From contig NZ_CP104003.1 in NCBI RefSeq assembly GCF_025231485.1, positions 558,001 through 622,000 on the forward strand: a stretch of DNA of 64,000 nucleotides, written 5' to 3'. The notes under the pieces were generated by a model. The model was not told where the DNA came from, did no database searches, and was given only the letters and a program-made list of their open reading frames with translations. Below are positions 1 through 64,000 of this stretch, one piece after another. Numbering within the stretch: position 1 is the stretch's first letter; the number at the start of each line of letters is the position of its first letter. The DNA comes from Salinirubellus salinus (lineage in GTDB: Archaea > Halobacteriota > Halobacteria > Halobacteriales > Haloarculaceae). The translations under genes were made by a program, and so were the position numbers.

Positions 1-2
1 AG

Positions 3-176
3 TACGCCGGGCAGTCCTGCTTCGTGGTCGACACCTACCGCTTCGAGGGCGAGGAGTCGACGCTGTTCTCGAACACCTGTGTCGCCACGGACGTCGGGAT
101 GCCGCTGTACTACGTCGTGTACCAGGACGACGGGGAGGTGCTCCTCGAGATGGAGCTGGTCGAGTACCGGCGCTGA
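3..176 (+). CDS. C-terminal fragment of a hypothetical protein
   Basis: The frame is open from the window edge to a TGA at 174-176 and gives 57 residues. The fragment is rich in Tyr, Glu and Val and ends in VEYRR. It contains two cysteines (GQSCF and SNTCVA) and alternating hydrophobic residues that suggest beta strands, as in a secreted or domain-type protein. No family is recognised from this part. It lies 57 bp upstream of the first cox-cluster membrane gene on the same strand. The start lies outside the window. Confidence 0.6.
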   Translation, partial: YAGQSCFVVDTYRFEGEESTLFSNTCVATDVGMPLYYVVYQDDGEVLLEMELVEYRR

Positions 177-233
177 CCGGCCCTCCCTGTCCGGGACCGA
201 CGCGCCTTTGAGCGCGTGACCCTACACGCGGGT

Positions 234-656
234 ATGGAGCAGCGTGCGGACACCGACACCGGGGGCGGCGTCGAGACGCCCAAGAAGATGAGTCCGTGGC
301 CCCTGTTCGTCGCCGTCGGCCTCGCCGTGGCCGAGGTGGGTATCGTCATGGAAGGGTTGTACCCCGTGGCCGTCGCCGGCCTGTTGCTGTTCGTCGGGAG
401 CGTGGCCGGCATCGTCCACGAGGCCGGCTACGTCGCGCGGCCGTGGAAACTGCTCGGGGCGCTCGGGGCACTCCTCGTCCTCGCGGGCGTGGGCGTGCTC
501 TACTCACAGGTGGGTACGGACCTACTGAGCGCACTCGCGAGCGACAGCGTGGTCGTGGTGCGTGGCTACGCCATCCTCGGCGCGGGTGTCATCGCCGTCT
601 TCGGCGGCTTCGCCGGCCGTTTCGTCGTCGACGCGGACCCGAGCGTCCCGGAGTGA
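234..656 (+). CDS. Small membrane protein of the cox cluster (DUF7541-like)
   Basis: A 140-residue protein with a short charged N-terminus (MEQRADTDTGG) and four hydrophobic stretches at about 25-45, 48-65, 78-95 and 115-135, consistent with a four-helix membrane protein. From memory, proteins like this sit beside haloarchaeal cytochrome oxidase genes and are named cox cluster proteins (DUF7541); that label is not verified. The ATG at 234 is preferred over an upstream in-frame start at 216 because a weak TATA-like element (cctttgag, about 206-213) sits about 24 nt upstream, consistent with a leaderless message. It reads into the oxidase cluster and may be an assembly or accessory factor; that role is inferred from context only. 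Confidence 0.75.
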   Translation: MEQRADTDTGGGVETPKKMSPWPLFVAVGLAVAEVGIVMEGLYPVAVAGLLLFVGSVAGIVHEAGYVARPWKLLGALGALLVLAGVGVLYSQVGTDLLSALASDSVVVVRGYAILGAGVIAVFGGFAGRFVVDADPSVPE

Positions 657-720
657 CCAGCCCCCCCAGCGTCGTCCGCAAACAGTAACGTCTTACTTCC
701 CCTCTCCAAACGGTCCGGTA

Positions 721-1089
721 ATGCCACAAGAGTCCCGCACCTTCGACCGCGAGACGCTCCTCGACCTGACGGTCAACGCCATCCCGCTCGGCATCATGTT
801 GTTCTTCGTCGTCCTCTTCCTCGTCGTCAACCCGTTCGGGACGGACCTCGCCGCGCAGGCTATCCAGATGACCATCGTCATCGTGACGTTCGTCGCGCTG
901 TTCATCCTCACCTACGTCTCCGGGAAGGCCATCTCGGAGTCCGAGAAGGAACTGGAGGCGATGCAGGGACTGGAGGCCGTCTCGGAGAGTGTCGGGGCCG
1001 AGGAGGTCGAGGCCGCCGAGGAGACCGAGGCCGAGGCGGACGACGAGGTCGAGGAGGCTGAGGCGGGCGCCGAGGAGACCGAAGAGTAG
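721..1089 (+). CDS. Small two-TM cox cluster protein with acidic tail (DUF6684-like)
   Basis: A 122-residue protein. Two hydrophobic helices at about 20-38 and 48-66 are followed by a highly acidic, low-complexity C-terminus (about 75-122) made mostly of Glu and Ala, probably cytoplasmic. From memory, haloarchaeal genomes carry similar proteins (DUF6684) immediately upstream of cytochrome oxidase subunit I. A TATA-like element (gtcttacttcc, about 692-702) lies about 24 nt before the ATG, suggesting leaderless transcription. A G+C-rich inverted repeat follows the stop codon and may end the transcript before coxA. Function is unknown; a role in oxidase assembly is inferred from position. Confidence 0.75.
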   Translation: MPQESRTFDRETLLDLTVNAIPLGIMLFFVVLFLVVNPFGTDLAAQAIQMTIVIVTFVALFILTYVSGKAISESEKELEAMQGLEAVSESVGAEEVEAAEETEAEADDEVEEAEAGAEETEE

Positions 1090-1130
1090 TCCGTTCCTCG
1101 ACCGCCGCTCGTCGCTGAACAGCGCACCTG

Positions 1131-1158
1131 CGGCCGCCCCCTCGGCTGGCGGCGGCCG
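1131..1158 (+). terminator. Possible stem-loop terminator before coxA
   Basis: Two perfectly complementary 8-bp arms (cggccgcc at 1131-1138, ggcggccg at 1151-1158) enclose a 12-nt loop, 42 bp after the stop of the upstream gene, followed by a moderately T-rich stretch. It could be a terminator or a chance structure in high-G+C DNA. Confidence 0.3.
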
Positions 1159-1250
1159 GTGCTCATTCTTGCCGCTTTCTCGCCCCAGAGGAATCGGCCA
1201 CCCGCACGGCGTTCGCAACCTTTCTAACCCCTCAGTCCTCACCGTGGTGT

Positions 1251-3074
1251 ATGGCAGGAGAGCAGCTAGCGTTGACTGTCCTCATGGGGGTTCTACTGGT
1301 GGGCATCGTCGCCCTGGTGAGCCGCTACGGGGACCTGCGCTCGTACACGCCCCTCGCTGGTGGCGCCGGTTACGGCGGCGAGACCAGCCACGGGCACTCG
1401 GAGAAGCCAGCCGGTCTCATCCGCTGGTTCACCACAGTCGACCACAAGGACATCGGCATCCTGTACGGCCTCTACGGCACCATCGCCTTCCTCTGGGGCG
1501 GTGCCGCCGTCATGCTGATGCGTGTGGAACTGGCCGCACCGGGGTTCGACGTCATGCAGGCGCAGTTCTACAACAGCCTGCTCACGTCCCACGGCATCAC
1601 GATGCTGTTCCTGTTCGGGACGCCCATCATCGCGGCGTTCTCGAACTACTTCGTCCCGCTCCTCATCGGCGCGGACGACATGGCGTTCCCGCGCATCAAC
1701 GCCATCGCGTTCTGGCTGCTGCCCCCGGCGGCAGTCCTCATCTGGGCCGGGTTCTTCACCGCGCCCCTGACGGGCAACGAGATCGCGCCCGCCCAGACGA
1801 GCTGGACGATGTACACACCGCTGTCGGCCGAGCAGGTCAACCCCGGCGTCGACCTGATGCTGCTGGGTCTACACCTGTCCGGTGTCTCGGCGACGATGGG
1901 TGCGATCAACTTCATCGCGACCATCTTCACCGAGCGCTCGGAGAAGGTCAACTGGGCCAACCTCGACATCTTCAGCTGGACCATCCTCACCCAGAGCGCG
2001 CTCATCCTGTTCGCGTTCCCGCTGCTCGGGAGCGCGCTGGTGATGCTGCTGCTCGACCGGAACTTCGGGACGGCGTTCTTCGCCGTCGACGGTGGTTCGC
2101 CCATCCTCTGGCAGCACCTGTTCTGGTTCTTCGGCCACCCCGAGGTCTACATCCTCGTGTTGCCGCCGATGGGGCTGGTGTCGTGGATCCTCCCCAAGTT
2201 CGCGGGCCGCAAGCTCTTCGGCTTCAAGTTCGTCGTCTACTCCACGCTGGCCATCGGCGTCCTCTCGTTCGGTGTCTGGGCGCACCACATGTTCAGCACG
2301 GGCATCGACCCGCGCATCCGTGCGAGCTTCATGGCCGTCTCGTTGGCCATCGCGATACCATCCGCAGTCAAGACGTTCAACTGGATCACGACGCTCTGGA
2401 ACGGGAAGATCCGACTGACCGCCCCGATGCTGTTCTGTATCGGGTTCATCAGTAACTTCGTCATCGGTGGCATCACCGGCGTGTTCCTCGCGGCCATCCC
2501 GGTGGACCTCGTGCTCCACGACACCTACTACGTCGTCGGGCACTTCCACTACGTCGTGATGGGGATGATCGCCTTCGCCGGCTTCGGTGCCATCTACTAC
2601 TGGTACCCCATCGTCACCGGCAAGATGTACCAGCGGACGCTGGCGAAGTGGCACTTCTGGCTCTCGATGGTCGGGACGAACATCACGTTCTTCGCGTTCC
2701 TCCTGCTGGGCTACCTCGGGATGCCCCGGCGCTACGCGACGTACAACTTCGACGCCGCTATCGCGCCGCTGGCCGAGGTCACGAGCCTCCACCAGATCGC
2801 GACCGTGGGCGCGTTCATCCTCATGATCGGCCAGCTCATCTGGCTCTGGAACCTCGTCTCCTCGTACTACGAGGGGCCGACGGTCGAGGACGGCGACCCG
2901 TGGAACCTCAAGGAAGACGGCATGTTCGGCCGCGAGTTCCAGTGGTTCGAGGCACAGCTCGCCCGCGCTGACGGTGGCGAGGTCGAGGACGAGGAACTCG
3001 TCACCGACGGCGGCCGCATCGTGAACGAGAACCTCACCGCTGCGGTCCGCCGCGTCGCTGACGACGACGAGTAA
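1251..3074 (+). CDS. coxA: Cytochrome c oxidase-type (heme-copper) oxidase subunit I
   Basis: A 607-residue catalytic subunit of an aa3-type terminal oxidase, which reduces O2 to water in the cytoplasmic membrane while pumping protons. All metal ligands are visible: His114 (SHGIT, low-spin heme), His296-Pro-Glu-Val-Tyr300 (CuB ligand and cross-linked Tyr), His345-His346 (WAHHMF, CuB), and His431 and His433 in the GHFHY motif (the two hemes). Glu298, an aspartate at 142/143 before MAFPR (D-channel entrance) and Lys374 in SAVKTF (K-channel) mark it as an A1-type enzyme. An extra N-terminal helix (about 7-24) precedes the core, typical of haloarchaeal CoxA. TATA-like sequence ctttctaac about 30 nt upstream. 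Subunits II and III are not in the window; the neighbours are small cox-cluster membrane proteins. Confidence 0.97.
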   Translation: MAGEQLALTVLMGVLLVGIVALVSRYGDLRSYTPLAGGAGYGGETSHGHSEKPAGLIRWFTTVDHKDIGILYGLYGTIAFLWGGAAVMLMRVELAAPGFDVMQAQFYNSLLTSHGITMLFLFGTPIIAAFSNYFVPLLIGADDMAFPRINAIAFWLLPPAAVLIWAGFFTAPLTGNEIAPAQTSWTMYTPLSAEQVNPGVDLMLLGLHLSGVSATMGAINFIATIFTERSEKVNWANLDIFSWTILTQSALILFAFPLLGSALVMLLLDRNFGTAFFAVDGGSPILWQHLFWFFGHPEVYILVLPPMGLVSWILPKFAGRKLFGFKFVVYSTLAIGVLSFGVWAHHMFSTGIDPRIRASFMAVSLAIAIPSAVKTFNWITTLWNGKIRLTAPMLFCIGFISNFVIGGITGVFLAAIPVDLVLHDTYYVVGHFHYVVMGMIAFAGFGAIYYWYPIVTGKMYQRTLAKWHFWLSMVGTNITFFAFLLLGYLGMPRRYATYNFDAAIAPLAEVTSLHQIATVGAFILMIGQLIWLWNLVSSYYEGPTVEDGDPWNLKEDGMFGREFQWFEAQLARADGGEVEDEELVTDGGRIVNENLTAAVRRVADDDE

Positions 3075-3182
3075 CCCGCCCACCGTTCGCTGTTCTCCAC
3101 TCGCTTCGCCTCCTGCAGAGCGCCAGCGCTCCCGACGAGACGACCGTACGAACGAGACCGCTCGGGGACGCTACGCTCGCCC

Positions 3183-3275
3183 TCAGACCGACGTCAGGAC
3201 GAGGACGATTCCGGTCACGAACATCATGATGGCTACCCCGCCGAGGACGCCGACGAGCAGGTCCTTCTCCTCCAT
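3183..3275 (-). CDS. 30-residue single-TM small protein in the cox cluster
   Basis: A very short reading frame, easily missed, encoding MEEKDLL, one hydrophobic helix (about residues 7-28) and a short tail ending LTSV. The acidic N-terminus plus a single membrane span resembles the tiny subunits that decorate respiratory complexes. It is convergent to coxA and divergent from the gene at 3335, with only 59 bp between the two starts. An A-rich element at 3300-3310 is placed about 28 nt upstream of this ATG, fitting a leaderless transcript. No homologue is recalled. Reality rests on the codon pattern, promoter spacing and context. Confidence 0.5.
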   Translation of the reverse strand: MEEKDLLVGVLGGVAIMMFVTGIVLVLTSV

Positions 3276-3299
3276 ACCCCGTGTTGGTGGAGCGAGGTC

Positions 3300-3310
3300 A
3301 AAAGGCTAAT
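3300..3310. promoter_or_regulatory. Shared divergent TATA-like element
   Basis: The sequence aaaaggctaat lies midway in the 59-bp gap between two divergent starts: about 28 nt from the minus-strand ATG at 3275 and about 30 nt from the plus-strand GTG at 3335. It could serve as, or overlap, the TATA boxes of both leaderless genes. Confidence 0.4.
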
Positions 3311-3334
3311 CCTCGGCGGCTCCGTAGTCGTGAT

Positions 3335-3631
3335 GTGAGCGATTCGACCAGTACGGAGGAGGGGTTCACGGGCGTGGACGAGCCGACTGTCGGCCTGTCG
3401 GGCCGCCGGCTCGTGGCCACGCTCTACGTTATCGTGGTCGGCATCGCGACGTTCACGGGGTTCGTCCTCGGGGTCATCGGCCCCCGCGACCTCGACCCGC
3501 AACTGTTCGGCTTCGTCGACATGCCGCCGACGCCGCTCGGGATGGCGGCCTACGGGGGCATCACGCTGGCGACGGTGCTCGGTGTCCTCCTCGTCGGCGT
3601 GATGTTCGTCTCGAGTCGGTACGTCGACTGA
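3335..3631 (+). CDS. Two-TM haloarchaeal membrane protein of the cox cluster
   Basis: A 98-residue protein. A hydrophilic N-terminus (VSDSTSTEEGF) precedes two hydrophobic helices at about 28-50 and 68-92, with a short loop containing IGPRDLDPQLFGF and MPPTP. The GTG at 3335 is chosen because the shared TATA-like element sits about 30 nt upstream; an in-frame TTG/ATG further upstream would put the TATA inside the coding region. Position behind coxA suggests a respiratory accessory role, but no catalytic motif is seen. I associate it with a haloarchaeal DUF family (DUF7520-like) only tentatively. Confidence 0.7.
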   Translation: MSDSTSTEEGFTGVDEPTVGLSGRRLVATLYVIVVGIATFTGFVLGVIGPRDLDPQLFGFVDMPPTPLGMAAYGGITLATVLGVLLVGVMFVSSRYVD

Positions 3632-3726
3632 TCCTCCACGGACGGGCTGTGTATTGCGTGAGACGTAGACACACGTAGCGGCTCGCCCGTCGAATTGCCG
3701 ATTCCGTCGGGTGAATCACAAGACGG

Positions 3727-4152
3727 ATGACCGACGCTCTCGAATCTGAGACCATGTACCACGTGGTGATGGGGGTCGCCCCGGAGGACGACACGCTCGG
3801 GGAGAAACTCGAGGCGGTGCTGGACCTCCCCGGTGAGGTGCGCGTGAGCGTCGTCCACGTCACCGACGACCCGGACGACATCGAGTCCGTCCCGAGCGTC
3901 GCCCGGGCGCTCGACACGCTGGGGACGGCAGGGGTGGACGCGAGGGCGGTCACACGGCCCGGCGACCCGCCACGGGCCGTCCTCGACGTGGCCACCGAGG
4001 AAGACGCCGACTGCATCTGTGTCGGTGCCCGGCGCCGGACGCCGGCCGGGAAACGGGGGCTCAGGCCGGGTGCGCAGCGCATCGTCGTCACCGCGGACCA
4101 GCCGGTCCTCGTCGTCGGTGACCTGCCGGAGAACGAGACGCCGCGATCGTAG
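3727..4152 (+). CDS. Universal stress protein (UspA-like)
   Basis: A 141-residue single Usp domain (132 residues if translation starts at the in-frame ATG at 3754, giving MYHVVMGV, which matches the usual Usp start on beta-1). The beginning HVVMGVAPEDD and the C-terminal GARRRTP, RPGAQRIV and PVLVVGD segments follow the Usp alpha/beta fold. The nucleotide-binding glycine loop is atypical: the Ser/Thr normally after the second glycine is replaced (PGAQ), so ATP binding is uncertain. Usp proteins are cytoplasmic stress-associated dimers. It lies alone between the cox cluster and a convergent acyl-CoA ligase. The start choice is ambiguous. Confidence 0.85.
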   Translation: MTDALESETMYHVVMGVAPEDDTLGEKLEAVLDLPGEVRVSVVHVTDDPDDIESVPSVARALDTLGTAGVDARAVTRPGDPPRAVLDVATEEDADCICVGARRRTPAGKRGLRPGAQRIVVTADQPVLVVGDLPENETPRS

Positions 4153-4170
4153 GCCGTCGCCGGTCGACGA

Positions 4171-5787
<1,617 letters not shown>

Positions 5788-5811
5788 GACTGTCCCTAGC
5801 CACCGGTCCCC

Positions 5812-5822
5812 AAATAATAAAA
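5812..5822 (-). promoter_or_regulatory. TATA box of the acyl-CoA ligase gene
   Basis: Read on the minus strand, TTTTATTATTT is centred about 30 nt before the ATG at 5787. The spacing fits archaeal leaderless transcription. Confidence 0.6.
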
Positions 5823-5840
5823 CCGGCCTCTAGGGGGTAC

Positions 5841-5849
5841 GCGTATATC
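5841..5849 (+). promoter_or_regulatory. TATA box of the lipoprotein gene
   Basis: gcgtatatc is centred about 27 nt before the ATG at 5872, in an otherwise G+C-rich gap, and is back-to-back with the TATA box of the divergent acyl-CoA ligase. Confidence 0.55.
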
Positions 5850-5871
5850 GGCGGCCGCCGACCACCCACCC

Positions 5872-6720
5872 ATGGGACGCGTGTCGGTAGCCGCCCTCGC
5901 ACTCTGTCTGCTCCTCTCCGGGTGCAGCACGCTGTCGCCGAACCCCGAGCCACGGCCGGGGACGACGACGGCCACGCCCGCCCCCGTCCCGACGGCCGGA
6001 CCGGACGGCACCCTCGCGCCCGGCCTGACCCGCGAGGGGGTGGTCGACGCCCGGACGCTCGCGGTGGCCCACGTCGCCAGACTCGCCGACCGGTCCTACA
6101 CCCTGACCGCGACACGCACCACGCGGTACCCGAACGGGACGCTCCGGGAGCGACTCGAGTTGAACCTCTCGCTCGGCGCCGACCGGTCGTACCTCGCGCA
6201 CGCCGAGACGGCCGGCCCGCGCGCACCGGTGTTCCTCGGGCGGCCCCCCGCGTCGGCGGCGTTCTGGTCCAACGGCTCGGTGTACACCCGACGGCTGACC
6301 CACGCCGGGAGCACCACCTACACCACGTTCCAGCCGACGAACGGGGCCGGGACGTGGCAGTACTGGGCCCGAACCGTCCCGTTCGGCGGCCGAGGCGGGA
6401 ACCCTCGCGAGTTCCTCACCCGAACGTTCACCGCCATCCCCACCCGGACCACCGGCCGTGCCGTCGACAGTGGACCGACCACCTACACCGTCGTCGGGAC
6501 GCGCGCCACAGCACCCATCGAACTCGGCGTCGAGGACCCACGCGAGGTCGACCTCCGTGCGGAGGTGACCGCCGACGGACTCGTCCGCTCGCTGACGCTC
6601 ACCTACGTCGGCACCGTGGACGGCCGAACCGTCGAGGTGACCCGCCGGCTCCGCTACGACCGGGTCGGCGCGACGGACGTGACCCGTCCGCCGTGGGTGG
6701 ACCGGGCGCTCTCGGAGTAG
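5872..6720 (+). CDS. Secreted lipoprotein (haloarchaeal DUF7537-like)
   Basis: A 282-residue predicted lipoprotein. The N-terminus MGRVSVAALALCLLLSGCS carries a lipobox (LSGC), so Cys18 would be lipidated and the protein anchored outside the membrane. A Thr/Pro-rich linker (about 25-45) is followed by a globular part starting TREGVVDARTLAVAHVARL. The gene at 52770 encodes a paralogue with the same layout (signal, linker, REGLDVRALARGHAAAL). The C-terminal part resembles an LppX/LolA-like beta sheet protein, though that is inference. Leaderless promoter upstream. Confidence 0.8.
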   Translation: MGRVSVAALALCLLLSGCSTLSPNPEPRPGTTTATPAPVPTAGPDGTLAPGLTREGVVDARTLAVAHVARLADRSYTLTATRTTRYPNGTLRERLELNLSLGADRSYLAHAETAGPRAPVFLGRPPASAAFWSNGSVYTRRLTHAGSTTYTTFQPTNGAGTWQYWARTVPFGGRGGNPREFLTRTFTAIPTRTTGRAVDSGPTTYTVVGTRATAPIELGVEDPREVDLRAEVTADGLVRSLTLTYVGTVDGRTVEVTRRLRYDRVGATDVTRPPWVDRALSE

Positions 6721-6786
6721 CGGGGAGCGGAGGAAGACAGTCGGCCACGGGGTGTGGCCGAGCGAGTCGGTCGGTCGGGCCGACGC

Positions 6787-7497
6787 TCAGTTCGTCGCCG
6801 CTTCGCCGAACGCCGAGGTGAACAGTTCCTCGAGTTGTTCGGGCGTGCGCCGCCCGCTCACCGCGTCGAGGAGTGCTCCGTCGGCGAAGGTGAGCGTGGC
6901 GGGCGCGGCGTCCACGTCGAACGCGCGCCGGAAGTCGCTCACCGACTCGCCGTCGACGCCGGCCACCGCGACGCCGTTGGGGACGGCCGAGAGGATGGCG
7001 TCGAGGTCGTCCTTCATCCGGTCGCACGGCTCGCAGTGGAGTCTCCAGACGAAGACGACGGCGTCCTCGTTCGCCTCGAGGAACGCCTCGTAGTCCTCGT
7101 CGTCGACCTCGGGCATCGCCTCTGGCACCGGTGAGGTGGCGGAGACGCCCGCCACCAGCGTGGCGAGGTGCAGCAGTTCGTCGCGCGACACCTCCACGTC
7201 GGGCGCCTGACGCTTGAAGTAGCCTCGCAGCGAGAGGAACGCCACCAGCTCCGCGCGCGTGATGCCGAGCTCAGTGGCCGTCTCGGCGGCCTCCTCGTCG
7301 CTCATGTCGAACAGGTCGGCGAGCGTCCCGTGGAACACCTCGTCGCTCGCGTCGCCGTAGGTGTCGTGGTAGACGCCACGCTCGGCGTCGTAGGCCTCGC
7401 TCGCCGCGAGGCGGTCGGGGTCGTCGCGCTCCTCGACCAGCACGCCGCAGTCGAGGAGGAACTCGTACCGTTGTGCTGTGGTCCGTTCCTCGTTCAT
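6787..7497 (-). CDS. Thioredoxin-fold protein translationally coupled to livF
   Basis: A 236-residue protein. The N-terminal half (about 1-120) is acidic and helical with no recognised fold. The C-terminal half (about 130-236) is thioredoxin-like: a strand VVFVW, then the redox-type motif CEPC (HCEPCDRMK), and a cis-Pro-type segment AAPATLTFADG. The start at 7497 is chosen because the ATG overlaps the livF stop as ATGA (7494-7497), implying translational coupling; an earlier in-frame start would overlap livF by about 100 nt. It is therefore the fifth cistron after livH, but any link to amino acid uptake is unknown. It may act as a cytoplasmic thiol reductase or chaperone. Confidence 0.85.
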   Translation of the reverse strand: MNEERTTAQRYEFLLDCGVLVEERDDPDRLAASEAYDAERGVYHDTYGDASDEVFHGTLADLFDMSDEEAAETATELGITRAELVAFLSLRGYFKRQAPDVEVSRDELLHLATLVAGVSATSPVPEAMPEVDDEDYEAFLEANEDAVVFVWRLHCEPCDRMKDDLDAILSAVPNGVAVAGVDGESVSDFRRAFDVDAAPATLTFADGALLDAVSGRRTPEQLEELFTSAFGEAATN

Positions 7498-8237
7498 ACG
7501 CCTAGGTACCGCTGTCTCGTCTCCTCGTCTTCTCGCAGGTCCTCCGAGTGGCCCTCGTAGACGATGCTCCCCTGGTCGACGATGTAACACCGCTCGGCGA
7601 TCTTGATGGCCGCCGCGGCGTTCTGCTCGACGAGCAGGACCGTGGTGCCCTCCTCGCTGATGCGCCGGATGGCGTCCTCCACGTCCTCGATGATCTTCGG
7701 CGCGAGTCCCTCGTAGGGTTCGTCGAGCATCAGCAGTTTCGGGTTCTGTCGGAGCGCCCGTGCGATGGCGAGCATCTGCTGTTCACCACCCGAGAGCGTG
7801 CCTGCCATCTGGTTCTGCCGTTCGTCCAGCCGCGGGAACGCGTCGTACATCTCCTGCAGGGGACGAGCCTCGTTCACCTGTCCCAGCGCGCGGCCGACGA
7901 GGTTCGAACGGTTGCGCGACACCTCCGCGAGGTGGAGGTTCTCCTCCACGGTGAGGTTCGGGAAGATGCGCCGTTCCTCCGGGACGAGGCCGATGCCGGA
8001 CATCGAGACGTCCTCTGTCGGGCGGCCGGCGATGGTCTTACCCTCGAACCGTATCTCGCCGTCGCGGACGTCCGGCGGCGCCGCCCCCGCGATGGAGCGC
8101 AGCGTCGTGGTCTTGCCCGCGCCGTTCCGACCCAGCAGGGCGCAGACCTCGCCGTCGGCGATCTCCATCGAGAGGTCCCTGAGGATGTGACTCTGGCCGT
8201 AGTAGGCGTCGATGGAGTCGACCTCCAGCAGGCTCAC
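7494..8237 (-). CDS. livF: Branched-chain amino acid/amide ABC transporter ATPase LivF
   Basis: A 247-residue ABC ATPase. Walker [11 protein letters not shown]-loop region, signature LSGGEQQ, Walker B LLMLDEP with YEGLAP after it (a LivF hallmark), and the H-loop replaced by the family-typical VEQN segment. It energises import of branched-chain amino acids, amides or urea-like solutes with LivG. GTG start with a Shine-Dalgarno GGAGGTG (8245-8251) 7 nt upstream; the start overlaps the livG stop as GTGA. Last transporter gene of the operon. Confidence 0.94.
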
Positions 8238-9091
8238 AGTTCGACACCTCCGAGGTACGCCTCCTGGACGTCGGTGTTGTCCTGTACCTCCTCCGGGGTG
8301 CCGTCGGCGATGATGGCCCCGCGATTGAGGACGGCGATGCTGTCGGCGATGCGGAAGATGATCTCCATGTCGTGTTCGACGAGGACGATGGTCAGGCCGA
8401 GTTCCTCCTGCAGCCGCTCGACGAGGTCGACCGTCGACTGCGTCTCCTCGGGGCTCATCCCGGCGGTCGGCTCGTCCATGAACAGCAGGTCCGGCTCCGA
8501 GGCGAGGGCGATGGCGATCTCCAGCCGGCGCTTGTCGCCGTACGGGAGGCTGCCGGCCTCCACGTCGTCCGAGCCGTGTAGTTCGACGGCCTCCAGCATC
8601 TCCGTGGCCGTCTCGTCCACCTCCGTGAACGAGTCACGCTTCCGGAGGAAGTTGAGCTGGAACGAGCCGTGCTCGTTCGCCAGCGCCGCCATCTGGACGT
8701 TCTCGCGGGCGGTCATCCCTGGGAAGATGGAGGCGGTCTGGAACGACTTGCTGATGCCCTTCTGGACCACCTCGTGCGGCTCGGAGCCCGTGATGCCGTA
8801 CTCCTTGCGGAGTTGCTCGATGCGCTGTCGTTGCTGCTGGTCACGTTCGTCGTCGGGGACCTCGCGGATCTCGTGGAGGTCCGCGGCGTCCTCGTCGGAC
8901 AGGTCGTAGTAGACGTGCCCCTCGGTCGGTTCGAGGAGGCCGGTGACGAGGTTGATGGTCGTCGACTTGCCGGCGCCGTTCGGGCCGATGATGGCCTTCG
9001 TCTCGCCGCGTTCGACCGTCAGGTCGACGTCGTCGACGGCCGTCAGCCCGGAGAAGCGCTTCGTGAGCCCTTCCATCTCGAGGAGCCCCAT
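8234..9091 (-). CDS. livG: Branched-chain amino acid/amide ABC transporter ATPase LivG
   Basis: A 285-residue ABC ATPase starting MGLLEMEGLTKRFSG. Walker A GPNGAGKST, signature region LPYGDKRRLEIA (LivG-type), Walker B LLFMDEP and switch HDM are visible. An insertion of about 60 acidic residues after Walker A (around 65-105, with RDQQQRQRIEQLRKEYG) makes it longer than bacterial LivG. The ATG at 9091 overlaps the livM stop (TGATG) and has a strong Shine-Dalgarno (9097-9105). Partner of LivF. Confidence 0.94.
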   Translation of the reverse strand: MGLLEMEGLTKRFSGLTAVDDVDLTVERGETKAIIGPNGAGKSTTINLVTGLLEPTEGHVYYDLSDEDAADLHEIREVPDDERDQQQRQRIEQLRKEYGITGSEPHEVVQKGISKSFQTASIFPGMTARENVQMAALANEHGSFQLNFLRKRDSFTEVDETATEMLEAVELHGSDDVEAGSLPYGDKRRLEIAIALASEPDLLFMDEPTAGMSPEETQSTVDLVERLQEELGLTIVLVEHDMEIIFRIADSIAVLNRGAIIADGTPEEVQDNTDVQEAYLGGVEL

Positions 9092-10506
9092 CAGCTCCCA
9101 CCTCCGACACCGACGAGCGAGAGCATCCCACGGACCCGGCTCGTTACCCCACGACCGACACCGCGGAGCCATGTGGCGATGCCGCGCCCGACACCGCGGA
9201 GCCAGTCGGTGAACGCGCCCGGCGCCTCACTCGGGTTCCGGACCGCCCAGACGAGCGACTCCACCGCGCGAACCAGGAACTTCTTCAGGTCCACCAGTGC
9301 GCCGTAGGCACCGCGTGGGAACACCCACACGATGAAGACGAAGACGGCGCCCAGGATGAGCCGCCAGAGCGACCCGATCTCGCCGATCACGGGTATCGTC
9401 GCCCCCGAGATGACGTTCGCGATGTACTCGAAGATGAACGCCCCGAACACCGGGCCGATGAGCGACCCCGTACCGCCGAGGACGGTCATGATGACGAAGT
9501 CCCCCGACTGGATCCAGTAGAGTGCCGTCGCCGGGTGGATGAACGACTCGTGCATCACGAACAGCGCCCCGCCCATACCGGCGAACGCGCCACTGATGAT
9601 GAAGGCCATCAACTTGTAGCGGAACACGTTCAGGCCGACGAACTCGACGCGCTGCTCGTTCTCTCCGAGCGCCTCGAAGATGAGGCCGTACGGGGAGTTG
9701 ACGATGCGGTTCGCGACGGTCAGCGCGAGCAGGAACAGCACCGCGACGAACACGTACTCGATGGGGACGTAGTCGAGCGAGACGAGGAACGGAATCTCGA
9801 AGTTCCCGATCACGGGCAGGTAGAGCGCGCCGAACTGGGAGACCGGTTCGCCGAAGTCGACCATCCCGAGCAGGCTCCCGACGTTCACGTCGCTGAACCC
9901 GTTGTCACCGTTGGTGATGCCCGACCCCGGCCCGAGAGCGAAGAAGTAGAGCATCTGCCCGAACGTCAGGGTCAACACCGCGAAGTAGACGCCGGACCGC
10001 CGGATGGACATGAACCCGATGGGCCACGCCAGCAGCGTCGCCAGCGCCGTCCCGAACACCAGCATCGCGATGGGCGAGGTGATGCCGGGCATCGTCGCCG
10101 AGAAGCCGGCGAAGGATATCTCGGCCGTCGAGGAGAGCAGCGCGGCGCTGTAGGCGGCGGTGCCGAAGAACGCCGCGTGCCCGAACGAGAGCAACTCCGT
10201 GTACCCCAGCAGGAGGTTGAAGCCGATGACGATGATGCCGTAGATGAGCACGAGCGACGCGAGGCCCTCGTACCCGCCGATACCGGGGTCACCCAGCGAC
10301 TCGTTGAGCATCCCCATCCCCTCGATGAGGAGGTACGGGAAGACGACGAGGAACAGCGCACTCCCGATGACGACGGAGAACTCGTTCTCACGGAGCGAGC
10401 GGTAGGCCTCGCCGATGGGGCCGCCGATCGACCCCGAACCGGAGTCGGCGTCGTCGACGACCGTCCCGCCGTCCGTCTCCACCGGCGTGTCGCCGTCCCG
10501 GCTCAT
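9091..10506 (-). CDS. livM: Branched-chain amino acid/amide ABC transporter permease LivM
   Basis: A 471-residue permease. About 45 hydrophilic residues (MSRDGDTPVETDGGT...) precede about ten hydrophobic helices; the permease signature region includes LLGYTELLSFGHAAFFG and PYGLIFEALGENEQR, both typical of LivM. A C-terminal cytoplasmic tail of about 70 residues with repeated WLRGVGRG segments is unusual and basic. The start at 10506 overlaps the livH stop as ATGA and is preceded by a Shine-Dalgarno GGAGGTGGG within livH. Confidence 0.93.
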   Translation of the reverse strand: MSRDGDTPVETDGGTVVDDADSGSGSIGGPIGEAYRSLRENEFSVVIGSALFLVVFPYLLIEGMGMLNESLGDPGIGGYEGLASLVLIYGIIVIGFNLLLGYTELLSFGHAAFFGTAAYSAALLSSTAEISFAGFSATMPGITSPIAMLVFGTALATLLAWPIGFMSIRRSGVYFAVLTLTFGQMLYFFALGPGSGITNGDNGFSDVNVGSLLGMVDFGEPVSQFGALYLPVIGNFEIPFLVSLDYVPIEYVFVAVLFLLALTVANRIVNSPYGLIFEALGENEQRVEFVGLNVFRYKLMAFIISGAFAGMGGALFVMHESFIHPATALYWIQSGDFVIMTVLGGTGSLIGPVFGAFIFEYIANVISGATIPVIGEIGSLWRLILGAVFVFIVWVFPRGAYGALVDLKKFLVRAVESLVWAVRNPSEAPGAFTDWLRGVGRGIATWLRGVGRGVTSRVRGMLSLVGVGGGS

Positions 10507-11453
10507 TCGCCCACCTCCGCGCTCCCGAACAGGCCCTCGGGGCGGAACAGGAGGACGCCCGCGGCCACCGCGTAGAGGACGATCTGTGCCCACTGCGAGG
10601 CGAGCACCGTCATCGCCGCGATGGTGATGCCGAGGACGAAGCCGCCGAAGATGGCGCCCACGACGCTCCCCGCGCCCCCGACGACGAGGACGAGGAACGC
10701 CGGAATCAGCGCCTGTTCCGTCCCTATCTGGGGACTGACCGTCTGGAACGAGACGCCGATGAGGCCCGCGAACGCGGCGAGTGCTGCCCCCATGGCGAAC
10801 ACGAGGCTGTACGAGCGGTTGATCTTGATGCCGAGCAGACGGACCATCTCGGAGTCCTGTGTGCCGGCCTGCACCACCAGCCCGAAGTCCGTCTTCTCGA
10901 TGACGAGGTAGGTCAGGCCGATGACCACCAGCGCGATGAGGACGATGTAGAGTCGCCACTGCGGGTAGTTACCGACGATAGGCAGTTCGATGGGTCCGCC
11001 GACGCTGATGCCGAGCACCTGTTCCGGCGTCGCGGGCTGGAACGTGCTCCCGCCCATCAGGAACTTGACAACCTCCTGAACGATGAGCGCCAGGCCGAAG
11101 GTGACCAACAACTGGTCCGTCTCCGGGCGGTCGTAGAACGGTTCGGCGACGTAGCGCTCCATCAGGAGCCCGACGACGAAGCCGAAGATGGGGACGAGCA
11201 CCATCGCCGCCGCGAAGCCCAGTCCCAGTCCCACGGTGGTCACGCCGATGCTCTCCAGATAGCCTGTCGAGAGTGTCGTCTCCCGGATGACGTACATCCC
11301 TGCGTAGCCGCCGATGAGGTAGAGCGCCCCGTGGGCGAGGTTGAGGAACTTCATCGTCCCCAGGATGATGGTCAGTCCGATACCGAGCAGGGCGAAGATG
11401 GCCCCCTGCTGCAGGCCGTTGAGGACGACTTCCACTGCCGTCTCTAGTACCAT
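10503..11453 (-). CDS. livH: Branched-chain amino acid/amide ABC transporter permease LivH
   Basis: A 316-residue permease with about eight hydrophobic helices. It begins with the family-typical NGLQQGAIFALLGIGLTII segment, and carries ILGTMKFLNLAHGALYLIGGY and GAIFGGFVLGI near the end. It pairs with LivM to form the membrane channel. ATG at 11453 is preceded by a perfect Shine-Dalgarno (11461-11468). A 120-bp gap separates it from the binding-protein gene and contains A+T-rich sequence that may be an internal promoter. Confidence 0.94.
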   Translation of the reverse strand: MVLETAVEVVLNGLQQGAIFALLGIGLTIILGTMKFLNLAHGALYLIGGYAGMYVIRETTLSTGYLESIGVTTVGLGLGFAAAMVLVPIFGFVVGLLMERYVAEPFYDRPETDQLLVTFGLALIVQEVVKFLMGGSTFQPATPEQVLGISVGGPIELPIVGNYPQWRLYIVLIALVVIGLTYLVIEKTDFGLVVQAGTQDSEMVRLLGIKINRSYSLVFAMGAALAAFAGLIGVSFQTVSPQIGTEQALIPAFLVLVVGGAGSVVGAIFGGFVLGITIAAMTVLASQWAQIVLYAVAAGVLLFRPEGLFGSAEVGE

Positions 11454-11460
11454 CGCGCGA

Positions 11461-11468
11461 CCACCTCC
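11461..11468 (-). promoter_or_regulatory. Strong Shine-Dalgarno site of livH
   Basis: GGAGGTGG on the minus strand lies 7 nt before the livH ATG. Together with similar sites before livM, livG and livF it fixes the starts of the operon genes and contrasts with the leaderless genes elsewhere in the window. Confidence 0.6.
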
Positions 11469-11500
11469 AGAGTGAATCCCGCGCGCGTTCGAGTCGTATG

Positions 11501-11516
11501 TCGTAAGTGTATCATA
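11501..11516 (-). promoter_or_regulatory. Possible internal promoter of livHMGF
   Basis: An A+T-rich stretch (minus strand CCTATGATACACTTAC) lies in the 120-bp gap between the solute-binding protein gene and livH, about 55 nt before the livH ATG. It could be a TATA region giving a short leader with the livH Shine-Dalgarno. Confidence 0.3.
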
Positions 11517-11573
11517 GGTTCGTAGTTGGTGTCTGCGCCCGGCAAAGAACGGGGTGCGGGCCGAACGGTGCGT

Positions 11574-12992
11574 CTACTCGTCGCCGTACTCGCCCAGCTC
11601 ACACTCGGCGGCCGGTCCCTCGTCCGGACCGTAGCCGAGGTCGTCGCGCGGTGTCTGGTTGACCACGTTCAGCAGGTCGAACTCGGAGTCACGGTCGCCC
11701 GGGGCCTTCCCCTGCACGACCAGCACGTCACGGAACGCCTGGTGGTCCGAGCCACGCATCAGCTCGCCACCCAGCCCGGCGTTGTCGAACTCGTAGTCCT
11801 CCATCTCGCGGATGACCTCCGGCGGGTAGAACGTCCCCGCACGCTCGACCGCCGCCGCGTACTGCATCGTCTGGGTGTACGCCAGCCGGGCCGCGTAGGA
11901 CGGCGGCTGGTCGTACTCCTCCTGGAACGACTCGACGAAGCTCTGCGTGTACTCCTCGTCGAGCTTCCAGTTCCAGTCGGCCGTCCCGAAGATGCCCTCG
12001 ATGGAGTCGCTCGCCGCCTGCGCCATCAGGCGGTTGTACAGCGGGACGATGATCTCGAGACGCTCGTCCAGCCCAGCCTCGATGGCCTGCGGGAGCGAGT
12101 TCGCCGCGTCCAGCCCGTAGTGGTTCAGCACCAGCACGTCGGCGTCGTCCGGGACGTCCGACAGGTACGAGGAGTAGTCCGACGTCCCGAGCGGCGTCGG
12201 GACGGAGTCGATCTGACTCCAGCCCGCCACGTCGGTGAAGAACTGCTCCATCGACGCCTGCTGGGTCTGGCCCCAGGTGTAGTCGGCGTACAGCTGGTAG
12301 AAGTTCAGGTCCTCGCCGTAGGCGTCACGAACCACGGGGGCGAGCGCCTGTCCGGTCATGTACGCGTTGAACATCTCACGGAACGAGTACCGGACACACG
12401 CGCTGCCGGTGGTGTCGTTCGAGTGCGTGAGACAGCACTGGAACTGGACCTTCTCCTCCTGACATAGCTCCTGGACTGCGATGGCCACACCGGAGGAGGA
12501 CCCTCCGGTGATCATGATGGCGTCGTCACGGCTGATCATCCGCGAGGCGGACTGGCGAGCCGTGTCGGGGTCCGTCGCGGTGTCACCGTTCACCGACTCG
12601 ACGGTCTTCCCGAGCACGCCGTCGCCCGAGAGGTCGTCCCACTGGTCGACCCAGCCGCCACCGTTGTTCAGGTGCTGCTTCGCGAGGTCGTAGCCCCGAA
12701 GCTCGTCCTCGCCCTCCTGGGAGTACGACCCCGATTGCGGGACGTTGAACCCGAAGGTGACCGTGTCTCCCTCGACGGGGAAGTTGCCGAGCGACGGGTA
12801 CTCGGTCGAGCCCCCGTCGTCGCCGCCACCGCCGTTGCCGTCGTCGTCGCCGCCACCGCCGTTGCCATCGTCACCGCCCCCGCCGTCGTTCTGTCCGCCC
12901 TGGGTACATCCCGCCAGTCCGGCGAGACCGACGGCCCCCGCGGCCGCCGAACCCTTCACCACATCGCGCCGTGTAGGTCGACTGTCTTCCAT
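11574..12992 (-). CDS. livK: Solute-binding lipoprotein of the LivKHMGF transporter
   Basis: A 472-residue extracellular substrate-binding protein (type I periplasmic fold, urea/branched-chain amide-binding subclass). The N-terminus PTRRDVVKG is a Tat motif, followed by a hydrophobic run and lipobox LAGC (Cys29). A low-complexity Gly/Asp linker (about 33-60) separates the anchor from the binding domain, a common haloarchaeal design. Motifs such as FGFNVPQSGSYSQEGE and GGSSSGVAIAVQ match the family. The start at 12992 is favoured over in-frame ATGs at 13010 and 13025 because a TATA box at 13023-13030 lies about 34 nt upstream and would otherwise be coding. First gene of the liv operon. The true substrate is unknown. 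Confidence 0.92.
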   Translation of the reverse strand: MEDSRPTRRDVVKGSAAAGAVGLAGLAGCTQGGQNDGGGGDDGNGGGGDDDGNGGGGDDGGSTEYPSLGNFPVEGDTVTFGFNVPQSGSYSQEGEDELRGYDLAKQHLNNGGGWVDQWDDLSGDGVLGKTVESVNGDTATDPDTARQSASRMISRDDAIMITGGSSSGVAIAVQELCQEEKVQFQCCLTHSNDTTGSACVRYSFREMFNAYMTGQALAPVVRDAYGEDLNFYQLYADYTWGQTQQASMEQFFTDVAGWSQIDSVPTPLGTSDYSSYLSDVPDDADVLVLNHYGLDAANSLPQAIEAGLDERLEIIVPLYNRLMAQAASDSIEGIFGTADWNWKLDEEYTQSFVESFQEEYDQPPSYAARLAYTQTMQYAAAVERAGTFYPPEVIREMEDYEFDNAGLGGELMRGSDHQAFRDVLVVQGKAPGDRDSEFDLLNVVNQTPRDDLGYGPDEGPAAECELGEYGDE

Positions 12993-13022
12993 AGCGACAC
13001 CCGTTGCCATGGCATATCCCAA

Positions 13023-13030
13023 CATAAATG
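13023..13030 (-). promoter_or_regulatory. TATA box of the liv operon
   Basis: Minus-strand CATTTATG, centred about 34 nt before the chosen livK ATG, in an A+T-rich patch between two G+C-rich coding regions. Confidence 0.5.
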
Positions 13031-13165
13031 CCCTCCCTAAAGATTACAACCCGTTCTACGACGGCTCCCTCGGCACCCCGTCCTGACGGCGGCTGGAGGT
13101 GGTCGGGGGCGGTGACAGGGTCGAAAGTGGTGTCGCGGGGGCGCGCGGCGCCCGCCGTCAGTCTG

Positions 13166-13207
13166 CGCGGTGCCGACTCAGTCGGCCACGCGGTGCCGAC
13201 TCAGTCG
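13166..13207. repeat. Tandem 19-bp direct repeat carrying a dyad (operator or terminator)
   Basis: The 19-bp unit cgcggtgccgactcagtcg occurs perfectly at 13166-13184 and 13189-13207, one repeat every 23 bp (about two helical turns). Each copy contains the dyad cgact-c-agtcg. The pair lies 30-70 bp downstream of the acs stop and about 160 bp upstream of the livK TATA box, all on the minus strand. It could bind a dimeric regulator or act in termination. Confidence 0.5.
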
Positions 13208-13236
13208 ACGAGGATGGTGAGTCTCGGCGTCCTCCG

Positions 13237-15228
<1,992 letters not shown>

Positions 15229-15297
15229 GACGTATCAGCTACGGTCCATCTGGCTAATGAAGGGGGGGTCTAACTAATGTAACCACCTCGCACGGTC

Positions 15298-17352
15298 TCA
15301 CTCCGCGTCGTCGAAGAACGTGGCCAGCAGTTTCCGCTGTCCGCGACGGAGGTGGTTGTGGAGCGTGGGCGAGGAGACGCCGATGGAGTCCGCGAGGTCC
15401 TCGGCCGTCGACCCACGAGGCCAGTCGAAGTAGCCCGCGTGGTACGCCGCCTGCAACACGGAGCGCTGGCGGTCCGTGAGCTTGCCGTCGAGCGAGCGCT
15501 GGAACTCCGTCGGCGTCCGCACCGAGGGTTCCGCCTCACGCTTGGCGACGAGATTTGCCGACGGCGACCCGTCGGCGACGTGTTCCGCGATGGCTCGGAC
15601 GTCGGCGCAGGGGGCCACCTCGCAACGCATCCGGGCGTGTCCGTCCTCCGCGACGAGTTCGCGGACGTTCGCGCCGTACTCGACGACGTTCCCGGCGAGC
15701 GACGCCTCGTCGACCGTCACCTCGAGGACGCTCTCCTCGCGGTGGTCGGCCACCAGCCGCGCCCCGGCCGCCGCCTCGCGGGTGAACGCCAGCACCTCGT
15801 CCGGCGGTGCCCCGCTGACGGTGACGTAGAACAACAGCGAGTCCTCGTCCAGCGGGACGAGCCCGGCGACGGTGAACGAGCAGTCGAGTTCGGCAGACCC
15901 GGCGACGAACAGCGAGTCGTGGTCGTCGGATCGGAACTCGAGCTCGAGCAGTTCGTCCGCCAGCAACAGGCGTTTCCACTCGACGGCCGCGACGGCGCTC
16001 GACACCCGGCCGCCGAGGTTCTCGAGGGCGGCCCGCTCGGCCGGCGAGGGGGAGACGGGCGTCCCGACGACGAGCACCCCCGTCGAGCCGCCCTCGTGGT
16101 GCAGGGGCACCCGGACGAGCCAGCACCGACTCTCGCCGTCCCGGTCGACCGCCGAACACCGAACCGCGTCCGGGACTGCCGGCGCGTCGGCGTCGGTCGT
16201 TTCGGGGTGGTGGCGGAGCCGCTGGGCCGCCTCCGTCCCGATTCCGCTCGACGCGACCAGTTCTCCAGGGCCGTCGGTTTCGGAACGGCTCACCCACGCG
16301 AACTCGATGGGTCCGGCCGCCGCGAGCGTCTCACACGTCACGCGGAAGATGGCCGACTCCGTCGAGACGTCGTCCAGCGCCTCGTGGACTCCCGCGGCCG
16401 CATCCTGGACCGCGCGCAACCGGGCCAGTTCGGCGCCGTCGCCCGTACTCGTCTCCGGGTGCACCGTCAGCAGGAAGCCGTCACTCGCGCCGTCTCGCTC
16501 CGCGAGTGCCGTGAGCGTCAGGCGACCGGCGGTCGACTCCGTCTCCTCGCCGACCGTCGCCTCGCCGACCCACGTCTCGCTGGCGAGTGCCGTCTCCCAG
16601 AGGTCGGCCCACGTCGCGTCCGCCGGCCAGACGAGCCGCCGGACGTCGAGCCCGGTGGACTCTCGGTCGCCCACGAGTGCCTCGAACCGGGGATTGGCGT
16701 GCACCACGGCCCCCCCGCCGTCCAGCAACGCGACCGGGTGTTCGAGGCGGTCGAACGCGGCACGGAAGCGGTCGTCGCCGCCCTCCGTGGCACGCGCGAA
16801 CGCCGCCGCGACGGCCGCACCGTCGGGGTCGCCGTCGGGTGCGAGCGCGTCGAGTCGACGCCACCCACCGACGGCCATCACCACGGCGGGGTCGACGCCG
16901 CGTTCCAGCAGCCACCGGCCGTATCGCCGGCGCAGGTCCGCGCTGGAGACCGATCGCAGGCACTCGTCGCCCGCGTCGGCCGCGCTGTCGGCCACCTCGC
17001 CGACGAGCATCTGGAGGCGTCGCGGGGTCACGTCGAACAGGGGCTCCGACTCGTCGACGCCGTTGCTGGCCGCGTAGCGCGAGAGTTCACGCTCCAGGTC
17101 CGGCGGGAGGTAGGCCGTCCGGACGGTGTCGCCCGACTCGTCGCGGACCGTCAGCAGGTAGTGGACCCGTCCCTCGGCGATTCGAGCGGTGACATCGGCG
17201 GGCATGAGACTACTCATCTCGGCGGGGCGCAACCCCGCCTCACCCGCGAGGCGGACCACCAACCGCTCCCGGTAGGTTCGGGTCGCGCGGAGGAGTCGGC
17301 TGTACCGGCCCTCGAGCGGCGACCGGCCGACGTCCGACTCCGTCTCCGACAT
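15298..17352 (-). CDS. Bat-type HTH-10 regulator with integrase-derived N-terminus
   Basis: A 684-residue transcription regulator. Residues about 14-170 resemble the catalytic domain of a tyrosine recombinase: GEAGLRPAEM (Arg42 in the Arg-I position) and a box-II-like stretch DLRRRYGRWLLERGVDPAVV. The box-II His and the final LGH are changed (GGW) and no nucleophilic Tyr follows, so recombination is not expected. A PAS-like domain (about 195-290), a GAF domain (about 300-450), the bacterio-opsin activator GAF-like domain (about 470-610) and a C-terminal HTH-10 (about 625-684, LTDRQRSVLQAAYHAGYF) follow. A TATA box 29 nt upstream supports the ATG at 17352. Its position between two ACS genes suggests control of acetate metabolism; that is inference. 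Confidence 0.9.
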   Translation of the reverse strand: MSETESDVGRSPLEGRYSRLLRATRTYRERLVVRLAGEAGLRPAEMSSLMPADVTARIAEGRVHYLLTVRDESGDTVRTAYLPPDLERELSRYAASNGVDESEPLFDVTPRRLQMLVGEVADSAADAGDECLRSVSSADLRRRYGRWLLERGVDPAVVMAVGGWRRLDALAPDGDPDGAAVAAAFARATEGGDDRFRAAFDRLEHPVALLDGGGAVVHANPRFEALVGDRESTGLDVRRLVWPADATWADLWETALASETWVGEATVGEETESTAGRLTLTALAERDGASDGFLLTVHPETSTGDGAELARLRAVQDAAAGVHEALDDVSTESAIFRVTCETLAAAGPIEFAWVSRSETDGPGELVASSGIGTEAAQRLRHHPETTDADAPAVPDAVRCSAVDRDGESRCWLVRVPLHHEGGSTGVLVVGTPVSPSPAERAALENLGGRVSSAVAAVEWKRLLLADELLELEFRSDDHDSLFVAGSAELDCSFTVAGLVPLDEDSLLFYVTVSGAPPDEVLAFTREAAAGARLVADHREESVLEVTVDEASLAGNVVEYGANVRELVAEDGHARMRCEVAPCADVRAIAEHVADGSPSANLVAKREAEPSVRTPTEFQRSLDGKLTDRQRSVLQAAYHAGYFDWPRGSTAEDLADSIGVSSPTLHNHLRRGQRKLLATFFDDAE

Positions 17353-17375
17353 GCTTCGGGCCTTACTGGTGAGAC

Positions 17376-17386
17376 GAAATAAAACC
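17376..17386 (-). promoter_or_regulatory. TATA box of the Bat-type regulator gene
   Basis: Minus-strand GGTTTTATTTC is centred about 29 nt before the ATG at 17352 and fixes that start as leaderless. Confidence 0.6.
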
Positions 17387-17557
17387 ACCGTGTACTGCCG
17401 CCGACACGTTCAGGGGGGTCCGAGACACCTGCTCGGCGATGGCAGGTCCGTCCCCTCGCCGGTTCGAGCTCTCGACTCTGGGTCACAGCAGGGCAGAGAC
17501 GCCGACCCGACGGGGCTACTCGCACGAACGGTTTCGCCGTCCAACGGCGACGCGAAA

Positions 17558-19462
17558 TCAGTCGCCGTCGCCCGACACCGTCTCCAGTTCCCCGACGGCC
17601 TCCGGGTTGCGCAGCGCACTCGTGTCGCCGTAGGACTCGCCGTCGGCGACGGCCGACAGCAGCCGCCGCATGATCTTGCCCGAGTGAGTCTTGGGGAGGT
17701 CCGGGGCGACGACGATGCGCGCGAACTGGGTGTCCTCGCCCAGTCGCTCCGCGACGTGGTGGTCGATGCGCTCTGTGAGCGCCGCGTCACCCTCCACACC
17801 GCGCTCGGTGCAGACGTAGACCACGGCACGACCACCCTCCTGGTGGGACTCGACGACGGCCGCCTCGGCGACTCCCTCGACCTCGAGGACGACGCGTTCG
17901 ATGGTCGCCGGACCGTAGTCGGTGTCGCCGACGGTGACGGTGTCGTCCTCGCGTCCGAGGAAGGTGACGTACCCCTCGTGGTCGAGGATGGCCCGGTCGC
18001 TCGTGACGTACGCCCAGTCCTCGCCCTCGGCGGCGGCCGCCTCGGTCAGCCCGCGGTGCATCCCCGGCCAGGGTGCCGTCACCGCGAGGTGGCCGGGTTC
18101 CCCGCGCGCCACGGACTCGCCGCCCGCGTCGACCACGTCGACCTCGACGCCGGGGATGGCGGGCCCGGCACTCCCCGGTTTCGCCCGGTCGACGCCCGGG
18201 AGCGTCGAGACGAGGATACCCCCGGTCTCGGTCTGCCACCACGTATCCACGACGGCACACTCCTCACCGCCGACCGACTCGTAGTACCACTCCCACGCGC
18301 GGGCGTCCATCGGCTCGCCGACCGAGCCGAGCAACCGGAGCGACGAGAGGTCGTGTGCCGACGGGTGTTCCGCGCCGTGTTTCATGAACGAGCGGACGGC
18401 CGTCGAGGCGGTGTAGAACACGTCGACGCGGTTGCGGTCGACGAGCTCCCACACCCGGTCGCGCTCCGGGTCGTCCGGCGCGCCCTCGTAGAGCATCGTG
18501 GTCGCGCCGAGCGCGAGCGGGCCGTAGACGATGTAGGAGTGCCCCGTGATCCACGCCACGTCCGCGGCACACCAGTAGGTGTCACGCGGCTCGATGTCCA
18601 GGACGGCGTGGCTCGTCCACGCTACGTGCGAGAGGTACCCTCCAGTCGTGTGCGTGACACGGTCGGGCTCGCCGGTCGTCCCCGAGGTGTAGGTGACGAA
18701 CAGCGGGTCCTCGGCGGCGCGTTCGACCGGGTCGACCCGGTCGCCAGCGTGGGCGTCGACGAGGTCCTCGTAGTCGTGCTGCCCCTCGGAGAGGTACGGG
18801 TCGTCGAGCCGCGGCACCACCACTGTCTCGACGGGGTGCTCGACGCTGGTACGGGCGTTGTCGGCCTTGTTCTTCTGGTTGACCGCGCTCCCGCGCCGGT
18901 AGTAGCCGTCGCAGGTGACGAGGTAGCCCGAACCCGTCCGTTCCAGTCGCGCGCGGAGTTCGTCGGCCGAGTAGCCCGCGAAGACGACGTTGTGGAGGGC
19001 ACCCAGTCGCGCGCAGGCGAGCATCGTGATGGGTAGCTCCGGGATACCGGGCATGAACAGCGTCACGACGTCGTCCTCGCCGACGCCGAGGCCACGGAGC
19101 GCCGCAGCTGCCGCGTTCACCTCGTTGTAGAGGTCGAGGTAGGTGTAGACCCGCGTCTCGCCGTCGGCCCCCTCCCACCGGATGGCGACGGAGTTCTTCC
19201 GCTCGGCGAGGTGGCGGTCGACGCAGTTGTACGCGGCGTTCAGCTGGCCGCCAGCGAACCACGTCAGCGACTCCGCCTCCCTGTCCAGCACCGTCTCGTG
19301 GGGGCTCGACCACTCGAGGAGGTCGGCCGCCCGTCGCCACGCCTCGTGGCCCTCGCGTTCGAAGGCCTCCCTGACCTCGCTGGTCACGTTCGCCGTCTCG
19401 ACGAACGAGGCCGGGGGCTCGACACGTCGTGGTCGCTCGCGGCCGTCGGTCCTCCCTGTCAC
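17558..19462 (-). CDS. Divergent acetyl-CoA synthetase paralogue with altered active-site motifs
   Basis: A 634-residue homologue of the ACS at 13237 with the same plan: CVDRHL, DTWWQTETGG, KTHSGKIMRR (Lys596). Two normally invariant regions differ. The P-loop reads SGTTGEPDRV (about 260-269) in place of GKPKG, losing the Lys and Gly. The hinge segment that is VAGHRLGT in the neighbour reads VGDTDYGP here (about 510-518), losing the Arg that contacts AMP. The protein may act on another acid, have low activity or serve a regulatory role. The GTG at 19462 is preferred over an ATG at 19534 because a TATA box lies 28 nt upstream. Confidence 0.88.
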   Translation of the reverse strand: MTGRTDGRERPRRVEPPASFVETANVTSEVREAFEREGHEAWRRAADLLEWSSPHETVLDREAESLTWFAGGQLNAAYNCVDRHLAERKNSVAIRWEGADGETRVYTYLDLYNEVNAAAAALRGLGVGEDDVVTLFMPGIPELPITMLACARLGALHNVVFAGYSADELRARLERTGSGYLVTCDGYYRRGSAVNQKNKADNARTSVEHPVETVVVPRLDDPYLSEGQHDYEDLVDAHAGDRVDPVERAAEDPLFVTYTSGTTGEPDRVTHTTGGYLSHVAWTSHAVLDIEPRDTYWCAADVAWITGHSYIVYGPLALGATTMLYEGAPDDPERDRVWELVDRNRVDVFYTASTAVRSFMKHGAEHPSAHDLSSLRLLGSVGEPMDARAWEWYYESVGGEECAVVDTWWQTETGGILVSTLPGVDRAKPGSAGPAIPGVEVDVVDAGGESVARGEPGHLAVTAPWPGMHRGLTEAAAAEGEDWAYVTSDRAILDHEGYVTFLGREDDTVTVGDTDYGPATIERVVLEVEGVAEAAVVESHQEGGRAVVYVCTERGVEGDAALTERIDHHVAERLGEDTQFARIVVAPDLPKTHSGKIMRRLLSAVADGESYGDTSALRNPEAVGELETVSGDGD

Positions 19463-19486
19463 GCCTCCCGATTCGGAAATCTGTCC

Positions 19487-19494
19487 GATAAAAG
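19487..19494 (-). promoter_or_regulatory. TATA box of the divergent ACS paralogue
   Basis: Minus-strand CTTTTATC is centred about 28 nt before the GTG at 19462, pointing to a leaderless transcript starting with GTG. Confidence 0.55.
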
Positions 19495-19567
19495 TTCTGT
19501 CAAACCACGGCTTCGAACCGGCCGGCGAGGACAAGACCTATGCTCCGACTCGACGGGCGTCCGACAC

Positions 19568-20488
19568 GTGCCCTCCCAGCCAGCCATCAGCGTCGACTCG
19601 CTCACCAAACGGTTCGGCGACGTCCACGCCGTCGACGACCTCTCGTTCGAGGTCGAACGCGGCGAGGTGTTCGGTTTCCTCGGTCCCAACGGCGCCGGCA
19701 AGTCGACGACCATCAACTGCCTGCTCGACTTCACGCGCCCCACGAGCGGCTCGGTCTCCCTGTTCGGGCTCGACGCGGTCGGCGACAGCGTCGCGGTCCG
19801 CGAACGAACCGGGTCGCTCCTCGAAGGATACGGCGTCTACCCGTCGCTGACCGCGCGCGAACACGTCGAACACGCGGTCGCCGTCCGCGATGCGAGCGAC
19901 GACCCGGACGAACTGCTCGAACGGGTCGGCCTCTTGGCTGCGGCCGACCGCCGGGCCGGCGACTTCTCGAAGGGGATGTCCCAGCGCCTCGCCATCGCCG
20001 TCGCCCTCGTCGACGCCCCCGACCTGCTGATACTCGACGAACCCTCGACCGGGCTCGACCCGAACGGCGCGCGCCGTCTCCAGACCATCGTCCACGAGGA
20101 GGCCGACCGCGGCGCGACCGTGTTCTTCTCCTCGCACATCCTCGAACAGGTCGAGGCCGTCGCCGACCGCGTCGGCATCCTGCTGGACGGCCGCCTCGCC
20201 ACCGTCGGCGACGTGGACGACCTGCGCCGGGAACTCGGCGCCGGCACTACCCTCCGAGTCCGGGTCTCGGACGTCCCGGACGGGCTGCTGGTGGACCTGC
20301 GCTCCACACCGGGGGTGACCGACGCCGTCCGCGAGGATGGCCACCTCGAGGTGGCGTGCGAGGACGGCCGGACGAAACTCGACGTGCTCTCGCGCGTCGA
20401 CGCGGCGGGTGTCTACGAGGACTTCGGACTGCGCGAGGCGTCGCTCGGTGACGTCTTCTCGGCCTACACGGAGGCGGGTGACGCGTGA
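19568..20488 (+). CDS. ABC transporter ATPase (CcmA/NatA-type)
   Basis: A 306-residue ATPase of the ABC-2 exporter class. Walker A GPNGAGKST, signature FSKGMSQRLAIA, Walker B LLILDEPSTGLDP and the H-loop SSHILEQVE are present, with a C-terminal extension (about 215-306) typical of NatA/CcmA-like subunits. GTG start at 19568: a TATA-like acctatgc lies about 28 nt upstream. Its stop overlaps the start of the permease gene as GTGA, so the two are translationally coupled. Substrate unknown; such pairs export drugs, lipids or copper-related factors. Confidence 0.93.
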   Translation: MPSQPAISVDSLTKRFGDVHAVDDLSFEVERGEVFGFLGPNGAGKSTTINCLLDFTRPTSGSVSLFGLDAVGDSVAVRERTGSLLEGYGVYPSLTAREHVEHAVAVRDASDDPDELLERVGLLAAADRRAGDFSKGMSQRLAIAVALVDAPDLLILDEPSTGLDPNGARRLQTIVHEEADRGATVFFSSHILEQVEAVADRVGILLDGRLATVGDVDDLRRELGAGTTLRVRVSDVPDGLLVDLRSTPGVTDAVREDGHLEVACEDGRTKLDVLSRVDAAGVYEDFGLREASLGDVFSAYTEAGDA

Positions 20489-21306
20489 CCTGGAGCGACG
20501 TGGTCCGCCGGGACATGCGGAGCGCCTACCGGTCGCGAGCGGCCCCCACGGTGGCGGTGTTGCTCCTCCTGGCGAGCGTCGGCGTCGCCGTCGGCATCGT
20601 CGTCATCTCGGCGACGCGACCCGACAACTCAGCGGGGAGCGTGGTGCTCGGGTCCGTCCTCTCGTTCGTCGTCCCCGTCGTCGCCCTCGTCGGTACCTAC
20701 GGCGCCATCGTCGGCGAACGAACCACGGGGAGCGTGCGGTTCCTCCTCGGCCTCCCGAACTCACGCGCCGACGCCTACCTCGGGAAGTACGTCGCCCGGT
20801 CGCTGGTGGTGCTGGTCCCGCTGCTCGTGGGGACGCTCGCCGCCGCGGCCGTCGTCGCGTTCGGCTACCGTGACGGGTCGTTCCTCGACACGATGGTCCT
20901 CGGACTCGCAGGCATCCCCTTCGCGCTGGTGTTCGTCGGGGTCGGACTGACCTGCTCGGCCATCGCGGACTCGGACACCCGTGCGGTGGCCGCGGCCATC
21001 GGCGCGTTCATCCTGTTCCGTGTCGGCTGGCCCGCCCTCCAGTTCGTCCTGCTCTCCCGACTTGACGACCAGTACCCGCGCCCGGAGTGGTACTTCGAAC
21101 TCGGGCGGATCAACCCCATCAACGCCTACGTCGCGGTGACGGCGGCTCCGACGAACGTGGAGTTCCACCCGCTGTTGACACGCCCCGGGCCGAACGTGGA
21201 CAGCGTCGTCGTCGAACCGTGGTTCGGCGCGGCGGTCCTCCTGGGGTGGGCGCTGCTCGCGCCGGTCGGTGGCTACCTCTACTGGCGACAGCGTGACGTG
21301 CTCTAG
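20485..21306 (+). CDS. ABC-2 type permease
   Basis: A 273-residue membrane protein with six predicted helices (about 20-42, 52-75, 100-125, 130-155, 160-182, 240-262). The segment GTYGAIVGERTTGSVRFLLGLPNSR is characteristic of ABC-2/NosY-like permeases. It starts with a GTG that overlaps the ATPase stop, with GGAGG about 10 nt upstream. Forms a transporter with the preceding ATPase; the substrate cannot be deduced. Convergent with the mutase gene, 20 bp away. Confidence 0.9.
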   Translation: MTWSDVVRRDMRSAYRSRAAPTVAVLLLLASVGVAVGIVVISATRPDNSAGSVVLGSVLSFVVPVVALVGTYGAIVGERTTGSVRFLLGLPNSRADAYLGKYVARSLVVLVPLLVGTLAAAAVVAFGYRDGSFLDTMVLGLAGIPFALVFVGVGLTCSAIADSDTRAVAAAIGAFILFRVGWPALQFVLLSRLDDQYPRPEWYFELGRINPINAYVAVTAAPTNVEFHPLLTRPGPNVDSVVVEPWFGAAVLLGWALLAPVGGYLYWRQRDVL

Positions 21307-21326
21307 AAGGGGGCCGCAGGACCGAC

Positions 21327-23027
21327 TCAGGCCAGTCCGATGCGCTCCTGGTACGCGCCGTGGTGTTCCTGGAACACCTGCATGATCTCGCCCATCGTGG
21401 CGTAGGCCTTCACCGCGTCGATGATGGCCGGCATCACGTTCTCGTCGCGCTCGATGGCCTCGTCGAGCGCGCCGAGCGTCCGCTCGACCTCGTCGTCGTC
21501 GCGCTCCTCCTTGACCGCCTCCAGCCGGGCGAGCTGTTTCTCGGAGATCTCGTCGTCCACCTTCAGGATCTCGGGGGAGGTGTCCTCGTCACTCACGTAC
21601 CTGTTGACCCCCACCATCACCTCCTCCTCGCTGTCGACGCGCTTCTGGTACTCGTAGGAGGCCTCCTGGATTTCGCGGTGGAAGTAGCCCTCCTCGATAC
21701 CGGCGAGGACGCCGTCGCGGACCGACCCGTCGCCGAGTTCGCGTATCTCCTCGATGTACGCCAGGATCTCGGCCTCCATCTCGAACGTGAGCTTCTCGAT
21801 GGCGAAACTGCCCGCCATCGGGTCGACGATGTCCGCGACGCCGGACTCCTCGGCGATGATCTGCTGGGTCCGGAGCGCCACCCGGACCGCGTCCTCGCTC
21901 GGCAGTGCGAGTGCCTCGTCGTAGCTGTTGGTGTGGAGCGACTGGGTCCCGCCGAGGACGCCAGCGAGTGCCTGCAGGGTCACCCGGATGATGTTGTTCA
22001 GCGGCTGCTGGGCGGTGAGCGACTGGCCAGCGGTCTGGGTGTGGAACTTCAGGCGCCGGGCGGCGTCGGCCTCCGCGTCGTACCACTCCTTCGTCTTCTC
22101 GGCCCAGATGCGCCGGGCGGCACGGAACTTCGCCACCTCCTCGAAGACGGAGTTGTGCGAGTTGAAGAAGAACGACAGGAGGGGGGCCACCTCGTTCGCG
22201 TCGAGTCCACGCTCCATCGCGTCCTCGAGGTAGGCGAAGCCGTCCGCGAGCGTGAACGCGGCCTCCTGTGCCGCGGTGCTACCGGCCTCGCGGATGTGGT
22301 AGCCCGAGACCGAGATGGGGTAGAACTTCGGGGTGTTCTCCACGGCGAACTCCACGGTGTCGGTCACCACGTCCAGCGAGGGTTCGGGCGGGATGACCCA
22401 CTCCTTCTGCGCGATGAACTCCTTCAGCATGTCGTTCTGGAGGGTGCCGCGGATCTCCTCGCGGGGGACGCCCTGCTGGTCGGCCAGCGCGATGTACATC
22501 GCGTAGATGACGGCCGCGCTCGGGTTGATTGTGAACGACGTGCTCACCTCGCCGACGTCGATGCCGTCGAACAGCACCTCCATGTCACGGAGCGTGTCCA
22601 CGGCCACGCCCTCCTTGCCGACCTCGCCCTCGCTCATCGGGTGGTCCGAGTCGATTCCCATCAGCGAGGGCATGTCGAACGCCGTCGAGAGACCGGTCTG
22701 CCCCTCGTCGACGAGGTAGTGGAACCGCTCGTTCGTCTCCTCGGCGGTGCCGAAGCCGGCGAACTGCCGCATCGTCCACGTCCGGCCGCGGTACATCGTC
22801 GGGTACGCGCCCCGCGTGAACGGCGGCTCACCGGGCATCCCGAGATCCTCGCTGTAGTCGAGGTCGGCGATGTCGTCGGGTGTGTAGACGCGGTCCACCT
22901 CGTGGTTCGAGACGGTGGCGAACCGCTCCTTGCGCTCGCCGTGCGCGTCGAGGACCGGGCCGAGGGTCTCCTCCTCCCACTCCTCGCGCTCGGCCCGTAT
23001 CTCTGTCAGGTCGTCCTCGTCGAACAT
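21327..23027 (-). CDS. mut: Methylmalonyl-CoA mutase, catalytic (large/alpha) subunit
   Basis: A 566-residue B12-dependent mutase TIM-barrel chain interconverting (R)-methylmalonyl-CoA and succinyl-CoA. Motifs YPTMYRGRTWTMRQFAG (substrate-CoA contacts), STAFDMPS, GYHIREAGST (essential His) and FHTQTAGQSL match the family. The C-terminal cobalamin-binding domain (DxHxxG) is absent, so this is the split archaeal type whose small subunit is encoded elsewhere. The ATG at 23027 (MFDEDDLTEIR) is chosen over an upstream start that would include the promoter region. Links propionate, odd-chain and branched-chain acyl-CoA breakdown to the TCA cycle, in keeping with acyl-CoA genes in the window. Confidence 0.95.
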   Translation of the reverse strand: MFDEDDLTEIRAEREEWEEETLGPVLDAHGERKERFATVSNHEVDRVYTPDDIADLDYSEDLGMPGEPPFTRGAYPTMYRGRTWTMRQFAGFGTAEETNERFHYLVDEGQTGLSTAFDMPSLMGIDSDHPMSEGEVGKEGVAVDTLRDMEVLFDGIDVGEVSTSFTINPSAAVIYAMYIALADQQGVPREEIRGTLQNDMLKEFIAQKEWVIPPEPSLDVVTDTVEFAVENTPKFYPISVSGYHIREAGSTAAQEAAFTLADGFAYLEDAMERGLDANEVAPLLSFFFNSHNSVFEEVAKFRAARRIWAEKTKEWYDAEADAARRLKFHTQTAGQSLTAQQPLNNIIRVTLQALAGVLGGTQSLHTNSYDEALALPSEDAVRVALRTQQIIAEESGVADIVDPMAGSFAIEKLTFEMEAEILAYIEEIRELGDGSVRDGVLAGIEEGYFHREIQEASYEYQKRVDSEEEVMVGVNRYVSDEDTSPEILKVDDEISEKQLARLEAVKEERDDDEVERTLGALDEAIERDENVMPAIIDAVKAYATMGEIMQVFQEHHGAYQERIGLA

Positions 23028-23119
23028 GCGCGGCACTTCGGAGACCTCGCGTATCAAGTTTAGTGTGCGGGCCGGCAGTACCGGACACGCTTTTGCCACG
23101 CCGCGCCACCACTCCCGCT

Positions 23120-23563
23120 GTGTCAGACCGCTCCCTCCTCCCCGGATCCGTCTGGAACCGCCACGCCAACCCCAAGAGCGGGTGGTCGCGACTGCTCACG
23201 ACGCCCGTCCTGATGGCGGCCATCTACCTGCGCAAGCCGCGTCTCCTCCTCGCCACGCTCGCGTTCCTCGTCGTCAACCCCGTCCTGTTCCCCGAACCGA
23301 CCGAGGACCAGCAGGACGAGTTCATGTACCGCGTCGTGCGCGCCGAGGAGGCGTGGACCGACTCCGGCCGTCCGCTGTTCGGGCTCGAGTACCCGCAACT
23401 GCTGAACGGGCTGAACGTCTTCGCTTCCGTCTACGCCCTCTACGCCGCCCTCACCCGCGACCCGAAGGGCACCGTCGTCGGCACCGCGGCCACGATGGTG
23501 CTGAAGCTCTGGTTCGTCGGGGAACTGGTCCGGTGGTACGACGGACAGCAGGACACGGCGTGA
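23120..23563 (+). CDS. Small membrane protein (DUF6653-like)
   Basis: A 147-residue protein starting VSDRSLLPGSVWNRHANPKSG. The RHANPKSGWSR segment near the N-terminus followed by two closely spaced hydrophobic helices (about 32-58) and another pair near the end (about 95-135) fits the family I recall as DUF6653. GTG start with TATA-like acgcttttg (about 23088-23096) 28 nt upstream, leaderless. Divergent from the mutase. Function unknown. Confidence 0.75.
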   Translation: MSDRSLLPGSVWNRHANPKSGWSRLLTTPVLMAAIYLRKPRLLLATLAFLVVNPVLFPEPTEDQQDEFMYRVVRAEEAWTDSGRPLFGLEYPQLLNGLNVFASVYALYAALTRDPKGTVVGTAATMVLKLWFVGELVRWYDGQQDTA

Positions 23564-23630
23564 CGACTGGAGACCGCAGGCTACGCATGGCGATGCGAAG
23601 CGGCGCCGAGAGCGGTTCGAGAAGCGGGCC

Positions 23631-25001
23631 CTAGTACTTGGGCTCCGCGCCCAGCGTGCCGTACACCTCGTCCATCAGCGTGTCACGCTGCGCGCGCCAC
23701 GTGTCGAACCCGGCTGGCGTGGACGGGTACGTCTCGTAGTGTGCGAGCAGTTCGTCGGCCTTCTGCTTGGCCTTGTAGAGGTCGAACATCGTCCCCCAGT
23801 GGCCGCGGGACTTCCAGAGCGTCTTGAGCGCGAGCAGCGGGCCAATACCCGTCGACCCGGAGTAGAGCGCCTCGGAGAGCTGCTCGCCGGGGAGTGCCGC
23901 GAGCATGCTCATCAAGTCGTCGAGGTCGTACGCCGTCGAGAAGATGTTGTAGACGTCGAGGGCGGCGTACCGCCCGCCGAAGTGCTCCATCACGCGCTCG
24001 TTGTAGTTCCAGAGGCGGTCCTCCGAGTAGTCCTCCTCGGCGAGCGCCTCGAGGACCTGCTCGGCCGCGTAGGTCGCGGAGTACGCGGCGCCGGCGATGC
24101 CCCCGCCCGTGGTGGGGTTGACGTGGGCGGCGGCGTCACCGGCGGCGATGAACCCGGGCGCCGTGGCCGAGTCGTACGGGCGGCGGGTCGGGAGCGACGC
24201 GCCCAGTTTGTCCTTCACCGTGGCATTCTTGAACTCGGGCCGCTGGCGGACGTCGCGCTTGAGCGCCTCGACGAGCTTCATCGGCTCCTCGTTCATCTGG
24301 AAGCCGAGGCCGACGTTGATCTCCGTGGGCGTGCGCGGGAAGTACCAGAGGTAGCCCGCCGCACGCTCGGTCGGCTTGAACACGAGCGCGTCGTGGTAGT
24401 CGACCGGCTCGTCCACCGTGAGGACCTCGCGGTACGCGGAGGAGAACTGCGAGAACCGGACGTTGGTGTCGAACGTGGCGTGCGAGAGGTCGACCTTGTC
24501 CTGCAGGAGTGAGAGCGCACCGGTCCCGTCGATGACGAAGTCGGTCTCGTAGGTGACCGGGTCGCCCTTCTGCATGGCCTTCAGCCCGGTCACGCGGCCG
24601 TCGTCGTCCTGCACGACGTCGTTGACGACGGTATCGTAGTGGAACTCGGCGCCCCTCTTCTTCGCGCCCTCGATGATGAGTCGGCCGTACTTGTAGCGGT
24701 CGATGACGCCGAGTTCGCCCGGTACGGGGATGTCGAGGACGGCGTCCTCGGAGGGGATCTCGAAGCGGCCGTGGTCGACCACCGAGTTCGTGATGGCCGG
24801 CTCCAGTTGCGACTTCGGGATGGTTTCGGGGAAGTTATCCGCCCCCTTCAGGGCGTCACCGCAGGCGATGTGGCCCGCCTCGTCCTCGTCCTTCCGTTCG
24901 ACGACGACGACGTCTACCCCCTCGTCGGCCAGTTTCGCGCTGGCGTAACAGCCGACCGTCCCGGCGCCCACGACGGCGACGTCGGGCGTGTAGGTGGTCA
25001 T
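23631..25001 (-). CDS. Geranylgeranyl reductase family flavoprotein
   Basis: A 456-residue FAD-dependent reductase. Rossmann motif VVGAGTVGCYASAKLADEG at the N-terminus, the family core YLWYFPRT (substrate loop, similar to the YxWxFPxx signature) and the second FAD motif FIAAGDAAAHVNPTTGGGI are visible. Members saturate the isoprenoid chains of archaeal ether lipids or reduce geranylgeranyl groups of quinones and chlorophyll. It is divergent from a ferredoxin gene 105 bp away, a plausible electron donor. A CTATAAAG TATA box (about 25032-25040) lies upstream. A second, more distant homologue is at 48221. Confidence 0.9.
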   Translation of the reverse strand: MTTYTPDVAVVGAGTVGCYASAKLADEGVDVVVVERKDEDEAGHIACGDALKGADNFPETIPKSQLEPAITNSVVDHGRFEIPSEDAVLDIPVPGELGVIDRYKYGRLIIEGAKKRGAEFHYDTVVNDVVQDDDGRVTGLKAMQKGDPVTYETDFVIDGTGALSLLQDKVDLSHATFDTNVRFSQFSSAYREVLTVDEPVDYHDALVFKPTERAAGYLWYFPRTPTEINVGLGFQMNEEPMKLVEALKRDVRQRPEFKNATVKDKLGASLPTRRPYDSATAPGFIAAGDAAAHVNPTTGGGIAGAAYSATYAAEQVLEALAEEDYSEDRLWNYNERVMEHFGGRYAALDVYNIFSTAYDLDDLMSMLAALPGEQLSEALYSGSTGIGPLLALKTLWKSRGHWGTMFDLYKAKQKADELLAHYETYPSTPAGFDTWRAQRDTLMDEVYGTLGAEPKY

Positions 25002-25106
25002 TGGTCACTCTCGTGACCCGACCGGCAAAACTCTTTATAGCCGAGTAGCCGCCGGGTGGCGACGGACTCTGACAAGAGTTTTGTGCGGGTTCGACCAAGC
25101 GCGAAC

Positions 25107-25448
25107 ATGACCGACTACGAGGTGGAGTTCGTCGGGACGGGCGAGACAATCACCGTCTCCGACAAGCAGACCATCCTCAGCCGCTGCATCGAGGAGGGCA
25201 TCGCGCAGGAGTACTCCTGCCGGGTGGGGATGTGTCTGGCGTGCTCGGCGGAGATCGTCGAGGGCGAGGTCGAACAGGCGGTCGCCGTCGCGCGCGGACT
25301 GACCGAGGAGGAGGCCGAGCGCTACGCGCTGACGTGCATGGCACGACCCGCCTCGGATCTGAAACTGGACCGGGGGAAGTATCCGCCGAGCATCGAGGAC
25401 GACGCGGCAGACGGCCCCGAGGCCGGTGCGGCGTTCGACGACGACTGA
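25107..25448 (+). CDS. Plant-type [2Fe-2S] ferredoxin
   Basis: A 113-residue ferredoxin. Cluster ligands are Cys38, Cys43, Cys46 and Cys77 in the pattern C-x4-C-x2-C-x30-C, matching the plant/haloarchaeal type, but without the long acidic insertion of the classical halobacterial ferredoxin. An acidic tail (about 95-113) follows. ATG at 25107 with a TATA-like gagttttgtg (25076-25085) about 27 nt upstream, leaderless. Divergent to a geranylgeranyl reductase gene, suggesting it supplies electrons to that enzyme; this is inference. Confidence 0.92.
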   Translation: MTDYEVEFVGTGETITVSDKQTILSRCIEEGIAQEYSCRVGMCLACSAEIVEGEVEQAVAVARGLTEEEAERYALTCMARPASDLKLDRGKYPPSIEDDAADGPEAGAAFDDD

Positions 25449-25466
25449 ATCGGAGCCGCGTCTCCT

Positions 25467-25970
25467 CTACGTCGTGCTGGACGACGGACAGTCGACTTCG
25501 ACGCCAGAGACCTCCTCGCTCGTCTCGATAGAGACGCCCTCGCCGCTCCCCACGATGTCGAAGGTCACGGTGGTCGTCCCGTCGCTCTGCACGTCGTTCG
25601 AGCCCGAACAGTAGAGGCCGACGGACTCCGTCGACCCAGTCCCGAGGCTCGTCGGATGCGTGACGGAGAGGTCACTCCTATCGACGTTCGTGTCGCCGAC
25701 GCTGTCGATGGTGACCCCCAGCGTGTCGAGCGGACTCTCGAACGTGTTCGTGAGCTTCAGCACGGTCACGGCGTCGTCCTCGGTCGCCCCGTTCGCTACC
25801 GTGCCCGTCCCCACGTCGTCGATAGAGAGCAGCGCGCTGTCGTCGCTGGCGGTCCCGATGTCGACGGCCCTGTCGGCGGCCAGCGAGGTCACCCCGTAGG
25901 TCGCAGAAGCCAGGAGCAGTACACCGACGGCTGCGAGCACCAGGCCCGCACGGCGTTGGAGGTCCTTCAT
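25467..25970 (-). CDS. Secreted DUF1102/camelysin-like protein
   Basis: A 167-residue exported protein with an N-terminal hydrophobic helix (about 8-30) and the segment YGVTSLAADRAVDIGTASD followed by ALLSID. The GVTS/GAFTS plus ALLSI signature recurs in the proteins at 26807 and 29069, indicating a shared beta-sandwich domain. The C-terminal part has several beta strands and ends in a Cys/Ser/Thr-rich tail (CPSSSTT); a second Cys is at SVGLYCSGS, possibly a disulfide. It lies 28 bp after the regulator gene at 25999 on the same strand. Probable small surface or fibre subunit; no enzymatic motif. Confidence 0.75.
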   Translation of the reverse strand: MKDLQRRAGLVLAAVGVLLLASATYGVTSLAADRAVDIGTASDDSALLSIDDVGTGTVANGATEDDAVTVLKLTNTFESPLDTLGVTIDSVGDTNVDRSDLSVTHPTSLGTGSTESVGLYCSGSNDVQSDGTTTVTFDIVGSGEGVSIETSEEVSGVEVDCPSSSTT

Positions 25971-25998
25971 CGGATGGTGGAGGTAGCTGTCGACCGCA

Positions 25999-26538
25999 TC
26001 ACTCTTCGAGTTCCGGCGGCAGCGCGTCGGTTCCGAGACGACGCTCTCGGTCGGTCAGGAGGTGGGCGAGGGCCGAGAACGCGAACGCGAGGACGACGAT
26101 GGCCGCCCACCCGAGGCCGGAGACGAGGCCCTCGGTCGCCCCCGTCAGCCAGACGCCCGCGAGGAGCGCGCTCGAGACGGCGGTCAGCCCGAGGTAGTAC
26201 TCGCTCCACGGGATGTCGTCACCGTCGACCACGTCGACGTACACCTCGAGTTCGTCCGCGCGCTCGCCGAGTTCCACGACGCCGTCCTCGAACTGGACGA
26301 CGTCCGCGTCGTCGAGCTTCGGGAGGTGCGTCTGCTGGAGCGACGTGTACACGCGCTTTCGCTCGGCTGACGTGATCTCGGCCACCGACTTGCCGTTCTC
26401 CCACGCGGCCACCTGCTCGGCCAGGTCGCCGAGCGGGACCGCATCCTCCACCCGCTTGCAGTGATGCCACGTGTACCGCCGTCTGTGGTTGCTCAACAAC
26501 TCGAACGTCCGACTCGGATCCGACTGACTCGTTCCCAC
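25999..26538 (-). CDS. DUF7344-type wHTH protein with two membrane helices
   Basis: A 179-residue protein. The N-terminal half (about 10-105: RTFELLSNHRRRY, LGDLAEQVAAWENGK, ERKRVYTSLQQTHLPKLDD) is a winged-helix-like domain found in many haloarchaeal putative regulators (DUF7344). Two hydrophobic helices at about 115-135 and 140-162 anchor it to the membrane. GTG start with a TATA box about 30 nt upstream (leaderless). It is divergent from the beta-helix surface protein and probably co-transcribed with the secreted protein at 25467, so it may be a membrane-bound regulator of this surface gene cluster. Confidence 0.8.
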   Translation of the reverse strand: MGTSQSDPSRTFELLSNHRRRYTWHHCKRVEDAVPLGDLAEQVAAWENGKSVAEITSAERKRVYTSLQQTHLPKLDDADVVQFEDGVVELGERADELEVYVDVVDGDDIPWSEYYLGLTAVSSALLAGVWLTGATEGLVSGLGWAAIVVLAFAFSALAHLLTDRERRLGTDALPPELEE

Positions 26539-26563
26539 TGACTGAATCCCCCTACTGAGTCAC

Positions 26564-26573
26564 ATGATAATTC
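26564..26573 (-). promoter_or_regulatory. TATA box of the DUF7344 gene
   Basis: Minus-strand GAATTATCAT is centred about 30 nt before the GTG at 26538. Confidence 0.5.
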
Positions 26574-26806
26574 AGGCGTTGAAGAGTGTTACGCATACGA
26601 CAAGAGGGGGGATTTCAATGGCCTCTCATCGCCGGTTGAACCACCGGTTAAACGGCGACCCAGGCACCTTCAGGCGGTGCCATCCGTTCTTCTGTCGCCC
26701 CAATACAAAGTCCGTATAGTGGGATGGTCGCACCAAGTGTCCACCGGAACCACGGCCGACCGACCGGGCAGTCGGGCGGGGTGTGGCGGGGCACGTTCAA
26801 CCAACC
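26574..26806. other. Divergent intergenic region with GGTT repeats
   Basis: The gap between the regulator and the beta-helix protein is richer in A+T than its surroundings. It contains two near-copies of ccggttgaa/ccggttaaa (about 26633-26657) around a short inverted repeat (aacc-acc-ggtt) and a TATA-like ccgtatagtg near 26712. No RNA gene or open frame of note is seen. It probably holds the control sites for both divergent units. Confidence 0.35.
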
Positions 26807-29059
26807 ATGAAATTCAACCGACGCAACGTGCTGATCGGTCTCGGTAGTATCGCGGCGGGCGCCGGCACCCTCGCGGGGACGGGCGCGTTCACGAGTGTGA
26901 CGGCGACGCGTGACGCGGTCGTCAACGTGGCTGGCGACGCGGGCGCGCTGCTCTCCATTCAGGCTGCGGACAGCCCGAACGGGGACGCGTACGTCTCGAC
27001 CAACTCCAACGGCGAGGTCGGCCTTGACCTCTCGACGGACAGCGGGTCCGGCGTGAACCCCAATGCCGTCACGCAGATTGACGAGGTCCTGCGCGTGATG
27101 AACCAGGGAACCCAGCCCGTCGGGTTCTACGTGGAGGACACGGACGGTAATGGTTCGAACTCCGACGTGGTCACGTTTGAGGCGAATGGAGACTCTGTCG
27201 AGGGGAGCGGCAACGCCGTCGTGCTTGAGGTTGGTGAGTCGCTCGTCCTCGATATCGAGGTCGATACCGAAGGGGAGCCAGACCTGAGTGACACGCAGAT
27301 TCTGTCAACCGTGACGTTCTATGCGGACTATGCGCAGTCGCAGACTGCACCCGGTCAGGACGGCGTGCTTTACGTCTCCAAGACAGCTGACGACGCCGAC
27401 TTCCGCTCGATTGCGGCTGCGGCGAACGCAGTCTCCACGGGTGAGACTATTCTGGTCGACGACCAGACCTTCGAAGAGAACGTTCTGGTAGATGTGGACC
27501 GCGTCGCCTTCCGCCCGGCTTCTGATAGTGCCTCGCCGACGCTCGTCGGCGGTATTGCCTTCGGACCAAATACGCGGGGACACACGGTGACCGGCTTCAC
27601 GTTTGATATCACCGACCCCTCGACCGGCGTAGACGAACCGAGCTCCCTCGGCGGAGCGTCTGCATTCCGACCTAACGGTGCCGCTATCAACATCGGTCAT
27701 GCGAGCGACGTGATTGTCACGGCAAACACCGTACTCGGGGCTGGGAAATCGAACACCGATGGTTCGACGGCCATCTCGTTCGACGACACTACGTCGAGCT
27801 TCGACCTCGGTGTGGGCGCTACTGTCGCTAACAACGAGTTCGTCGACCTTTACAGCGGCTCCTGGGCAGGTGGTGACCAGATTACCTTCGAAGGGAACAC
27901 GTTCCGCAACTGCGGTGCCGCCATCGGCGGCACGGAAGGGGGTTCAGTCGAGGTCGTTCGCAATATCTTTGACGCGTGTGGTCTCGAAGGTGTGTTCGGA
28001 GCCGTTGACGCTGGCGGCGCAGCCGGTTCGATGACTGTCAGCCAGAACGACTTCCTCTCCAACTGCAAAAACGCGGTCAATAACTACAGTGGCGACGTAC
28101 TCGATGCCCGCAACAACTTCTACGGGGATGCCAGCGGTCCGGATAGTGACCCGGTAATCACTGATGCTGACTCCTCAGTCAAGGCTAATGGTGACGGCGT
28201 GAGCATCGGTGATGTTGCCGCTGGCCCGATTAATTTCGCACCCTTCCGGAATGAGCGTGTGTTCCCAGCAACTGTTCGTGTCGGATCATCCTCAGAGGCA
28301 GACTATGCCTCGATAGGGGAAGCGCTCGACAACGTGCTAGCAGGTGCGACAATCTTGGTTGAGGATGGCACGTATTCTTACTCTACCAACGTTACGGTCG
28401 GCGTGTACGGCGTGACAATCAAAGCGGCATCTGGAGCATCTCCGACGCTTGATCTGACCGCAGGCAGTACCTTTGAGCTGATGGAGGCAGTAACCGTCAG
28501 TGGATTCACGGTGGAAGGTACCCGTAGTGGTCAGGGCTTTGATGGAAGTTCTGGTAACCTTGCCTTCTCGATCCAGGGTGACGACGTGACCGTTGAAGAC
28601 AACTCCATTAGCGGATTCTACGGAGGAGTTCAATCCCTATCGAACACGGTCCGTGCGACCGTGAAGGCCAACACGATCGACAACACCGGATTCGCCATCG
28701 CTGTGCAGGGAGACTCTTCATACTCGAATAGCAATTTCAGCGGTGATACCATCGTCGGGAATACAGTGACGGCTGCTGAGCTCCAAGGCATCGCCGCTAC
28801 GTATACCGGTGAGACAGAGATTCGGAACAACGATGTTGAAATTGACTCTACTGGACTTTCGGACGCCCAGTCATTCGACAACAACCGTGGAATAGAGATA
28901 TCAGGTGCCGATGTCGTGGTGACCGGTAACGTCGTAGACAGCATTCAGTCACGTGATGCTGACTTCTTCCTGGCCGGGGACGCAACGAACAGGGTCTCTG
29001 ATTTGAAAGCCGACAACACGATCGAGGACAGCACCGCCAATATTGTTGACAATCGCTAA
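26807..29059 (+). CDS. Surface protein: DUF1102-like domain plus duplicated right-handed beta-helix
   Basis: A 750-residue exported protein. It starts MKFNRRNVLIGLGS with a Tat-like signal ending in GTGAFTSVTA; the GAFTS plus ALLSIQ signature marks a DUF1102/camelysin-like domain (about 20-175). Two parallel beta-helix modules follow (about 185-480 and 489-745). Each opens with a similar block (VLYVSKTADDADFRSI versus VRVGSSSEADYASI, then ETILVDD versus ATILVED) and continues with N-rich coils such as ANNEFVD, ARNNFYG and ANTIDN. Codon use in the beta-helix part is clearly richer in A/T than in the N-terminal part or neighbours. The ATG at 26807 is used because the signal motif begins there. 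Followed after 9 bp by a related secreted protein gene. Confidence 0.85.
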   Translation: MKFNRRNVLIGLGSIAAGAGTLAGTGAFTSVTATRDAVVNVAGDAGALLSIQAADSPNGDAYVSTNSNGEVGLDLSTDSGSGVNPNAVTQIDEVLRVMNQGTQPVGFYVEDTDGNGSNSDVVTFEANGDSVEGSGNAVVLEVGESLVLDIEVDTEGEPDLSDTQILSTVTFYADYAQSQTAPGQDGVLYVSKTADDADFRSIAAAANAVSTGETILVDDQTFEENVLVDVDRVAFRPASDSASPTLVGGIAFGPNTRGHTVTGFTFDITDPSTGVDEPSSLGGASAFRPNGAAINIGHASDVIVTANTVLGAGKSNTDGSTAISFDDTTSSFDLGVGATVANNEFVDLYSGSWAGGDQITFEGNTFRNCGAAIGGTEGGSVEVVRNIFDACGLEGVFGAVDAGGAAGSMTVSQNDFLSNCKNAVNNYSGDVLDARNNFYGDASGPDSDPVITDADSSVKANGDGVSIGDVAAGPINFAPFRNERVFPATVRVGSSSEADYASIGEALDNVLAGATILVEDGTYSYSTNVTVGVYGVTIKAASGASPTLDLTAGSTFELMEAVTVSGFTVEGTRSGQGFDGSSGNLAFSIQGDDVTVEDNSISGFYGGVQSLSNTVRATVKANTIDNTGFAIAVQGDSSYSNSNFSGDTIVGNTVTAAELQGIAATYTGETEIRNNDVEIDSTGLSDAQSFDNNRGIEISGADVVVTGNVVDSIQSRDADFFLAGDATNRVSDLKADNTIEDSTANIVDNR

Positions 29060-29068
29060 GATTCGGTA

Positions 29069-30094
29069 ATGCAAACCCGAACGCTCCACGTCGCCGCCTT
29101 GGTCGCCCTCGTCCTAGCCGCGGCCATCGGCACCGGAGCGTTCACCCCGGACCCCGTCGCGGACGGCGTCACCGTCGAGCCCGCGCCGGGGCCAAACGGG
29201 GAGTACGCGAGCATCTCGGAGTCGGGCGAGCTCCGCATCGCCATCACGGACCAGGGGGTCAGCCCGGACGCCACGACCTACATAGACGACGTGTTCGTGG
29301 TCACGAACGGTCGCGAAACGACCACTCGGTTCCACGTCGAGGACGGCGCCGAGGAGGTGCGGTTCTACGACTCGGCCGACCGCGAGTTCGTCTCGAGTGC
29401 GGAGGACCGCGCCACGCTCGGCCCGGGCGAAGAGCTCTCTGTCGGGATGGTCGTCGACGCCACCGACGTCGCCAGCGAGACCATCGTCCTCGAGCAGATC
29501 ACCATCGTCTCGGGCATCCAGACACCGGCCCCGACCGAGCCGTCCGGACCGCCACCGACGGAGGTGCCACCGACCGCCCCGCCGACTCAAGGGGGCAACG
29601 GCGGTGGCGGTGGCGGTGGCGGCGGTGGCGGCGGTGGCGGCGGTGGCGGTGGAGGCGGTGGTGGCCTCCCGCCCGCGCCGCCCGTGGTGACGACGCCGAC
29701 GGCGACGCCGGTGCCCACACCGTCGACGACACCGACGGTGACTCCGAGCGCGACGCCGACGGCCACGCCCACCACGACGGTCCCGCCGACGGACCCGGTG
29801 ACGGCCACACCCACGCCCTCGCCGACGCCGACCCCGACGGCCACGCCGACGCCGACCCCGACGGCCACGCCGGAGGTCGCGACGGCGACGCCGGACGAGC
29901 GGACCCCGACCGGCACCGTCGAGCCGCCGACGGCGACGCCCGACGACGGACCCGGCGGGCCGCCGGACGACCGCACGCCGCAGGGGCCGCCGACGGCGTT
30001 CGGCTTCCCGCTGGAGCTCGTGGCGGCCACCGGCGGGGCGGTGGTGCTCGGCGGTGGTGCGGTGTACCTCTACCGTGCGGGCTACCTCGGCTGA
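29069..30094 (+). CDS. Secreted DUF1102-like protein with poly-Gly/Pro-Thr stalk and C-terminal anchor
   Basis: A 341-residue protein. An N-terminal signal helix ends in IGTGAFTPDPVADG, matching the GAFT signature of the neighbouring protein; TTYIDDVFVVTN in the domain (about 25-155) also matches TQIDEVLRVMN there. An uninterrupted glycine run of over 20 residues (about 178-200) is followed by a Thr/Pro repeat region (about 205-300, ATPTPTPTA-like), then a C-terminal hydrophobic helix (about 310-333, VVLGGGAVYLY) that would anchor it. The design is globular head, glycosylatable stalk, membrane anchor. It begins 9 bp after the beta-helix gene and is probably co-transcribed. Confidence 0.85.
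   Translation: MQTRTLHVAALVALVLAAAIGTGAFTPDPVADGVTVEPAPGPNGEYASISESGELRIAITDQGVSPDATTYIDDVFVVTNGRETTTRFHVEDGAEEVRFYDSADREFVSSAEDRATLGPGEELSVGMVVDATDVASETIVLEQITIVSGIQTPAPTEPSGPPPTEVPPTAPPTQGGNGGGGGGGGGGGGGGGGGGGGGGLPPAPPVVTTPTATPVPTPSTTPTVTPSATPTATPTTTVPPTDPVTATPTPSPTPTPTATPTPTPTATPEVATATPDERTPTGTVEPPTATPDDGPGGPPDDRTPQGPPTAFGFPLELVAATGGAVVLGGGAVYLYRAGYLG
29588..29960. repeat. GGN and ACSCCG low-complexity tracts inside the stalk protein gene
   Basis: About 29597-29664 is a near-perfect GGC/GGT/GGA trinucleotide array; about 29690-29950 is built from repeats such as acgccgacg and ccgacggccacg encoding Pro-Thr/Ala. Such arrays are prone to slippage and vary in length between strains. Confidence 0.7.
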
Positions 30095-30278
30095 CTCGGG
30101 GGGCTGACCCCTCCGGGTCGTCGAGTCGCGTGCCGGCACCCGAGGCACGGCGTCGCCCGCGAGAGTGCTGGAGGTCGATACCTGCCCACGACAGTCTGAC
30201 GAGGGCCGGCGCAGCCCGGTTCTCGCCACTGAGAATCGGCGCGGTACCGTTTTCGCCGGGGTCTCCGAACGCCGGGAC

Positions 30279-31103
30279 ATGGCGACGTCTTCCGAGCGAC
30301 CGAACCGATTCGGGACGGGGGACTCGGTGCCGGTCGGTCCGCTCGCCACCGTTGCCGTCCCGCTCGCGTTGCTCTGGGTCCACTCGCTGCCGGTCGGAAC
30401 GCGCCAGTCGCTGGCGCTCGCGTTCGGCGACCCCACGCTCTCGACACTGTTCACGGCACACTTCGTCCACCTCTCGGCCGGGCACCTGCTCTCCAACCTG
30501 ATAATCTACGGGCTGGTCGTCCCGATGGCGTACCTGCTGGCCCGTCGGACGGACGACCTGCGGGCGTTCCGCCGGGGGTTCCTCACCGTCCTCCTCGTCT
30601 TCCCGCCGGCGCTCTCGGGCCTGAGCGTCGCGCTCGGGCGTCCGGCGCTCGGCTACGGGTTCTCCGGGCTGAACATGGCGCTGTTCGGACTTCTGACGAT
30701 GTTCCTCGGCCGGTTCCTCGCGCGACGACTCGGCGTGGGCGTCGACCGGCGGGGCCTCGTCCTGTTCGGTGCCGGTATCGTCCTCGTGGTGCTCCAGTCG
30801 CTGCCGACGACGGCCGTCTCGCTCTCGGTCGCGGGCGCGGCGGCCTGTCTCTCCCTGGCGTCCGTCGTGAGTCGGCACCGCCGTCGCTCCGCCGAGGGGC
30901 CGACGCTCGGGTCCCGGTCGGGTCGGGGCGGCGACGCAGAACTGGCGGCCGTCGCGGGGGTGCTGTTCTGTGTCCTGCCGGTCGTGGCGTTCTCCCAGCC
31001 CACGAGCGTGAGCGCAGGTCTGGGGCTGTACGTCCACTTCCTCGGGTACGCGCTCGCGTTCACGGTGCTCTACGCCGCGGACGCCGCGGGACTCCTCGCG
31101 TAA
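30279..31103 (+). CDS. Rhomboid-type intramembrane serine protease
   Basis: A 274-residue membrane protein with about seven helices. Rhomboid signatures are complete: H64-x4-H69-x3-N73 (HLSAGHLLSN), the catalytic serine motif GFSG (Ser129) in GYGFSGLNMALFG, and a late-helix histidine followed by xxG (His253, VHFLG). Rhomboids cut single-span membrane proteins within the bilayer. ATG at 30279 with TATA-like accgttttcg (about 30246-30255) 28 nt upstream. Its place between an anchored surface protein and a signal peptidase suggests processing or release of the surface proteins; this is inferred. A loop insertion of about 20 basic residues (about 198-220) is unusual. Confidence 0.8.
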   Translation: MATSSERPNRFGTGDSVPVGPLATVAVPLALLWVHSLPVGTRQSLALAFGDPTLSTLFTAHFVHLSAGHLLSNLIIYGLVVPMAYLLARRTDDLRAFRRGFLTVLLVFPPALSGLSVALGRPALGYGFSGLNMALFGLLTMFLGRFLARRLGVGVDRRGLVLFGAGIVLVVLQSLPTTAVSLSVAGAAACLSLASVVSRHRRRSAEGPTLGSRSGRGGDAELAAVAGVLFCVLPVVAFSQPTSVSAGLGLYVHFLGYALAFTVLYAADAAGLLA

Positions 31104-31155
31104 CGTCACCTACTTGTCCATCCGCACGAACGTTCGCCCGTTCAGGTGGGACGAC

Positions 31156-32301
31156 GTGAGTGAGCGCTGGTCCGTGGGGGGTCTCGTACAGTCGGCAGCC
31201 GTGCTCGTCGTCCTCGTCGTCGTGGCCGGCAGTCTGCTCGGCCAGCCGTTGCTCCTCAGTTACGTCGAGACGGGGAGCATGGCGCCGACGATGGAACCGG
31301 GCGACGGGTTCGTCGCACTCCCGCCGGCGCTGGCCGGCGACGTCGGACCGGACGACGTGGTGGTCTACGAGGCCAAGCAGTTGAACGGCGGCGGCCTCAC
31401 CACGCACCGCGTCGTCGAGGAGACGACCAATGGCTACGTCACCCGGGGCGACGCGAACCCGTTCACCGACCAGGACGGGAGCGAACCGCCCGTCACCGAC
31501 GGCCAGATACGTGCCGTCGCGCTGCAGGTCGGCGGGAGCGTCGTGACCGTCCCTGCGCTGGGGACGCTCGCGACAGGTCTCCAGGGCGCGTTCGGCGGCC
31601 TCCAGCGCACGCTCTCGGGACTCGTCGGCACGGACGTCCCGACCACTGCCGTCGGGCTGTTGCTCCTCGGCGGTGGCGTCGCGCTCTACGGACTCGACGA
31701 CGGGACGGGCCGCGAGCGCCCGACCCGCGATCGCGGAGCCGGCGGCACGGACGCGCGGGTCCTCGTCCTCGTCCTGACGCTCGTCGTCGTCGTCCCGCTC
31801 ACGGGGTCGATGGTACTCCCCGGTGGCCCACAGGACCTCGGCATCGTCAGCGCGGAGAGCGACTCGCCTGCCGGCCACGTCGTCGAGGCGGGGACGACCG
31901 AGGAGCGGACCTACCAACTGTCGAACGCGGGGCTGCTCCCGACCGTCGTCTACCTCGAACCGGCCAGCGAGGGGCTGGTGGTGTCGCCGGAACGGACCGT
32001 CCTCGACGGGGCCGCCGAGCGGGACGCCACGCTCGCCGTCTCGGCACCGCCGGAGACGGGCTACTACGTCCGCAGTCTCGTCGAGCACCGGTACGTCGCC
32101 GTCCTGCCACTCGCTGTCCTCGATTCCCTCTACCGCGTCCACCCGTGGGCCCCCATCGTCGCCATCGATGCCGTCGTCGGTGGCGGTTTCTACCTGCTCG
32201 GGACGGTCCTCGTCGGCGGGGGCTCGGTCCGCCTCCGCCGTCGCTCGCGCGGCGCCGCTCGTGATTCGTGGCTTGGGACTGTCCGGAGGCGGTTGGGATG
32301 A
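31156..32301 (+). CDS. Archaeal signal peptidase I (S26B) with C-terminal membrane/beta domain
   Basis: A 381-residue membrane protease that removes signal peptides. One N-terminal helix (about 10-30) leads to the catalytic motif ETGSMAPTMEPGD (Ser41). His84 in LTTHRVVEE replaces the bacterial lysine, and an aspartate follows in RGDANPFTD, giving the archaeal/ER-type Ser-His-Asp set. About 230 further residues hold helices at about 140-160, 205-225 and near 340 and a beta-rich external domain. The GTG at 31156 has an AGGTGG Shine-Dalgarno 6 nt upstream; a TTG at 31114 in frame is a weaker alternative. The stop overlaps the DUF5305 start (ATGA). Similar peptidases (SipW-type) are dedicated to fibre subunits. 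Confidence 0.88.
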   Translation: MSERWSVGGLVQSAAVLVVLVVVAGSLLGQPLLLSYVETGSMAPTMEPGDGFVALPPALAGDVGPDDVVVYEAKQLNGGGLTTHRVVEETTNGYVTRGDANPFTDQDGSEPPVTDGQIRAVALQVGGSVVTVPALGTLATGLQGAFGGLQRTLSGLVGTDVPTTAVGLLLLGGGVALYGLDDGTGRERPTRDRGAGGTDARVLVLVLTLVVVVPLTGSMVLPGGPQDLGIVSAESDSPAGHVVEAGTTEERTYQLSNAGLLPTVVYLEPASEGLVVSPERTVLDGAAERDATLAVSAPPETGYYVRSLVEHRYVAVLPLAVLDSLYRVHPWAPIVAIDAVVGGGFYLLGTVLVGGGSVRLRRRSRGAARDSWLGTVRRRLG

Positions 32302-33449
32302 GCGGGCGTGAGAGCGTCCGCCTGCGACGGGCCGTCGGTGACCGCTTCGGCGCGCTCGTGGGACTCCTGCTCGTCCTCGCACTCGTCGGCGGTGCGTTCA
32401 CCTACACGACCCACGTCGAACCCGGGACGCACGTCGAGGAACGGACCGTCTCCTCGTGGGAGTCCACCGCCGGTTACGCCCACTCCGCGACGGTCACCAG
32501 CGAGAACGGCGTGTTCGGCGTGGGGCGGACCCTCTCGGACCGGGCGCTCTACTTCGACGCCATCACGCCGACGCTCGACGGAGAACTCCGGTACGGCTAC
32601 GAGGCCACCGGCGAGGGCGAACTCACCGTCCGTTCCTCGAGCACCCTCGTCGTCCGGGCGGTCGGCGAGCGCGACGACCGGGAGGTGGTCTACTGGCGCG
32701 TGAGCGAGCCGCTCGGTCGCCCGTCGTCGTCGACCATCGCCCCGGGCGAGACATTCACCGCCCCGTTCGGCACGAACGTGAGCGCGCTCAAGGAGCGAGT
32801 CGCCCGTATCGAGACGGAGCTCGGAGGCTCGCCCGGCACGCCGGAGGCCAGTGTCCTGACCCGTGTCCGGGTCAGCGGGACGGTCAACGGCGAACAGGTG
32901 AGTCGCTCGCGCGAGTTCACGATGACGCTCACCCTCGACGAGGGGGGGACCTACCGGGTACTCGGTGACGAGGAGATCACGCGCACCACCAACAGCACGG
33001 AGCGCGTCGTGGTCCGAGACGAGTACGGGCCTCTCCGCCGCGCGGGGGCACCGGCGCTGCTCGCACTCTCTCTGCTCGGGCTGGTCGGCCTCGTCGCGGC
33101 GCGCTCCACTGATCGGCTCGAGGTCACCGAGGCCGAACGCTCGCGTTCGGCGTTCGAGCGCGCTCGCGAGGAGTTCGACGAGTGGATCACTCCGGCAGAC
33201 GTCGACCCCCCGACGGACCCCGTCCGGGTCCACACACTCGAGGGACTCGTCGACCTCGCCATCGACACGGGCGAGCGCGTCCTCGAGGCTCCCGAGCGTG
33301 AACGGTACTACGTGTTCGGCCAACAGGACTACGTCTACGAGGCGCCCGCACCGTTCGCCGACGGCGAACCGGGGGCCGCCGAGTCGACCACCGACACCGA
33401 CGACGAGGGGGACGGAGGCGACGATACCCCTGTCGAGGACGCGTCCTGA
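32298..33449 (+). CDS. DUF5305 family membrane protein
   Basis: A 383-residue protein with an N-terminal helix (about 20-40), a large external beta-rich domain (about 42-240; YTTHVEPGTH, ATVTSENGVFG, SVLTRVRVSG), a second helix (about 245-267) and a cytoplasmic C-terminal domain ending in an acidic Asp/Glu/Thr tail. I recognise the arrangement as DUF5305, commonly next to archaeal signal peptidase genes. ATG at 32298 overlaps the peptidase stop and has GGAGG 8 nt upstream, so the two are translationally coupled. Possibly an assembly or anchoring factor for the surface proteins encoded upstream. Confidence 0.82.
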   Translation: MSGRESVRLRRAVGDRFGALVGLLLVLALVGGAFTYTTHVEPGTHVEERTVSSWESTAGYAHSATVTSENGVFGVGRTLSDRALYFDAITPTLDGELRYGYEATGEGELTVRSSSTLVVRAVGERDDREVVYWRVSEPLGRPSSSTIAPGETFTAPFGTNVSALKERVARIETELGGSPGTPEASVLTRVRVSGTVNGEQVSRSREFTMTLTLDEGGTYRVLGDEEITRTTNSTERVVVRDEYGPLRRAGAPALLALSLLGLVGLVAARSTDRLEVTEAERSRSAFERAREEFDEWITPADVDPPTDPVRVHTLEGLVDLAIDTGERVLEAPERERYYVFGQQDYVYEAPAPFADGEPGAAESTTDTDDEGDGGDDTPVEDAS

Positions 33450-33473
33450 CCGCGACGTTCCTCGTGCACCGAC

Positions 33474-34925
33474 CTACGATTCGACCCGTGGGTACGCCCC
33501 TGCCCACGGGTTCTCCCGCTCGAACAGCGCCGCGACGTCGAGCAGGCGCGACTCCGAGTAGCGTGGCCCGACCAGCTGCATCCCCACGGGCAGCCCGTCG
33601 ACCAGTCCGGCCGGCACGTTGACGACGGGGTGGCCGGTCATGTTGAACACCCACGAGAGCATCCAGTCCATCGGGAGGCCGGAGACGTTCTGGCCGTCTA
33701 TCTCGGTCGGGAACGGTTCGTCGTGCGAGAGCGTCGGCGTGGCGAGCGTGGGACAGACGAGCGCGTCGTACCCCGAGAGCGCCGACTCGACGGCGTCGTA
33801 CAGCGCCGTGCGGACCTCGTCAGTCTCGCGGTACGTCGTCGCGTCGTAGCCACGACCCATGGCGAGCGTCTGGACGAAGGTGTCCGAGACGTCGTCGGCG
33901 TCGTCGCCCGTGAAGTCGAGGCCGTGTTCGTGCTGGACGGCGTCCGCGACGACGGCGAAGTGGACGGTGGCGGCGACGCCGTAGGCGTAGGTCAGGTCGC
34001 CACGGTCCGGCCCGTCGAGTTCGGCGGGGTCGACCGTCGCACCCGCGTCCTCGACGGTGCCGAGCGCGTCCGCGACGACCTCGCGGACGGCCTCGTCGAC
34101 GGCGAACGTCTCCAGCGTCGGCGAGTGGGCCAGTCGGAGTCCCTCGGGGTCGGCCGGCGAGACGTCGTCGTAGCGGTCGGGCTTCGGGACGCTGAACGGG
34201 TCGCGGTCGTCACGGCCAGCCATCACCTCGAGCAGGAGACCGAGGTCCTCGACCCAGCGGGCCATCGGGCCCAGCACGCCGAACGGGGTGTGGGAGCCGA
34301 ACGCATTGGGTCGCGCCTCGCGCGGGATCAGCCCGTGGGTGGGCTTGACCGAGGCGACCCCGCAACACGAGGCCGGCGTCCGCAACGACCCGCCGACGTC
34401 CGACCCCGTGGCGAGAGGGACGAGGCCCTCTCCGAGCGCGGCCGCCGACCCGCCCGAGGAGCCCCCCGCGTTGCGCTCGGGGTCGAACGGCGTGCCGGTC
34501 GGCCCCTGCAGTTCGTTGTACGTCCGCGGGGTGTGTCCGAGTTCGGGCGTGTTCGTCGTCCCGACGACGATGGCGCCGGCGTCCTCGAGTCGCTGCACGG
34601 CGACGCTCGTCTCCGCGGCGACGTTGTCCTCGAGGGCGGCGATGCCGGCCGTGTTGGGGACGCCCGCCTTCGTGTACGAGAGGTCCTTGATGGCGACCGG
34701 GACCCCGTGGAGCGCCCCGAGGTCCTCGCCCGCGTCGACGGCGCGCTCGGCGGCGGCGGCCCGCTCACGCGCCGCCTCGTGCAGCACGTTCACGAACGCG
34801 TTGGTACGGTCGTTCAGTGCCTCGATGCGGTCGAGGCTGGCCTCGACGAGGTCGACCGGCGACACGTCGCCGGCCCGTACCGCGGTCGCGAGGTCCGTCG
34901 CACTCCGGTGGAGGTCGATGGGCAT
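33474..34925 (-). CDS. Amidase (amidase signature family)
   Basis: A 483-residue hydrolase of the amidase signature family. The Ser-cisSer-Lys catalytic triad is visible: Lys in VPVAIKDL, the Gly/Ser-rich signature NAGGSSGGSAAALG, and the nucleophile in GSDVGGSLRTPA. The family includes GatA and general amide hydrolases. GatA is unlikely, because no gatB/gatC lies nearby and the C-terminus (GMQLVGPRYSESRLL) matches stand-alone amidases. Cytoplasmic; substrate unknown. Convergent with the DUF5305 gene. Confidence 0.93.
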   Translation of the reverse strand: MPIDLHRSATDLATAVRAGDVSPVDLVEASLDRIEALNDRTNAFVNVLHEAARERAAAAERAVDAGEDLGALHGVPVAIKDLSYTKAGVPNTAGIAALEDNVAAETSVAVQRLEDAGAIVVGTTNTPELGHTPRTYNELQGPTGTPFDPERNAGGSSGGSAAALGEGLVPLATGSDVGGSLRTPASCCGVASVKPTHGLIPREARPNAFGSHTPFGVLGPMARWVEDLGLLLEVMAGRDDRDPFSVPKPDRYDDVSPADPEGLRLAHSPTLETFAVDEAVREVVADALGTVEDAGATVDPAELDGPDRGDLTYAYGVAATVHFAVVADAVQHEHGLDFTGDDADDVSDTFVQTLAMGRGYDATTYRETDEVRTALYDAVESALSGYDALVCPTLATPTLSHDEPFPTEIDGQNVSGLPMDWMLSWVFNMTGHPVVNVPAGLVDGLPVGMQLVGPRYSESRLLDVAALFERENPWAGAYPRVES

Positions 34926-34995
34926 GTCCGGGCCGACTCGTGGCTGACTGATAACTGTTGGCGCACCGGTGGGTGCCTCGGCCGCACAGCACCGC

Positions 34996-36351
34996 TCAGC
35001 GCGTCGAGAACGCGTCCGGTGGCCCGCAGGCCGGCGCGTCGGACCAGTGGGCCTTCATCGCCGAGCGGGTGTTGTAGACCGTCGAGCCACAGCCCGGACA
35101 GGGGACGCGCCAGCCGCGCTTGGGGTACGAGAGCCACGGGTAGGACCCGTCTCCCGAGGCGACGGGGACGCCGTTGACGGCGGTCACCGACTCGGAGGCG
35201 AGGGCGGCCCAGAGTGGGTGGTCAGAGCGGTCCTCGCGCCGGTGCTCGGGTGCCTCGGCGATGGCGCGCTCGGTCCGCTGGACGACGATGGCCCAGTCGT
35301 CGGCCGAACAGGTCGCCCGGTCGGGCACCGTCTCACTCGGGCCGTCACACCGGTCGGCGTCGCGCCAGTGGTCGCGGAACGACTCGAACGTGTTCGTCAC
35401 CGAGCGCCCGCAGGCCGGGCAGGGGGCGGTCCACTCCGCCCGGTCGCCGTCGAACAGCGGGAAGGCGACGGGACTCTGCTCGCGCCCACCGCCGGAGACG
35501 TGTTCGGACTCGAGCAGCGCGGCGAGCTGGCTCCGGAACGCGGCCACCGAGTCGTAGCGGTCGACGGGACGCTTCGCGAGCGCCGGTCCCAGCAGTTCGT
35601 CCACGCTGTCCGGCAGCGACGGCCTGACCGTGCTCGGGGGGATCGGTCTGGACTCGACCACGTCGCGTCGGGCGGTCGGGCCCTCGAACGGTGCCTCGCC
35701 GGTCAGGAGTTCGTAGAGCGTCACGCCGAGCCCGTGGACGTCGACGAGCGGTCCCGCCGGGTCGTATCGCTCCGGCGCGACCTGTTCGGGGGCGCGGTAC
35801 GGCGTCGCCGTGCCGTCGGCCGCGAGCGGCCCCGCGATACCGAGGCCGCCCAGCCGCGGGAACCCCCACTCGGCGGTCGGCTGGTGGTGGACCCACGCGG
35901 GTGAGAGCGCGCCGTGGACCGTGCCGTGCTCGTGGGCGTACACCAGCGCGTCGGCGAGACAGACCCCGACCCAGAGCGCCTCGGCGAGGGGCAGTGCCTC
36001 ACGGTCGGCGTAGGACCCGCCGGCGGGGGTGGCGACCCACGGCCGTGGCTGTTTCCCAGACGCCACGATGGGGAGGACGTGGTCGTGGTCGTCGACCGCG
36101 CGCCAGCGGTCCACGGCGGCGACGAACTCGCGGGCCGGGACGGTGCTGCGGCGGTCGAGTTCCGCGAGGCGGACGGGGACGCCTTCGAGCGTCACTGCCG
36201 TGGCCGTGAGCCGGCCGGGCCAGGGCGCTGCGGCCGATTCGTCGGCCTCGTCCGCGCGCTCGAAGTCGGTATACGCCGCCCGCTGTGTGGGGACCGTCGG
36301 GCAGACTTCCGGACCCGGCGCGGCGGCGATGTCCATCGGACCACCTGTCAT
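34996..36351 (-). CDS. Pseudokinase with two C-terminal C2HC zinc-knuckle motifs
   Basis: A 451-residue protein. Residues about 28-285 follow a Ser/Thr protein kinase fold: AHEHGTVHG before the catalytic-loop position, PYRAPEQ (APE motif), DVHGLGVTLYELLTGEAPF. The catalytic residues are missing: the VAIK lysine position reads VRLAEL (Arg61), HRD reads HGA (146-148) and DFG reads GLG (169-171). Two similar modules follow: CPAC...H...C (Cys311, Cys314, His328, Cys335) and CPGC...H...C (Cys418, Cys421, His435, Cys442), probably zinc-binding. It is unlikely to phosphorylate; a scaffolding or nucleic-acid/protein binding role is possible. Start could also be the ATG at 36336. Confidence 0.8.
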   Translation of the reverse strand: MTGGPMDIAAAPGPEVCPTVPTQRAAYTDFERADEADESAAAPWPGRLTATAVTLEGVPVRLAELDRRSTVPAREFVAAVDRWRAVDDHDHVLPIVASGKQPRPWVATPAGGSYADREALPLAEALWVGVCLADALVYAHEHGTVHGALSPAWVHHQPTAEWGFPRLGGLGIAGPLAADGTATPYRAPEQVAPERYDPAGPLVDVHGLGVTLYELLTGEAPFEGPTARRDVVESRPIPPSTVRPSLPDSVDELLGPALAKRPVDRYDSVAAFRSQLAALLESEHVSGGGREQSPVAFPLFDGDRAEWTAPCPACGRSVTNTFESFRDHWRDADRCDGPSETVPDRATCSADDWAIVVQRTERAIAEAPEHRREDRSDHPLWAALASESVTAVNGVPVASGDGSYPWLSYPKRGWRVPCPGCGSTVYNTRSAMKAHWSDAPACGPPDAFSTR

Positions 36352-36499
36352 CACCTCGCTCTTGGGCGCGATACGGTTTAGCCTCTCGGAGTGGCGTGGA
36401 CGAGGGACCAGCGTCGAGAGACACGGTGCGGTCGCGGTGCGGTCACTCCCGGAACGCTCACCCGGCCCGAGCAGAGCGGGACCTTCGGTCCCGCCGGCA

Positions 36500-36609
36500 G
36501 ACGGCGGCTGCGCCGCCGTCGACGAAGCGAGGGCCGCCGTTTGAATCGAACGTCTTCGAGGTAGCGTGGTGGCGGAGCCACCACGTACCATGCGAGCGGC
36601 TTGCGCCGC
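36500..36609. terminator. Three tandem hairpins downstream of the thioredoxin reductase-like gene
   Basis: Hairpins: 36500-36520 (9-bp stem, gacggcggc, 3-nt loop), 36565-36585 (9-bp stem cgtggtggc, loop gga) and 36596-36609 (5-bp stem gcggc). They lie 32-140 bp after the stop of the gene ending at 36641, on its transcription side, and upstream of the pseudokinase. Terminator or processed 3' end is most likely. Confidence 0.4.
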
Positions 36610-36640
36610 AGGCGCGAACCCGACGAGGAACGTTTCGTGG

Positions 36641-37711
36641 TCAGTCGTCGGCGGTCGCCGTCTCGTCCTCGCTCTCCTCGGCGTCGGCCCGCGGCCCGCC
36701 GGCGTGGCCCTCGTGGTGGACCGCGATGTCCTGCAGGCGCTCCGAGACGGCCGGGACGTCGTCGGCCGACAGGCCGCCCCGGGCCTCGATGTCCTCGAGG
36801 CTCATCGGGAACGTGCGGGCGTCGTAGTGGATGCCGATGCCGGCTTTCGCGCCCATCCCGAGCGCGACCGGAATCTGGTTGTGGCCGGGGACCACGTCGC
36901 CGACGGCGAACACGTTTTCCACACTCGTCCGGCCGTGGTCGTCGACGGCGATGGTGCCGTCGTCGTTGACGTCGGCGCCGAGCGAGGCCGCGAGGTCGGT
37001 GTTGTAGTTCGAGCCGTACATCGGGAACCCACCCTTGTACTCGCGGCGGGTGCCGTCCTCGAAGACGAAGGCCTCGAGCCAGCCGTCGTCGTCCTTCTCC
37101 ATCGACTCGATCTCCTCCTCGACGATGTCGACCGGGTGCGCCCGGAGTTGTTCGTCGGTCTCGTCGCTCCACGTCGGCTCGTCGCCCCGCAGGAGGAGGT
37201 CGACCTCCGGCGTGAAGTTGAGCATGATCATGGCGACGTGGGCGGCGGCCTCGCCGTGGCCCATCACGTACACCGACTCGTCGACGAACATGTAGGCGTC
37301 GCAGTGGAGACAGTAGTGGAGTCCCTTGCCCGTGCGCGGGAGCGGCGGGTCCGGCCGGGCGTCGGAGAAGCCGGTGGCGAAGACGACGAACTCCGAGACC
37401 ACCTCGACGTTGCCGGCAGTGAGGTGGAACCGGCCGTCGTCGAGGCGCTCCACCTCGGTCACGAAGTCCTGGTGGTAGTCGGCCCCGTAGGACTGCACCT
37501 GTTCGACGCCGGTGGCGAGGAACTCGTTGCCCGAGATGTCCTCCGTCACGCCGACGACGTTGTGCGTGTCGAGCATCATCGCGGCTCGACCCCCGCCGCG
37601 GTTGATGACCGCGGTGTCGTGGCCGAGTCGTGTCGTGTACAGCGCCGCCGTCAATCCGGCGGGTCCGCCACCGACGACCGTCACCTCGTACTCCTTCGGC
37701 TGGTCACTCAT
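36641..37711 (-). CDS. Thioredoxin reductase-like FAD/NAD(P) oxidoreductase
   Basis: A 356-residue flavoprotein. FAD motif VTVVGGGPAGLTAALY, a CxxC redox pair (YCLHCDAY, about 134-140), an NAD(P) motif GHGEAAAHVA (about 151-160) and the second FAD motif VFAVGDVVPGHNQIP, in the order of low-molecular-weight thioredoxin reductases. The CLHC pair is CATC in classical enzymes, and an extra acidic/His-rich C-terminal tail of about 50 residues is present. It could reduce thioredoxin or act as a general thiol reductase. Cytoplasmic; monocistronic with hairpins downstream. Confidence 0.9.
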   Translation of the reverse strand: MSDQPKEYEVTVVGGGPAGLTAALYTTRLGHDTAVINRGGGRAAMMLDTHNVVGVTEDISGNEFLATGVEQVQSYGADYHQDFVTEVERLDDGRFHLTAGNVEVVSEFVVFATGFSDARPDPPLPRTGKGLHYCLHCDAYMFVDESVYVMGHGEAAAHVAMIMLNFTPEVDLLLRGDEPTWSDETDEQLRAHPVDIVEEEIESMEKDDDGWLEAFVFEDGTRREYKGGFPMYGSNYNTDLAASLGADVNDDGTIAVDDHGRTSVENVFAVGDVVPGHNQIPVALGMGAKAGIGIHYDARTFPMSLEDIEARGGLSADDVPAVSERLQDIAVHHEGHAGGPRADAEESEDETATADD

Positions 37712-37791
37712 CGACCCACGGTAGGAACGGGACCCCTATCAAAGGCGGGTAAGGTTGACGTAACCCACGGGCTGGCTCCGCGTCCCGGCGT

Positions 37792-38121
37792 CTAGTGGTC
37801 GTCTTCGCGCCAGTTCTTCCCGCACTTGACGCAGGTGAAGAAGCGCGTCTCGGACTCGTCGGCCGACCGGAGCTGTTTCATCTGGTAACGCGCCCGGTCG
37901 GAGTCACAGTCGGGGTTCGGGCAGACGACCTCCGTGGTCGGACCGATCTCGGCGTCGTCCACCTCGGACATGTCCACGACGCCACCGTCGCTCTGCCCCT
38001 CGGTGGTCGTCATGGCCTCCTCCTTCGCGGCGTCGCGTAGCTTCTCGAACCCGCACGAACGGCAGACCCAGTGGTCGCCCTCCGTGTGCATCATCGAACC
38101 GCACTCGTCACAGAACTCCAT
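37792..38121 (-). CDS. tfs: Transcription factor S (TFIIS/RPB9-like)
   Basis: A 109-residue archaeal transcription cleavage factor. N-terminal zinc ribbon with CxxC pairs (FCDECGSM and VCRSCGF), a linker of about 45 residues, and a C-terminal zinc ribbon (CPNPDC and CVKCGKNW) carrying the acidic hairpin SADESET, which stimulates RNA cleavage by backtracked RNA polymerase. Length and motif order match TFS. ATG at 38121 starts the canonical MEFCDECG. Acts in the cytoplasm with RNA polymerase. Confidence 0.96.
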   Translation of the reverse strand: MEFCDECGSMMHTEGDHWVCRSCGFEKLRDAAKEEAMTTTEGQSDGGVVDMSEVDDAEIGPTTEVVCPNPDCDSDRARYQMKQLRSADESETRFFTCVKCGKNWREDDH

Positions 38122-38197
38122 GGTGGCCCCCTTGTGGAGCGGCGTTTCTAAACGCACCGTTTCCACGCCGGCCTGCTCGTCGCGCTCCCGCCGTGAC

Positions 38198-38425
38198 TCA
38201 CTCCTCGTCCGGCGGGACGTAACTGTGTATCTCCTCGCGGAGTTCCTCCCGGTCGTCGAACGATTCGGCGCCGACCATCGACACGAGTTCCCCGAGATCC
38301 GTCTCGCCACCCCCACGCTGGACGGCGACGCCGTCCAGGGCCGCGGCTGCCTCCTCGCGGCTGAGGGGGTAGTCGAGCCCCTCGAGAACCTCCTCTACGT
38401 CCGCGATTCCGACCTCGCTCGCCAT
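38198..38425 (-). CDS. Small acidic protein (DUF5789-like)
   Basis: A 75-residue, strongly acidic, helical protein starting MASEVGIADVEEVLEGLDYP and ending YVPPDEE. The ADVEEVL...LDYPLSREEAA layout matches the short haloarchaeal family I recall as DUF5789. No catalytic residues. It is upstream of tfs on the same strand with a 76-bp gap. Function unknown. Confidence 0.8.
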   Translation of the reverse strand: MASEVGIADVEEVLEGLDYPLSREEAAAALDGVAVQRGGGETDLGELVSMVGAESFDDREELREEIHSYVPPDEE

Positions 38426-38540
38426 GTCTTCTGGCTTGCCGCCGATGTATAAATCTCTGTGGGTCGTTATCACGATGCGTAAGCGCCGTCCCCGACTCGT
38501 CACCCGAAGGGTCTTACACGCCGACGCGATACCCGTGGCT

Positions 38541-39572
38541 GTGCCCTCACGTCGGTCGGTGCTGGGGTGTTGTGGCCTGCTCGGTACCGCCACGCTCGCC
38601 GGATGTGCCGACCTCTCCGACGTCACACGTGGCCCGCCGCCGTACAGTCGGTGGGTGTACGACCCGACCGAGCGGTTCGGCGCCGAGCGGGTGGGGTACG
38701 CCTCGCTCGACGTCGAGCGGTTCGCGGCGGCCCGCGACGGCCTCCCGGAGTCGGTGACCGGCCTCCTCGACCGGTTCGACCGGCAGGTGGGGAGCGTCGA
38801 CCTCGGCGACCTCACCCGGCTGACCGCGGTGGGCTTCGGGTCCCTCGAGGCCGGGCGGGCGGGATTGACCCTCGTGGCCGAGGGGTCGTTCGACCCCGGC
38901 GCGCTGCGCGAGGAGTACCGGATGCGGCGCGACGACGAGTGGACACGCCTCGACCCCCGGGGCGACCACGACTGCTGGGCGTACGAGGCGCCGTTCCTCG
39001 CGTCCCTCCCGGAGTACCGCGGACCGGACCAGGAGCGCGCCCCCTCGGTGACGGCGGGGGTGGCACTCGCCGAGGAGAGCGTCGTCGTCGGCGCGACGCT
39101 CGCGACGGACCTCCGGGGCCGCGCCGCGATGTACGCGGCCCTCGACGCGGCGGCGGACCCCGCCGCACGCTACGTGACTGTCGACCGACCAGCCCGCGAC
39201 GTGAGCGACACGCTCGAGGACGAGCCGTTCGTCCTCGGGGTGAACGAGGCTGTCGTCGAGGCGCTGGCCGCCGAGGTGCCGGCGGACCAGCCACTCCTCC
39301 GGGAGGTGCTCGACGGCCTGCGGGCCATCGGCCTCGGGACGCGCGCGGGCGAGGAGCCGTCCACGACGCTGGCGCTGGTGTACGACCCGGGTGAGTTCGC
39401 GTCGCTGGACACCGTCCGCACGGTGGTCGAGGAGGTCGCCGACGGCGACGACGTCGGCGACGACGGTGCGCGGGTCAGCGTGGGCCTCGCACAGGGGGGT
39501 CGCGTGGTCGTCGTCAGCGCGGCCATCGGGCCGTCTGACCTACTGGCCGGGCTCGACGGCGTCGACCTATAA
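38541..39572 (+). CDS. Tat-type secreted lipoprotein of unknown function
   Basis: A 343-residue protein. The GTG at 38541 begins VPSRRSVLGCCGLLGTATLAGC, which joins a twin-arginine motif (RRSVLG) to a lipobox (LAGC), so the protein is exported by Tat and lipid-anchored. The mature part alternates predicted helices and strands, with repeated YASLDVERFA and VTVDRPARDV-type segments, but no known domain. Its stop overlaps by 6 bp the stop of the convergent NYN-domain gene. Confidence 0.75.
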   Translation: MPSRRSVLGCCGLLGTATLAGCADLSDVTRGPPPYSRWVYDPTERFGAERVGYASLDVERFAAARDGLPESVTGLLDRFDRQVGSVDLGDLTRLTAVGFGSLEAGRAGLTLVAEGSFDPGALREEYRMRRDDEWTRLDPRGDHDCWAYEAPFLASLPEYRGPDQERAPSVTAGVALAEESVVVGATLATDLRGRAAMYAALDAAADPAARYVTVDRPARDVSDTLEDEPFVLGVNEAVVEALAAEVPADQPLLREVLDGLRAIGLGTRAGEEPSTTLALVYDPGEFASLDTVRTVVEEVADGDDVGDDGARVSVGLAQGGRVVVVSAAIGPSDLLAGLDGVDL

Positions 39573-40064
39573 CAGGTACCGGTCCTCGTTCTCGCTCATG
39601 TCGACGAAGGAGTCGGCAGCCTCGCGGAGTTCCTCGGCGGTGGAGGAGCCGAAGCCGAACACCTCGACGCGGACGCCTTCGTGGCGCAGGTGCGAACAGA
39701 GCCGCGAGAAGTCGCCGTCGCCCGAGCAGAGGACGAGCGCGTCGACGTGGGTGGCGAGCGTGACGGCGTCCAGCGAGATACCGACGTCCCAGTCGGCCTT
39801 CTTCGAGCCGTCGCCGAACGTCTTGATGTCCTTGATCTTCGCCTCGAAGCCGATGTCGCGGAGGGCGTCGAAGAAGTCCTCCTCGTTGGGTGAGTCCGCA
39901 CGGATGACGTACGCGATGGCCCGGACGAGTTCGCGGTCCTGGACGGCCGAGTCGAGGAGCGCGGTGTAGTCGACGTTCCGCGAGTAGAGGCTGTGAGCGG
40001 TGTGATAGAGGTTCTGCGAGTCGGCCAGCACGGCGACGCGCTGGGTCGGGTGGATGGGGGGCAC
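39567..40064 (-). CDS. NYN domain protein (LabA/PIN-like nuclease fold)
   Basis: A 165-residue single NYN domain. Conserved acidic positions of the PIN-like active site are seen: VLADSQNLYH (first Asp/Asn motif), KKADWDVGISLD (middle) and LCSGDGDFSRL (third). These typically bind a metal and cut RNA. GTG start with TATA-like CATCTTTGCC about 30 nt upstream (leaderless). Convergent with the lipoprotein gene and divergent from the glutaredoxin gene. RNase activity is likely but target unknown. Confidence 0.9.
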   Translation of the reverse strand: MPPIHPTQRVAVLADSQNLYHTAHSLYSRNVDYTALLDSAVQDRELVRAIAYVIRADSPNEEDFFDALRDIGFEAKIKDIKTFGDGSKKADWDVGISLDAVTLATHVDALVLCSGDGDFSRLCSHLRHEGVRVEVFGFGSSTAEELREAADSFVDMSENEDRYLL

Positions 40065-40215
40065 TTACCGGGAGTCGTTCGGTATCGGGCAAAGATGTTT
40101 GCATGCGAGGTCGGGAGGCTGGCGCGGGACGGTGGGGTCAGGCACCCCCGCAGACCCCACTCGAGCCGGTCCGACAGGCACAATCCATAAGCGCGCCCGA
40201 GACTACCGACCTATC

Positions 40216-40557
40216 ATGACGTTCGACCCCAACCAGAGCCTCCCGCAGGAGGAGGTCGACGACATCGTCGACGAGGCCATCGAATCGAACGACGTGGTGC
40301 TGTTCATGAAGGGGACGCCGATGATGCCGCAGTGTGGCTACTCGGACCGGGCGCTGCGCCTGCTACAGGAGTACCGCGAGGAGTTCGAGACGGTCGACGT
40401 ACTCCAGTCGCTGGACGAGTTCCGCGTCGCTCTGGAGCGCCACTCCGGGTGGACGACCACTCCCCAGACGTTCGTGAACGGGGAGTTCGTGGGGGGGAGT
40501 GATATCCTGATGGAACTTCACGAGCGCGACGAGCTCGCGACGACGCTCGAGGCGTAG
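40216..40557 (+). CDS. Monothiol glutaredoxin (Grx4/GrxD family)
   Basis: A 113-residue glutaredoxin. The active site MMPQCGYSDRAL has the monothiol motif CGYS (CGFS in most relatives); the glutathione/Fe-S segment WTTTPQTFVNGEFVGGSD with cis-Pro follows. Such proteins carry or deliver [2Fe-2S] clusters and often pair with BolA, encoded in this window at 58050. TATA-like atccataagc 27 nt upstream. Because haloarchaea use gamma-glutamylcysteine rather than glutathione, the ligand may differ; that is from general knowledge. Confidence 0.93.
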   Translation: MTFDPNQSLPQEEVDDIVDEAIESNDVVLFMKGTPMMPQCGYSDRALRLLQEYREEFETVDVLQSLDEFRVALERHSGWTTTPQTFVNGEFVGGSDILMELHERDELATTLEA

Positions 40558-40653
40558 CGGAGACGCCCGGAGACGGCCGTCACGGGGGCGAGAGACGGTA
40601 CCCGGTGGGACCGCCCCGTGGTGTGTCATCTCTTCACGTCCCTAAGGGTAGGT

Positions 40654-40661
40654 GATATATG
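40654..40661 (+). promoter_or_regulatory. TATA box
   Basis: gatatatg is centred about 24 nt before the ATG at 40681, giving a leaderless message and excluding an upstream in-frame start at 40618. Confidence 0.55.
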
Positions 40662-40680
40662 TGAGGAACCCCTAGAATCG

Positions 40681-41376
40681 ATGAGCACCCGCAGTCAGGG
40701 AGGTGCCTCGAACCCCTGGGACAGGGAAACTATGACAAGCCGCGTATTCAGACTCCACTCGACACTTGAACTGCTACTGGAAGACGTACACGAGTACTTC
40801 GAGGACCCAGACCTGCCGGTAGACATCGCCGACGTAGAGATAACCCGACGGAACAATACCCTCATCGTCAGCGCTGTCGCCGCCGAAGACAACATCTCGA
40901 AGTACACCCCGACGGCCCAGCTGAAGGCCAGCGTCACCGAGAACCGCGTGTACGAACACGACGACGGCACCTGGCACGAGGAGCCGCCGGAGACCGAACC
41001 CGGGTTCGGAGGAGGCTCCAGCTCCTCGGGCTCCGGCTCCGGGTCCGGCCCCCAGTGGGGGGCGTTCGGTGAACAGGAAGAGGAAGAGGAGCCCCCGAAC
41101 TCCAAACTCGTCGAGTACGCCTGCTTCAAGGGCGACCGCGAGACCGTCCTGCAGAACACCGCGCTCCAGTACCCGATGTTCGAGGTCCTCTGTGGCCTCG
41201 CGAAGACGGCCGACAAGGGGTCGCTGACCGCCATCGCGGCGGTCGACGACGAACTGAAGGCCGTCCGCATCGTGGACGGCGAGGAGCGCACGGCCCAGAT
41301 CAAGGTCGTCGAGGACCCGACCGAGAAGGACAACTGTACGGTCAACTGGCGGGACAACAAGTTCATCTCCAGCTGA
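40681..41376 (+). CDS. Conserved haloarchaeal protein of unknown function
   Basis: A 231-residue acidic protein. The N-terminal domain (about 18-95) begins MTSRVFRLHSTLELLLEDVHEY and contains RRNNTLIVSAVA and ISKYTPTAQLKASVTEN; a Gly/Ser-rich and poly-Glu linker (about 110-140) separates it from a C-terminal domain (about 145-231, LVEYACFKGDRETVLQNTALQ). Both halves look well conserved and folded, but no fold is recognised. A second in-frame ATG at 40732 starts MTSRVF and could be the true start. The strong TATA box supports 40681. Confidence 0.75.
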   Translation: MSTRSQGGASNPWDRETMTSRVFRLHSTLELLLEDVHEYFEDPDLPVDIADVEITRRNNTLIVSAVAAEDNISKYTPTAQLKASVTENRVYEHDDGTWHEEPPETEPGFGGGSSSSGSGSGSGPQWGAFGEQEEEEEPPNSKLVEYACFKGDRETVLQNTALQYPMFEVLCGLAKTADKGSLTAIAAVDDELKAVRIVDGEERTAQIKVVEDPTEKDNCTVNWRDNKFISS

Positions 41377-41533
41377 GCTCCACCGCTTCTTTCGACCAGC
41401 ACCTCCCAGAGGAGTCCCGCTTCGCGCGTGCGCCCGCACGCGAATGCGCGCACTCTACCCCCGCCTCAGGACGCCCAGGGACCGGGATAGAGGGAAAGAC
41501 ACTTACACCTCCTAATTAGATATAATTACGAAG

Positions 41534-42502
41534 ATGAGCGAGTTTCCCGACTACCTCGACGTCGACTACACCGACGGTGAGGGTGAGTCCGCGGCGGACT
41601 ACCCGAGCGTCGAACACAAGATCGAGAAGGCCATCGAGGTCACCAAGACGGGCCTCGAGCAGTACGAGAACCCCGCCATCATGTGGACGGGTGGGAAGGA
41701 CTCCACCCTGACGCTGTACTTCGTGAAGGAGGTCGCCGAGCGGTTCGACCTCGACCTGCCGCCCGCGGTGTTCATCGACCACTACCAGCACTTCGACGAA
41801 CTCCTCGACTTCGTCGACCACTGGGCCGAGGAGTGGGACCTCGACGTGGTGTTCGCCCGCAACGAGGACGTGGGCGAGTACGTCGAGGCCAACGACCTCA
41901 CGCCGGGTGACGACATCCCCATCGAGGACCTCTCCGAGCACAACCAGCACCACGTCCGGAACATCCTCGAGTACGAGGAGGACAGTTTCCCGTTCCTGCT
42001 CGACACCTACGTCGGGAACCACCTGCTGAAGACGGTGGCGCTGAACAACACGCTGGAGAGCCACGACATCGACGGCATCATCTCGGGCATCCGCTGGGAC
42101 GAGCAGGAGGCCCGCGCCGACGAGACGTTCTTCAGCCCGCGTCACGACCCGGACATCTACCCCCCGCACGACCGCGTCCAGCCCATCCTGCAGTTCGACG
42201 AGGCCGACGTCTGGGAGGCGTTCTGGTACTTCGTGGTCCCGGAGACCGTCGAGGCGTACCCGGACGAGGGCTACGTCCCGCAGGACTACGACGACCTGCC
42301 GAACGGCCTGACCCACGAGGACATCCCGGTCTCGCCGAAGTACTTCGAGGGGTTCCGCTCGCTCGGGAGCGAGATCTCCACCGAGAAGTCCGAGCAGAAG
42401 CCGGCGTGGCTGCAGGACCTCGAGAACACGACCGAGCGCGCGGGCCGTGCGCAGGACAAGGAGGACCTGATGGAGCGCCTTCGGGACCTCGGCTACATGT
42501 GA
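41534..42502 (+). CDS. PP-loop ATPase, PAPS reductase/CysD-like (copy 1)
   Basis: A 322-residue protein of the adenine nucleotide alpha-hydrolase family. The PP-loop is WTGGKDSTLTLY (about 51-62), and ISGIRWDEQEARADE with FFSPRHD matches the ATP/sulfate-site region of sulfate adenylyltransferase subunit 2 and PAPS reductases. No CysH-type Cys-Cys redox motif is seen, so it is more likely to adenylylate or thiolate a substrate. The C-terminal WLQDLE...ERLRDLGYM tail is shared with the copy at 43109. An A+T-rich stretch (taattagatataatta) ends about 10 nt before the ATG. Exact substrate unknown. Confidence 0.9.
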   Translation: MSEFPDYLDVDYTDGEGESAADYPSVEHKIEKAIEVTKTGLEQYENPAIMWTGGKDSTLTLYFVKEVAERFDLDLPPAVFIDHYQHFDELLDFVDHWAEEWDLDVVFARNEDVGEYVEANDLTPGDDIPIEDLSEHNQHHVRNILEYEEDSFPFLLDTYVGNHLLKTVALNNTLESHDIDGIISGIRWDEQEARADETFFSPRHDPDIYPPHDRVQPILQFDEADVWEAFWYFVVPETVEAYPDEGYVPQDYDDLPNGLTHEDIPVSPKYFEGFRSLGSEISTEKSEQKPAWLQDLENTTERAGRAQDKEDLMERLRDLGYM

Positions 42503-42706
42503 GGACAGGCGAAACCACCTCCGCCCCACGTTCCACTTTCTTCGGCCGACGTGCGTGTTGCAGCGGCAGCCAGCAGACGCGCGAGTCACGGTACGTGCTG
42601 AACTGCACAGCGACAGCCCACGCGTCTCCCTTGCCGACTCGTCTCGGGACGACTCCTCGTCGCCGGGTCACTCGCCATCTCCGTCGTCGTCTTCACACGA
42701 CCGGAC

Positions 42707-43060
42707 GTGGTCGACGGGCCGAATCCCATCGTCGTGGGCTACGCCTCGTGCATGCTGGCCGCACTCGGGGGCGCGCGGCTGGGCGCCGCACCGCGCCGCT
42801 GGCTCGGCCACGACGGCCGGTCGGCACGGGTCGGGGCAGACCTCGCACGCGTGGCACTCGTCGCGGGCGTCACGCAGGGGACGGGGTGGCTCCTCGACCC
42901 CGACCTCTTCGGAGCCGGTGTCCTGCGGCCCTTCGTCTGGTTCGTGCTGGTCCCCGGTGTCACCGTCGTCGCCCTCCGTGAAGCGGGGCGGTTGCTCGTG
43001 CGAGGACTCCGCCGGTTCGGCGGGGGGCAGGGCGATACTGCAGCCCCGGCGCACGACTGA
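42707..43060 (+). CDS. Hypothetical membrane protein, 5' end uncertain
   Basis: A 117-residue protein from GTG 42707: VVDGPNPIVVGYASCMLAALGGARLG, hydrophobic segments at about 8-25, 45-62 and 72-92, and a basic/Gly-rich tail. The frame is open upstream to 42602 and there encodes another hydrophobic run (LLVAGSLAISVVVF), but without ATG, GTG or TTG. Either the real start is downstream, or a 1-base shift near 42615-42660 separates it from a GTG at 42595. It sits between two PP-loop paralogues. Function unknown. Confidence 0.5.
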   Translation: MVDGPNPIVVGYASCMLAALGGARLGAAPRRWLGHDGRSARVGADLARVALVAGVTQGTGWLLDPDLFGAGVLRPFVWFVLVPGVTVVALREAGRLLVRGLRRFGGGQGDTAAPAHD

Positions 43061-43108
43061 GCGAGCGCCAACCGCACCGAGTTGTCCCCGGCCCACCTTC
43101 TCGGGTCC

Positions 43109-44065
43109 ATGAGTACCCACCGTCCCTTCCCCGAGTACGTCACCGTCGACTACGGCCTCGGGCGTGGCGAGTCCGCCGCCGACTACCCGGCCCTCGAAGC
43201 CAAGCTCGAACGCGGTGTCGAAGTCGTCCGCAGGGCCCTCTCGCAGTACGAGCGCCCGGCGGTGATGTGGACCGGTGGGAAGGACTCCTCGCTCGTCCTC
43301 TACCTCGTCCAGCAGGTGTGCGCGGAGGACGACCACGAGGTGCCGCCGGTCGTGTTCATCGACCACCACCAGCACTTCCCAGAGGTGCTCGCGTTCGTCG
43401 AGCGGTGGGCCGACCGCTGGCCCCTCGACCTCGTCTACGCGCGGAACGCCGACCCCGCGTTCGACCAGTACGAACCGGGTGACGACATCCCCGTCGCGGA
43501 ACTGACTGCGCGCAACCAGCGCGAACTCGCCCGCACCGAGTTCGAGGGCGACACCTTCCGCTTCACCGCGGACTCGCTCGGCGGGAACCACCTCCTCAAG
43601 ACCGTCGCGCTGAACGACGCCATCACCGAGCACGAGTTCGACGGCATCTTCTCCGGCGTCCGGTGGGACGAACAGGAGGCCCGCGCGAACGAGACGTTCT
43701 TCTCGCCACGCCACGACACCGAGAAGTACCCACCGCACGACCGGGTCCATCCCATCCTCCAGTTCGACGAGCGGGCGCTCTGGGACGCGATGTGGGGGTT
43801 CGTCGTCCCCGACGCCGTCGAGGGGTGGCCCGAGGGCCACATCCCCGAGTCGGCCGAGGACCTCGCCGGCTTCTCGGCCGAGGACCTCCCCGTCTCCCCG
43901 AAGTACTTCGAGGGGTTCCGCTCGCTCGGGACCGAGGCGGGCTCGGCGAAGTCCAGCGACGCCCCCGCGTGGCTGCAGGACCTCGAGGGAACCACGGAGC
44001 GAGAGGGGCGGGCACAGGACAAGGAGGGGCTGATGGAGCGACTCCGTGACCTCGGCTACATGTAG
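43109..44065 (+). CDS. PP-loop ATPase, PAPS reductase/CysD-like (copy 2)
   Basis: A 318-residue paralogue of the protein at 41534. The PP-loop WTGGKDSSLVLY, FSGVRWDEQEARANE, FFSPRHDTEKYPPHDRV, SPKYFEGFRSLG and the C-terminal RLRDLGYM are nearly identical to copy 1, while the middle (about 100-150) diverges. The two appear to be tandem duplicates separated by a membrane protein gene. Start at ATG 43109 (MSTHRPFPEYV) aligns with copy 1's MSEFPDYLDV. Likely the same chemistry on a different substrate. Confidence 0.9.
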   Translation: MSTHRPFPEYVTVDYGLGRGESAADYPALEAKLERGVEVVRRALSQYERPAVMWTGGKDSSLVLYLVQQVCAEDDHEVPPVVFIDHHQHFPEVLAFVERWADRWPLDLVYARNADPAFDQYEPGDDIPVAELTARNQRELARTEFEGDTFRFTADSLGGNHLLKTVALNDAITEHEFDGIFSGVRWDEQEARANETFFSPRHDTEKYPPHDRVHPILQFDERALWDAMWGFVVPDAVEGWPEGHIPESAEDLAGFSAEDLPVSPKYFEGFRSLGTEAGSAKSSDAPAWLQDLEGTTEREGRAQDKEGLMERLRDLGYM

Positions 44066-44127
44066 TGCCGGCCGCGTGAGCCTGTTCCAAAACCGCTTTT
44101 CCGTTGGCCACCGTTGGTCGATTCGAC

Positions 44128-44958
44128 ATGAGTCAGCAGGAGCACCTGACGCCGGAGACGAAGGGGATGCCGATGCTCGGACTGGGCACGTGGCAGAACA
44201 AGGACCTCGACCAGTGTGCGGACTCCGTGGAGGCGGCCCTGGACTTGGGCTACCGTCACGTCGACACCGCACAGATCTACCGCAACGAGAAGGGTGTCGG
44301 CGAGGGCATCGCCGCGGCCGACGTGGACCGCGAGGACGTCTTCCTCGCGACGAAGGTCTGGATCGACCAGCTCGCTCCCGAGGACGTGAAACGCTCCACC
44401 GACGAGAGCCTCGAGAAGCTCGGCACGGAGTACCTCGACCTGCTGTACGTCCACTGGCCGGCGAAGGCGTACGACCCCGAGGGGACGATGGCGGCGTTCT
44501 CCGACCTCGTCGACGACGGGAAGATAGAGCGGATCGGCGTCTCGAACTTCGAGCCCCACCACGTCGACGAGGCCGCCGAGGTCCTCGGCGAGTACCCGTT
44601 CGCCAACCAGGTCGAGATCCACCCCCTGCTCCAGCAGGAGGAACTCCGGGCCCACGCCGAGGAGCACGACTACGAACTCGTGGCGTACTCCCCGCTCGCC
44701 CGCGGGAAGGTGTTCGACGTGCCCGAGGTCGTGGACGTCGCGGAGAAACACGATGTGAGCCCCGCACAGGTCTCGCTGGCGTGGCTCCGTGCGAAGGACA
44801 TCACGGCCATCCCGAAGGCCACGAGCACCGACCACATCGAGGACAACTTCGGGTCGCTCTCGCTCGACCTCGACGAGGAGGACGTGGCGGCCATCGACGC
44901 CATCGAGACGACCGACCGGCGCGTCAACCCGGACTTCGGGCCCGACGCCTGGAACTGA
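44128..44958 (+). CDS. Aldo/keto reductase
   Basis: A 276-residue NADPH-dependent TIM-barrel oxidoreductase. The catalytic tetrad is visible: Asp in HVDTAQIY with Tyr in the same motif, Lys in LATKVW and His in LYVHWP. The cofactor-binding C-terminal segments IPKATSTDHIEDNF and VEIHPLLQQEEL match the family. It begins 62 bp after the PP-loop gene. Substrate unknown; similar to 2,5-diketogluconate reductase-type AKRs. Confidence 0.95.
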   Translation: MSQQEHLTPETKGMPMLGLGTWQNKDLDQCADSVEAALDLGYRHVDTAQIYRNEKGVGEGIAAADVDREDVFLATKVWIDQLAPEDVKRSTDESLEKLGTEYLDLLYVHWPAKAYDPEGTMAAFSDLVDDGKIERIGVSNFEPHHVDEAAEVLGEYPFANQVEIHPLLQQEELRAHAEEHDYELVAYSPLARGKVFDVPEVVDVAEKHDVSPAQVSLAWLRAKDITAIPKATSTDHIEDNFGSLSLDLDEEDVAAIDAIETTDRRVNPDFGPDAWN

Positions 44959-45040
44959 GCGGACGAACAGGCTCTGTGCGGGCGAGCAGGGTCCGGTCGG
45001 AGACGGAACGCCTAAGCCGGTACCCGCGTCAAAGGTTGGC

Positions 45041-45187
45041 ATGAGCGTCTCCGAGTTCCGCGAGAAGTTGACGAGCGACTCCTTCGTGACCGCCGCCGGC
45101 ACCGTCGCCTCCTACACCGTCATCCTCGTCCTGATGTTCGTCGTCCTGTTCGTCCTGCCGTACCTACTGTTCGCGTTCGTCCTGTAA
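45041..45187 (+). CDS. 48-residue single-TM small protein
   Basis: A short protein, MSVSEFREKLTSDSF followed by one long hydrophobic helix (about 25-48, ending LLFAFVL). The amphipathic N-terminus may be cytoplasmic. Context: between an aldo-keto reductase and a beta-oxidation operon, all on the plus strand. No homologue is recalled with certainty. Its codon bias matches genuine genes of the window. Confidence 0.6.
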   Translation: MSVSEFREKLTSDSFVTAAGTVASYTVILVLMFVVLFVLPYLLFAFVL

Positions 45188-45323
45188 CGCGGTCGACGCC
45201 GTCCCGCCCGCCGGCCGACCACTCCGACTGAGTTTACCACCGTTCACCGAAACCGCCTCCGAGGCTAACACCGGTAACCGACCCCGGTGGACTTATGCGG
45301 GTTCCCCTGTCACCCTGTGCCGT

Positions 45324-47282
45324 ATGAGCCTGGACGACATCGACCGCGTCACCGTTCTCGGCGCGGGCAACATGGGACACGGTATCACGGAGGTCGTCGC
45401 CATCGCCGGCTACGAGGTCACGATGCGCGACATCGAACAGGATCTGGTCGACGACGGTTACGAGTCCATCCAGTGGTCGCTGGAGAAACTCTCCGAGAAG
45501 GGACTGATCGACGAGGACCCCGAGGACGTGATGTCGCGCGTCTCCACGGAGGTCGACCTCGAGACCGCCGTCGAGGACGCCGACCTCGTCATCGAGGCGG
45601 CGCCCGAGCAGATGAGCCTCAAGAAGGACATCTTCGGCGACCTCGACGAGTTCACCCACGAGGACTGCATCCTCGCGTCGAACACCTCCTCGCTCTCCAT
45701 CACGGAGATCGCGACCGCCACCTCGCGCCCCGAGAAGGTCTGCGGGATGCACTTCTTCAACCCGCCGGTGAAGATGGACCTCGTCGAGGTCATCTACGGC
45801 GAGGAGACCAGCGACGAGACGGCCGAGACCGTCTACGAGTTCACCGAGGCCATCGGCAAGACGCCCATCTACGTCCGCAAGGACGTGAACGGCTTCGTCG
45901 TCAACTCCGTCCTCGGCCCGTTCGGCGACGAGGCGGGCTGGATCGTCAGCGCCGGCGAGGCGACCATCCGAGAGGTGGACGCCACGATGGTCCACGAGCG
46001 CGGCTACCCGATGGGACCGTTCGAACTCGGTGACCTGACCGGCATCGACATCGGCTACCACGTCCGCAAGGAGGCCGGCAAGGACGTCCCACCCATCGTC
46101 GAGGAGAAGGTGGAGGCAGAGGAACTCGGTCAGAAGACCGGGAAGGGCTACTACGATTACGAGGACGGCGACGGCGCCGACTACGGTCCCGACGACGTCT
46201 CCGGGGAGTTCGACTGGCTCCGCATCGAGGCTCGCATCATCAACGAGGCGGCGAAACTCATCGGGAACGACGTCGCCACCCCGGAGGCCATCGACACGGG
46301 CCTCCGACTCGGTGCCGGCTTCCCCGAGGGGCCGTGCCGCCGTGCGGACAAGCTCGGCCTCGACACCGTCCTCGAGAAGTTGCAGGAGCAGCACGAGGCG
46401 ACGGGCGAGGAGCGCTACGAGCCGGCCGACTATCTCGTCGACCTCGTCGAGGCGGGCAAGACCGGCGAGGATGCCGGCGAGGGGTTCTACGAGTACGGCG
46501 GCGACGACGGCGAGCGCGACTACCAGACGCTCAACACCACCCTCACCGAGGACGGCCTGCTCGAGATCGAGCTCGACCGGCCGGAGCGGCTGAACGCGCT
46601 CAACGCCGACCTGATGGACGAGATCGTCCACGTCCTCGACCACGCCGACATGGACGCGGTCCGGGCGGTCTCGTTCGAGGGGACGGGCGACCGGGCGTTC
46701 TGTGCCGGCGCGGACATCACCGGTTTCGCCGGCATGGACCCCGCCGACGTGGACGTGACCCCTGTGTTCCAGACGGTCAACGACTTCCCTCGTCCCACGC
46801 TCGCGAAGATCCAGGGGTTCTGTCTGGGTGGTGGGCTGGAGCTGGCGCTCGCCTGCGACCTGCGCATCGCCACCGAGGACTCGGAGTTCGGCTTCCCCGA
46901 GATCAACCTCGGGCTCATCCCCGGGGGCGGCGGTACCCAGCGAGCGATGCGGATGCTGACCGAGGCCCGCGCGAAGGAGCTCGTCTTCCGCGGCGAGCAC
47001 ATCTCGGCCGAGCGTGCCGAGAACTGGGGCCTCGTCAACCGCTGTGTCACCGACGAGGAGTTCGAGGACACGGTCGACGAATTCCTCGAGGACCTCGTCC
47101 ACGGCGCGCCCATCGCGCTGCGCAAGGCCAAGGAGGTCATGAACGAGGGCCGCGACCAGGACATCGGCGCCGGCCTCGTGATGGAGAGTCAGGCGTTCGG
47201 GCTGCTGCTGACGACCGACGACATGATGGAGGGGGCCAGCGCGTTCATGGAGAAGCGCGACCCCGAGTTCGAGGGCAAATGA
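45324..47282 (+). CDS. 3-hydroxyacyl-CoA dehydrogenase / enoyl-CoA hydratase fusion
   Basis: A 652-residue bifunctional beta-oxidation enzyme. Order: NAD-binding HAD domain (about 7-185, VLGAGNMGHGI; catalytic His in CGMHFFNPP), two HAD C-terminal helical domains (about 187-285 and 290-375), then a crotonase domain (about 395-650) with the oxyanion and catalytic segments AFCAGADI, GFCLGGGLELALACD and PEINLGLIPGGGG, holding both catalytic glutamates. The order HAD-then-ECH is the reverse of bacterial FadB, as usual in archaea. First gene of a three-gene operon; stop overlaps the next start (ATGA). Confidence 0.95.
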   Translation: MSLDDIDRVTVLGAGNMGHGITEVVAIAGYEVTMRDIEQDLVDDGYESIQWSLEKLSEKGLIDEDPEDVMSRVSTEVDLETAVEDADLVIEAAPEQMSLKKDIFGDLDEFTHEDCILASNTSSLSITEIATATSRPEKVCGMHFFNPPVKMDLVEVIYGEETSDETAETVYEFTEAIGKTPIYVRKDVNGFVVNSVLGPFGDEAGWIVSAGEATIREVDATMVHERGYPMGPFELGDLTGIDIGYHVRKEAGKDVPPIVEEKVEAEELGQKTGKGYYDYEDGDGADYGPDDVSGEFDWLRIEARIINEAAKLIGNDVATPEAIDTGLRLGAGFPEGPCRRADKLGLDTVLEKLQEQHEATGEERYEPADYLVDLVEAGKTGEDAGEGFYEYGGDDGERDYQTLNTTLTEDGLLEIELDRPERLNALNADLMDEIVHVLDHADMDAVRAVSFEGTGDRAFCAGADITGFAGMDPADVDVTPVFQTVNDFPRPTLAKIQGFCLGGGLELALACDLRIATEDSEFGFPEINLGLIPGGGGTQRAMRMLTEARAKELVFRGEHISAERAENWGLVNRCVTDEEFEDTVDEFLEDLVHGAPIALRKAKEVMNEGRDQDIGAGLVMESQAFGLLLTTDDMMEGASAFMEKRDPEFEGK

Positions 47283-47728
47283 GCGAGTCCGAGAGCGTCC
47301 CCGAGCGGAACGTGGCGATGCTCCGCGAGACGCTCCACGACCACGGGCTGTTCGAGTGGCTCGACGTGTCCATCGAGGAACTCTCGGCGGGCCGTGCGGT
47401 GCTGCGGGTGCCGTTCGACGAGAAGTTCGCCAACCTCGCCAGCGGGACGATGCACGGCGGCGTGACCGCGACGGTCGTCGACACCGCCTCGGGGTTCGCG
47501 CTCCGCTCCACGCTGGCCGACCCGAGCGACGCCAACCTCACGACGACGGACCTCAACGTCCGGTACGTCCGGCCGGTCCGCTCGGACCTCACCGTCGAGG
47601 CCGAGGTGGTCCGCTCGGGGACGACGATGGGCGTCACGGAGTGTGAGGCCACCGTCGAGCACGAGGGTGAGACGAAGGTGGCCGCGACCGGCGGCACGAC
47701 CTACCGCCTGTTCCGGGGTGAGGCATGA
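47279..47728 (+). CDS. PaaI-type hotdog thioesterase
   Basis: A 149-residue hotdog protein. LASGTMHGGVTATVVDTASGFAL contains the HGG(V)xxxxxD motif of PaaI/YbgC-like acyl-CoA thioesterases; TTTDLNVRYVRPV follows. It would hydrolyse aromatic or medium-chain acyl-CoA, possibly rescuing CoA from stalled intermediates. Coupled at both ends by ATGA overlaps to the HAD-ECH fusion and the MaoC gene. Confidence 0.93.
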   Translation: MSESESVPERNVAMLRETLHDHGLFEWLDVSIEELSAGRAVLRVPFDEKFANLASGTMHGGVTATVVDTASGFALRSTLADPSDANLTTTDLNVRYVRPVRSDLTVEAEVVRSGTTMGVTECEATVEHEGETKVAATGGTTYRLFRGEA

Positions 47729-48207
47729 GCGACGACGAGTGGACGCTCGATGACCCGGACAGCGAGGCCTCGGTCTTCTACGACATCGAGGAGGGGGAGA
47801 CGGACGTCACGGGCGGCCGCACCCTCACCGAGGCGGACGTGATGAACTTCGCCGGCGTCTCGGGTGACTTCAACCACCTGCACACCGACGCCGAGCGGAT
47901 GGAGGACTCGATGTTCGGCGAGCGCATCGTCCACGGGACGCTCGTCCTCTCGGCGGCGACGGGCCTGCTCTGGCAGCACCGCTCGCCTGAGGAACGGGCC
48001 TCCGTGGTGGCGTTCTACGGGATGGACGAACTCCGCTTCCGCGCGCCGGCCTACATCGGCGACACCATCCACCTGGAGACCACCGTCACGGAGAAGACGG
48101 AGAAACCGGACGGCCCCGGTTCGGGGACGGTCCGCTACGACGTGGAGATCAAGAACCAGTCCGACGTGACGGTCATCTCCTGCGAGATGCTGTCGCTCCT
48201 TCGCTGA
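47725..48207 (+). CDS. MaoC-like (R)-enoyl-CoA hydratase
   Basis: A 160-residue hotdog hydratase. The hydratase-2 motif is GDFNHLHTD (catalytic Asp and His), followed by IVHGTLVLSAATGLL. It hydrates trans-enoyl-CoA to (R)-3-hydroxyacyl-CoA and could serve beta-oxidation or feed PHA synthesis. Last gene of the operon begun at 45324; convergent with the geranylgeranyl reductase at 48221 (13 bp). Confidence 0.93.
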   Translation: MSDDEWTLDDPDSEASVFYDIEEGETDVTGGRTLTEADVMNFAGVSGDFNHLHTDAERMEDSMFGERIVHGTLVLSAATGLLWQHRSPEERASVVAFYGMDELRFRAPAYIGDTIHLETTVTEKTEKPDGPGSGTVRYDVEIKNQSDVTVISCEMLSLLR

Positions 48208-48220
48208 GCCGGCCCCCGGC

Positions 48221-49471
48221 TCAGCGGATGTTCCACGAGTCGTCCGAGAGCCTGTGCTTCGCGAACTGGGTCAGCAGTCCGATGTCGTCGAGGTGGACGA
48301 GTCTCGAGATGGCACGCAGGCTCCCGGCGTTGGCCTTCGACAGGGTGTCGTCGTCGAGTCGCTTCAGGTCGCGCATCAGGCGGTCGTAGCGCTCGTTGGA
48401 GGTGAAGTAGAGCAGTTCCGTCATCAGCAGCCGCGGGACGGCCTTCGGCGCGACGTCGTCGTGCCAGAGGTCGTTGTAGAGGTCGATGTACTCCTGTGAG
48501 GTGTCGCGGTCGCGGTGGGTGAGACAGGCGTCGATGGTGATGGCTGCGGCCCGTCCGGACTCCATCCCCACGTGGATCCCCTCGCCCCAGAGCGGGTCGA
48601 TGGTCGGGACGGTGTCGCCGACGGCGATGAAGTTGTCCGTCGTCATCGTCCCCGGCGGCTGGATGTGCGCGGAGCCCCGGTGGGTCTTGCCCGGCAGTCG
48701 CTCGGCGTTCTCGAAGCGTGGGTCGGTCTCGAGCCAGTGTTCGAGGTAGCCGTCGACGGTCCGTTCTTGCCCGGCGTACTGCTTGTACGCCTCGTTCTGG
48801 ATGAAACAGACGCCGACCTTGGCGGTGTCCTCGCCGGTGTGGAAGATCCACGAGTAGCCACCGGGGGCGTACTCGTGGTCGAGTCGGAGCATCATCCCGT
48901 CGGTGAGGTCGGCGTAGTCCGGGTGGTCCAGCTGGACGCCCTCGAACTCGTGTTCGATGCCGATGGCCTGGTGGTCACGCTCGAGGTCAGTGACGCCGAG
49001 CTGCTTCGCGAGCGGGGCTGCCGGGCCTGTTGCGTCGACCACCACCTCGGCGCGGACCTCGCTGTCTCCGTCGTACTTGACCCCGACCACCTCGCCGCCC
49101 TCCATCACCGGCTGTGAGACGCGGCTGTCGAAGCGCACCTCGGCGCCCTTCTCGCGGGCGTCGTCGACGAGGAAGCGCTTGAACTCGGCGAATTCGAGGA
49201 CAGCACCGGGATGGCGGCGGACGAACTGCTCGTTGGGCGACTCGAGGACGACGTTGTCGGTGAAGTGCATGACCACGTCGTCGGGGACGTTGAACGAGGC
49301 GAGCATGGTGGGGAACGTACCGCCGGTGGACTTGTTGCTCGCACGTGGGAATCCGTCCTCGGCCTCTGTCTCGAGGAGGAGGACGTCGTAGCCGCGGCTG
49401 GCAGCGTCGCGGGCACACTGCGCCCCGGCGGGACCGGCCCCGGCGACGACCACGTCGTAGTGGTCTGTCAC
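48221..49471 (-). CDS. Digeranylgeranylglycerophospholipid/geranylgeranyl reductase family flavoprotein
   Basis: A 416-residue FAD enzyme: VVVAGAGPAGAQCARDAASRG (FAD), SNKSTGGTFP near residue 47, GGYSWIFHTG, and VAVGDTVPTIDPLWGEGI near 270. It resembles the reductases that saturate archaeol precursors, but the YxWxFP loop is changed to YSWIFH, so the substrate may be another polyprenyl compound. The start is either GTG 49471 or GTG 49480. The stop codon of a short upstream frame overlaps the GTG at 49471, and this one is listed. The promoter lies far upstream at 49613-49625. Confidence 0.87.
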   Translation of the reverse strand: MTDHYDVVVAGAGPAGAQCARDAASRGYDVLLLETEAEDGFPRASNKSTGGTFPTMLASFNVPDDVVMHFTDNVVLESPNEQFVRRHPGAVLEFAEFKRFLVDDAREKGAEVRFDSRVSQPVMEGGEVVGVKYDGDSEVRAEVVVDATGPAAPLAKQLGVTDLERDHQAIGIEHEFEGVQLDHPDYADLTDGMMLRLDHEYAPGGYSWIFHTGEDTAKVGVCFIQNEAYKQYAGQERTVDGYLEHWLETDPRFENAERLPGKTHRGSAHIQPPGTMTTDNFIAVGDTVPTIDPLWGEGIHVGMESGRAAAITIDACLTHRDRDTSQEYIDLYNDLWHDDVAPKAVPRLLMTELLYFTSNERYDRLMRDLKRLDDDTLSKANAGSLRAISRLVHLDDIGLLTQFAKHRLSDDSWNIR

Positions 49472-49593
49472 GGGGGACACCCCAGCTCCGTACGGGTTCC
49501 GGTACGTCCCGTGTCGGCCTCTGGTCCGAGAGAGACGGCACGGCTCCCGACCGACGTGCCGGTCGCGAGACGCTCGTCCGTTTCCGCTGGCAT
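49468..49593 (-). CDS. Possible 41-residue upstream ORF coupled to the reductase
   Basis: An ATG at 49593 opens a frame (MPAETDERLATGTSVG...) whose TGA overlaps the reductase start as GTGA. A strong TATA box is exactly 25 nt before this ATG, so a leaderless transcript would begin on it, while the reductase start is over 120 nt from the promoter. The peptide has no recognisable domain. It may be a regulatory leader ORF, or the transcript start may simply be as placed with no translation. Confidence 0.35.
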   Translation of the reverse strand: MPAETDERLATGTSVGSRAVSLGPEADTGRTGTRTELGCPP

Positions 49594-49612
49594 GTCAGCA
49601 AAGTCGCGCGGA

Positions 49613-49625
49613 CGATATTAAAAAA
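49613..49625 (-). promoter_or_regulatory. TATA box of the reductase transcript
   Basis: Minus-strand GTTTTTTAATATC, the most A+T-rich short stretch in this region, centred about 25 nt before the ATG at 49593. Confidence 0.55.
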
Positions 49626-49681
49626 CACCCCTTCGTGGGGCCGGTTCCCCCGGACTCGCCTGCGGAACGGCCGTCTCCGTG

Positions 49682-49873
49682 TCAGTTCGTCGCGCGGTAC
49701 TCGCCGTAACGCATCCCGAGGAACAGACACACCCCACCGAAGACGAGGACGCTCGGCAGGACCATCATCAGCACTGTACTCGTGGCCATCACGCTCGACC
49801 CGACGAGGCCGCCGACGCCGACGACGACCAGGAGGAGGAAGATGCCTAACGTGGTGTTGCGGTCGAACTCCAT
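49682..49873 (-). CDS. 63-residue two-TM membrane protein (DUF7333-like)
   Basis: A short protein MEFDRNTTLGIFLLL with two hydrophobic helices (about 8-27 and 33-54) and the tail MRYGEYRATN. I recall a haloarchaeal small membrane family of this layout (DUF7333), label unverified. Monocistronic, upstream of the lipid reductase region. Function unknown. Confidence 0.7.
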   Translation of the reverse strand: MEFDRNTTLGIFLLLVVVGVGGLVGSSVMATSTVLMMVLPSVLVFGGVCLFLGMRYGEYRATN

Positions 49874-49932
49874 GGGCTACGTAGGACCGTCCGGAAGAAG
49901 GGCGTGTCGTTCCCGGAAGTCGCTCGGGCCGT

Positions 49933-50721
49933 TCAGGCGTCGCCGGTCTCCGTCCCGCTACCGCCGGACGACTCGTCGTCGCCCTTCGGACGCGCGAGGT
50001 CGGCCAGCGAGACGAGCAGGCCGAGCACCCAGCCGAGCGGCACCGCGATGCCGAACCAGAGCAGGACGTACCCCAGCCCCTCGAGTTCGAAGCGCTGGCG
50101 GAAGAACTGCTCGACGCCCAGGGACCGCGCAACCGTGTTGAGCAACACCTCGGCGATGGTGACACTACGGGGGAAGATGAGCGTCCCGAGCATCTCGGAG
50201 AACAGCGCGGCGACGACGGGCGGGAGGAACAGCGCCGTCATCCCTGCAGGGTAGGCGACGAGCACCGTGCTCGCCCGGCCGCCGCGGGTGGCGCTGGTCA
50301 CGGCGACGATGCTCGACAGCACCGCGACGATGCTGGCCGCCGCCACGGCGTAGAACCCTCGCGGGTCGAACTGGACGCGGGCGAGTGCCGTCAGGGCGCC
50401 CCAGAGCACGACGAAGCCGAGGACGACGCCGACGAGGCCGAGACGGGTCGCCGCCGAGTCGAACCGGCGGGCGTAGAACCGCGTCGCCAGTCCGACCAGC
50501 ATCAGCGGGTAGAGTACCGCCACGACGAGCGCGCCGAGGGCACCCCAGACCCGGTACTTGACCTTGTCCGCGGAGGTGCGTGGCTTCCACTTGCCAAGGA
50601 CGGAGTGTTGCTTGCCGCGCTGGCGGGGGAACACCAGTTCCATCCACGTCTCGTGGAGTCGGACCACGTCCACCCGGATCCCGTCGAGGACGCCGTCGCG
50701 CTCCCGTGCCTCGGTCGCCAT
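49933..50721 (-). CDS. Multi-pass membrane protein of unknown function
   Basis: A 262-residue protein. A soluble N-terminus of about 55 residues (GIRVDVVRLHETWMELVFPRQRG) is followed by about six hydrophobic helices (about 58-80, 90-112, 122-145, 150-180, 190-205, 220-245) and an acidic Ser/Gly tail. The HETWMELVFPRQRG segment looks conserved-like but no family is recognised. Neighbours are lipid-related genes, with no clear functional link. Confidence 0.75.
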   Translation of the reverse strand: MATEARERDGVLDGIRVDVVRLHETWMELVFPRQRGKQHSVLGKWKPRTSADKVKYRVWGALGALVVAVLYPLMLVGLATRFYARRFDSAATRLGLVGVVLGFVVLWGALTALARVQFDPRGFYAVAAASIVAVLSSIVAVTSATRGGRASTVLVAYPAGMTALFLPPVVAALFSEMLGTLIFPRSVTIAEVLLNTVARSLGVEQFFRQRFELEGLGYVLLWFGIAVPLGWVLGLLVSLADLARPKGDDESSGGSGTETGDA

Positions 50722-50918
50722 CTACCGAGGGGTGATTCCCGTGCCACGTCAACCTTCCGGCCTTCACGGTCACCGTCGGACGGTTCGCGCCCTACGGCCG
50801 CGCCAGGCGGGCGACCCACTCGAGACGGAGCCCCTCGCCGAGGTGGAATCGTGCGGCGCGCATACCGCAGGCCCGCACCGGTTCGCGAAGAAGATTCGGC
50901 CGCGTGTGAGCGGTCCCT

Positions 50919-51116
50919 TCAGGCGAGGATGTCGGCGATACGCTTGGGCTCGCCCGTCAGGGAGGGCTCCTCCTCGACGATCTTGAGCACCTCGTGGTCG
51001 GTCACGTCGAAGTAGGACTTGCCGATGGCCTCCTCGACGAGGTCACGTTCGAGACGGAACTCCGTCCCCTCGTAGACCACCTCGACCCCGTCCTCGTCGA
51101 ACGAGAGTAACGTCAT
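50919..51116 (-). CDS. Small acidic protein (DUF5800)
   Basis: A 65-residue protein: MTLLSFDEDGVEVVYEGTEF, then KSYFDVTDHEVLKIV and EPKRIADILA. I recognise this short, strongly conserved haloarchaeal family as DUF5800. Divergent from GGGP synthase. Cytoplasmic; function unknown. Confidence 0.85.
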   Translation of the reverse strand: MTLLSFDEDGVEVVYEGTEFRLERDLVEEAIGKSYFDVTDHEVLKIVEEEPSLTGEPKRIADILA

Positions 51117-51231
51117 GGCTCGACGTAGGCCACTCGCCGGTAAAAGGATGTGCGTTCGCCGTCGCGCGGTGTCGGGTGCGTGCGCTCGATAAAGACGAAG
51201 CCGTTTTGTCGACCCCTGCGGTCGGTGTGGT

Positions 51232-51930
51232 ATGCACCCGTGGGCGGAGTGGAACCACGTCGTCAAACTGGACCCGGACAAGACGCTCGTCGACGGCGAG
51301 AGCTTCGAGGCCGTCGCGTCCTCCGGGACGGACGCCATCGCCATCGGTGGGACGACGGGGATGACCGAGGAGAAGATGGCCCGCGTCGTCGAGGCCTGTG
51401 GACGGTACGACGTGCCCGTCTACATCGAACCGAGCCACCTCGGAGCGGTCTACCACTCCGAGGCACACGACGGCTACCTCGTCCCCGTCGTGTTCAACGC
51501 CGGCGACCCCACGTGGATAACGGGCGCGCACAAGGAGTGGGCTAGACTCGACGGGGAGATCGACTGGTCGCGCACCTACCCCGAGGCGTACGTCGTCCTC
51601 AACGAGGACTCCTCGGTGGCCGAGTACACGCAGGCGAACTGCAACCTCGACCCCGACGAGGTGGCGGCCTACGCGACCGTCGCCGAGCGGATGTTCGCCC
51701 AGCCCATCCTCTACGTGGAGTACTCTGGTACCCTCGGCGACCCAGCCGTCGTCGAGGCGGCCGCCGACGCCGTCGAGTCGGCCAGCGTCTTCTACGGCGG
51801 CGGCATCCACGACTACGACTCCGCTCACACCATGGCAGCGTACGCGGACGTGGTCGTGGTGGGCGATCTCGTCCACGACGAGGGGGTCGAGGCGCTCCGC
51901 GAGACGGTCCGCGGCGCCAACGAGGCCTGA
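51232..51930 (+). CDS. Geranylgeranylglyceryl phosphate synthase
   Basis: A 232-residue PcrB/GGGPS-family TIM barrel that joins geranylgeranyl diphosphate to sn-glycerol-1-phosphate, the first committed step of archaeal ether lipid synthesis. Signature segments: [11 protein letters not shown] near the N-terminus, [35 protein letters not shown], and the phosphate-binding [11 protein letters not shown] and [11 protein letters not shown]. Length fits the short group-I enzymes. ATG at 51232 begins the conserved MHPWAEWNH. Confidence 0.95.
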
Positions 51931-52065
51931 ACGATCGGTCTAGGCAGAGACCTGTCCTTCCGCCAAGATTATTTAGTGCTGAAGAGGTACGTCTGGCAGA
52001 GTGCGAGCGACAAGCGAGCGACTGGACGGGTCCCCCGTCGGACGTGGTCGGGGGAGTGAGCGACC

Positions 52066-52713
52066 GTGAGTGTCATCGCCGACTTCAGCACGGGGATGGA
52101 GGGCCTGGTCCTCGAACAGGCGCTCCAGCGGGTCGACGCCCGACTCGAGGTCGAGCAGGCGTACGCGACCGACCCGGACCACCCCATCCTGTTCTTCTGG
52201 GCGACGTGTGACGACCCGGACGCGCTGGAGGCGGCGATGGACGAGGACCCGACGGTGACCAACGTCCACCGCCTGAGCGAGGTCGATGGGCGACGGCTCT
52301 ATCGGGTCAGGCTGACCGAGGCGGTCGAGACGATTCTCTACACGGTCTGGGTCGAACTTGGCGGCGAGGGTGTCGAGGCGGAGTTCCGCGACGGCCGCTG
52401 GTACTCCAAAATACGGTTCCCGGACCGTGGCGCTCTCCGCGAGTACGAGGCGTACGTCACGGCGAACGACCTGCACTTCGAACTGCACCGGGTCTACGAC
52501 GCCAGCGAGGACGTCACCGGCGAGGACCCGCCGGACGGGCTCACCGAGAGCCAGCGCGAGACGCTGTTGCTCGCCTACGAGCGGGGCTTCTTCGACATCC
52601 CCCGGCGAGCGACCGCCGCCGAACTCGCGGAGGAACTCGGCGTCTCACGACAGGCGGTCTCCGAGCGATTGCGCCGGGCCTACGCCACCCTCGTCGAGGA
52701 ACACGTCGTCTGA
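52066..52713 (+). CDS. Bat-type HTH-10 transcription regulator
   Basis: A 215-residue regulator: N-terminal bacterio-opsin-activator-like domain (about 1-150, with YTVWVELGGEGVEAEF and KIRFPDRGALREY) and C-terminal HTH-10 (about 155-215, LTESQRETLLLAYERGFFDIPRRATAAELAEELGVSRQAVSERL is spread over it). Unlike the regulator at 15298 it has no PAS/GAF or integrase-like part. GTG start; TATA-like gattatttag (51967-51976) suggests a leader of about 65 nt. Confidence 0.92.
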   Translation: MSVIADFSTGMEGLVLEQALQRVDARLEVEQAYATDPDHPILFFWATCDDPDALEAAMDEDPTVTNVHRLSEVDGRRLYRVRLTEAVETILYTVWVELGGEGVEAEFRDGRWYSKIRFPDRGALREYEAYVTANDLHFELHRVYDASEDVTGEDPPDGLTESQRETLLLAYERGFFDIPRRATAAELAEELGVSRQAVSERLRRAYATLVEEHVV

Positions 52714-52769
52714 GTGGGCCCACTGTCGACGCACGCACTGCTTTTGTCGCTCGGTAGCGAACCGCGAGC

Positions 52770-53750
52770 GTGCGTGCCGTGCTCCTCGCGCTCTGTCTCG
52801 TCCTCGCCGGCTGTGGTGGAGCGCTGGCGCCGGCCGACCCGGACACGCCGTCACCGACGGTGACGCCCGTCGAGGTACCTGCCGACGCACCCTCGGACGC
52901 ACCCGCTGCACTCCGGGAGGGACTGGACGTGCGAGCGCTCGCACGGGGGCACGCGGCGGCGCTCGCCGGCCGTCCCTACCGCTGGCGGGTCTTCGTCGAC
53001 CGGCCGACCGGGGAGGTGGCATCCGGGCGCCGGGTCGTCGACGCCCTGACAGTGAGCGTGGCCGGTCCCACCCGGTACCGGAGTCAGCGCTCGGAGACCG
53101 TCCTCCAGTCGGGCGTCGGCGTTCGCATCACCCGCACGGAGACGTACGCCGACGGGGAGACGGCCTACACGCGCGTCCGCAACCGCCGCCTCGACACGGT
53201 CCGGTACGAGGCTCGCCGGGTCGCCGTCTGCGCGGGCGGCGAGGGACCACCGCTCGACGCGGCCGAGTCAGTCATCGTCCGGTACCTCGCGGTGCGGAAC
53301 GCGTCCGTCACGTTCGAGTCGACCCGGACCGGCCCGCGGTACCGAATCGTCGATCACGAGGCGACCCACCCGTCGCTGTCGGGCGTCCGGAACTACCGCG
53401 TGGAGGCGCTGGTCACCCCGGAGGGCGTCGTCCGCGAGGTGGAGGCGACCTACGACCCCGAGACGCAGCACGGGACGGCGACGGTCACGGCCGGGTTCGC
53501 GTACGCCGGCGTGGACACGACGACGGTGACGCCACCGCGCTGGGCCCCGCAGGCGCAGGCGGTGACGGCGGGACTCGACCTCCCGGCGACGGTGCCGGTG
53601 GGTACGCCGACGGAGACGCCGACCCACGGCGCCGGCGAGACGGACGTACGCGGCACCGGGACACCGATACCGGCCCTGGACTGTGGCGGCCTCGACTGCG
53701 AGACGTTCCCCGGCGGCGAGGCGGTGGGACAGGGACGGTGTGCGGGGTGA
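52770..53750 (+). CDS. Secreted lipoprotein, paralogue of the one at 5872
   Basis: A 326-residue protein. GTG start gives VRAVLLALCLVLAGC with a lipobox (LAGC). A Thr/Pro linker (about 25-45) leads to REGLDVRALARGHAAALAGRPY, which aligns with TREGVVDARTLAVAHVARLADRSY of the protein at 5872, so both belong to one family (DUF7537-like). The end is different: a Thr-rich tract and a Cys-containing tail (LDCGGLDCETFPGGE). Probably surface-exposed; function unknown. Confidence 0.8.
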   Translation: MRAVLLALCLVLAGCGGALAPADPDTPSPTVTPVEVPADAPSDAPAALREGLDVRALARGHAAALAGRPYRWRVFVDRPTGEVASGRRVVDALTVSVAGPTRYRSQRSETVLQSGVGVRITRTETYADGETAYTRVRNRRLDTVRYEARRVAVCAGGEGPPLDAAESVIVRYLAVRNASVTFESTRTGPRYRIVDHEATHPSLSGVRNYRVEALVTPEGVVREVEATYDPETQHGTATVTAGFAYAGVDTTTVTPPRWAPQAQAVTAGLDLPATVPVGTPTETPTHGAGETDVRGTGTPIPALDCGGLDCETFPGGEAVGQGRCAG

Positions 53751-53792
53751 CGGCGCCGCCACAGGCCGCGCGGTCTATCGGGCCAGTGGCCC

Positions 53793-55199
53793 CTAGTCGT
53801 CTCCGAGGATACCGGGTTCCGTCATCTTCGCCGGGTCGAGCACCTCGGCGGCCTCCTCCTCGGTGAGGTAGCCCTCGGCGACGACGACCTCCATCACGGT
53901 CTTGCCCTCGTCGAGCGCCTGCTTCGCCACCTTCGCGGCCTTGTCGTAGCCGATGCTCGGATTGAGGGCGGTGGCGAGCGCCATCGACTGCTCGACCTGC
54001 GTCGTGCAGGTCTCGCGGTCGGCCTCCAGTTTCGCGACGAACTTCTCGGCGAACACCTCACTGGCGTTGGTCAGGAGGCGTGCGCTCTCGAGGAAGTTGT
54101 GCGCGAGCACGGGCTTGTAGAGGTTCAGGTCGATCTGCCCCTCGGCCGCGCCGGCGGCGACGGCGGCGTCGTTCCCCACGACCTGCTTGTGGACCTGGTT
54201 GACGGCCTCGGCGACGACCGGGTTGATCTTGCCGGGCATGATGGACGACCCCGGCTGGTTCTCCGGCTGTTCGAGCTCGCCCAGTCCGTTGCGGGGGCCG
54301 CTGGCGAGCAGGCGGAGGTCGTTGGCGATCTTGTTCAGGCTCCCGGCGACGGTCCGGAGCGCCCCGTGTGCCTCGCCCATCGCGTCGTGGGCGGCCTGCG
54401 CCTCGAAGTGGTTGTCGGCCTCGCGGAACGCGAGCCCCGTCTCCTCGGCGATGTACTCCGCGGCCTTGGCCGGGAACTCGGGGTGCGTGTTCAGTCCCGT
54501 CCCGACCGCCGTGCCGCCGAGGGCGAGTTCGCCGAGGTGGTCGCGCGTGTTCGCGACGCGCACGATACCCTTCTCGACCTGCGTCCGGTAGCCACCGAAC
54601 TCCTGCCCGAGACGGACCGGCGTGGCGTCCTGCAGGTGTGTGCGGCCGGTCTTGACGACGTCGTCGAACTCCGCCTCCTTCGCGGCCAGCGCGCCGGCGA
54701 GTGTCTCCAGCGCCGGGACGAGGTCACGCTCGACGGCCTCGAGCGCCGCGACGTGCATCGCGGTCGGGACGACGTCGTTGCTCGACTGCCCGAAGTTCAC
54801 GTGGTCGTTCGGGTGGATCTCGCGGGTCCCCATCTCCGCCCCGAATAGCTCCGTGGCACGGTTGGCGATGACCTCGTTGGCGTTCATGTTCGAGGAGGTG
54901 CCCGAGCCGGTCTGGAACACGTCGACCGGGAACTGGTCGTCGTGTTCGCCGGCGATGACCTCGTCGGCGGCCTGCACGATGGCCGCTGCCTTCTCCTCGG
55001 GGAGCAGGTCGAGGTCGAGGTTCGCCCGCGCCGCGGACTTCTTGACGATGCCGAGCGCCCGGACGAACCGACGGCCGAACGTGATGCCCGAGATGGGGAA
55101 GTTCTCGACCGCGCGCTGGGTCTGTGCGCCCCAGTACGCGTCGGCCGGCACCTGCATCTCACCGAGACTGTCCCGCTCCGTCCGGTAGTCCTCGCTCAT
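53793..55199 (-). CDS. fumC: Class II fumarate hydratase
   Basis: A 468-residue enzyme hydrating fumarate to malate in the TCA cycle. Motifs: GSGTSSNMNANEV, HVNFGQSSNDVVPTAMH (catalytic region), KTGRTHLQDATP, and the superfamily signature GSSIMPGKINPV. Homologues include argininosuccinate lyase and aspartase, but the DVFQTGSGTSSNMN pattern favours fumarase. ATG at 55199 (MSEDYRTERDSLGEM). Probably in one transcription unit with pyk and glk upstream (47-bp gap). Confidence 0.95.
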   Translation of the reverse strand: MSEDYRTERDSLGEMQVPADAYWGAQTQRAVENFPISGITFGRRFVRALGIVKKSAARANLDLDLLPEEKAAAIVQAADEVIAGEHDDQFPVDVFQTGSGTSSNMNANEVIANRATELFGAEMGTREIHPNDHVNFGQSSNDVVPTAMHVAALEAVERDLVPALETLAGALAAKEAEFDDVVKTGRTHLQDATPVRLGQEFGGYRTQVEKGIVRVANTRDHLGELALGGTAVGTGLNTHPEFPAKAAEYIAEETGLAFREADNHFEAQAAHDAMGEAHGALRTVAGSLNKIANDLRLLASGPRNGLGELEQPENQPGSSIMPGKINPVVAEAVNQVHKQVVGNDAAVAAGAAEGQIDLNLYKPVLAHNFLESARLLTNASEVFAEKFVAKLEADRETCTTQVEQSMALATALNPSIGYDKAAKVAKQALDEGKTVMEVVVAEGYLTEEEAAEVLDPAKMTEPGILGDD

Positions 55200-55246
55200 G
55201 CGCGAAGCGACACCACGCGCCACGTAAAATCCTCCGGAACCGACCG

Positions 55247-56194
55247 CTACCGCGTCTCGTCGGAGCCCGGCAACACCAGCGCGAGCGCGCCCCTGACCAC
55301 CACGTCCTCGCCGAGCGTGGTCACGCGGACGGTCGGCGGCGCCGTCGCCAGCAGGTCCGGCAGGCGCTCGCGGACCGGGTCGACCACCCGCTCGCTGTTC
55401 TCCAGCGCGACCGCCCCACCGAGAGAGACGACCTCCGGCGCGAACGCGTGGACGAGCGTCGCCACCCCGTGCGTGTTCCACCGCACGAGTCGGTCGACGA
55501 CGGCCTCGCCGAGCGGGTCCCCGCGTTCGTCGGCGGCGAACACGCCCGCCGCGTCCAGCGAGTCGAGGTCGAGGTCGGTGTCGAGGCCCTCGGTCGCGTG
55601 GAGGTGCCGGGCGTAGGTCGGGATGTTCTCGCCGCCGGCGTATGCCTCCCAGTGGCCGGCGCCGCCGCACCCGCAGGTGAGCGTCCCCTCGCTGTCGACG
55701 ACGACGTGGCCCATCTCGGCTGCGTTGCCCTGCCACCCCGAGAGGACGTTCCCGTCGACGCAGGCACCCGCGCCGACGCCCGAGGAGAGCGTGAGGTAGA
55801 CCGTGTTCTCGGGGGCGTCGGTGAACCGGCGCTCGCCGACGACGCCGGCGACGGCGTCGTTGCGGAGTCGGACCTCGGCCCCGGTCGCCTCGACGAGCGG
55901 GTCGACCAGTTCGAACCGGTCGGCCGGGAGGTTCGGCGGGCCGACCACGGCGCCGGCGTCGGTGTCGAGCGGCCCGAGCGTCCCGACGCCCACCGCGGTG
56001 AGCGCGTGGGGGTCGAGGGCCGCGTCATCGCACGCCTCGCGGAGCGTCCAGACGATGGCCTCGGTGATGGTGGGACCGTCGGCCTGCGGGGTGCGCCGTC
56101 GTGCCCGACCGACGAGCGACCCGCTGGCGTCGGCCACCACGGCCCGCGTGTTCGTCGCGCCGACGTCGATGCCGGCGTAGCGTGCGTCGGTCAC
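55247..56194 (-). CDS. glk: ROK-family glucokinase
   Basis: A 315-residue sugar kinase: ATP-binding DVGATNTRAVVAD, substrate-side LRNDAVAGVVGERR, GNAAEMGHVVVDSEG (ROK catalytic/glucose-binding region), and the zinc motif CGCGGAGHWEAYAGG with His in place of the usual third Cys. It likely phosphorylates glucose (or N-acetylmannosamine). GTG at 56194 begins VTDARYAGIDVG. It lies 55 bp downstream of pyruvate kinase on the same strand. Confidence 0.9.
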   Translation of the reverse strand: MTDARYAGIDVGATNTRAVVADASGSLVGRARRRTPQADGPTITEAIVWTLREACDDAALDPHALTAVGVGTLGPLDTDAGAVVGPPNLPADRFELVDPLVEATGAEVRLRNDAVAGVVGERRFTDAPENTVYLTLSSGVGAGACVDGNVLSGWQGNAAEMGHVVVDSEGTLTCGCGGAGHWEAYAGGENIPTYARHLHATEGLDTDLDLDSLDAAGVFAADERGDPLGEAVVDRLVRWNTHGVATLVHAFAPEVVSLGGAVALENSERVVDPVRERLPDLLATAPPTVRVTTLGEDVVVRGALALVLPGSDETR

Positions 56195-56249
56195 GCTCTC
56201 CGTCGCGCGGCGCGGGGCGGAATAGCTGTCGGTGTCGGGGCGCGTCGCC

Positions 56250-57986
56250 TCACGCGCCCGTCGCGTCGTCGTACACCACGCCCCGGTCGCCGTCGACGAC
56301 GACGCGGGTCCCTGCCTCGGCGGCCGAGAGGTCCGCACCGGCGACCATCGGCACGCCGAGTTCGCGGGCGACGACGGCCGGATAGCTCGTCGTCGCCGGA
56401 CTCGCGTGGACGATACCGGCCACCGACGAGAGGTCACCCTCGAACTCCCCGTCGAACGAGGCGTCCAGTCTGAGCACGGCGCCCGCGGGGGCCGCCGACA
56501 GGTCGCCGTCGCCGGGGACGGGGAACAGCGGCCCCGTCGTCCGACCCCCTGCCACGGCCCGGCCCGTGGCGAGCACCGCCGCCGCGCGGTGGACCTTCAG
56601 CGTGTTCGTCGCGTCCGGGCCGTCCGGGCCCGCCACCATCCCAGAGAGGACCACGAGCGTCTCGCCGTGGGCCACGGCCCCACTGTCGACGGCGGCCGTC
56701 GTCGCCGTGCGGACCACGTCGTCGACGCTCGTGGAGTCGAGGTCGGCACGCCGTGGCTGGACGCCCCACGTCAGCGCGAGTCGGCACGCCACCCGTTCGG
56801 TCGACGTCACGACGACCACGGGTACCGCGGGTCGGTACTTCGCTACCTTCCCTGCGGTGTACCCCGACTCGGAGACGGTGACGACGGCGCTGGCGTCCAC
56901 GTCACGCGCCAGGTAGCGGGCCGACCGGGCCAGCGCGTCCGTCTGTGTGTCGGCCGCGGCCGGGACGCGCTGTTCGCGGAGCTCCGCGTACTCGTCGCTC
57001 GCCTCGACGTCACGCACGATGTCGGTCATCACCTCGACGACACGGGCCGGGTGGTCACCGACGGCGGTCTCCGCCGAGAGCATCACCGCGTCGGTGCCGT
57101 CGAGGACGGCGTTGGCCACGTCGCTCGCCTCCGCGCGGGTCGGGCGCCGGGCGTGGACCATCGAGTCCAGCATCTCCGTCGCCGTGATGACCGGGACGCC
57201 CGCCTCCCGGCACCGGCGGACCAGCCGCTTCTGGATGAGCGGCACCTGTTCGAGCGGGCACTCCACCCCGAGGTCGCCGCGAGCGACCATCACCCCGTCG
57301 GCGGCGGCGACGATGCTCTCGGCGTTCTCCACGGCGTCGGCACGCTCCACCTTCGCGATCACCGGCACGTCGCTCCCGTGGTCCTCCAGCACCGCGTCGA
57401 CGGCGTAGACGTCCTCGCCGTCGCGGACGAAACTCGCCGCGACGAAGTCGAGGTCCAGTTCCGCCGCGAGCGCCAGTTCCTCGCGGTCGGCATCCGTCAC
57501 CGAGTCCAGTCCGAGGTCCACGCCGGGGACGTTGACGCCGGACCGCGACTCGAGCGTCCCGCCGGAGTCGACCCGCACGGTGACGGTCTCGCCGTTGACG
57601 CCCTCGACGGTCGTCTCGATACGGCCGTCGTCGAGCAGGACCCGGTCGCCACGGCACACGGCCGCCAGCGACGACGAGACGCCCACGCTGTCGGCCGAGG
57701 CGTCGTCGCCGGGGACGAGGTCGACGTGGCTCCCGGCAGCGAGGTCGACCGGGTCGGCGTCCGCGGTCCGGACCTCCGGCCCCTGCAGGTCCAGCAGGAC
57801 CGCGACGTGTCGGCCCGCCTCGCGGGCGACCGACCGGACCGTCTCGACGGTCTCGCGCCGCTCGGCGGTGGTCCCGTGACTCGCGTTGAGCCGTGCCACG
57901 TCCATCCCGGCCGCGATCAGGTCACCGACGGTCCTCGGGTCGCGAGAGGCCGGACCGAGCGTACAGACGATCTTCGCGTTGCGCAC
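56250..57986 (-). CDS. pyk: Pyruvate kinase with C-terminal swivelling domain
   Basis: A 578-residue enzyme forming ATP and pyruvate from PEP and ADP. RNAKIVCTLGPASRD opens the barrel; LDLQGPEVRTA, VIAKVERADAVENAE, GVMVARGDLGVE and ITATEMLDSMVHARRPTRAEASDVANA cover the active site (split here into its parts). The regulatory C domain follows (about 330-460), then an extra PEP-utiliser mobile domain (about 490-578). In that extra domain the usual TSH phosphohistidine position reads TSY, so it is probably structural. ATG at 57986. Confidence 0.94.
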   Translation of the reverse strand: MRNAKIVCTLGPASRDPRTVGDLIAAGMDVARLNASHGTTAERRETVETVRSVAREAGRHVAVLLDLQGPEVRTADADPVDLAAGSHVDLVPGDDASADSVGVSSSLAAVCRGDRVLLDDGRIETTVEGVNGETVTVRVDSGGTLESRSGVNVPGVDLGLDSVTDADREELALAAELDLDFVAASFVRDGEDVYAVDAVLEDHGSDVPVIAKVERADAVENAESIVAAADGVMVARGDLGVECPLEQVPLIQKRLVRRCREAGVPVITATEMLDSMVHARRPTRAEASDVANAVLDGTDAVMLSAETAVGDHPARVVEVMTDIVRDVEASDEYAELREQRVPAAADTQTDALARSARYLARDVDASAVVTVSESGYTAGKVAKYRPAVPVVVVTSTERVACRLALTWGVQPRRADLDSTSVDDVVRTATTAAVDSGAVAHGETLVVLSGMVAGPDGPDATNTLKVHRAAAVLATGRAVAGGRTTGPLFPVPGDGDLSAAPAGAVLRLDASFDGEFEGDLSSVAGIVHASPATTSYPAVVARELGVPMVAGADLSAAEAGTRVVVDGDRGVVYDDATGA

Positions 57987-58049
57987 ACCCTCCCCTCACC
58001 GCGTGGGGTGGTAGTCTTTTCTCGGTGGGCGCGCCAGTCGGGCGGCGAC

Positions 58050-58310
58050 CTACTCGCCGTCGGCGTGTTCCTCGTACTCTGCCGGCGTGTACGTCTTCAG
58101 TTCCAGCGCGTGGACGTCCGTGGTCATGTGCTCGCCGAGCGCGTCGTAGACGGTCTGGTGTTGCTGGACGAGCGAGAGTCCCTCGAACGTGTCGCTGACG
58201 ACGGTGGCCGCGAGGTGGTCGTCGTCGTGGCTCCCGCGGGCCCGCGTGACCGTGGCTTCGGCACCGTCGAGGTGCTCCTCGATGAGTCGCTCGACTTCCT
58301 CGGGGGTCAT
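58050..58310 (-). CDS. BolA family protein
   Basis: An 86-residue BolA: MTPEEVERLIEEHL, then HLAATVVSDTFEGLSLVQQHQ, VYDALGEHMTTDVHALELKTYTP (the invariant His and helix-turn region, given in parts). Such proteins bind a [2Fe-2S] cluster together with monothiol glutaredoxins like the one at 40216. Start 58310 is favoured over an in-frame start at 58349 because it begins at the family N-terminus. Same strand as pyk, 63 bp upstream. Confidence 0.9.
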   Translation of the reverse strand: MTPEEVERLIEEHLDGAEATVTRARGSHDDDHLAATVVSDTFEGLSLVQQHQTVYDALGEHMTTDVHALELKTYTPAEYEEHADGE

Positions 58311-58377
58311 GCCCGACCGGAGGAACCGCTCCGTCAAGAACGTGGCCACTCTCGACGGTGGGGGTCCGGCCTCGCCG

Positions 58378-59361
58378 TCAGGTCCACCTGTCGAGGCCGG
58401 TCTGCGTCACCGCCTCCTCGATGCGGTCGAACCCGGAGGCGACCTCGTCCTCGGCCACCTCCCACTCCTCGCAGACGTACGCGCGGGCCGCCGCGAGGTC
58501 GGGGGCGATGTCCGTGTCGAACTCGTACTCGTCGGTCACGTCGGGGTTCAAGAACAGGTCTCGGATGCGGTCGGCCCCCTCGACGTGCTCGCCGCGGGCC
58601 TCCAGCGCCCCCCAGAGGTCGCCGTGTTCGCGGACCAGTTTCACCGCCGTCTTCGGCCCGACGCCCGATATCCCCTCGTTGAAATCCGTCCCCATCAGGA
58701 TGCCCACGTCCACCAGTTGCTCCCACGTGAGGTCGTGGTCCGCCAGCGTCTTCTCGAAGTCCATCAACTCCGGGTCCCCGCTGGACGTGAGTTGTCGGAG
58801 CGTCAGGGGCGCACCGAGCAGGAGCGCGTCGTAGTCCTCCGTGCCGACGTAGTCGACGGCGCCACGGCGGGCCATGTGTGCGGCCTGCGCCTCGCCCTCG
58901 GCGGGGGCTTCGATCACCGGGACGTCGAGCCGTTCGAGCAGGCCGCGCGAGGTCTCCTGGATGACGTCCGTGAGTCGCTGGGTGCGTGACTCGAGGGTGG
59001 CGATCTCGGCGGCGTCGGCTCCGGACTCCCGTGCCTCGTCGAGCTGGTCCTCGTAGCGCTCGCGCTGTTCGCGCCGCTCTGCCACCTCCGCGTCCTTCAG
59101 GCTCGTCGTACCGCCGTCGAAGACGAACACCGGGGTGATGTCGTGTTCGAGGAACTTCCGGAGCCCCGTGACGATGCCGACGAGGTTGGCCACCTCCTCG
59201 CCGTCGCTCGTGGTGTAGGCGCTCGTGCGGGTGAACTTCACCGTCGTCGTCAGGTATCGGTAGAGCCAGTTGTGCGCGTCCACGGCGACGACGCTGCCCG
59301 AGAGGTCGTCGAACGGGACGGCCTCGATGTGTGCGAGTTGGCGGAGGTCCGAGTTACCCAT
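58378..59361 (-). CDS. fen: Flap endonuclease 1
   Basis: A 327-residue structure-specific 5' nuclease that removes flaps during replication and repair. N-terminal [10 protein letters not shown], metal-binding [39 protein letters not shown] and [10 protein letters not shown] with the following GVGPKTAV (H3TH region) are all present. The C-terminus QTGLDRWT approximates a PCNA-binding PIP box. ATG at 59361. Confidence 0.96.
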
Positions 59362-59425
59362 CGGTGGTCGTTGGCGACCGACGCGCAAGAAACCATCCGT
59401 CCGGGGACGGCGGGCCCGCCGCCGG

Positions 59426-60346
59426 TCAGACCCGGCGCGACATCGCCGTCGCCGTCCGGTCCTGTGCCGCGTGGACGGCGTCCAGCAACTGCGTCGACTC
59501 CGCCAGCACCGGGTGGGTGTACGGCTGGCTGTCGTAGAGGTACTCGTGGAGCGCGACCGGGCCACCCATCCGTGGGGCGACCCCGTAGCCGCGGTGGATG
59601 TCGCCCTGATTCTCGTCGACGACGCGCTCGAGTGTGGTCTCGGCGGCGTCGAGTCGGTCCCAGCGCCGTCGGAGCGTCTCGTAGGACTCGCTCAGGGTCG
59701 GGCCCTCCGTCTCGTCCAGCAGGTCCTCCACCTCGCGCAGGGTGCTGGCGGCCTCCCGGAGCGTGACGCTCTCGGAGTCGAGCGCCCGACACAGGCGTGC
59801 CCGCCGCTCGCTCGCCTCCGTCGCCCCCTCGAGCAGCGTCTGGCGCAGTGCGGGACTGAACGTCTGACCCCCCTCGAGGGCGTCGGCGACGCCGTCGCCG
59901 AACTCGGCGCCGAGGTTCGTCGGCAGCGACTCGTCGTACTCCGCCTCGTAGTGGTCGACGGCCATCACAGTCTCGCGGTAGGCGTCTCGTACGGTGTCGA
60001 GCCTGTCGTCGGGTGGCCTCGAACGCGTCAGCGTCCCGCCGCCCAGCAGTTGGCCGCCGTCGGGGAGGCTGGTGGGTGTCGCGTCGACGGACTCCACCCG
60101 GCGCCGGAACCGCTCGAACGCGTCCCGCTCGGCGGCCGCACGCGAGTGCTCCTCGCGGACCACCGCCCGCGCTTCGGGGACGAACGACAGCGCCGCGAGC
60201 GCGAAACAGACGAGCGCGAGTACGCCGACGGCGAGGAACGCCTGCGCCAGGACCGCCTCCGAGACACAGCCCACTGGGGTACACCACCCGTGGTTGACGG
60301 CGGGCTCCGTCGAGACCAGCGTGCCGACAGGGAACCAAGGAATCAT
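59426..60346 (-). CDS. Membrane-anchored coiled-coil protein (DUF7260-like)
   Basis: A 306-residue protein beginning MIPWFPVG. A hydrophobic helix at about 30-55 ([21 protein letters not shown] region) is followed by a long, helical, acidic cytoplasmic part (about 60-306) with coiled-coil-like repeats, for example [13 protein letters not shown] and [12 protein letters not shown]. The layout fits the haloarchaeal family I recall as DUF7260. Start at 60346 is preferred over 60376 (shorter hydrophilic lead). Function unknown. Confidence 0.75.
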
Positions 60347-60391
60347 GTTAAGCGGTGCCACGCGCTCCGGGGTCAATAGTGTGACGCCTCA

Positions 60392-60955
60392 CTACGCGTC
60401 AGACACTCTCGAATCGTGTGGTTTCGGGACGCCCTGTCGGCCGTCGACGAACTCCCGCTCGGCCGCCGAGAGGTCGCGCGCGGCGTACCTGTCGAGGCCC
60501 TCGCGGTAGCGGGCCAGCGACCGGCCGTCGGGTGCGGGGTACTCGAGGACGAGTTCGGCGAGCCCCGTCTCCCGCCCGGTGAACCCGAACCCGGCCTTGT
60601 AGAGCGCCTCGTAGGCGTACGGGTTGTTGACCGCGATGCGGAGCGTCTCGTAGCCGCGGTCGGTCGCCCGGTCACGGACGAACGCGCAGAGCCGCGACCC
60701 CAGTCCCTCGCCGCGTCGGTCGGCCCGTACCGAGACGTAGCGGAGCCAGAGCGCGCCGTCGGTCCGGTCCTCGCTGAACGACACGACGGCGAGGATGCCC
60801 TCGGTGTAGCCCTCCCTCGGGTCCCGCACCGTCACCGGACCGTCGGCGACGACGGCCTTCCCGGACGGGAGGACGAACTTCCCGGCGTAGGCGAACTGCT
60901 CGTGGTCCAGCCGCAGCCGGGGACCGGGCGGCCAGCCGAGGAGACGACAGTCCAT
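60392..60955 (-). CDS. GNAT-family N-acetyltransferase
   Basis: A 187-residue acetyltransferase. The acetyl-CoA binding loop is VRADRRGEGLGSRL (R-x-x-G-x-G/A type), followed by RGYETLRIAVNNPYAYEALYKAGFGF, the GNAT C-terminal half. The first 60 residues and the last 40 are additional. Substrate unknown. ATG at 60955, divergent from the DUF3054 gene (67 bp). Confidence 0.9.
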   Translation of the reverse strand: MDCRLLGWPPGPRLRLDHEQFAYAGKFVLPSGKAVVADGPVTVRDPREGYTEGILAVVSFSEDRTDGALWLRYVSVRADRRGEGLGSRLCAFVRDRATDRGYETLRIAVNNPYAYEALYKAGFGFTGRETGLAELVLEYPAPDGRSLARYREGLDRYAARDLSAAEREFVDGRQGVPKPHDSRVSDA

Positions 60956-61022
60956 ACTCCCCGTTCGCTCCCGCGCACCTAAAATCGGGCCAGTCAAGTC
61001 CGCCGGCGAGCGACCACCGGGT

Positions 61023-61439
61023 ATGTCGGAACCCATCGTCGTGGGCAACCGCCTCGAACTGTCACAGACGACGGCGATACTGGCGGTCGGCGACGTCGTC
61101 GCCATCCTCGCGTTCGTCGTCGCCGGGATGCTGCAACACGGGGGCGACCCCGCGAACCTCGTCGAACTGCTCGACACCGCCCTCCCGTTCCTCATCGGGT
61201 GGCTCCCGGCCGCGTTCTTCATGGGTCTCTACGCACCCGCGGTGCTCCGGAACACCCGAGAGACGGCGCTCCGGACGGTAGTGGCCTGGATCGTCGCCGA
61301 CCTCATCGGACAGGGGCTTCGTGCCACCCCCATCTTCGGCGGTGGGTTCGACGTGGCGTTCCTGGTCGTCTCGCTGGTCGTCGGTGGGCTGTTGCTGGTG
61401 ATCTGGCGAGCCGGTATCGCGCAGCGGACGATCCTGTAG
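61023..61439 (+). CDS. DUF3054 membrane protein
   Basis: A 138-residue protein with four predicted helices (about 20-40, 48-70, 82-100, 110-130); AVGDVVAILAFVVAG near the N-terminus and LRTVVAWIVADLIGQGLR match DUF3054, a small integral membrane family found in haloarchaea and actinobacteria. ATG at 61023. Function unknown. Confidence 0.88.
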   Translation: MSEPIVVGNRLELSQTTAILAVGDVVAILAFVVAGMLQHGGDPANLVELLDTALPFLIGWLPAAFFMGLYAPAVLRNTRETALRTVVAWIVADLIGQGLRATPIFGGGFDVAFLVVSLVVGGLLLVIWRAGIAQRTIL

Positions 61440-61477
61440 GCCGGTGGATTCTCGTCTTCGATATCTCACGTTCGCTC

Positions 61478-61986
61478 GTGAACCGCCGTGCCCTCCTCGC
61501 ACTGCTCGGTCGAGCGCCGTCGCCGGGTGTTCAGGCGTGTCGGGACTGGTCGGCCCGGAGCGTCACGCCGGCCTCACGTAGGTGACGGTCCGGAACCGCG
61601 CCACGGTCGCACGTCCGGTCGACCTCGACCTGGCTGCCGGCGACTCGTTCGAGCACGAGTGGCGTGTCGAACTCGACGCCCGAAGCGGTGACTACCGTGA
61701 CGACTACTCCACGCGACTAGCCTGCGTGTGGCGCCATCCGGTCGGACCCTACTCGCTCCGCGTGACCTACGACGGCGTCGACGGGTGGACCACGCTGTCC
61801 CTCGACGAGGTGGTCCGCGAGAACGAGGTGGTCGGCGTCACCGCCCCGCCGGCGAGGCCGAGTGGGACGAACTCGGCCCTGGGGTTCGGTTCAGCAGGAC
61901 GGTACCCCCGGTCGACGACTGCCGAACGTCGGAGGACGAACCCGGGTCTCCAGGGTGGCCCGGAACGGACTCAGCGCCTCTTGTAG
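61478..61986 (+). pseudogene. Decayed secreted lipoprotein gene
   Basis: The GTG at 61478 begins VNRRALLALLG, a typical Tat/lipoprotein N-terminus, but that frame ends in TGA at 61583 with no lipobox left. The frame starting at 61582 continues with protein-like sequence (VTVRNRATVARPVDLDLAAG, FEHEWRVELDA, YSLRVTYDGVDGW, VVRENEVVGVTA). From about 61850 the next frame gives the more convincing continuation (GEAEWDELGPGVRFSRTVPP). At least two shifts or deletions are implied. If the 61582-61986 frame is instead real it would encode an intact 134-residue protein. Confidence 0.5.
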
Positions 61987-63257
61987 AGCACCACACCCAG
62001 CAGTGACGCCGCCGCACCGAACCCCGCGAGCACGAGGAACAGCGCCGTCTCGTTCGCGTAGGTGAGGACGCCCCCGGCGACGGTCCCGCCGAGCGCGCCG
62101 ATGCCGAACACGCCGAGGTAGGTGTAGCCGTACGAGAGCCCCCGGGCCTCGGGCGGCGTGGACTCGGCGATGGTCGCCTGGTAGAACGGCTGGACCATGA
62201 ACAGGAAGAACCCGAGCAGCGCGCCGATGACGAGCAGGCCCACGAGGCCGCTGGTGGCGACGGGGAGGAAGACGAGCGCGAGGACGGCGAGCGTCCCGTA
62301 GCCCCCGACGAGGCCGAGCGAGACAGGGATGCGGTCGGTGAGCTTCCCACCGACGTACTGTCCGAGGACGCCGACCATGAGCAGACCGGAGTAGAAGTAC
62401 TGGTCGGGCTGGAGTTCGCGCGGGTAGCCCGCGACCTGGATGGGCTGGAGCTGGTCGAACGAGGAGAGGAGGTCCGGCAGGAAGGTGAGGACACCGCGGT
62501 AGTAGAGGCCGGAGAACATCGCCACCCCGAACGCGAAGACGAACAGCGAGGCGAACATCGTCCGCGAGTCGGCGAGGAACTGCGAGAGCGAGGTGATGGA
62601 GCCGTCGGCCTTGGCGGACTTGCCGGCGTCCGCGTCCTCCGTCCCCCCGTCGGCCGCCGCGACAGCCGCCGTCTCGTCCACGCTGATGCGGGAGGCGGCG
62701 AGCGCCCCGACGAGCGCCGGGACGCCGAGGACGGCCACGACCACGCGCCAGTCACCGGTGAGGAACAGGAGGATGGCGGTGAACAGCGGGCCGAGTGCGA
62801 TGCCGAGGTTGCCGGCCATCCCGTGGTAGGCGAACGCCGAGCCACGCTCGTCGACGCCCTTCGAGATGAGCGCGAGGCCGGAGGGGTGGTAGACGCTGGC
62901 CGCGACGCCCCAGACGAGAAGGGCGAACGCGACGCCGAGCAGGTTCGGCGAGAGCGCGAGGCCGACGAACGAGACGCCCATCCCGACGAGACAGGCGACG
63001 ATGAGGCGTTTCGACCCGTAGGCGTCCGCGAGCACACCGCCGGGGAGCGCCCCGAGGCCGAACGGCGCGTAGCCCGCGGTGAGTACCGCACCGAGGACGA
63101 ACGCGGTCGTCTCGAACGACCCCACGAGCGGGACGCTCACCGTCGGGAACTCGGTCGCCCAGACGAGCAACAGCAAGGGGAGCGAGAGTTCGTAGGTGTG
63201 GACCATCGCGTGTGCCAGCATCACCAGCCCCGTGATGGCCCGGTCGTTCCGATTCAC
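61971..63257 (-). CDS. MFS transporter
   Basis: A 428-residue membrane protein with about 12 hydrophobic helices. The first half includes GALPGGVLADAYGSKRLI (the MFS loop 2-3 motif), and a central hydrophilic loop (about 195-225, rich in Asp, Ala and Gly) separates the two halves. Likely an exporter of drugs or metabolites (DHA1-like). GTG at 63257 (VNRNDRAITGL) is favoured because a TATA-like GTACTCAAAC lies about 28 nt upstream; an ATG at 63344 is possible. Confidence 0.9.
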   Translation of the reverse strand: MNRNDRAITGLVMLAHAMVHTYELSLPLLLLVWATEFPTVSVPLVGSFETTAFVLGAVLTAGYAPFGLGALPGGVLADAYGSKRLIVACLVGMGVSFVGLALSPNLLGVAFALLVWGVAASVYHPSGLALISKGVDERGSAFAYHGMAGNLGIALGPLFTAILLFLTGDWRVVVAVLGVPALVGALAASRISVDETAAVAAADGGTEDADAGKSAKADGSITSLSQFLADSRTMFASLFVFAFGVAMFSGLYYRGVLTFLPDLLSSFDQLQPIQVAGYPRELQPDQYFYSGLLMVGVLGQYVGGKLTDRIPVSLGLVGGYGTLAVLALVFLPVATSGLVGLLVIGALLGFFLFMVQPFYQATIAESTPPEARGLSYGYTYLGVFGIGALGGTVAGGVLTYANETALFLVLAGFGAAASLLGVVLYKRR

Positions 63258-63549
63258 ACCCGGATTCCGGAGGCGAGCGGTTTGAGTACGTCGGTCCAGC
63301 ACTCCCACTCCATCCCGTGTCGACTGTTCACAACACTCTCTCACGTCGGTGGTAGGACGATTTTTGGCTTCAGCAACCGTTGCCGAATCTGGCCGCTGTC
63401 GTGCGATTTCTGTCTATTGTAGTTCTCTGTAACTTATGCAGATGCAATCGAAGGGTTATCTGTTAGCGACGTATGTGTACTCAGTCTACTACCTGCAATC
63501 TATGGGGAAACTTTAAGTCAGATACCCTCATAGTTTGTAACAGGTTACT
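63258..63549. other. A+T-rich divergent intergenic region
   Basis: This 292-bp gap separates the MFS gene and a small membrane protein gene. From 63358 to 63549 the composition drops to a marked A+T-rich stretch unlike anything else in the window. It contains several TATA-like elements. No RNA gene or convincing coding frame is seen. It may hold regulatory sites or be a remnant of an inserted element. Confidence 0.4.
63508..63517 (+). promoter_or_regulatory. TATA box of the small membrane protein gene
   Basis: aaactttaag, centred about 38 nt before the ATG at 63550, allowing a leader of about 10 nt. Confidence 0.5.
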
Positions 63550-63792
63550 ATGAACTACTATGACCTCGTTCTCGGCCTGATTCCGTTCGGACTCGCTTCC
63601 ATCGCGTCGACGCTGGTCGTCTCCGGCGTCGCCGTGACCGGTGCCGTCGCCATCGCGTCGGTGTTCGCCGCCGGTCTCATCGGCCACGCGATGTTCGTCC
63701 GGGCGCCCGTCGACCCGGCACCCGAGCCCGTCGCCGAGGGGCCGGCCCCGGCCCCCGCCACGGCCGACGGCGCCGTCCCGCAGGCCGACTGA
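63550..63792 (+). CDS. 80-residue small membrane protein
   Basis: MNYYDLVLGLIPFGLASIAS starts two hydrophobic helices (about 5-28 and 30-50), followed by a Pro/Ala-rich acidic tail (about 52-80). A strong promoter and an A+T-rich upstream region suggest high or regulated expression. No family is recognised with confidence. Confidence 0.75.
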   Translation: MNYYDLVLGLIPFGLASIASTLVVSGVAVTGAVAIASVFAAGLIGHAMFVRAPVDPAPEPVAEGPAPAPATADGAVPQAD

Positions 63793-63927
63793 ACGCGGTC
63801 ACGGTCTCCCCGTCTCTCTCTCCCGTCCCCGCGCTGTCTCTCCTCCACCGTTCTCCACCACGCCGCCCAGCCGAGGCGTCGCCCGACGGCCCGCAGACCT
63901 TTGACCAGCCCCGGCGAACGACCGGGT

Positions 63928-64000
63928 ATGACCGACGTGCGTTTCCTCACCAGCGACGAGATCAGCGGCCTCGCCACGCCCGCCGAGTACGTGGACGCGG
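63928..64000 (+). CDS. N-terminus of a probable ornithine cyclodeaminase/alanine dehydrogenase-family protein (partial)
   Basis: The window ends 24 codons into this frame (MTDVRFLTSDEISGLATPAE). The LTSDEISGL opening resembles ornithine cyclodeaminase/mu-crystallin family proteins of haloarchaea, but too little is present for certainty. It follows the small membrane protein gene on the same strand. Confidence 0.45.
   Translation, partial: MTDVRFLTSDEISGLATPAEYVDA

Follow-up and report, generated by a model that had tools for sequence, protein, structure and literature searches.

A recombinase-like domain in a candidate Bat-type regulator located between acetyl-CoA synthetase genes of Halobacteria

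Gene content and domain architecture

The DNA analysed here (the window) is a stretch of 64,000 nucleotides from Salinirubellus salinus, in which a gene for a Bat-type regulator lies between two genes for acetyl-CoA synthetase (acs), all three on the minus strand. The regulator gene (15298..17352) is an open frame of 684 aa, which had already been listed, without a strand, in a preliminary description of this DNA, and the acs assignment given there holds for both neighbours: the downstream acs (13237..15228) is an open frame of 663 aa and the upstream one (17558..19534) a frame of 658 aa, the start of which is approximate. The acs cluster is flanked by a gene for a substrate-binding protein (11574-13025) and a methylmalonyl-CoA-mutase-like gene (21327-23099), and relatives of one or both of these also border the cluster in several other genomes.

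From the N- to the C-terminus, the regulator contains a tyrosine-recombinase-like domain (residues ~12-170, 16843..17319), a PAS domain (residues 195-251, 16600..16770), a BAT domain (residues 466-619, 15496..15957) and an HTH_10 DNA-binding domain (residues 625-676, 15325..15480), all encoded on the minus strand. The last three are Pfam assignments (PAS_8, BAT and HTH_10), all above the Pfam cut-offs, and the first is based on Pfam, a structural model and a fold match. In a scan of the first 175 residues alone, Phage_integrase matched residues 17-167 with 35.8 bits versus a cut-off of 27.1 (E 8.6e-9), and the NCBIfam model of archaeal XerA matched the same N-terminal stretch from model position 103 (of 263), far below its cut-off. 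Of the PAS-GAF-BAT-HTH-10 order proposed earlier, all but GAF was recovered: in the Pfam scan no GAF model matched the window protein at E up to 1, although GAF models do match several of its relatives. PAS, for its part, gave no match in two shorter relatives out of six scanned. The N-terminal domain of canonical Bat, Response_reg (REC), is not found in the window protein at E up to 1, and the recombinase-like domain is located there instead.

Conservation of the acs neighbourhood

The link between this gene and acs, which the preliminary description had noted for the window, recurs across the Halobacteria. A family search of 146 genomes gave 14 full-length relatives besides the window protein (39-54% identical), and acs is present on both sides, on the same strand, at 15 of 15 family loci (the 14 and one fragmentary locus). 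Among 40 further top loci (39 genomes) from a class-wide search, both acs are present at 35 and only the upstream one at 4, the contig being too short at the remaining one. For the 79 named loci, which were selected with a peptide pattern of the domain, independently of acs, the numbers are 70 with both acs, 6 with only the upstream one, 2 with only the downstream one and 1 with none; eight of the nine without both are cut by a contig end (the exception being L188). These three samples overlap, in that some genomes occur in more than one. Genera with the locus include Halorientalis, Haloarcula, Haloferax, Halobacterium, Natrinema, Natrialba, Halorubrum and Halorussus.

The recombinase-like domain and BAT lie within one open frame at 75 of the 79 named loci. 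At L107/L212 (G397), L121/L050 (G088) and L141 (Haloferax denitrificans), the recombinase-like domain and the remaining regulator are in separate open frames, and the regulator gene there therefore looks broken or misassembled.

In Haloferax gibbonsii the cluster is located on a megaplasmid and consists of acs, regulator, acs, DUF4212, a sodium/solute symporter and a universal stress protein. In H. volcanii, acs7, HVO_A0155, ssf (ActP) and uspA28 were reported as an acetate-specific transcript on a Northern blot, with acs8 being HVO_A0158 (PMC7746861), and in H. mediterranei HFX_5129 and HFX_5131 were reported to be 3.47- and 3.06-fold up on acetate compared to glucose (PMC11784441). Judging from HVO_A0158 and HVO_A0156 on either side, the gene between these acs genes would be HVO_A0157 in H. 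volcanii, and by the same reasoning HFX_5130 in H. mediterranei; no mention of it was found in the open-licence literature, and the word 'regulator' is absent from the main text of both Haloferax acetate-induction papers.

Fold and active site of the N-terminal module

An AlphaFold2 model of residues 1-190, made with 59 relatives in the alignment, has a mean pLDDT of 91.1 and a pTM of 0.84. With this model, Foldseek returned 44 solved structures at E up to 0.001 (the top ones being XerA, Cre, an integron integrase and XerH), and VIA-align gave Z-scores of 17.2 (165 residues, rmsd 3.4) and 16.0 for XerA, so that the structural match to recombinases, which had been named beforehand as a test, was indeed found. 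Phage regulators are among the structural matches as well, namely SroF with Sar (Z 13.5), SroF on DNA (13.0), YopR (12.2) and MrpR (11.5). Judged by the predicted structure, the N-terminal module is a tyrosine-recombinase catalytic-domain fold.

By alignment, GLRPAEM (residues 40-46, 17215..17235) is box I, as had been proposed, with Arg42 as Arg-I, and ADLR (residues 138-141, 16930..16941) is part of box II, in which the DLRRRYGRWLL stretch that had been matched to this box falls (these and the following positions are on the minus strand). Arg-II is present as Arg141, the catalytic His is missing as described (His-II is Ala138), and there is no Lys in the loop that would hold Lys-beta. Box III is GGW (residues 162-164, 16861..16869), the Trp of which (Trp164) is native in the subfamily, being found in 23 of 23 stand-alone relatives; the lack of LGH, previously taken as evidence of inactivity, is therefore the wrong test. 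The slot of the nucleophilic Tyr (W+9, from the spacing in relatives) is occupied by Asp173 (16834..16836).

These positions were counted in 122 distinct fused sequences (of 138, the window's own row being excluded) and in 23 stand-alone ones (27 distinct sequences minus 4 broken or cut fused genes). Arg-I is present in 103 of the fused versus 22 of the stand-alone domains, Arg-II in 119 versus 23, and Trp-III in 117 of the fused. Lys-beta is found in none of the fused domains versus 22 of the stand-alone ones, and His-II in 2 versus 23 (one fused domain has a Lys at this position). A Tyr at W+9 is present in 68 of the 122 fused and in all 23 stand-alone domains, which means that the reported absence of the nucleophile applies to the window protein, but not to these 68 relatives. 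All six catalytic letters (R-K-H-R-W-Y) occur together in 21 of the 23 stand-alone domains and in none of the 122 fused ones. Five letters are left in two fused domains, L102 and L134, in which His-II and Tyr are kept and only Lys-beta is gone; going by these residues, both look like intermediates of active-site decay. Upon comparison of the stand-alone profile with the PDB, its GGW aligned with the GGW of Cre, though weakly (E 0.02), and its Tyr came near that of Cre.

The Tyr at W+9 in 68 fused domains, accompanied by His-II in L102 and L134, could mean that some fused proteins are still active and cleave or nick DNA at acs or close to it. This appears very improbable, considering that Lys-beta is missing throughout the 122, that the window protein has Asp in the Tyr slot, and that the domain is fixed between acs genes and not in mobile elements. 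The best reading of the residue pattern is that the N-terminal module represents a dead, domesticated recombinase.

Compact relatives and origin of the fusion

Besides the Bat-type fusions, a profile of the domain matched many open frames of ~200 aa that hold the domain alone, in 15 genomes that were picked for several matches each. In a plasmid collection 41 records matched; among the 20 listed, the annotation is bacterio-opsin activator protein in 10 and site-specific integrase in 10, and pNRC100 of Halobacterium salinarum (VNG_RS12805) is among these listed matches. The genome of the window itself has two compact stand-alone recombinases on its second contig (L003 and L004, G000:C2:9815-10276 and 202907-203368), both 206-aa frames with equal scores. 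A stand-alone recombinase of 201 aa in a 1.9-Mb genome (L216, G164:C16:6873-7415) reaches 206 bits against the fused-domain profile, above the other stand-alone ones, and its 3.5-kb locus is devoid of acs or BAT matches. Of 391 genomes sampled from the class, 290 contain the recombinase-like domain (E up to 1e-25), with stand-alone copies counted as well.

Chromosomal XerA was considered as the nearest relation and rejected: it is the best solved match, but the compact haloarchaeal recombinases score far better (down to E 3.5e-61 against the fused-domain profile) and form the neighbouring clade in a tree built from 40 fused domains (that of the window among them), 21 stand-alone ones and 5 two-domain integrases. 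In this tree the fused domains are one clade (support 95/86), which supports a single origin of the fusion, and this clade adjoins the stand-alone ones with a support of 90/63, which is not strong. Since the stand-alone proteins have a complete active site, the direction would have been from recombinase to regulator. The preliminary description had put forward that a Bat-type regulator recruited a tyrosine-recombinase-like domain, and this is supported by the profile match, the fold, the residues and the single origin in the tree; with an independent profile hit, a confident fold match and class-wide conservation the observation is more than chance. The possibility that the domain is a normal part of Bat was rejected, as two Bat-like proteins beside rhodopsin genes are without an integrase match; at three other rhodopsin loci that were examined there is no Bat-like frame.

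Promoter element

Between the regulator gene and the downstream acs lies a conserved promoter element with the consensus TTgcATAgTTAGA-N8-TTTA, the 3' end of which is TATA-like. Its instance in the window, GTTACATTAGTTAGACCCCCCCTTCAT (15257..15283, minus strand, upstream of the downstream acs), scores 17.2 versus a threshold of 7.2 and has a poor TATA-like end; of the two regions that had been suggested for shift assays, it is 15229-15297 that holds the element. Using a motif that was seeded from L102 and scored on its own training set, the element was found above the 1% null in 53 of 56 representatives (window included), compared to 0 of 56 coding stretches. The representatives derive from 123 loci, 111 of which have a mapped downstream acs; clustering at 75% domain identity left 57, and one with more than 500 nt was excluded. 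Ahead of the other acs, only 3 of 55 representatives have the element, and ahead of the regulator 0 of 56. In most representatives its end (the TATA-like box) lies 16-31 nt ahead of the acs start.

Unseeded motif learning on one half of the representatives recovered the element in 24/28 and 27/28 held-out ones, versus 0/28 and 0/28 in coding controls and 2/27 and 0/28 upstream of the other acs, the split being random with related rows on both sides. Motif learning upstream of the other acs yielded only its own coding start, due to that start being misplaced. With a stricter pattern, allowing up to 2 mismatches, exactly one site per genome was found in 12 of 12 genomes (from two families), with none for the reversed-pattern control, and all 12 single sites sit, by their coordinates, just downstream of the regulator gene. 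Conversely, in 10 genomes without the regulator beside the downstream-type acs (hand-picked: 7 + 2 from the no-match rows of two domain searches, plus G067, which was in neither search) the element was above threshold in 0/10, which against 53/56 corresponds to a Fisher's p of 1.4e-9 (kinship uncorrected). These 10 loci have no second acs of that kind and no adjoining regulator, and because the gene order also differs there, the absence of the element may reflect a different promoter.

Considering its TATA-like box and its proximity to the start codon, the element might be a special basal promoter (i.e. a variant TATA and BRE for one of several haloarchaeal TFB-TBP pairs) rather than the site of a regulator. 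A basal promoter of this kind seems improbable, however, since each of the 12 genomes tested has a single site and all 10 acs loci without the regulator have none.

A second conserved word, the near palindrome CTAA-N4-YTAG, follows the stop codon of the regulator (e.g. at L087, L088 and L132) and occurs in 38 of 111 (shortened) intergenic regions, compared to a Markov mean of 0.1 and none in coding sequence; it is possibly a second palindrome. The motif ACTAGTT, which we take to be the core of the bop UAS, was rejected as a site, as it was found in 0 of the 111 (shortened) intergenic regions.

DNA contact by the module

The RRLQM motif of the window protein (residues 111-115, 17008..17022, minus strand) has its first Arg in the column of the Arg of LSTRAL in Cre, presumably Arg259, which makes a base contact. 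All 122 distinct fused domains have the Arg-Arg pair of this motif (RRxQM); its second Arg, found in 0 of 23 stand-alone domains, has been gained. Two other basic positions weaken from the stand-alone to the fused domains (100% to 50% and 87% to 70%), and the net charge is on average negative in both groups, at -4.5 for the fused and -6.3 for the stand-alone domains. The residue pattern fits a loss of cutting with a retained DNA contact, but does not prove it. Considering the kept basic residues together with the promoter element, the chances that the module forms a second DNA contact would be a little better than even.

As the main alternative, the module might operate off the DNA, in dimerisation or ligand sensing, in which case the kept phosphate pocket (Arg-I, Arg-II and Trp) would bind a phosphorylated metabolite of acetate activation (acyl-adenylate, AMP or CoA), in the place that REC has in canonical Bat. 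This would agree with the retention of Arg-II and Trp in 119 and 117 of the 122 domains in which the cutting residues are gone, with the weak Response_reg match that the Bat-like protein beside a bacteriorhodopsin gene has at the place of the recombinase domain, and with a survey in which other domains are reported to replace the N-terminal REC of some Bat-like proteins (PMC5847659). It agrees less well with the gained Arg and the invariant basic position that aligns with the LSTRAL Arg, and the solved relatives bind DNA, while the module is not known to have a ligand; we therefore consider a purely sensing or dimerising module somewhat unlikely.

Proposed role of the regulator

It is quite probable that the protein regulates acs. 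The explanation that we favour, and hold as a whole with moderate confidence, is that acetyl-CoA synthetase has a dedicated transcription regulator, which is encoded by this gene, acts locally and is more likely to activate than to repress. The regulator would recognise the promoter element mainly through HTH_10, and the recombinase-derived module would touch the same DNA a second time without cutting it (a half-clamp), while PAS (and GAF in relatives) would sense the metabolic or redox state, by which acs would be switched when acetate needs activation. Besides the fold, the residue decay, the gene order and the element, the acetate induction of the Haloferax counterparts and the precedent of MrpR speak for this explanation. 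The loss of Arg-I in 19 of the 122 fused domains counts against it, as do the two weakened basic positions, the negative mean net charge and the scarcity or absence of the element ahead of the upstream acs (3 of 55) and of the regulator (0 of 56).

Alternatively, the regulator could repress the downstream acs by occupying the element next to the TATA-like box, which would keep the basal factors away until acetate metabolism lifts the block. The element does end in a TATA-like box near the acs start, and MrpR, the precedent for a dead recombinase, is a repressor. Bat, however, activates bop (PMC3184054), and the HTH_10 regulators named in the literature passages at hand are activators, so that an activator would be considerably more probable and repression is judged unlikely.

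With respect to the origin of such an acs regulator, a further-reaching scenario is possible, though rather doubtful: a compact plasmid-type recombinase would have been acquired in a single event, no later than the early radiation of the Halobacteria, lost its cutting activity and become the DNA-clamping half of a single-target regulator, in which HTH_10 and the half-clamp together read one unique acs-promoter element per genome. If true, much of an archaeal class would rely on a domesticated enzyme of mobile elements for acetate activation. More generally, if the favoured explanation is correct, a mobile-element recombinase has become, through domestication, a permanent module of a metabolic regulator in a whole archaeal class, with the graded loss of its active site still visible among living relatives. 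A candidate regulator and a candidate operator can now be named for acetate activation in haloarchaea, and the case merits testing for its fixation throughout the class at a single metabolic locus, with a single site in each genome.

Comparison with known systems

The fusion itself has already been published. Family fam30-04 of the archaeal tyrosine recombinases comprises larger proteins with Phage_integrase, BAT, HTH_10 and, in some, GAF_2 (Badel et al. 2021, PMC8371274), and the window protein shares the combination of Phage_integrase, BAT and HTH_10. That family was classed among the recombinases, and the accessible passages of the paper touch neither on acs and the promoter element nor on the compact relatives and the loss of catalytic residues. 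A search of open-licence works found no publication on the decay of these residues, on the compact relatives, on the element or on a link of such proteins to acs. A caution follows for the published 'recombinase family', which largely consists of proteins without a complete active site.

The compact stand-alone haloarchaeal recombinases share the GGW box III, the strand motif R-x-A/T-Y/W and the Tyr slot at W+9 with the fused domains, but consist of the catalytic domain alone, mostly have a complete active site and are in some cases plasmid-borne. Bat and other HTH_10 regulators, on the other hand, have PAS, BAT and HTH_10 in the same order as the window protein; the integrase match is absent from the two scanned Bat-like proteins beside rhodopsin genes, one of which matches Response_reg weakly.

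A dead recombinase acting as a repressor has a precedent in phage: MrpR has a recombinase fold, has lost the recombinase function and is a DNA-binding master repressor (PMC10516654). As far as the published passages go, MrpR/YopR and SroF resemble the present case in that a recombinase fold is employed in regulation, with lost or altered catalytic residues in MrpR. These regulators, however, are phage-borne, and MrpR has a core-binding domain without PAS, BAT or HTH_10, whereas the gene of the window is cellular and flanked by acs genes.

Follow-up and report, generated by a model that had tools for sequence, protein, structure and literature searches.

Tat-fimbriae (tafi; subunit families TafA, TafC, TafE and TafF, with the Natrinema sp. 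J7-2 pilus 9P0A) are recent, and to our knowledge their anchoring and tip are little understood. They were described in iScience in 2025 and are known here through a paper that cites that work (PMC12687288), a citation that was the only match in a literature search for TafA/TafE. Other donor-strand systems are bacterial TasA/SipW, where fibre subunits are linked to a Ser-His signal peptidase, and the Pyrobaculum AbpA bundling pili and Sulfolobus threads (Saci_0406). We know of no TafF-like anchor or rhomboid for the AbpA pili or the threads. The Sulfolobus thread is exported by Sec rather than Tat (PMC9715654).

How does a locus of Salinirubellus salinus compare with these? The window is a stretch of 64,000 nucleotides (NZ_CP104003.1, assembly GCF_025231485.1, positions 558,001-622,000 of the forward strand), to which all coordinates are relative. 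About 8 kb of it holds a compact arrangement of genes for three secreted proteins, a DUF7344 protein, a rhomboid, an ER-type signal peptidase and a DUF5305 membrane protein. A previous sequence-only reading had listed these parts in one block; the list was confirmed, and every gene lies where that reading placed it.

25467..25970, minus strand: TafC-like secreted protein, 167 aa (NCBIfam TafC, E=6.6e-15)
25999..26538, minus strand: DUF7344 winged-helix protein with C-terminal hydrophobic segments (Pfam PF24035, 101.6 bits, cut-off 27.8)
26807..29059, plus strand: 750-aa fibre subunit of the TafE class with a fused beta-helix (NCBIfam TafE, E=9.7e-26, residues 4-172)
26807..26887, plus strand: twin-arginine signal peptide of the 26807 protein, MKFNRRNVLIGLG...GTGA, with the RR motif
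26888..26935, plus strand: predicted donor strand FTSVTATRDAVVNVAG, residues 28-43 of the 26807 protein (model and alignment)
27404..29056, plus strand: right-handed, adhesin-like beta-helix region of the 26807 protein, 550 residues (Pfam NosD, 25.4 bits, cut-off 23.6)
29069..30094, plus strand: TafF-like anchor subunit, 341 aa (NCBIfam TafF, E=2.4e-18)
29996..30091, plus strand: C-terminal tail AFGFPLELVAATGGAVVLGGGAVYLYRAGYLG of the TafF-like protein, candidate rhomboid target (tail alignment)
30279..31103 (alternative start 30165), plus strand: intramembrane serine protease of the rhomboid family, from a subfamily linked to taf loci, with the conserved GxSG serine
31114..32301, plus strand: signal peptidase I of the ER type (Ser-His) with a long C-terminal extension (TIGR02228, 45.2 bits, cut-off 51.85; SipW model, E=6.9e-5)
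32298..33449, plus strand: DUF5305 membrane protein (PF17231, 179 bits, Pfam cut-off 29), probably starting at ATG 32298, in an ATGA overlap with the signal peptidase stop

A divergent relative of the Tat-fimbriae

By profile comparison the 25467, 26807 and 29069 proteins are homologous. The TafE-class profile aligns with those of the TafF class (E=2.4e-27) and the TafC class (E=3.7e-21; hhalign), and the N-terminal pattern that had been noticed in all three proteins is borne out as far above chance. One solved archaeal pilin, 9p0a, is matched by all three class profiles (E=1.6e-36, 8.8e-7 and 5.2e-11) and by the 26807 protein itself (E=9.9e-16, phmmer). The modelled N-domain of the latter supports a fold resembling the donor-strand pili of archaea, as Foldseek ranks the tafi pilus 9P0A first in the PDB (E=6.2e-7, TM 0.52), the Sulfolobus thread 7PNB second and the Pyrobaculum bundling pilus AbpA 7UEG third. 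AbpA and Saci_0406 thus share the predicted beta fold but gave no match in a sequence-profile search of the PDB.

The sequence-only reading had proposed a camelysin/TasA-like fibre system. The donor-strand fold that it expected is supported by these matches, AbpA included; TasA itself is absent among the 50 best structural matches. Membership of camelysin/TasA was rejected, no Pfam or NCBIfam model of that kind matching the three proteins. Nor can DUF1102 serve as a family label: the 29069 protein scores 15.2 bits against a Pfam cut-off of 22.2 and the other two are unmatched. The NCBIfam TafA, TafC, TafE and TafF models match all three proteins, although none reaches the curated equivalog cut-off (bits over cut-off: TafC 55/410, TafE 91/155, TafF 66.5/420, TafA 40/190).

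The genes occur together in many haloarchaeal genera, as the proposal of a single system had predicted. Among 59 long loci, the signal peptidase is present in 58, DUF7344 in 54, a TafE-like protein in 52 and a TafC-like protein in 50, counts that are not independent, many sampled loci being from Halorubrum; the cluster was also found in 40 additional loci. Because the tafi pilus ranks first for the fold model and the genes co-occur across Halobacteria, the cluster is a divergent relative of tafi and not an undescribed system. Both have the same subunit families and fold, a TafE-class Tat signal and a similar cluster layout, with TafC-, TafE- and TafF-class genes together with a linked signal peptidase and DUF7344. 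The window differs from tafi in that its proteins all fall under the curated cut-offs, a separate small TafA is missing, TafE is fused to a beta-helix, TafC is short and lacks LamG, and a rhomboid lies in the operon. Beta-helix, stalk and rhomboid had all been thought to go beyond described versions. The stalk variant is not new, since the 29069 protein is related to TafF, a known family; what is left is the fusion with a beta-helix and the linkage of the rhomboid, as far as a citing paper represents tafi.

Fibre or short adhesin

The 26807 protein carries the twin-arginine sequence RRNVL, an RR motif being present in 93/103 TafE homologues. Cleavage of the signal peptide probably falls at A27/F28, and the A/F-type context is common to the TasA/SipW family and this cluster. 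The monomer model has no secondary structure over residues 1-43, where a donor strand would be expected, and the predicted donor segment is conserved in the TafE alignment. The fusion to a beta-helix recurs in five other loci (L069, L090, L128, L135 and L154), and LamG domains are the alternatives elsewhere.

The other two secreted proteins are built differently. The 25467 protein consists of a signal helix, a donor-strand segment and a small domain, and nothing further; the Laminin_G_3 domain of TafC from full tafi loci is missing, while LamG is present in TafC of L072 and L084. In the 29069 protein an N-domain without donor segment is followed by a stalk of Gly and Pro/Thr repeats and a C-terminal hydrophobic tail. 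For neither TafC nor TafF is a Tat signal clear. A C-terminal hydrophobic segment was found in 57/66 TafF proteins, versus 2/187 TafE and 0/96 TafC, and a donor segment, counted by a regular expression on which these figures depend, in 6/66 TafF versus 127/187 TafE (57/96 TafC). By these counts, TafF alone among the subunit classes has a C-terminal anchor, and most of its members lack a donor strand.

The product of the cluster is probably a tafi-like haloarchaeal fibre or adhesin of the donor-strand type, made by a mechanism that we infer as follows. The TafE-beta-helix protein would be exported by the Tat pathway; the linked signal peptidase of the ER type would cut this protein at GTGA/F, and the N-terminal strand so freed would then fill the groove of the following subunit. 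TafF would accept a strand and donate none, its stalk and C-terminal tail keeping the structure at the membrane, with the beta-helix facing outward as the binding part. Cleavage of the TafF tail by the linked rhomboid would release the structure or move it to another anchor.

The window's cluster may form a short adhesin instead of a long fibre, because a separate small major fimbrin (TafA) is missing from it; the donor strand of the TafE-beta-helix protein would be plugged into TafF, giving a stalk and a tip and no filament. This is a real possibility, though not one we would favour. The 750-aa fusion is the sole TafE/TafA-class gene of the cluster, and L090 (810 aa) and L154 (905 aa) likewise pair a long TafE with TafF and have no small fimbrin. 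Yet L069, the most closely related locus, encodes a small TafE alongside two beta-helix fusions, many TafC proteins retain the donor segment, and three more taf clusters in the S. salinus genome encode TafE proteins of 193-218 aa that could serve as fimbrin. A tblastn search of plasmids with the TafF protein gave no match.

The cluster's signal peptidase scores just under the TIGR02228 cut-off. Its homologues carry HR[VI] in 115/115 and GSMxP in 96/115 cases, and the Ser and His motifs are present in the window's protein. The DUF5305 protein has a helix, external beta domains, a second helix and a conserved tail, and its AlphaFold model is confident (pLDDT 91). No convincing relative of the model was found in the PDB (best E 6e-4, TM 0.18), and since these matches are weak no function is read from the fold; DUF5305 probably helps maturation or assembly beside the signal peptidase. 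The DUF7344 protein is a candidate membrane regulator and probably regulates the cluster.

The rhomboid and the TafF tail

The rhomboid scores 13.3 bits with the Pfam model and does not reach the cut-off of 22.6; nonetheless the GxSG serine, its neighbouring residues and the catalytic histidine are conserved in the alignment. Among long DUF5305 loci, a rhomboid is present in 35/39 with TafF versus 0/20 without (Fisher 3.8e-12, a value inflated by kinship of the genomes and by sampling on DUF5305). Because of this inflation, 99 genomes were searched directly. They hold 28 high-scoring rhomboids (over 200 bits, the next group being at 112), 24 of which have a TafF-class match no more than about 7 kb away; one further such rhomboid sits in taf locus L194. 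Rhomboid-TafF pairs are adjacent on one strand in 48/56 cases. The converse link is weaker, as many TafF-profile matches in these genomes come without such a rhomboid and some TafF loci are rhomboid-less. By gene neighbourhood, then, this rhomboid subfamily is tied to TafF and to almost nothing else.

Could the rhomboid be incidental to TafF, or serve as a protease in the general quality control of membrane proteins, and have been kept through vertical operon inheritance? This is plausible, if doubtful. Ferredoxin/geranylgeranyl-reductase-like genes flank the cluster in several genera, so that its neighbours may persist by descent; L193 keeps the rhomboid at this site without TafF, and the abundance of Halorubrum weakens the counts here too. 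Against this, the rhomboid tracks TafF specifically among DUF5305 loci, in a dozen genera or more, rearranged loci included, and in L192, outside the taf loci, its neighbour is a non-Taf protein whose stalk is of the Pro/Thr and Gly kind and whose tail reads ELAGG-TM-ARR.

The arrangement recalls rhombosortase/GlyGly-CTERM (Haft and Varghese 2011, PMC3237569), in which a rhomboid that retains the serine protease motif stands beside a single protein with a motif-TM-basic tail. The rhomboid-TafF pairs show such a tail in the adjacent protein, with an invariant G and R flanking the hydrophobic segment in the TafF alignment; the 29069 protein's own tail is of low hydrophobicity and has a single basic residue, and no NCBIfam sorting-signal model matches it. 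Identity with rhombosortase was rejected, the TIGR03902 score being 24.4 bits against a cut-off of 84. Rhombosortases have His at catalytic Ser+4 (PMC3237569), but in the 59 homologues of the window's rhomboid this residue is mostly Met and never His.

The S-layer glycoprotein is anchored by archaeosortase A, and TafF might be anchored likewise, the rhomboid then having another target. Two tandem ArtA genes in the S. salinus genome, a PGF-CTERM match in TafF of the rhomboid-less L090 (25.5 bits, cut-off 24.5) and weak matches to that model in 6/24 TafF tails point this way. We regard it as unlikely: PGF-CTERM was found at E 0.01 in 0/8 sampled tails from rhomboid-containing loci, and the 29069 tail has no match to it. 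Our tentative proposal, held at somewhat under even confidence, is that these haloarchaeal rhomboids form a distinct subfamily whose dedicated task is to process the TafF C-terminal tail, possibly as sorting enzymes. The subfamily would come from another rhomboid branch than rhombosortase, be an archaeal functional counterpart of rhombosortase/archaeosortase and be reusable for other stalk proteins.

Candidate base and tip of tafi

The locus offers candidates for both ends of tafi: for the base, a TafF that would accept but not donate a strand, and for the tip, interchangeable beta-helix or LamG domains as putative binding parts. The linked rhomboid comes with a named candidate substrate, TafF. 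If the rhomboid does cut TafF, there would be a second, rhomboid-based archaeal route for the release or anchoring of surface proteins, besides archaeosortase.

Tat-fimbria relatives of the secreted proteins

The three secreted proteins of the window, which the sequence-only reading had grouped in one putative surface fibre system, match NCBIfam models of tafi, haloarchaeal fimbriae that depend on Tat (Galeva et al., 2025, iScience 28:111793, as cited in PMC12687288). All three matches lie under the curated cut-offs: TafC for the protein at 25467 (E=6.6e-15), TafE for that at 26807 (E=9.7e-26; the TafA model also matches its first 43 residues) and TafF for that at 29069 (E=2.4e-18). In profile-profile comparison the TafE class matches both the TafF class (E=2.4e-27) and the TafC class (E=3.7e-21), and profiles of all three match the solved pilin 9p0a.

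In an AlphaFold model covering residues 1-199 of the 26807 protein, residues 1-43 show no structure, and a beta-sandwich-like domain extends from residue 49 onward; the mean pLDDT is 75, with much of the core over 90. The first PDB match of this model is the Natrinema J7-2 tafi pilus (E=6.2e-7), followed by a Sulfolobus thread (E=1.5e-3) and a Pyrobaculum bundling pilus (E=1.6e-3). The latter two are weak by E-value; it is telling that the three top-ranked matches to the predicted fold are all archaeal donor-strand filaments.

Layout and distribution of the cluster

In the 4.38 Mb source genome (window at C1:558001-622000), two divergent gene groups lie between a ferredoxin and an amidase gene.

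Genes of the window cluster and its flanks (starts may be wrong, as open reading frames were called mechanically)
25056-25448, ferredoxin, flank on one side
25467-25970, minus strand, TafC-like protein
25999-26538, minus strand, DUF7344 protein
26807-29059, plus strand, TafE-beta-helix protein
29069-30094, plus strand, TafF-like protein
30279-31103, plus strand, rhomboid
31114-32301, plus strand, signal peptidase
32298-33449, plus strand, DUF5305 membrane protein
33474-34925, amidase, flank on the other side

Tight spacing suggests a single plus-strand transcript: the TafE-beta-helix and TafF-like genes lie 9 bp apart, the rhomboid and signal peptidase genes about 10 bp, and the last two genes overlap as ATGA, though 184 bp separate TafF from the rhomboid if ATG 30279 is used. 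The DUF5305 model (m097f8cc52e5d) is confident, with beta domains between two membrane helices, and has no good PDB relative; its tail carries an invariant LVDxAID motif. The minus-strand gene at 34996-36591 encodes a protein with part of a Ser/Thr kinase domain and with CPxCG regions that resemble zinc ribbons.

Matches to TafE and DUF5305 occur in 65 and 64, respectively, of 99 genomes, which are related and hence not independent samples. The 59 named loci of at least 17 kb were collected by a DUF5305-seeded scan, so that the counts give frequencies among DUF5305 loci rather than among genomes: signal peptidase 58, DUF7344 54, TafE 52, TafC 50, TafF 39 and rhomboid 35. Three further, smaller taf-like clusters of the source genome (L066, L067 and L068, near 1.635, 1.299 and 3.143 Mb of C1) contain no TafF, rhomboid or beta-helix.

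TafF and the rhomboid

A C-terminal hydrophobic segment sets TafF apart from the other two classes (57/66, against 2/187 TafE and 0/96 TafC). The donor segment, the N-terminal strand that would insert into the next subunit, is present in 6/66 TafF proteins vs 127/187 TafE, and the gap in the TafE-TafF profile alignment falls there. In TafF of the window, a stalk of Gly and Pro/Thr precedes a rather weak C-terminal tail. Predicted to accept a strand, with none to donate, and to be fixed in the membrane, TafF would in the simplest reading form the base of the structure.

Of the 39 DUF5305 loci with TafF, 35 have a rhomboid; the 20 that lack TafF have none. In 48 of 56 rhomboid-TafF pairs the two genes are neighbours on one strand. 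Across the alignment (n=22) the catalytic Ser is invariant and the His nearly so; the two rhomboids without it (L114, L154) look frame-broken or masked. The rhomboid does not qualify as a rhombosortase by score (24 bits for the window protein, cut-off 84) or by the histidine at Ser+4, which the subfamily lacks.

What might the rhomboid recognize? A search over the 99 genomes gave 28 high-scoring rhomboids, 24 with a TafF-class match within about 7 kb. Among the remaining four, one sits in a taf locus (L194) and one on a 3.5-kb contig (L195). At L192, the taf-type rhomboid (8710-9603) adjoins a 421-aa secreted protein (7438-8703) with a Pro/Thr- and Gly-rich stalk and the tail ELAGG-TM-ARRVT, in which no TafF domain or known family was found. 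Having the tail without the domain, this neighbour makes the tail, rather than the fibre domain, the probable partner. The fourth, L193:7300-11509 (genome G028), is syntenic with window 23631-34925 (ferredoxin 83% identical, amidase 61%). Since the same two genes flank a rhomboid alone, L193 appears to be what is left of a taf cluster that was lost, with only the protease kept.

TafF of L090, a rhomboid-less locus, carries a PGF-CTERM archaeosortase signal, as if TafF could use either route; this is one case only. The source genome has two archaeosortase A genes in tandem (C1:407899-409778; 318 and 296 bits).

Beta-helix and Laminin_G_3 fusions

The TafE domain of the 26807 protein is complete (residues 4-172); beyond it, some 550 residues bear a beta-helix signature of the NosD type. 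The architecture recurs in L069 (a tandem pair of 624 and 684 aa), L090, L128, L135 and L154. Besides the fusion, the window has no TafE/TafA-class protein, and the same holds for L090 and L154, so a long fibre may or may not be made. Laminin_G_3 takes the place of the beta-helix on TafE in L091 and L141, and is found on TafC in L072 and L084. We infer from these architectures that the beta-helix and Laminin_G_3 may be exchangeable binding domains.
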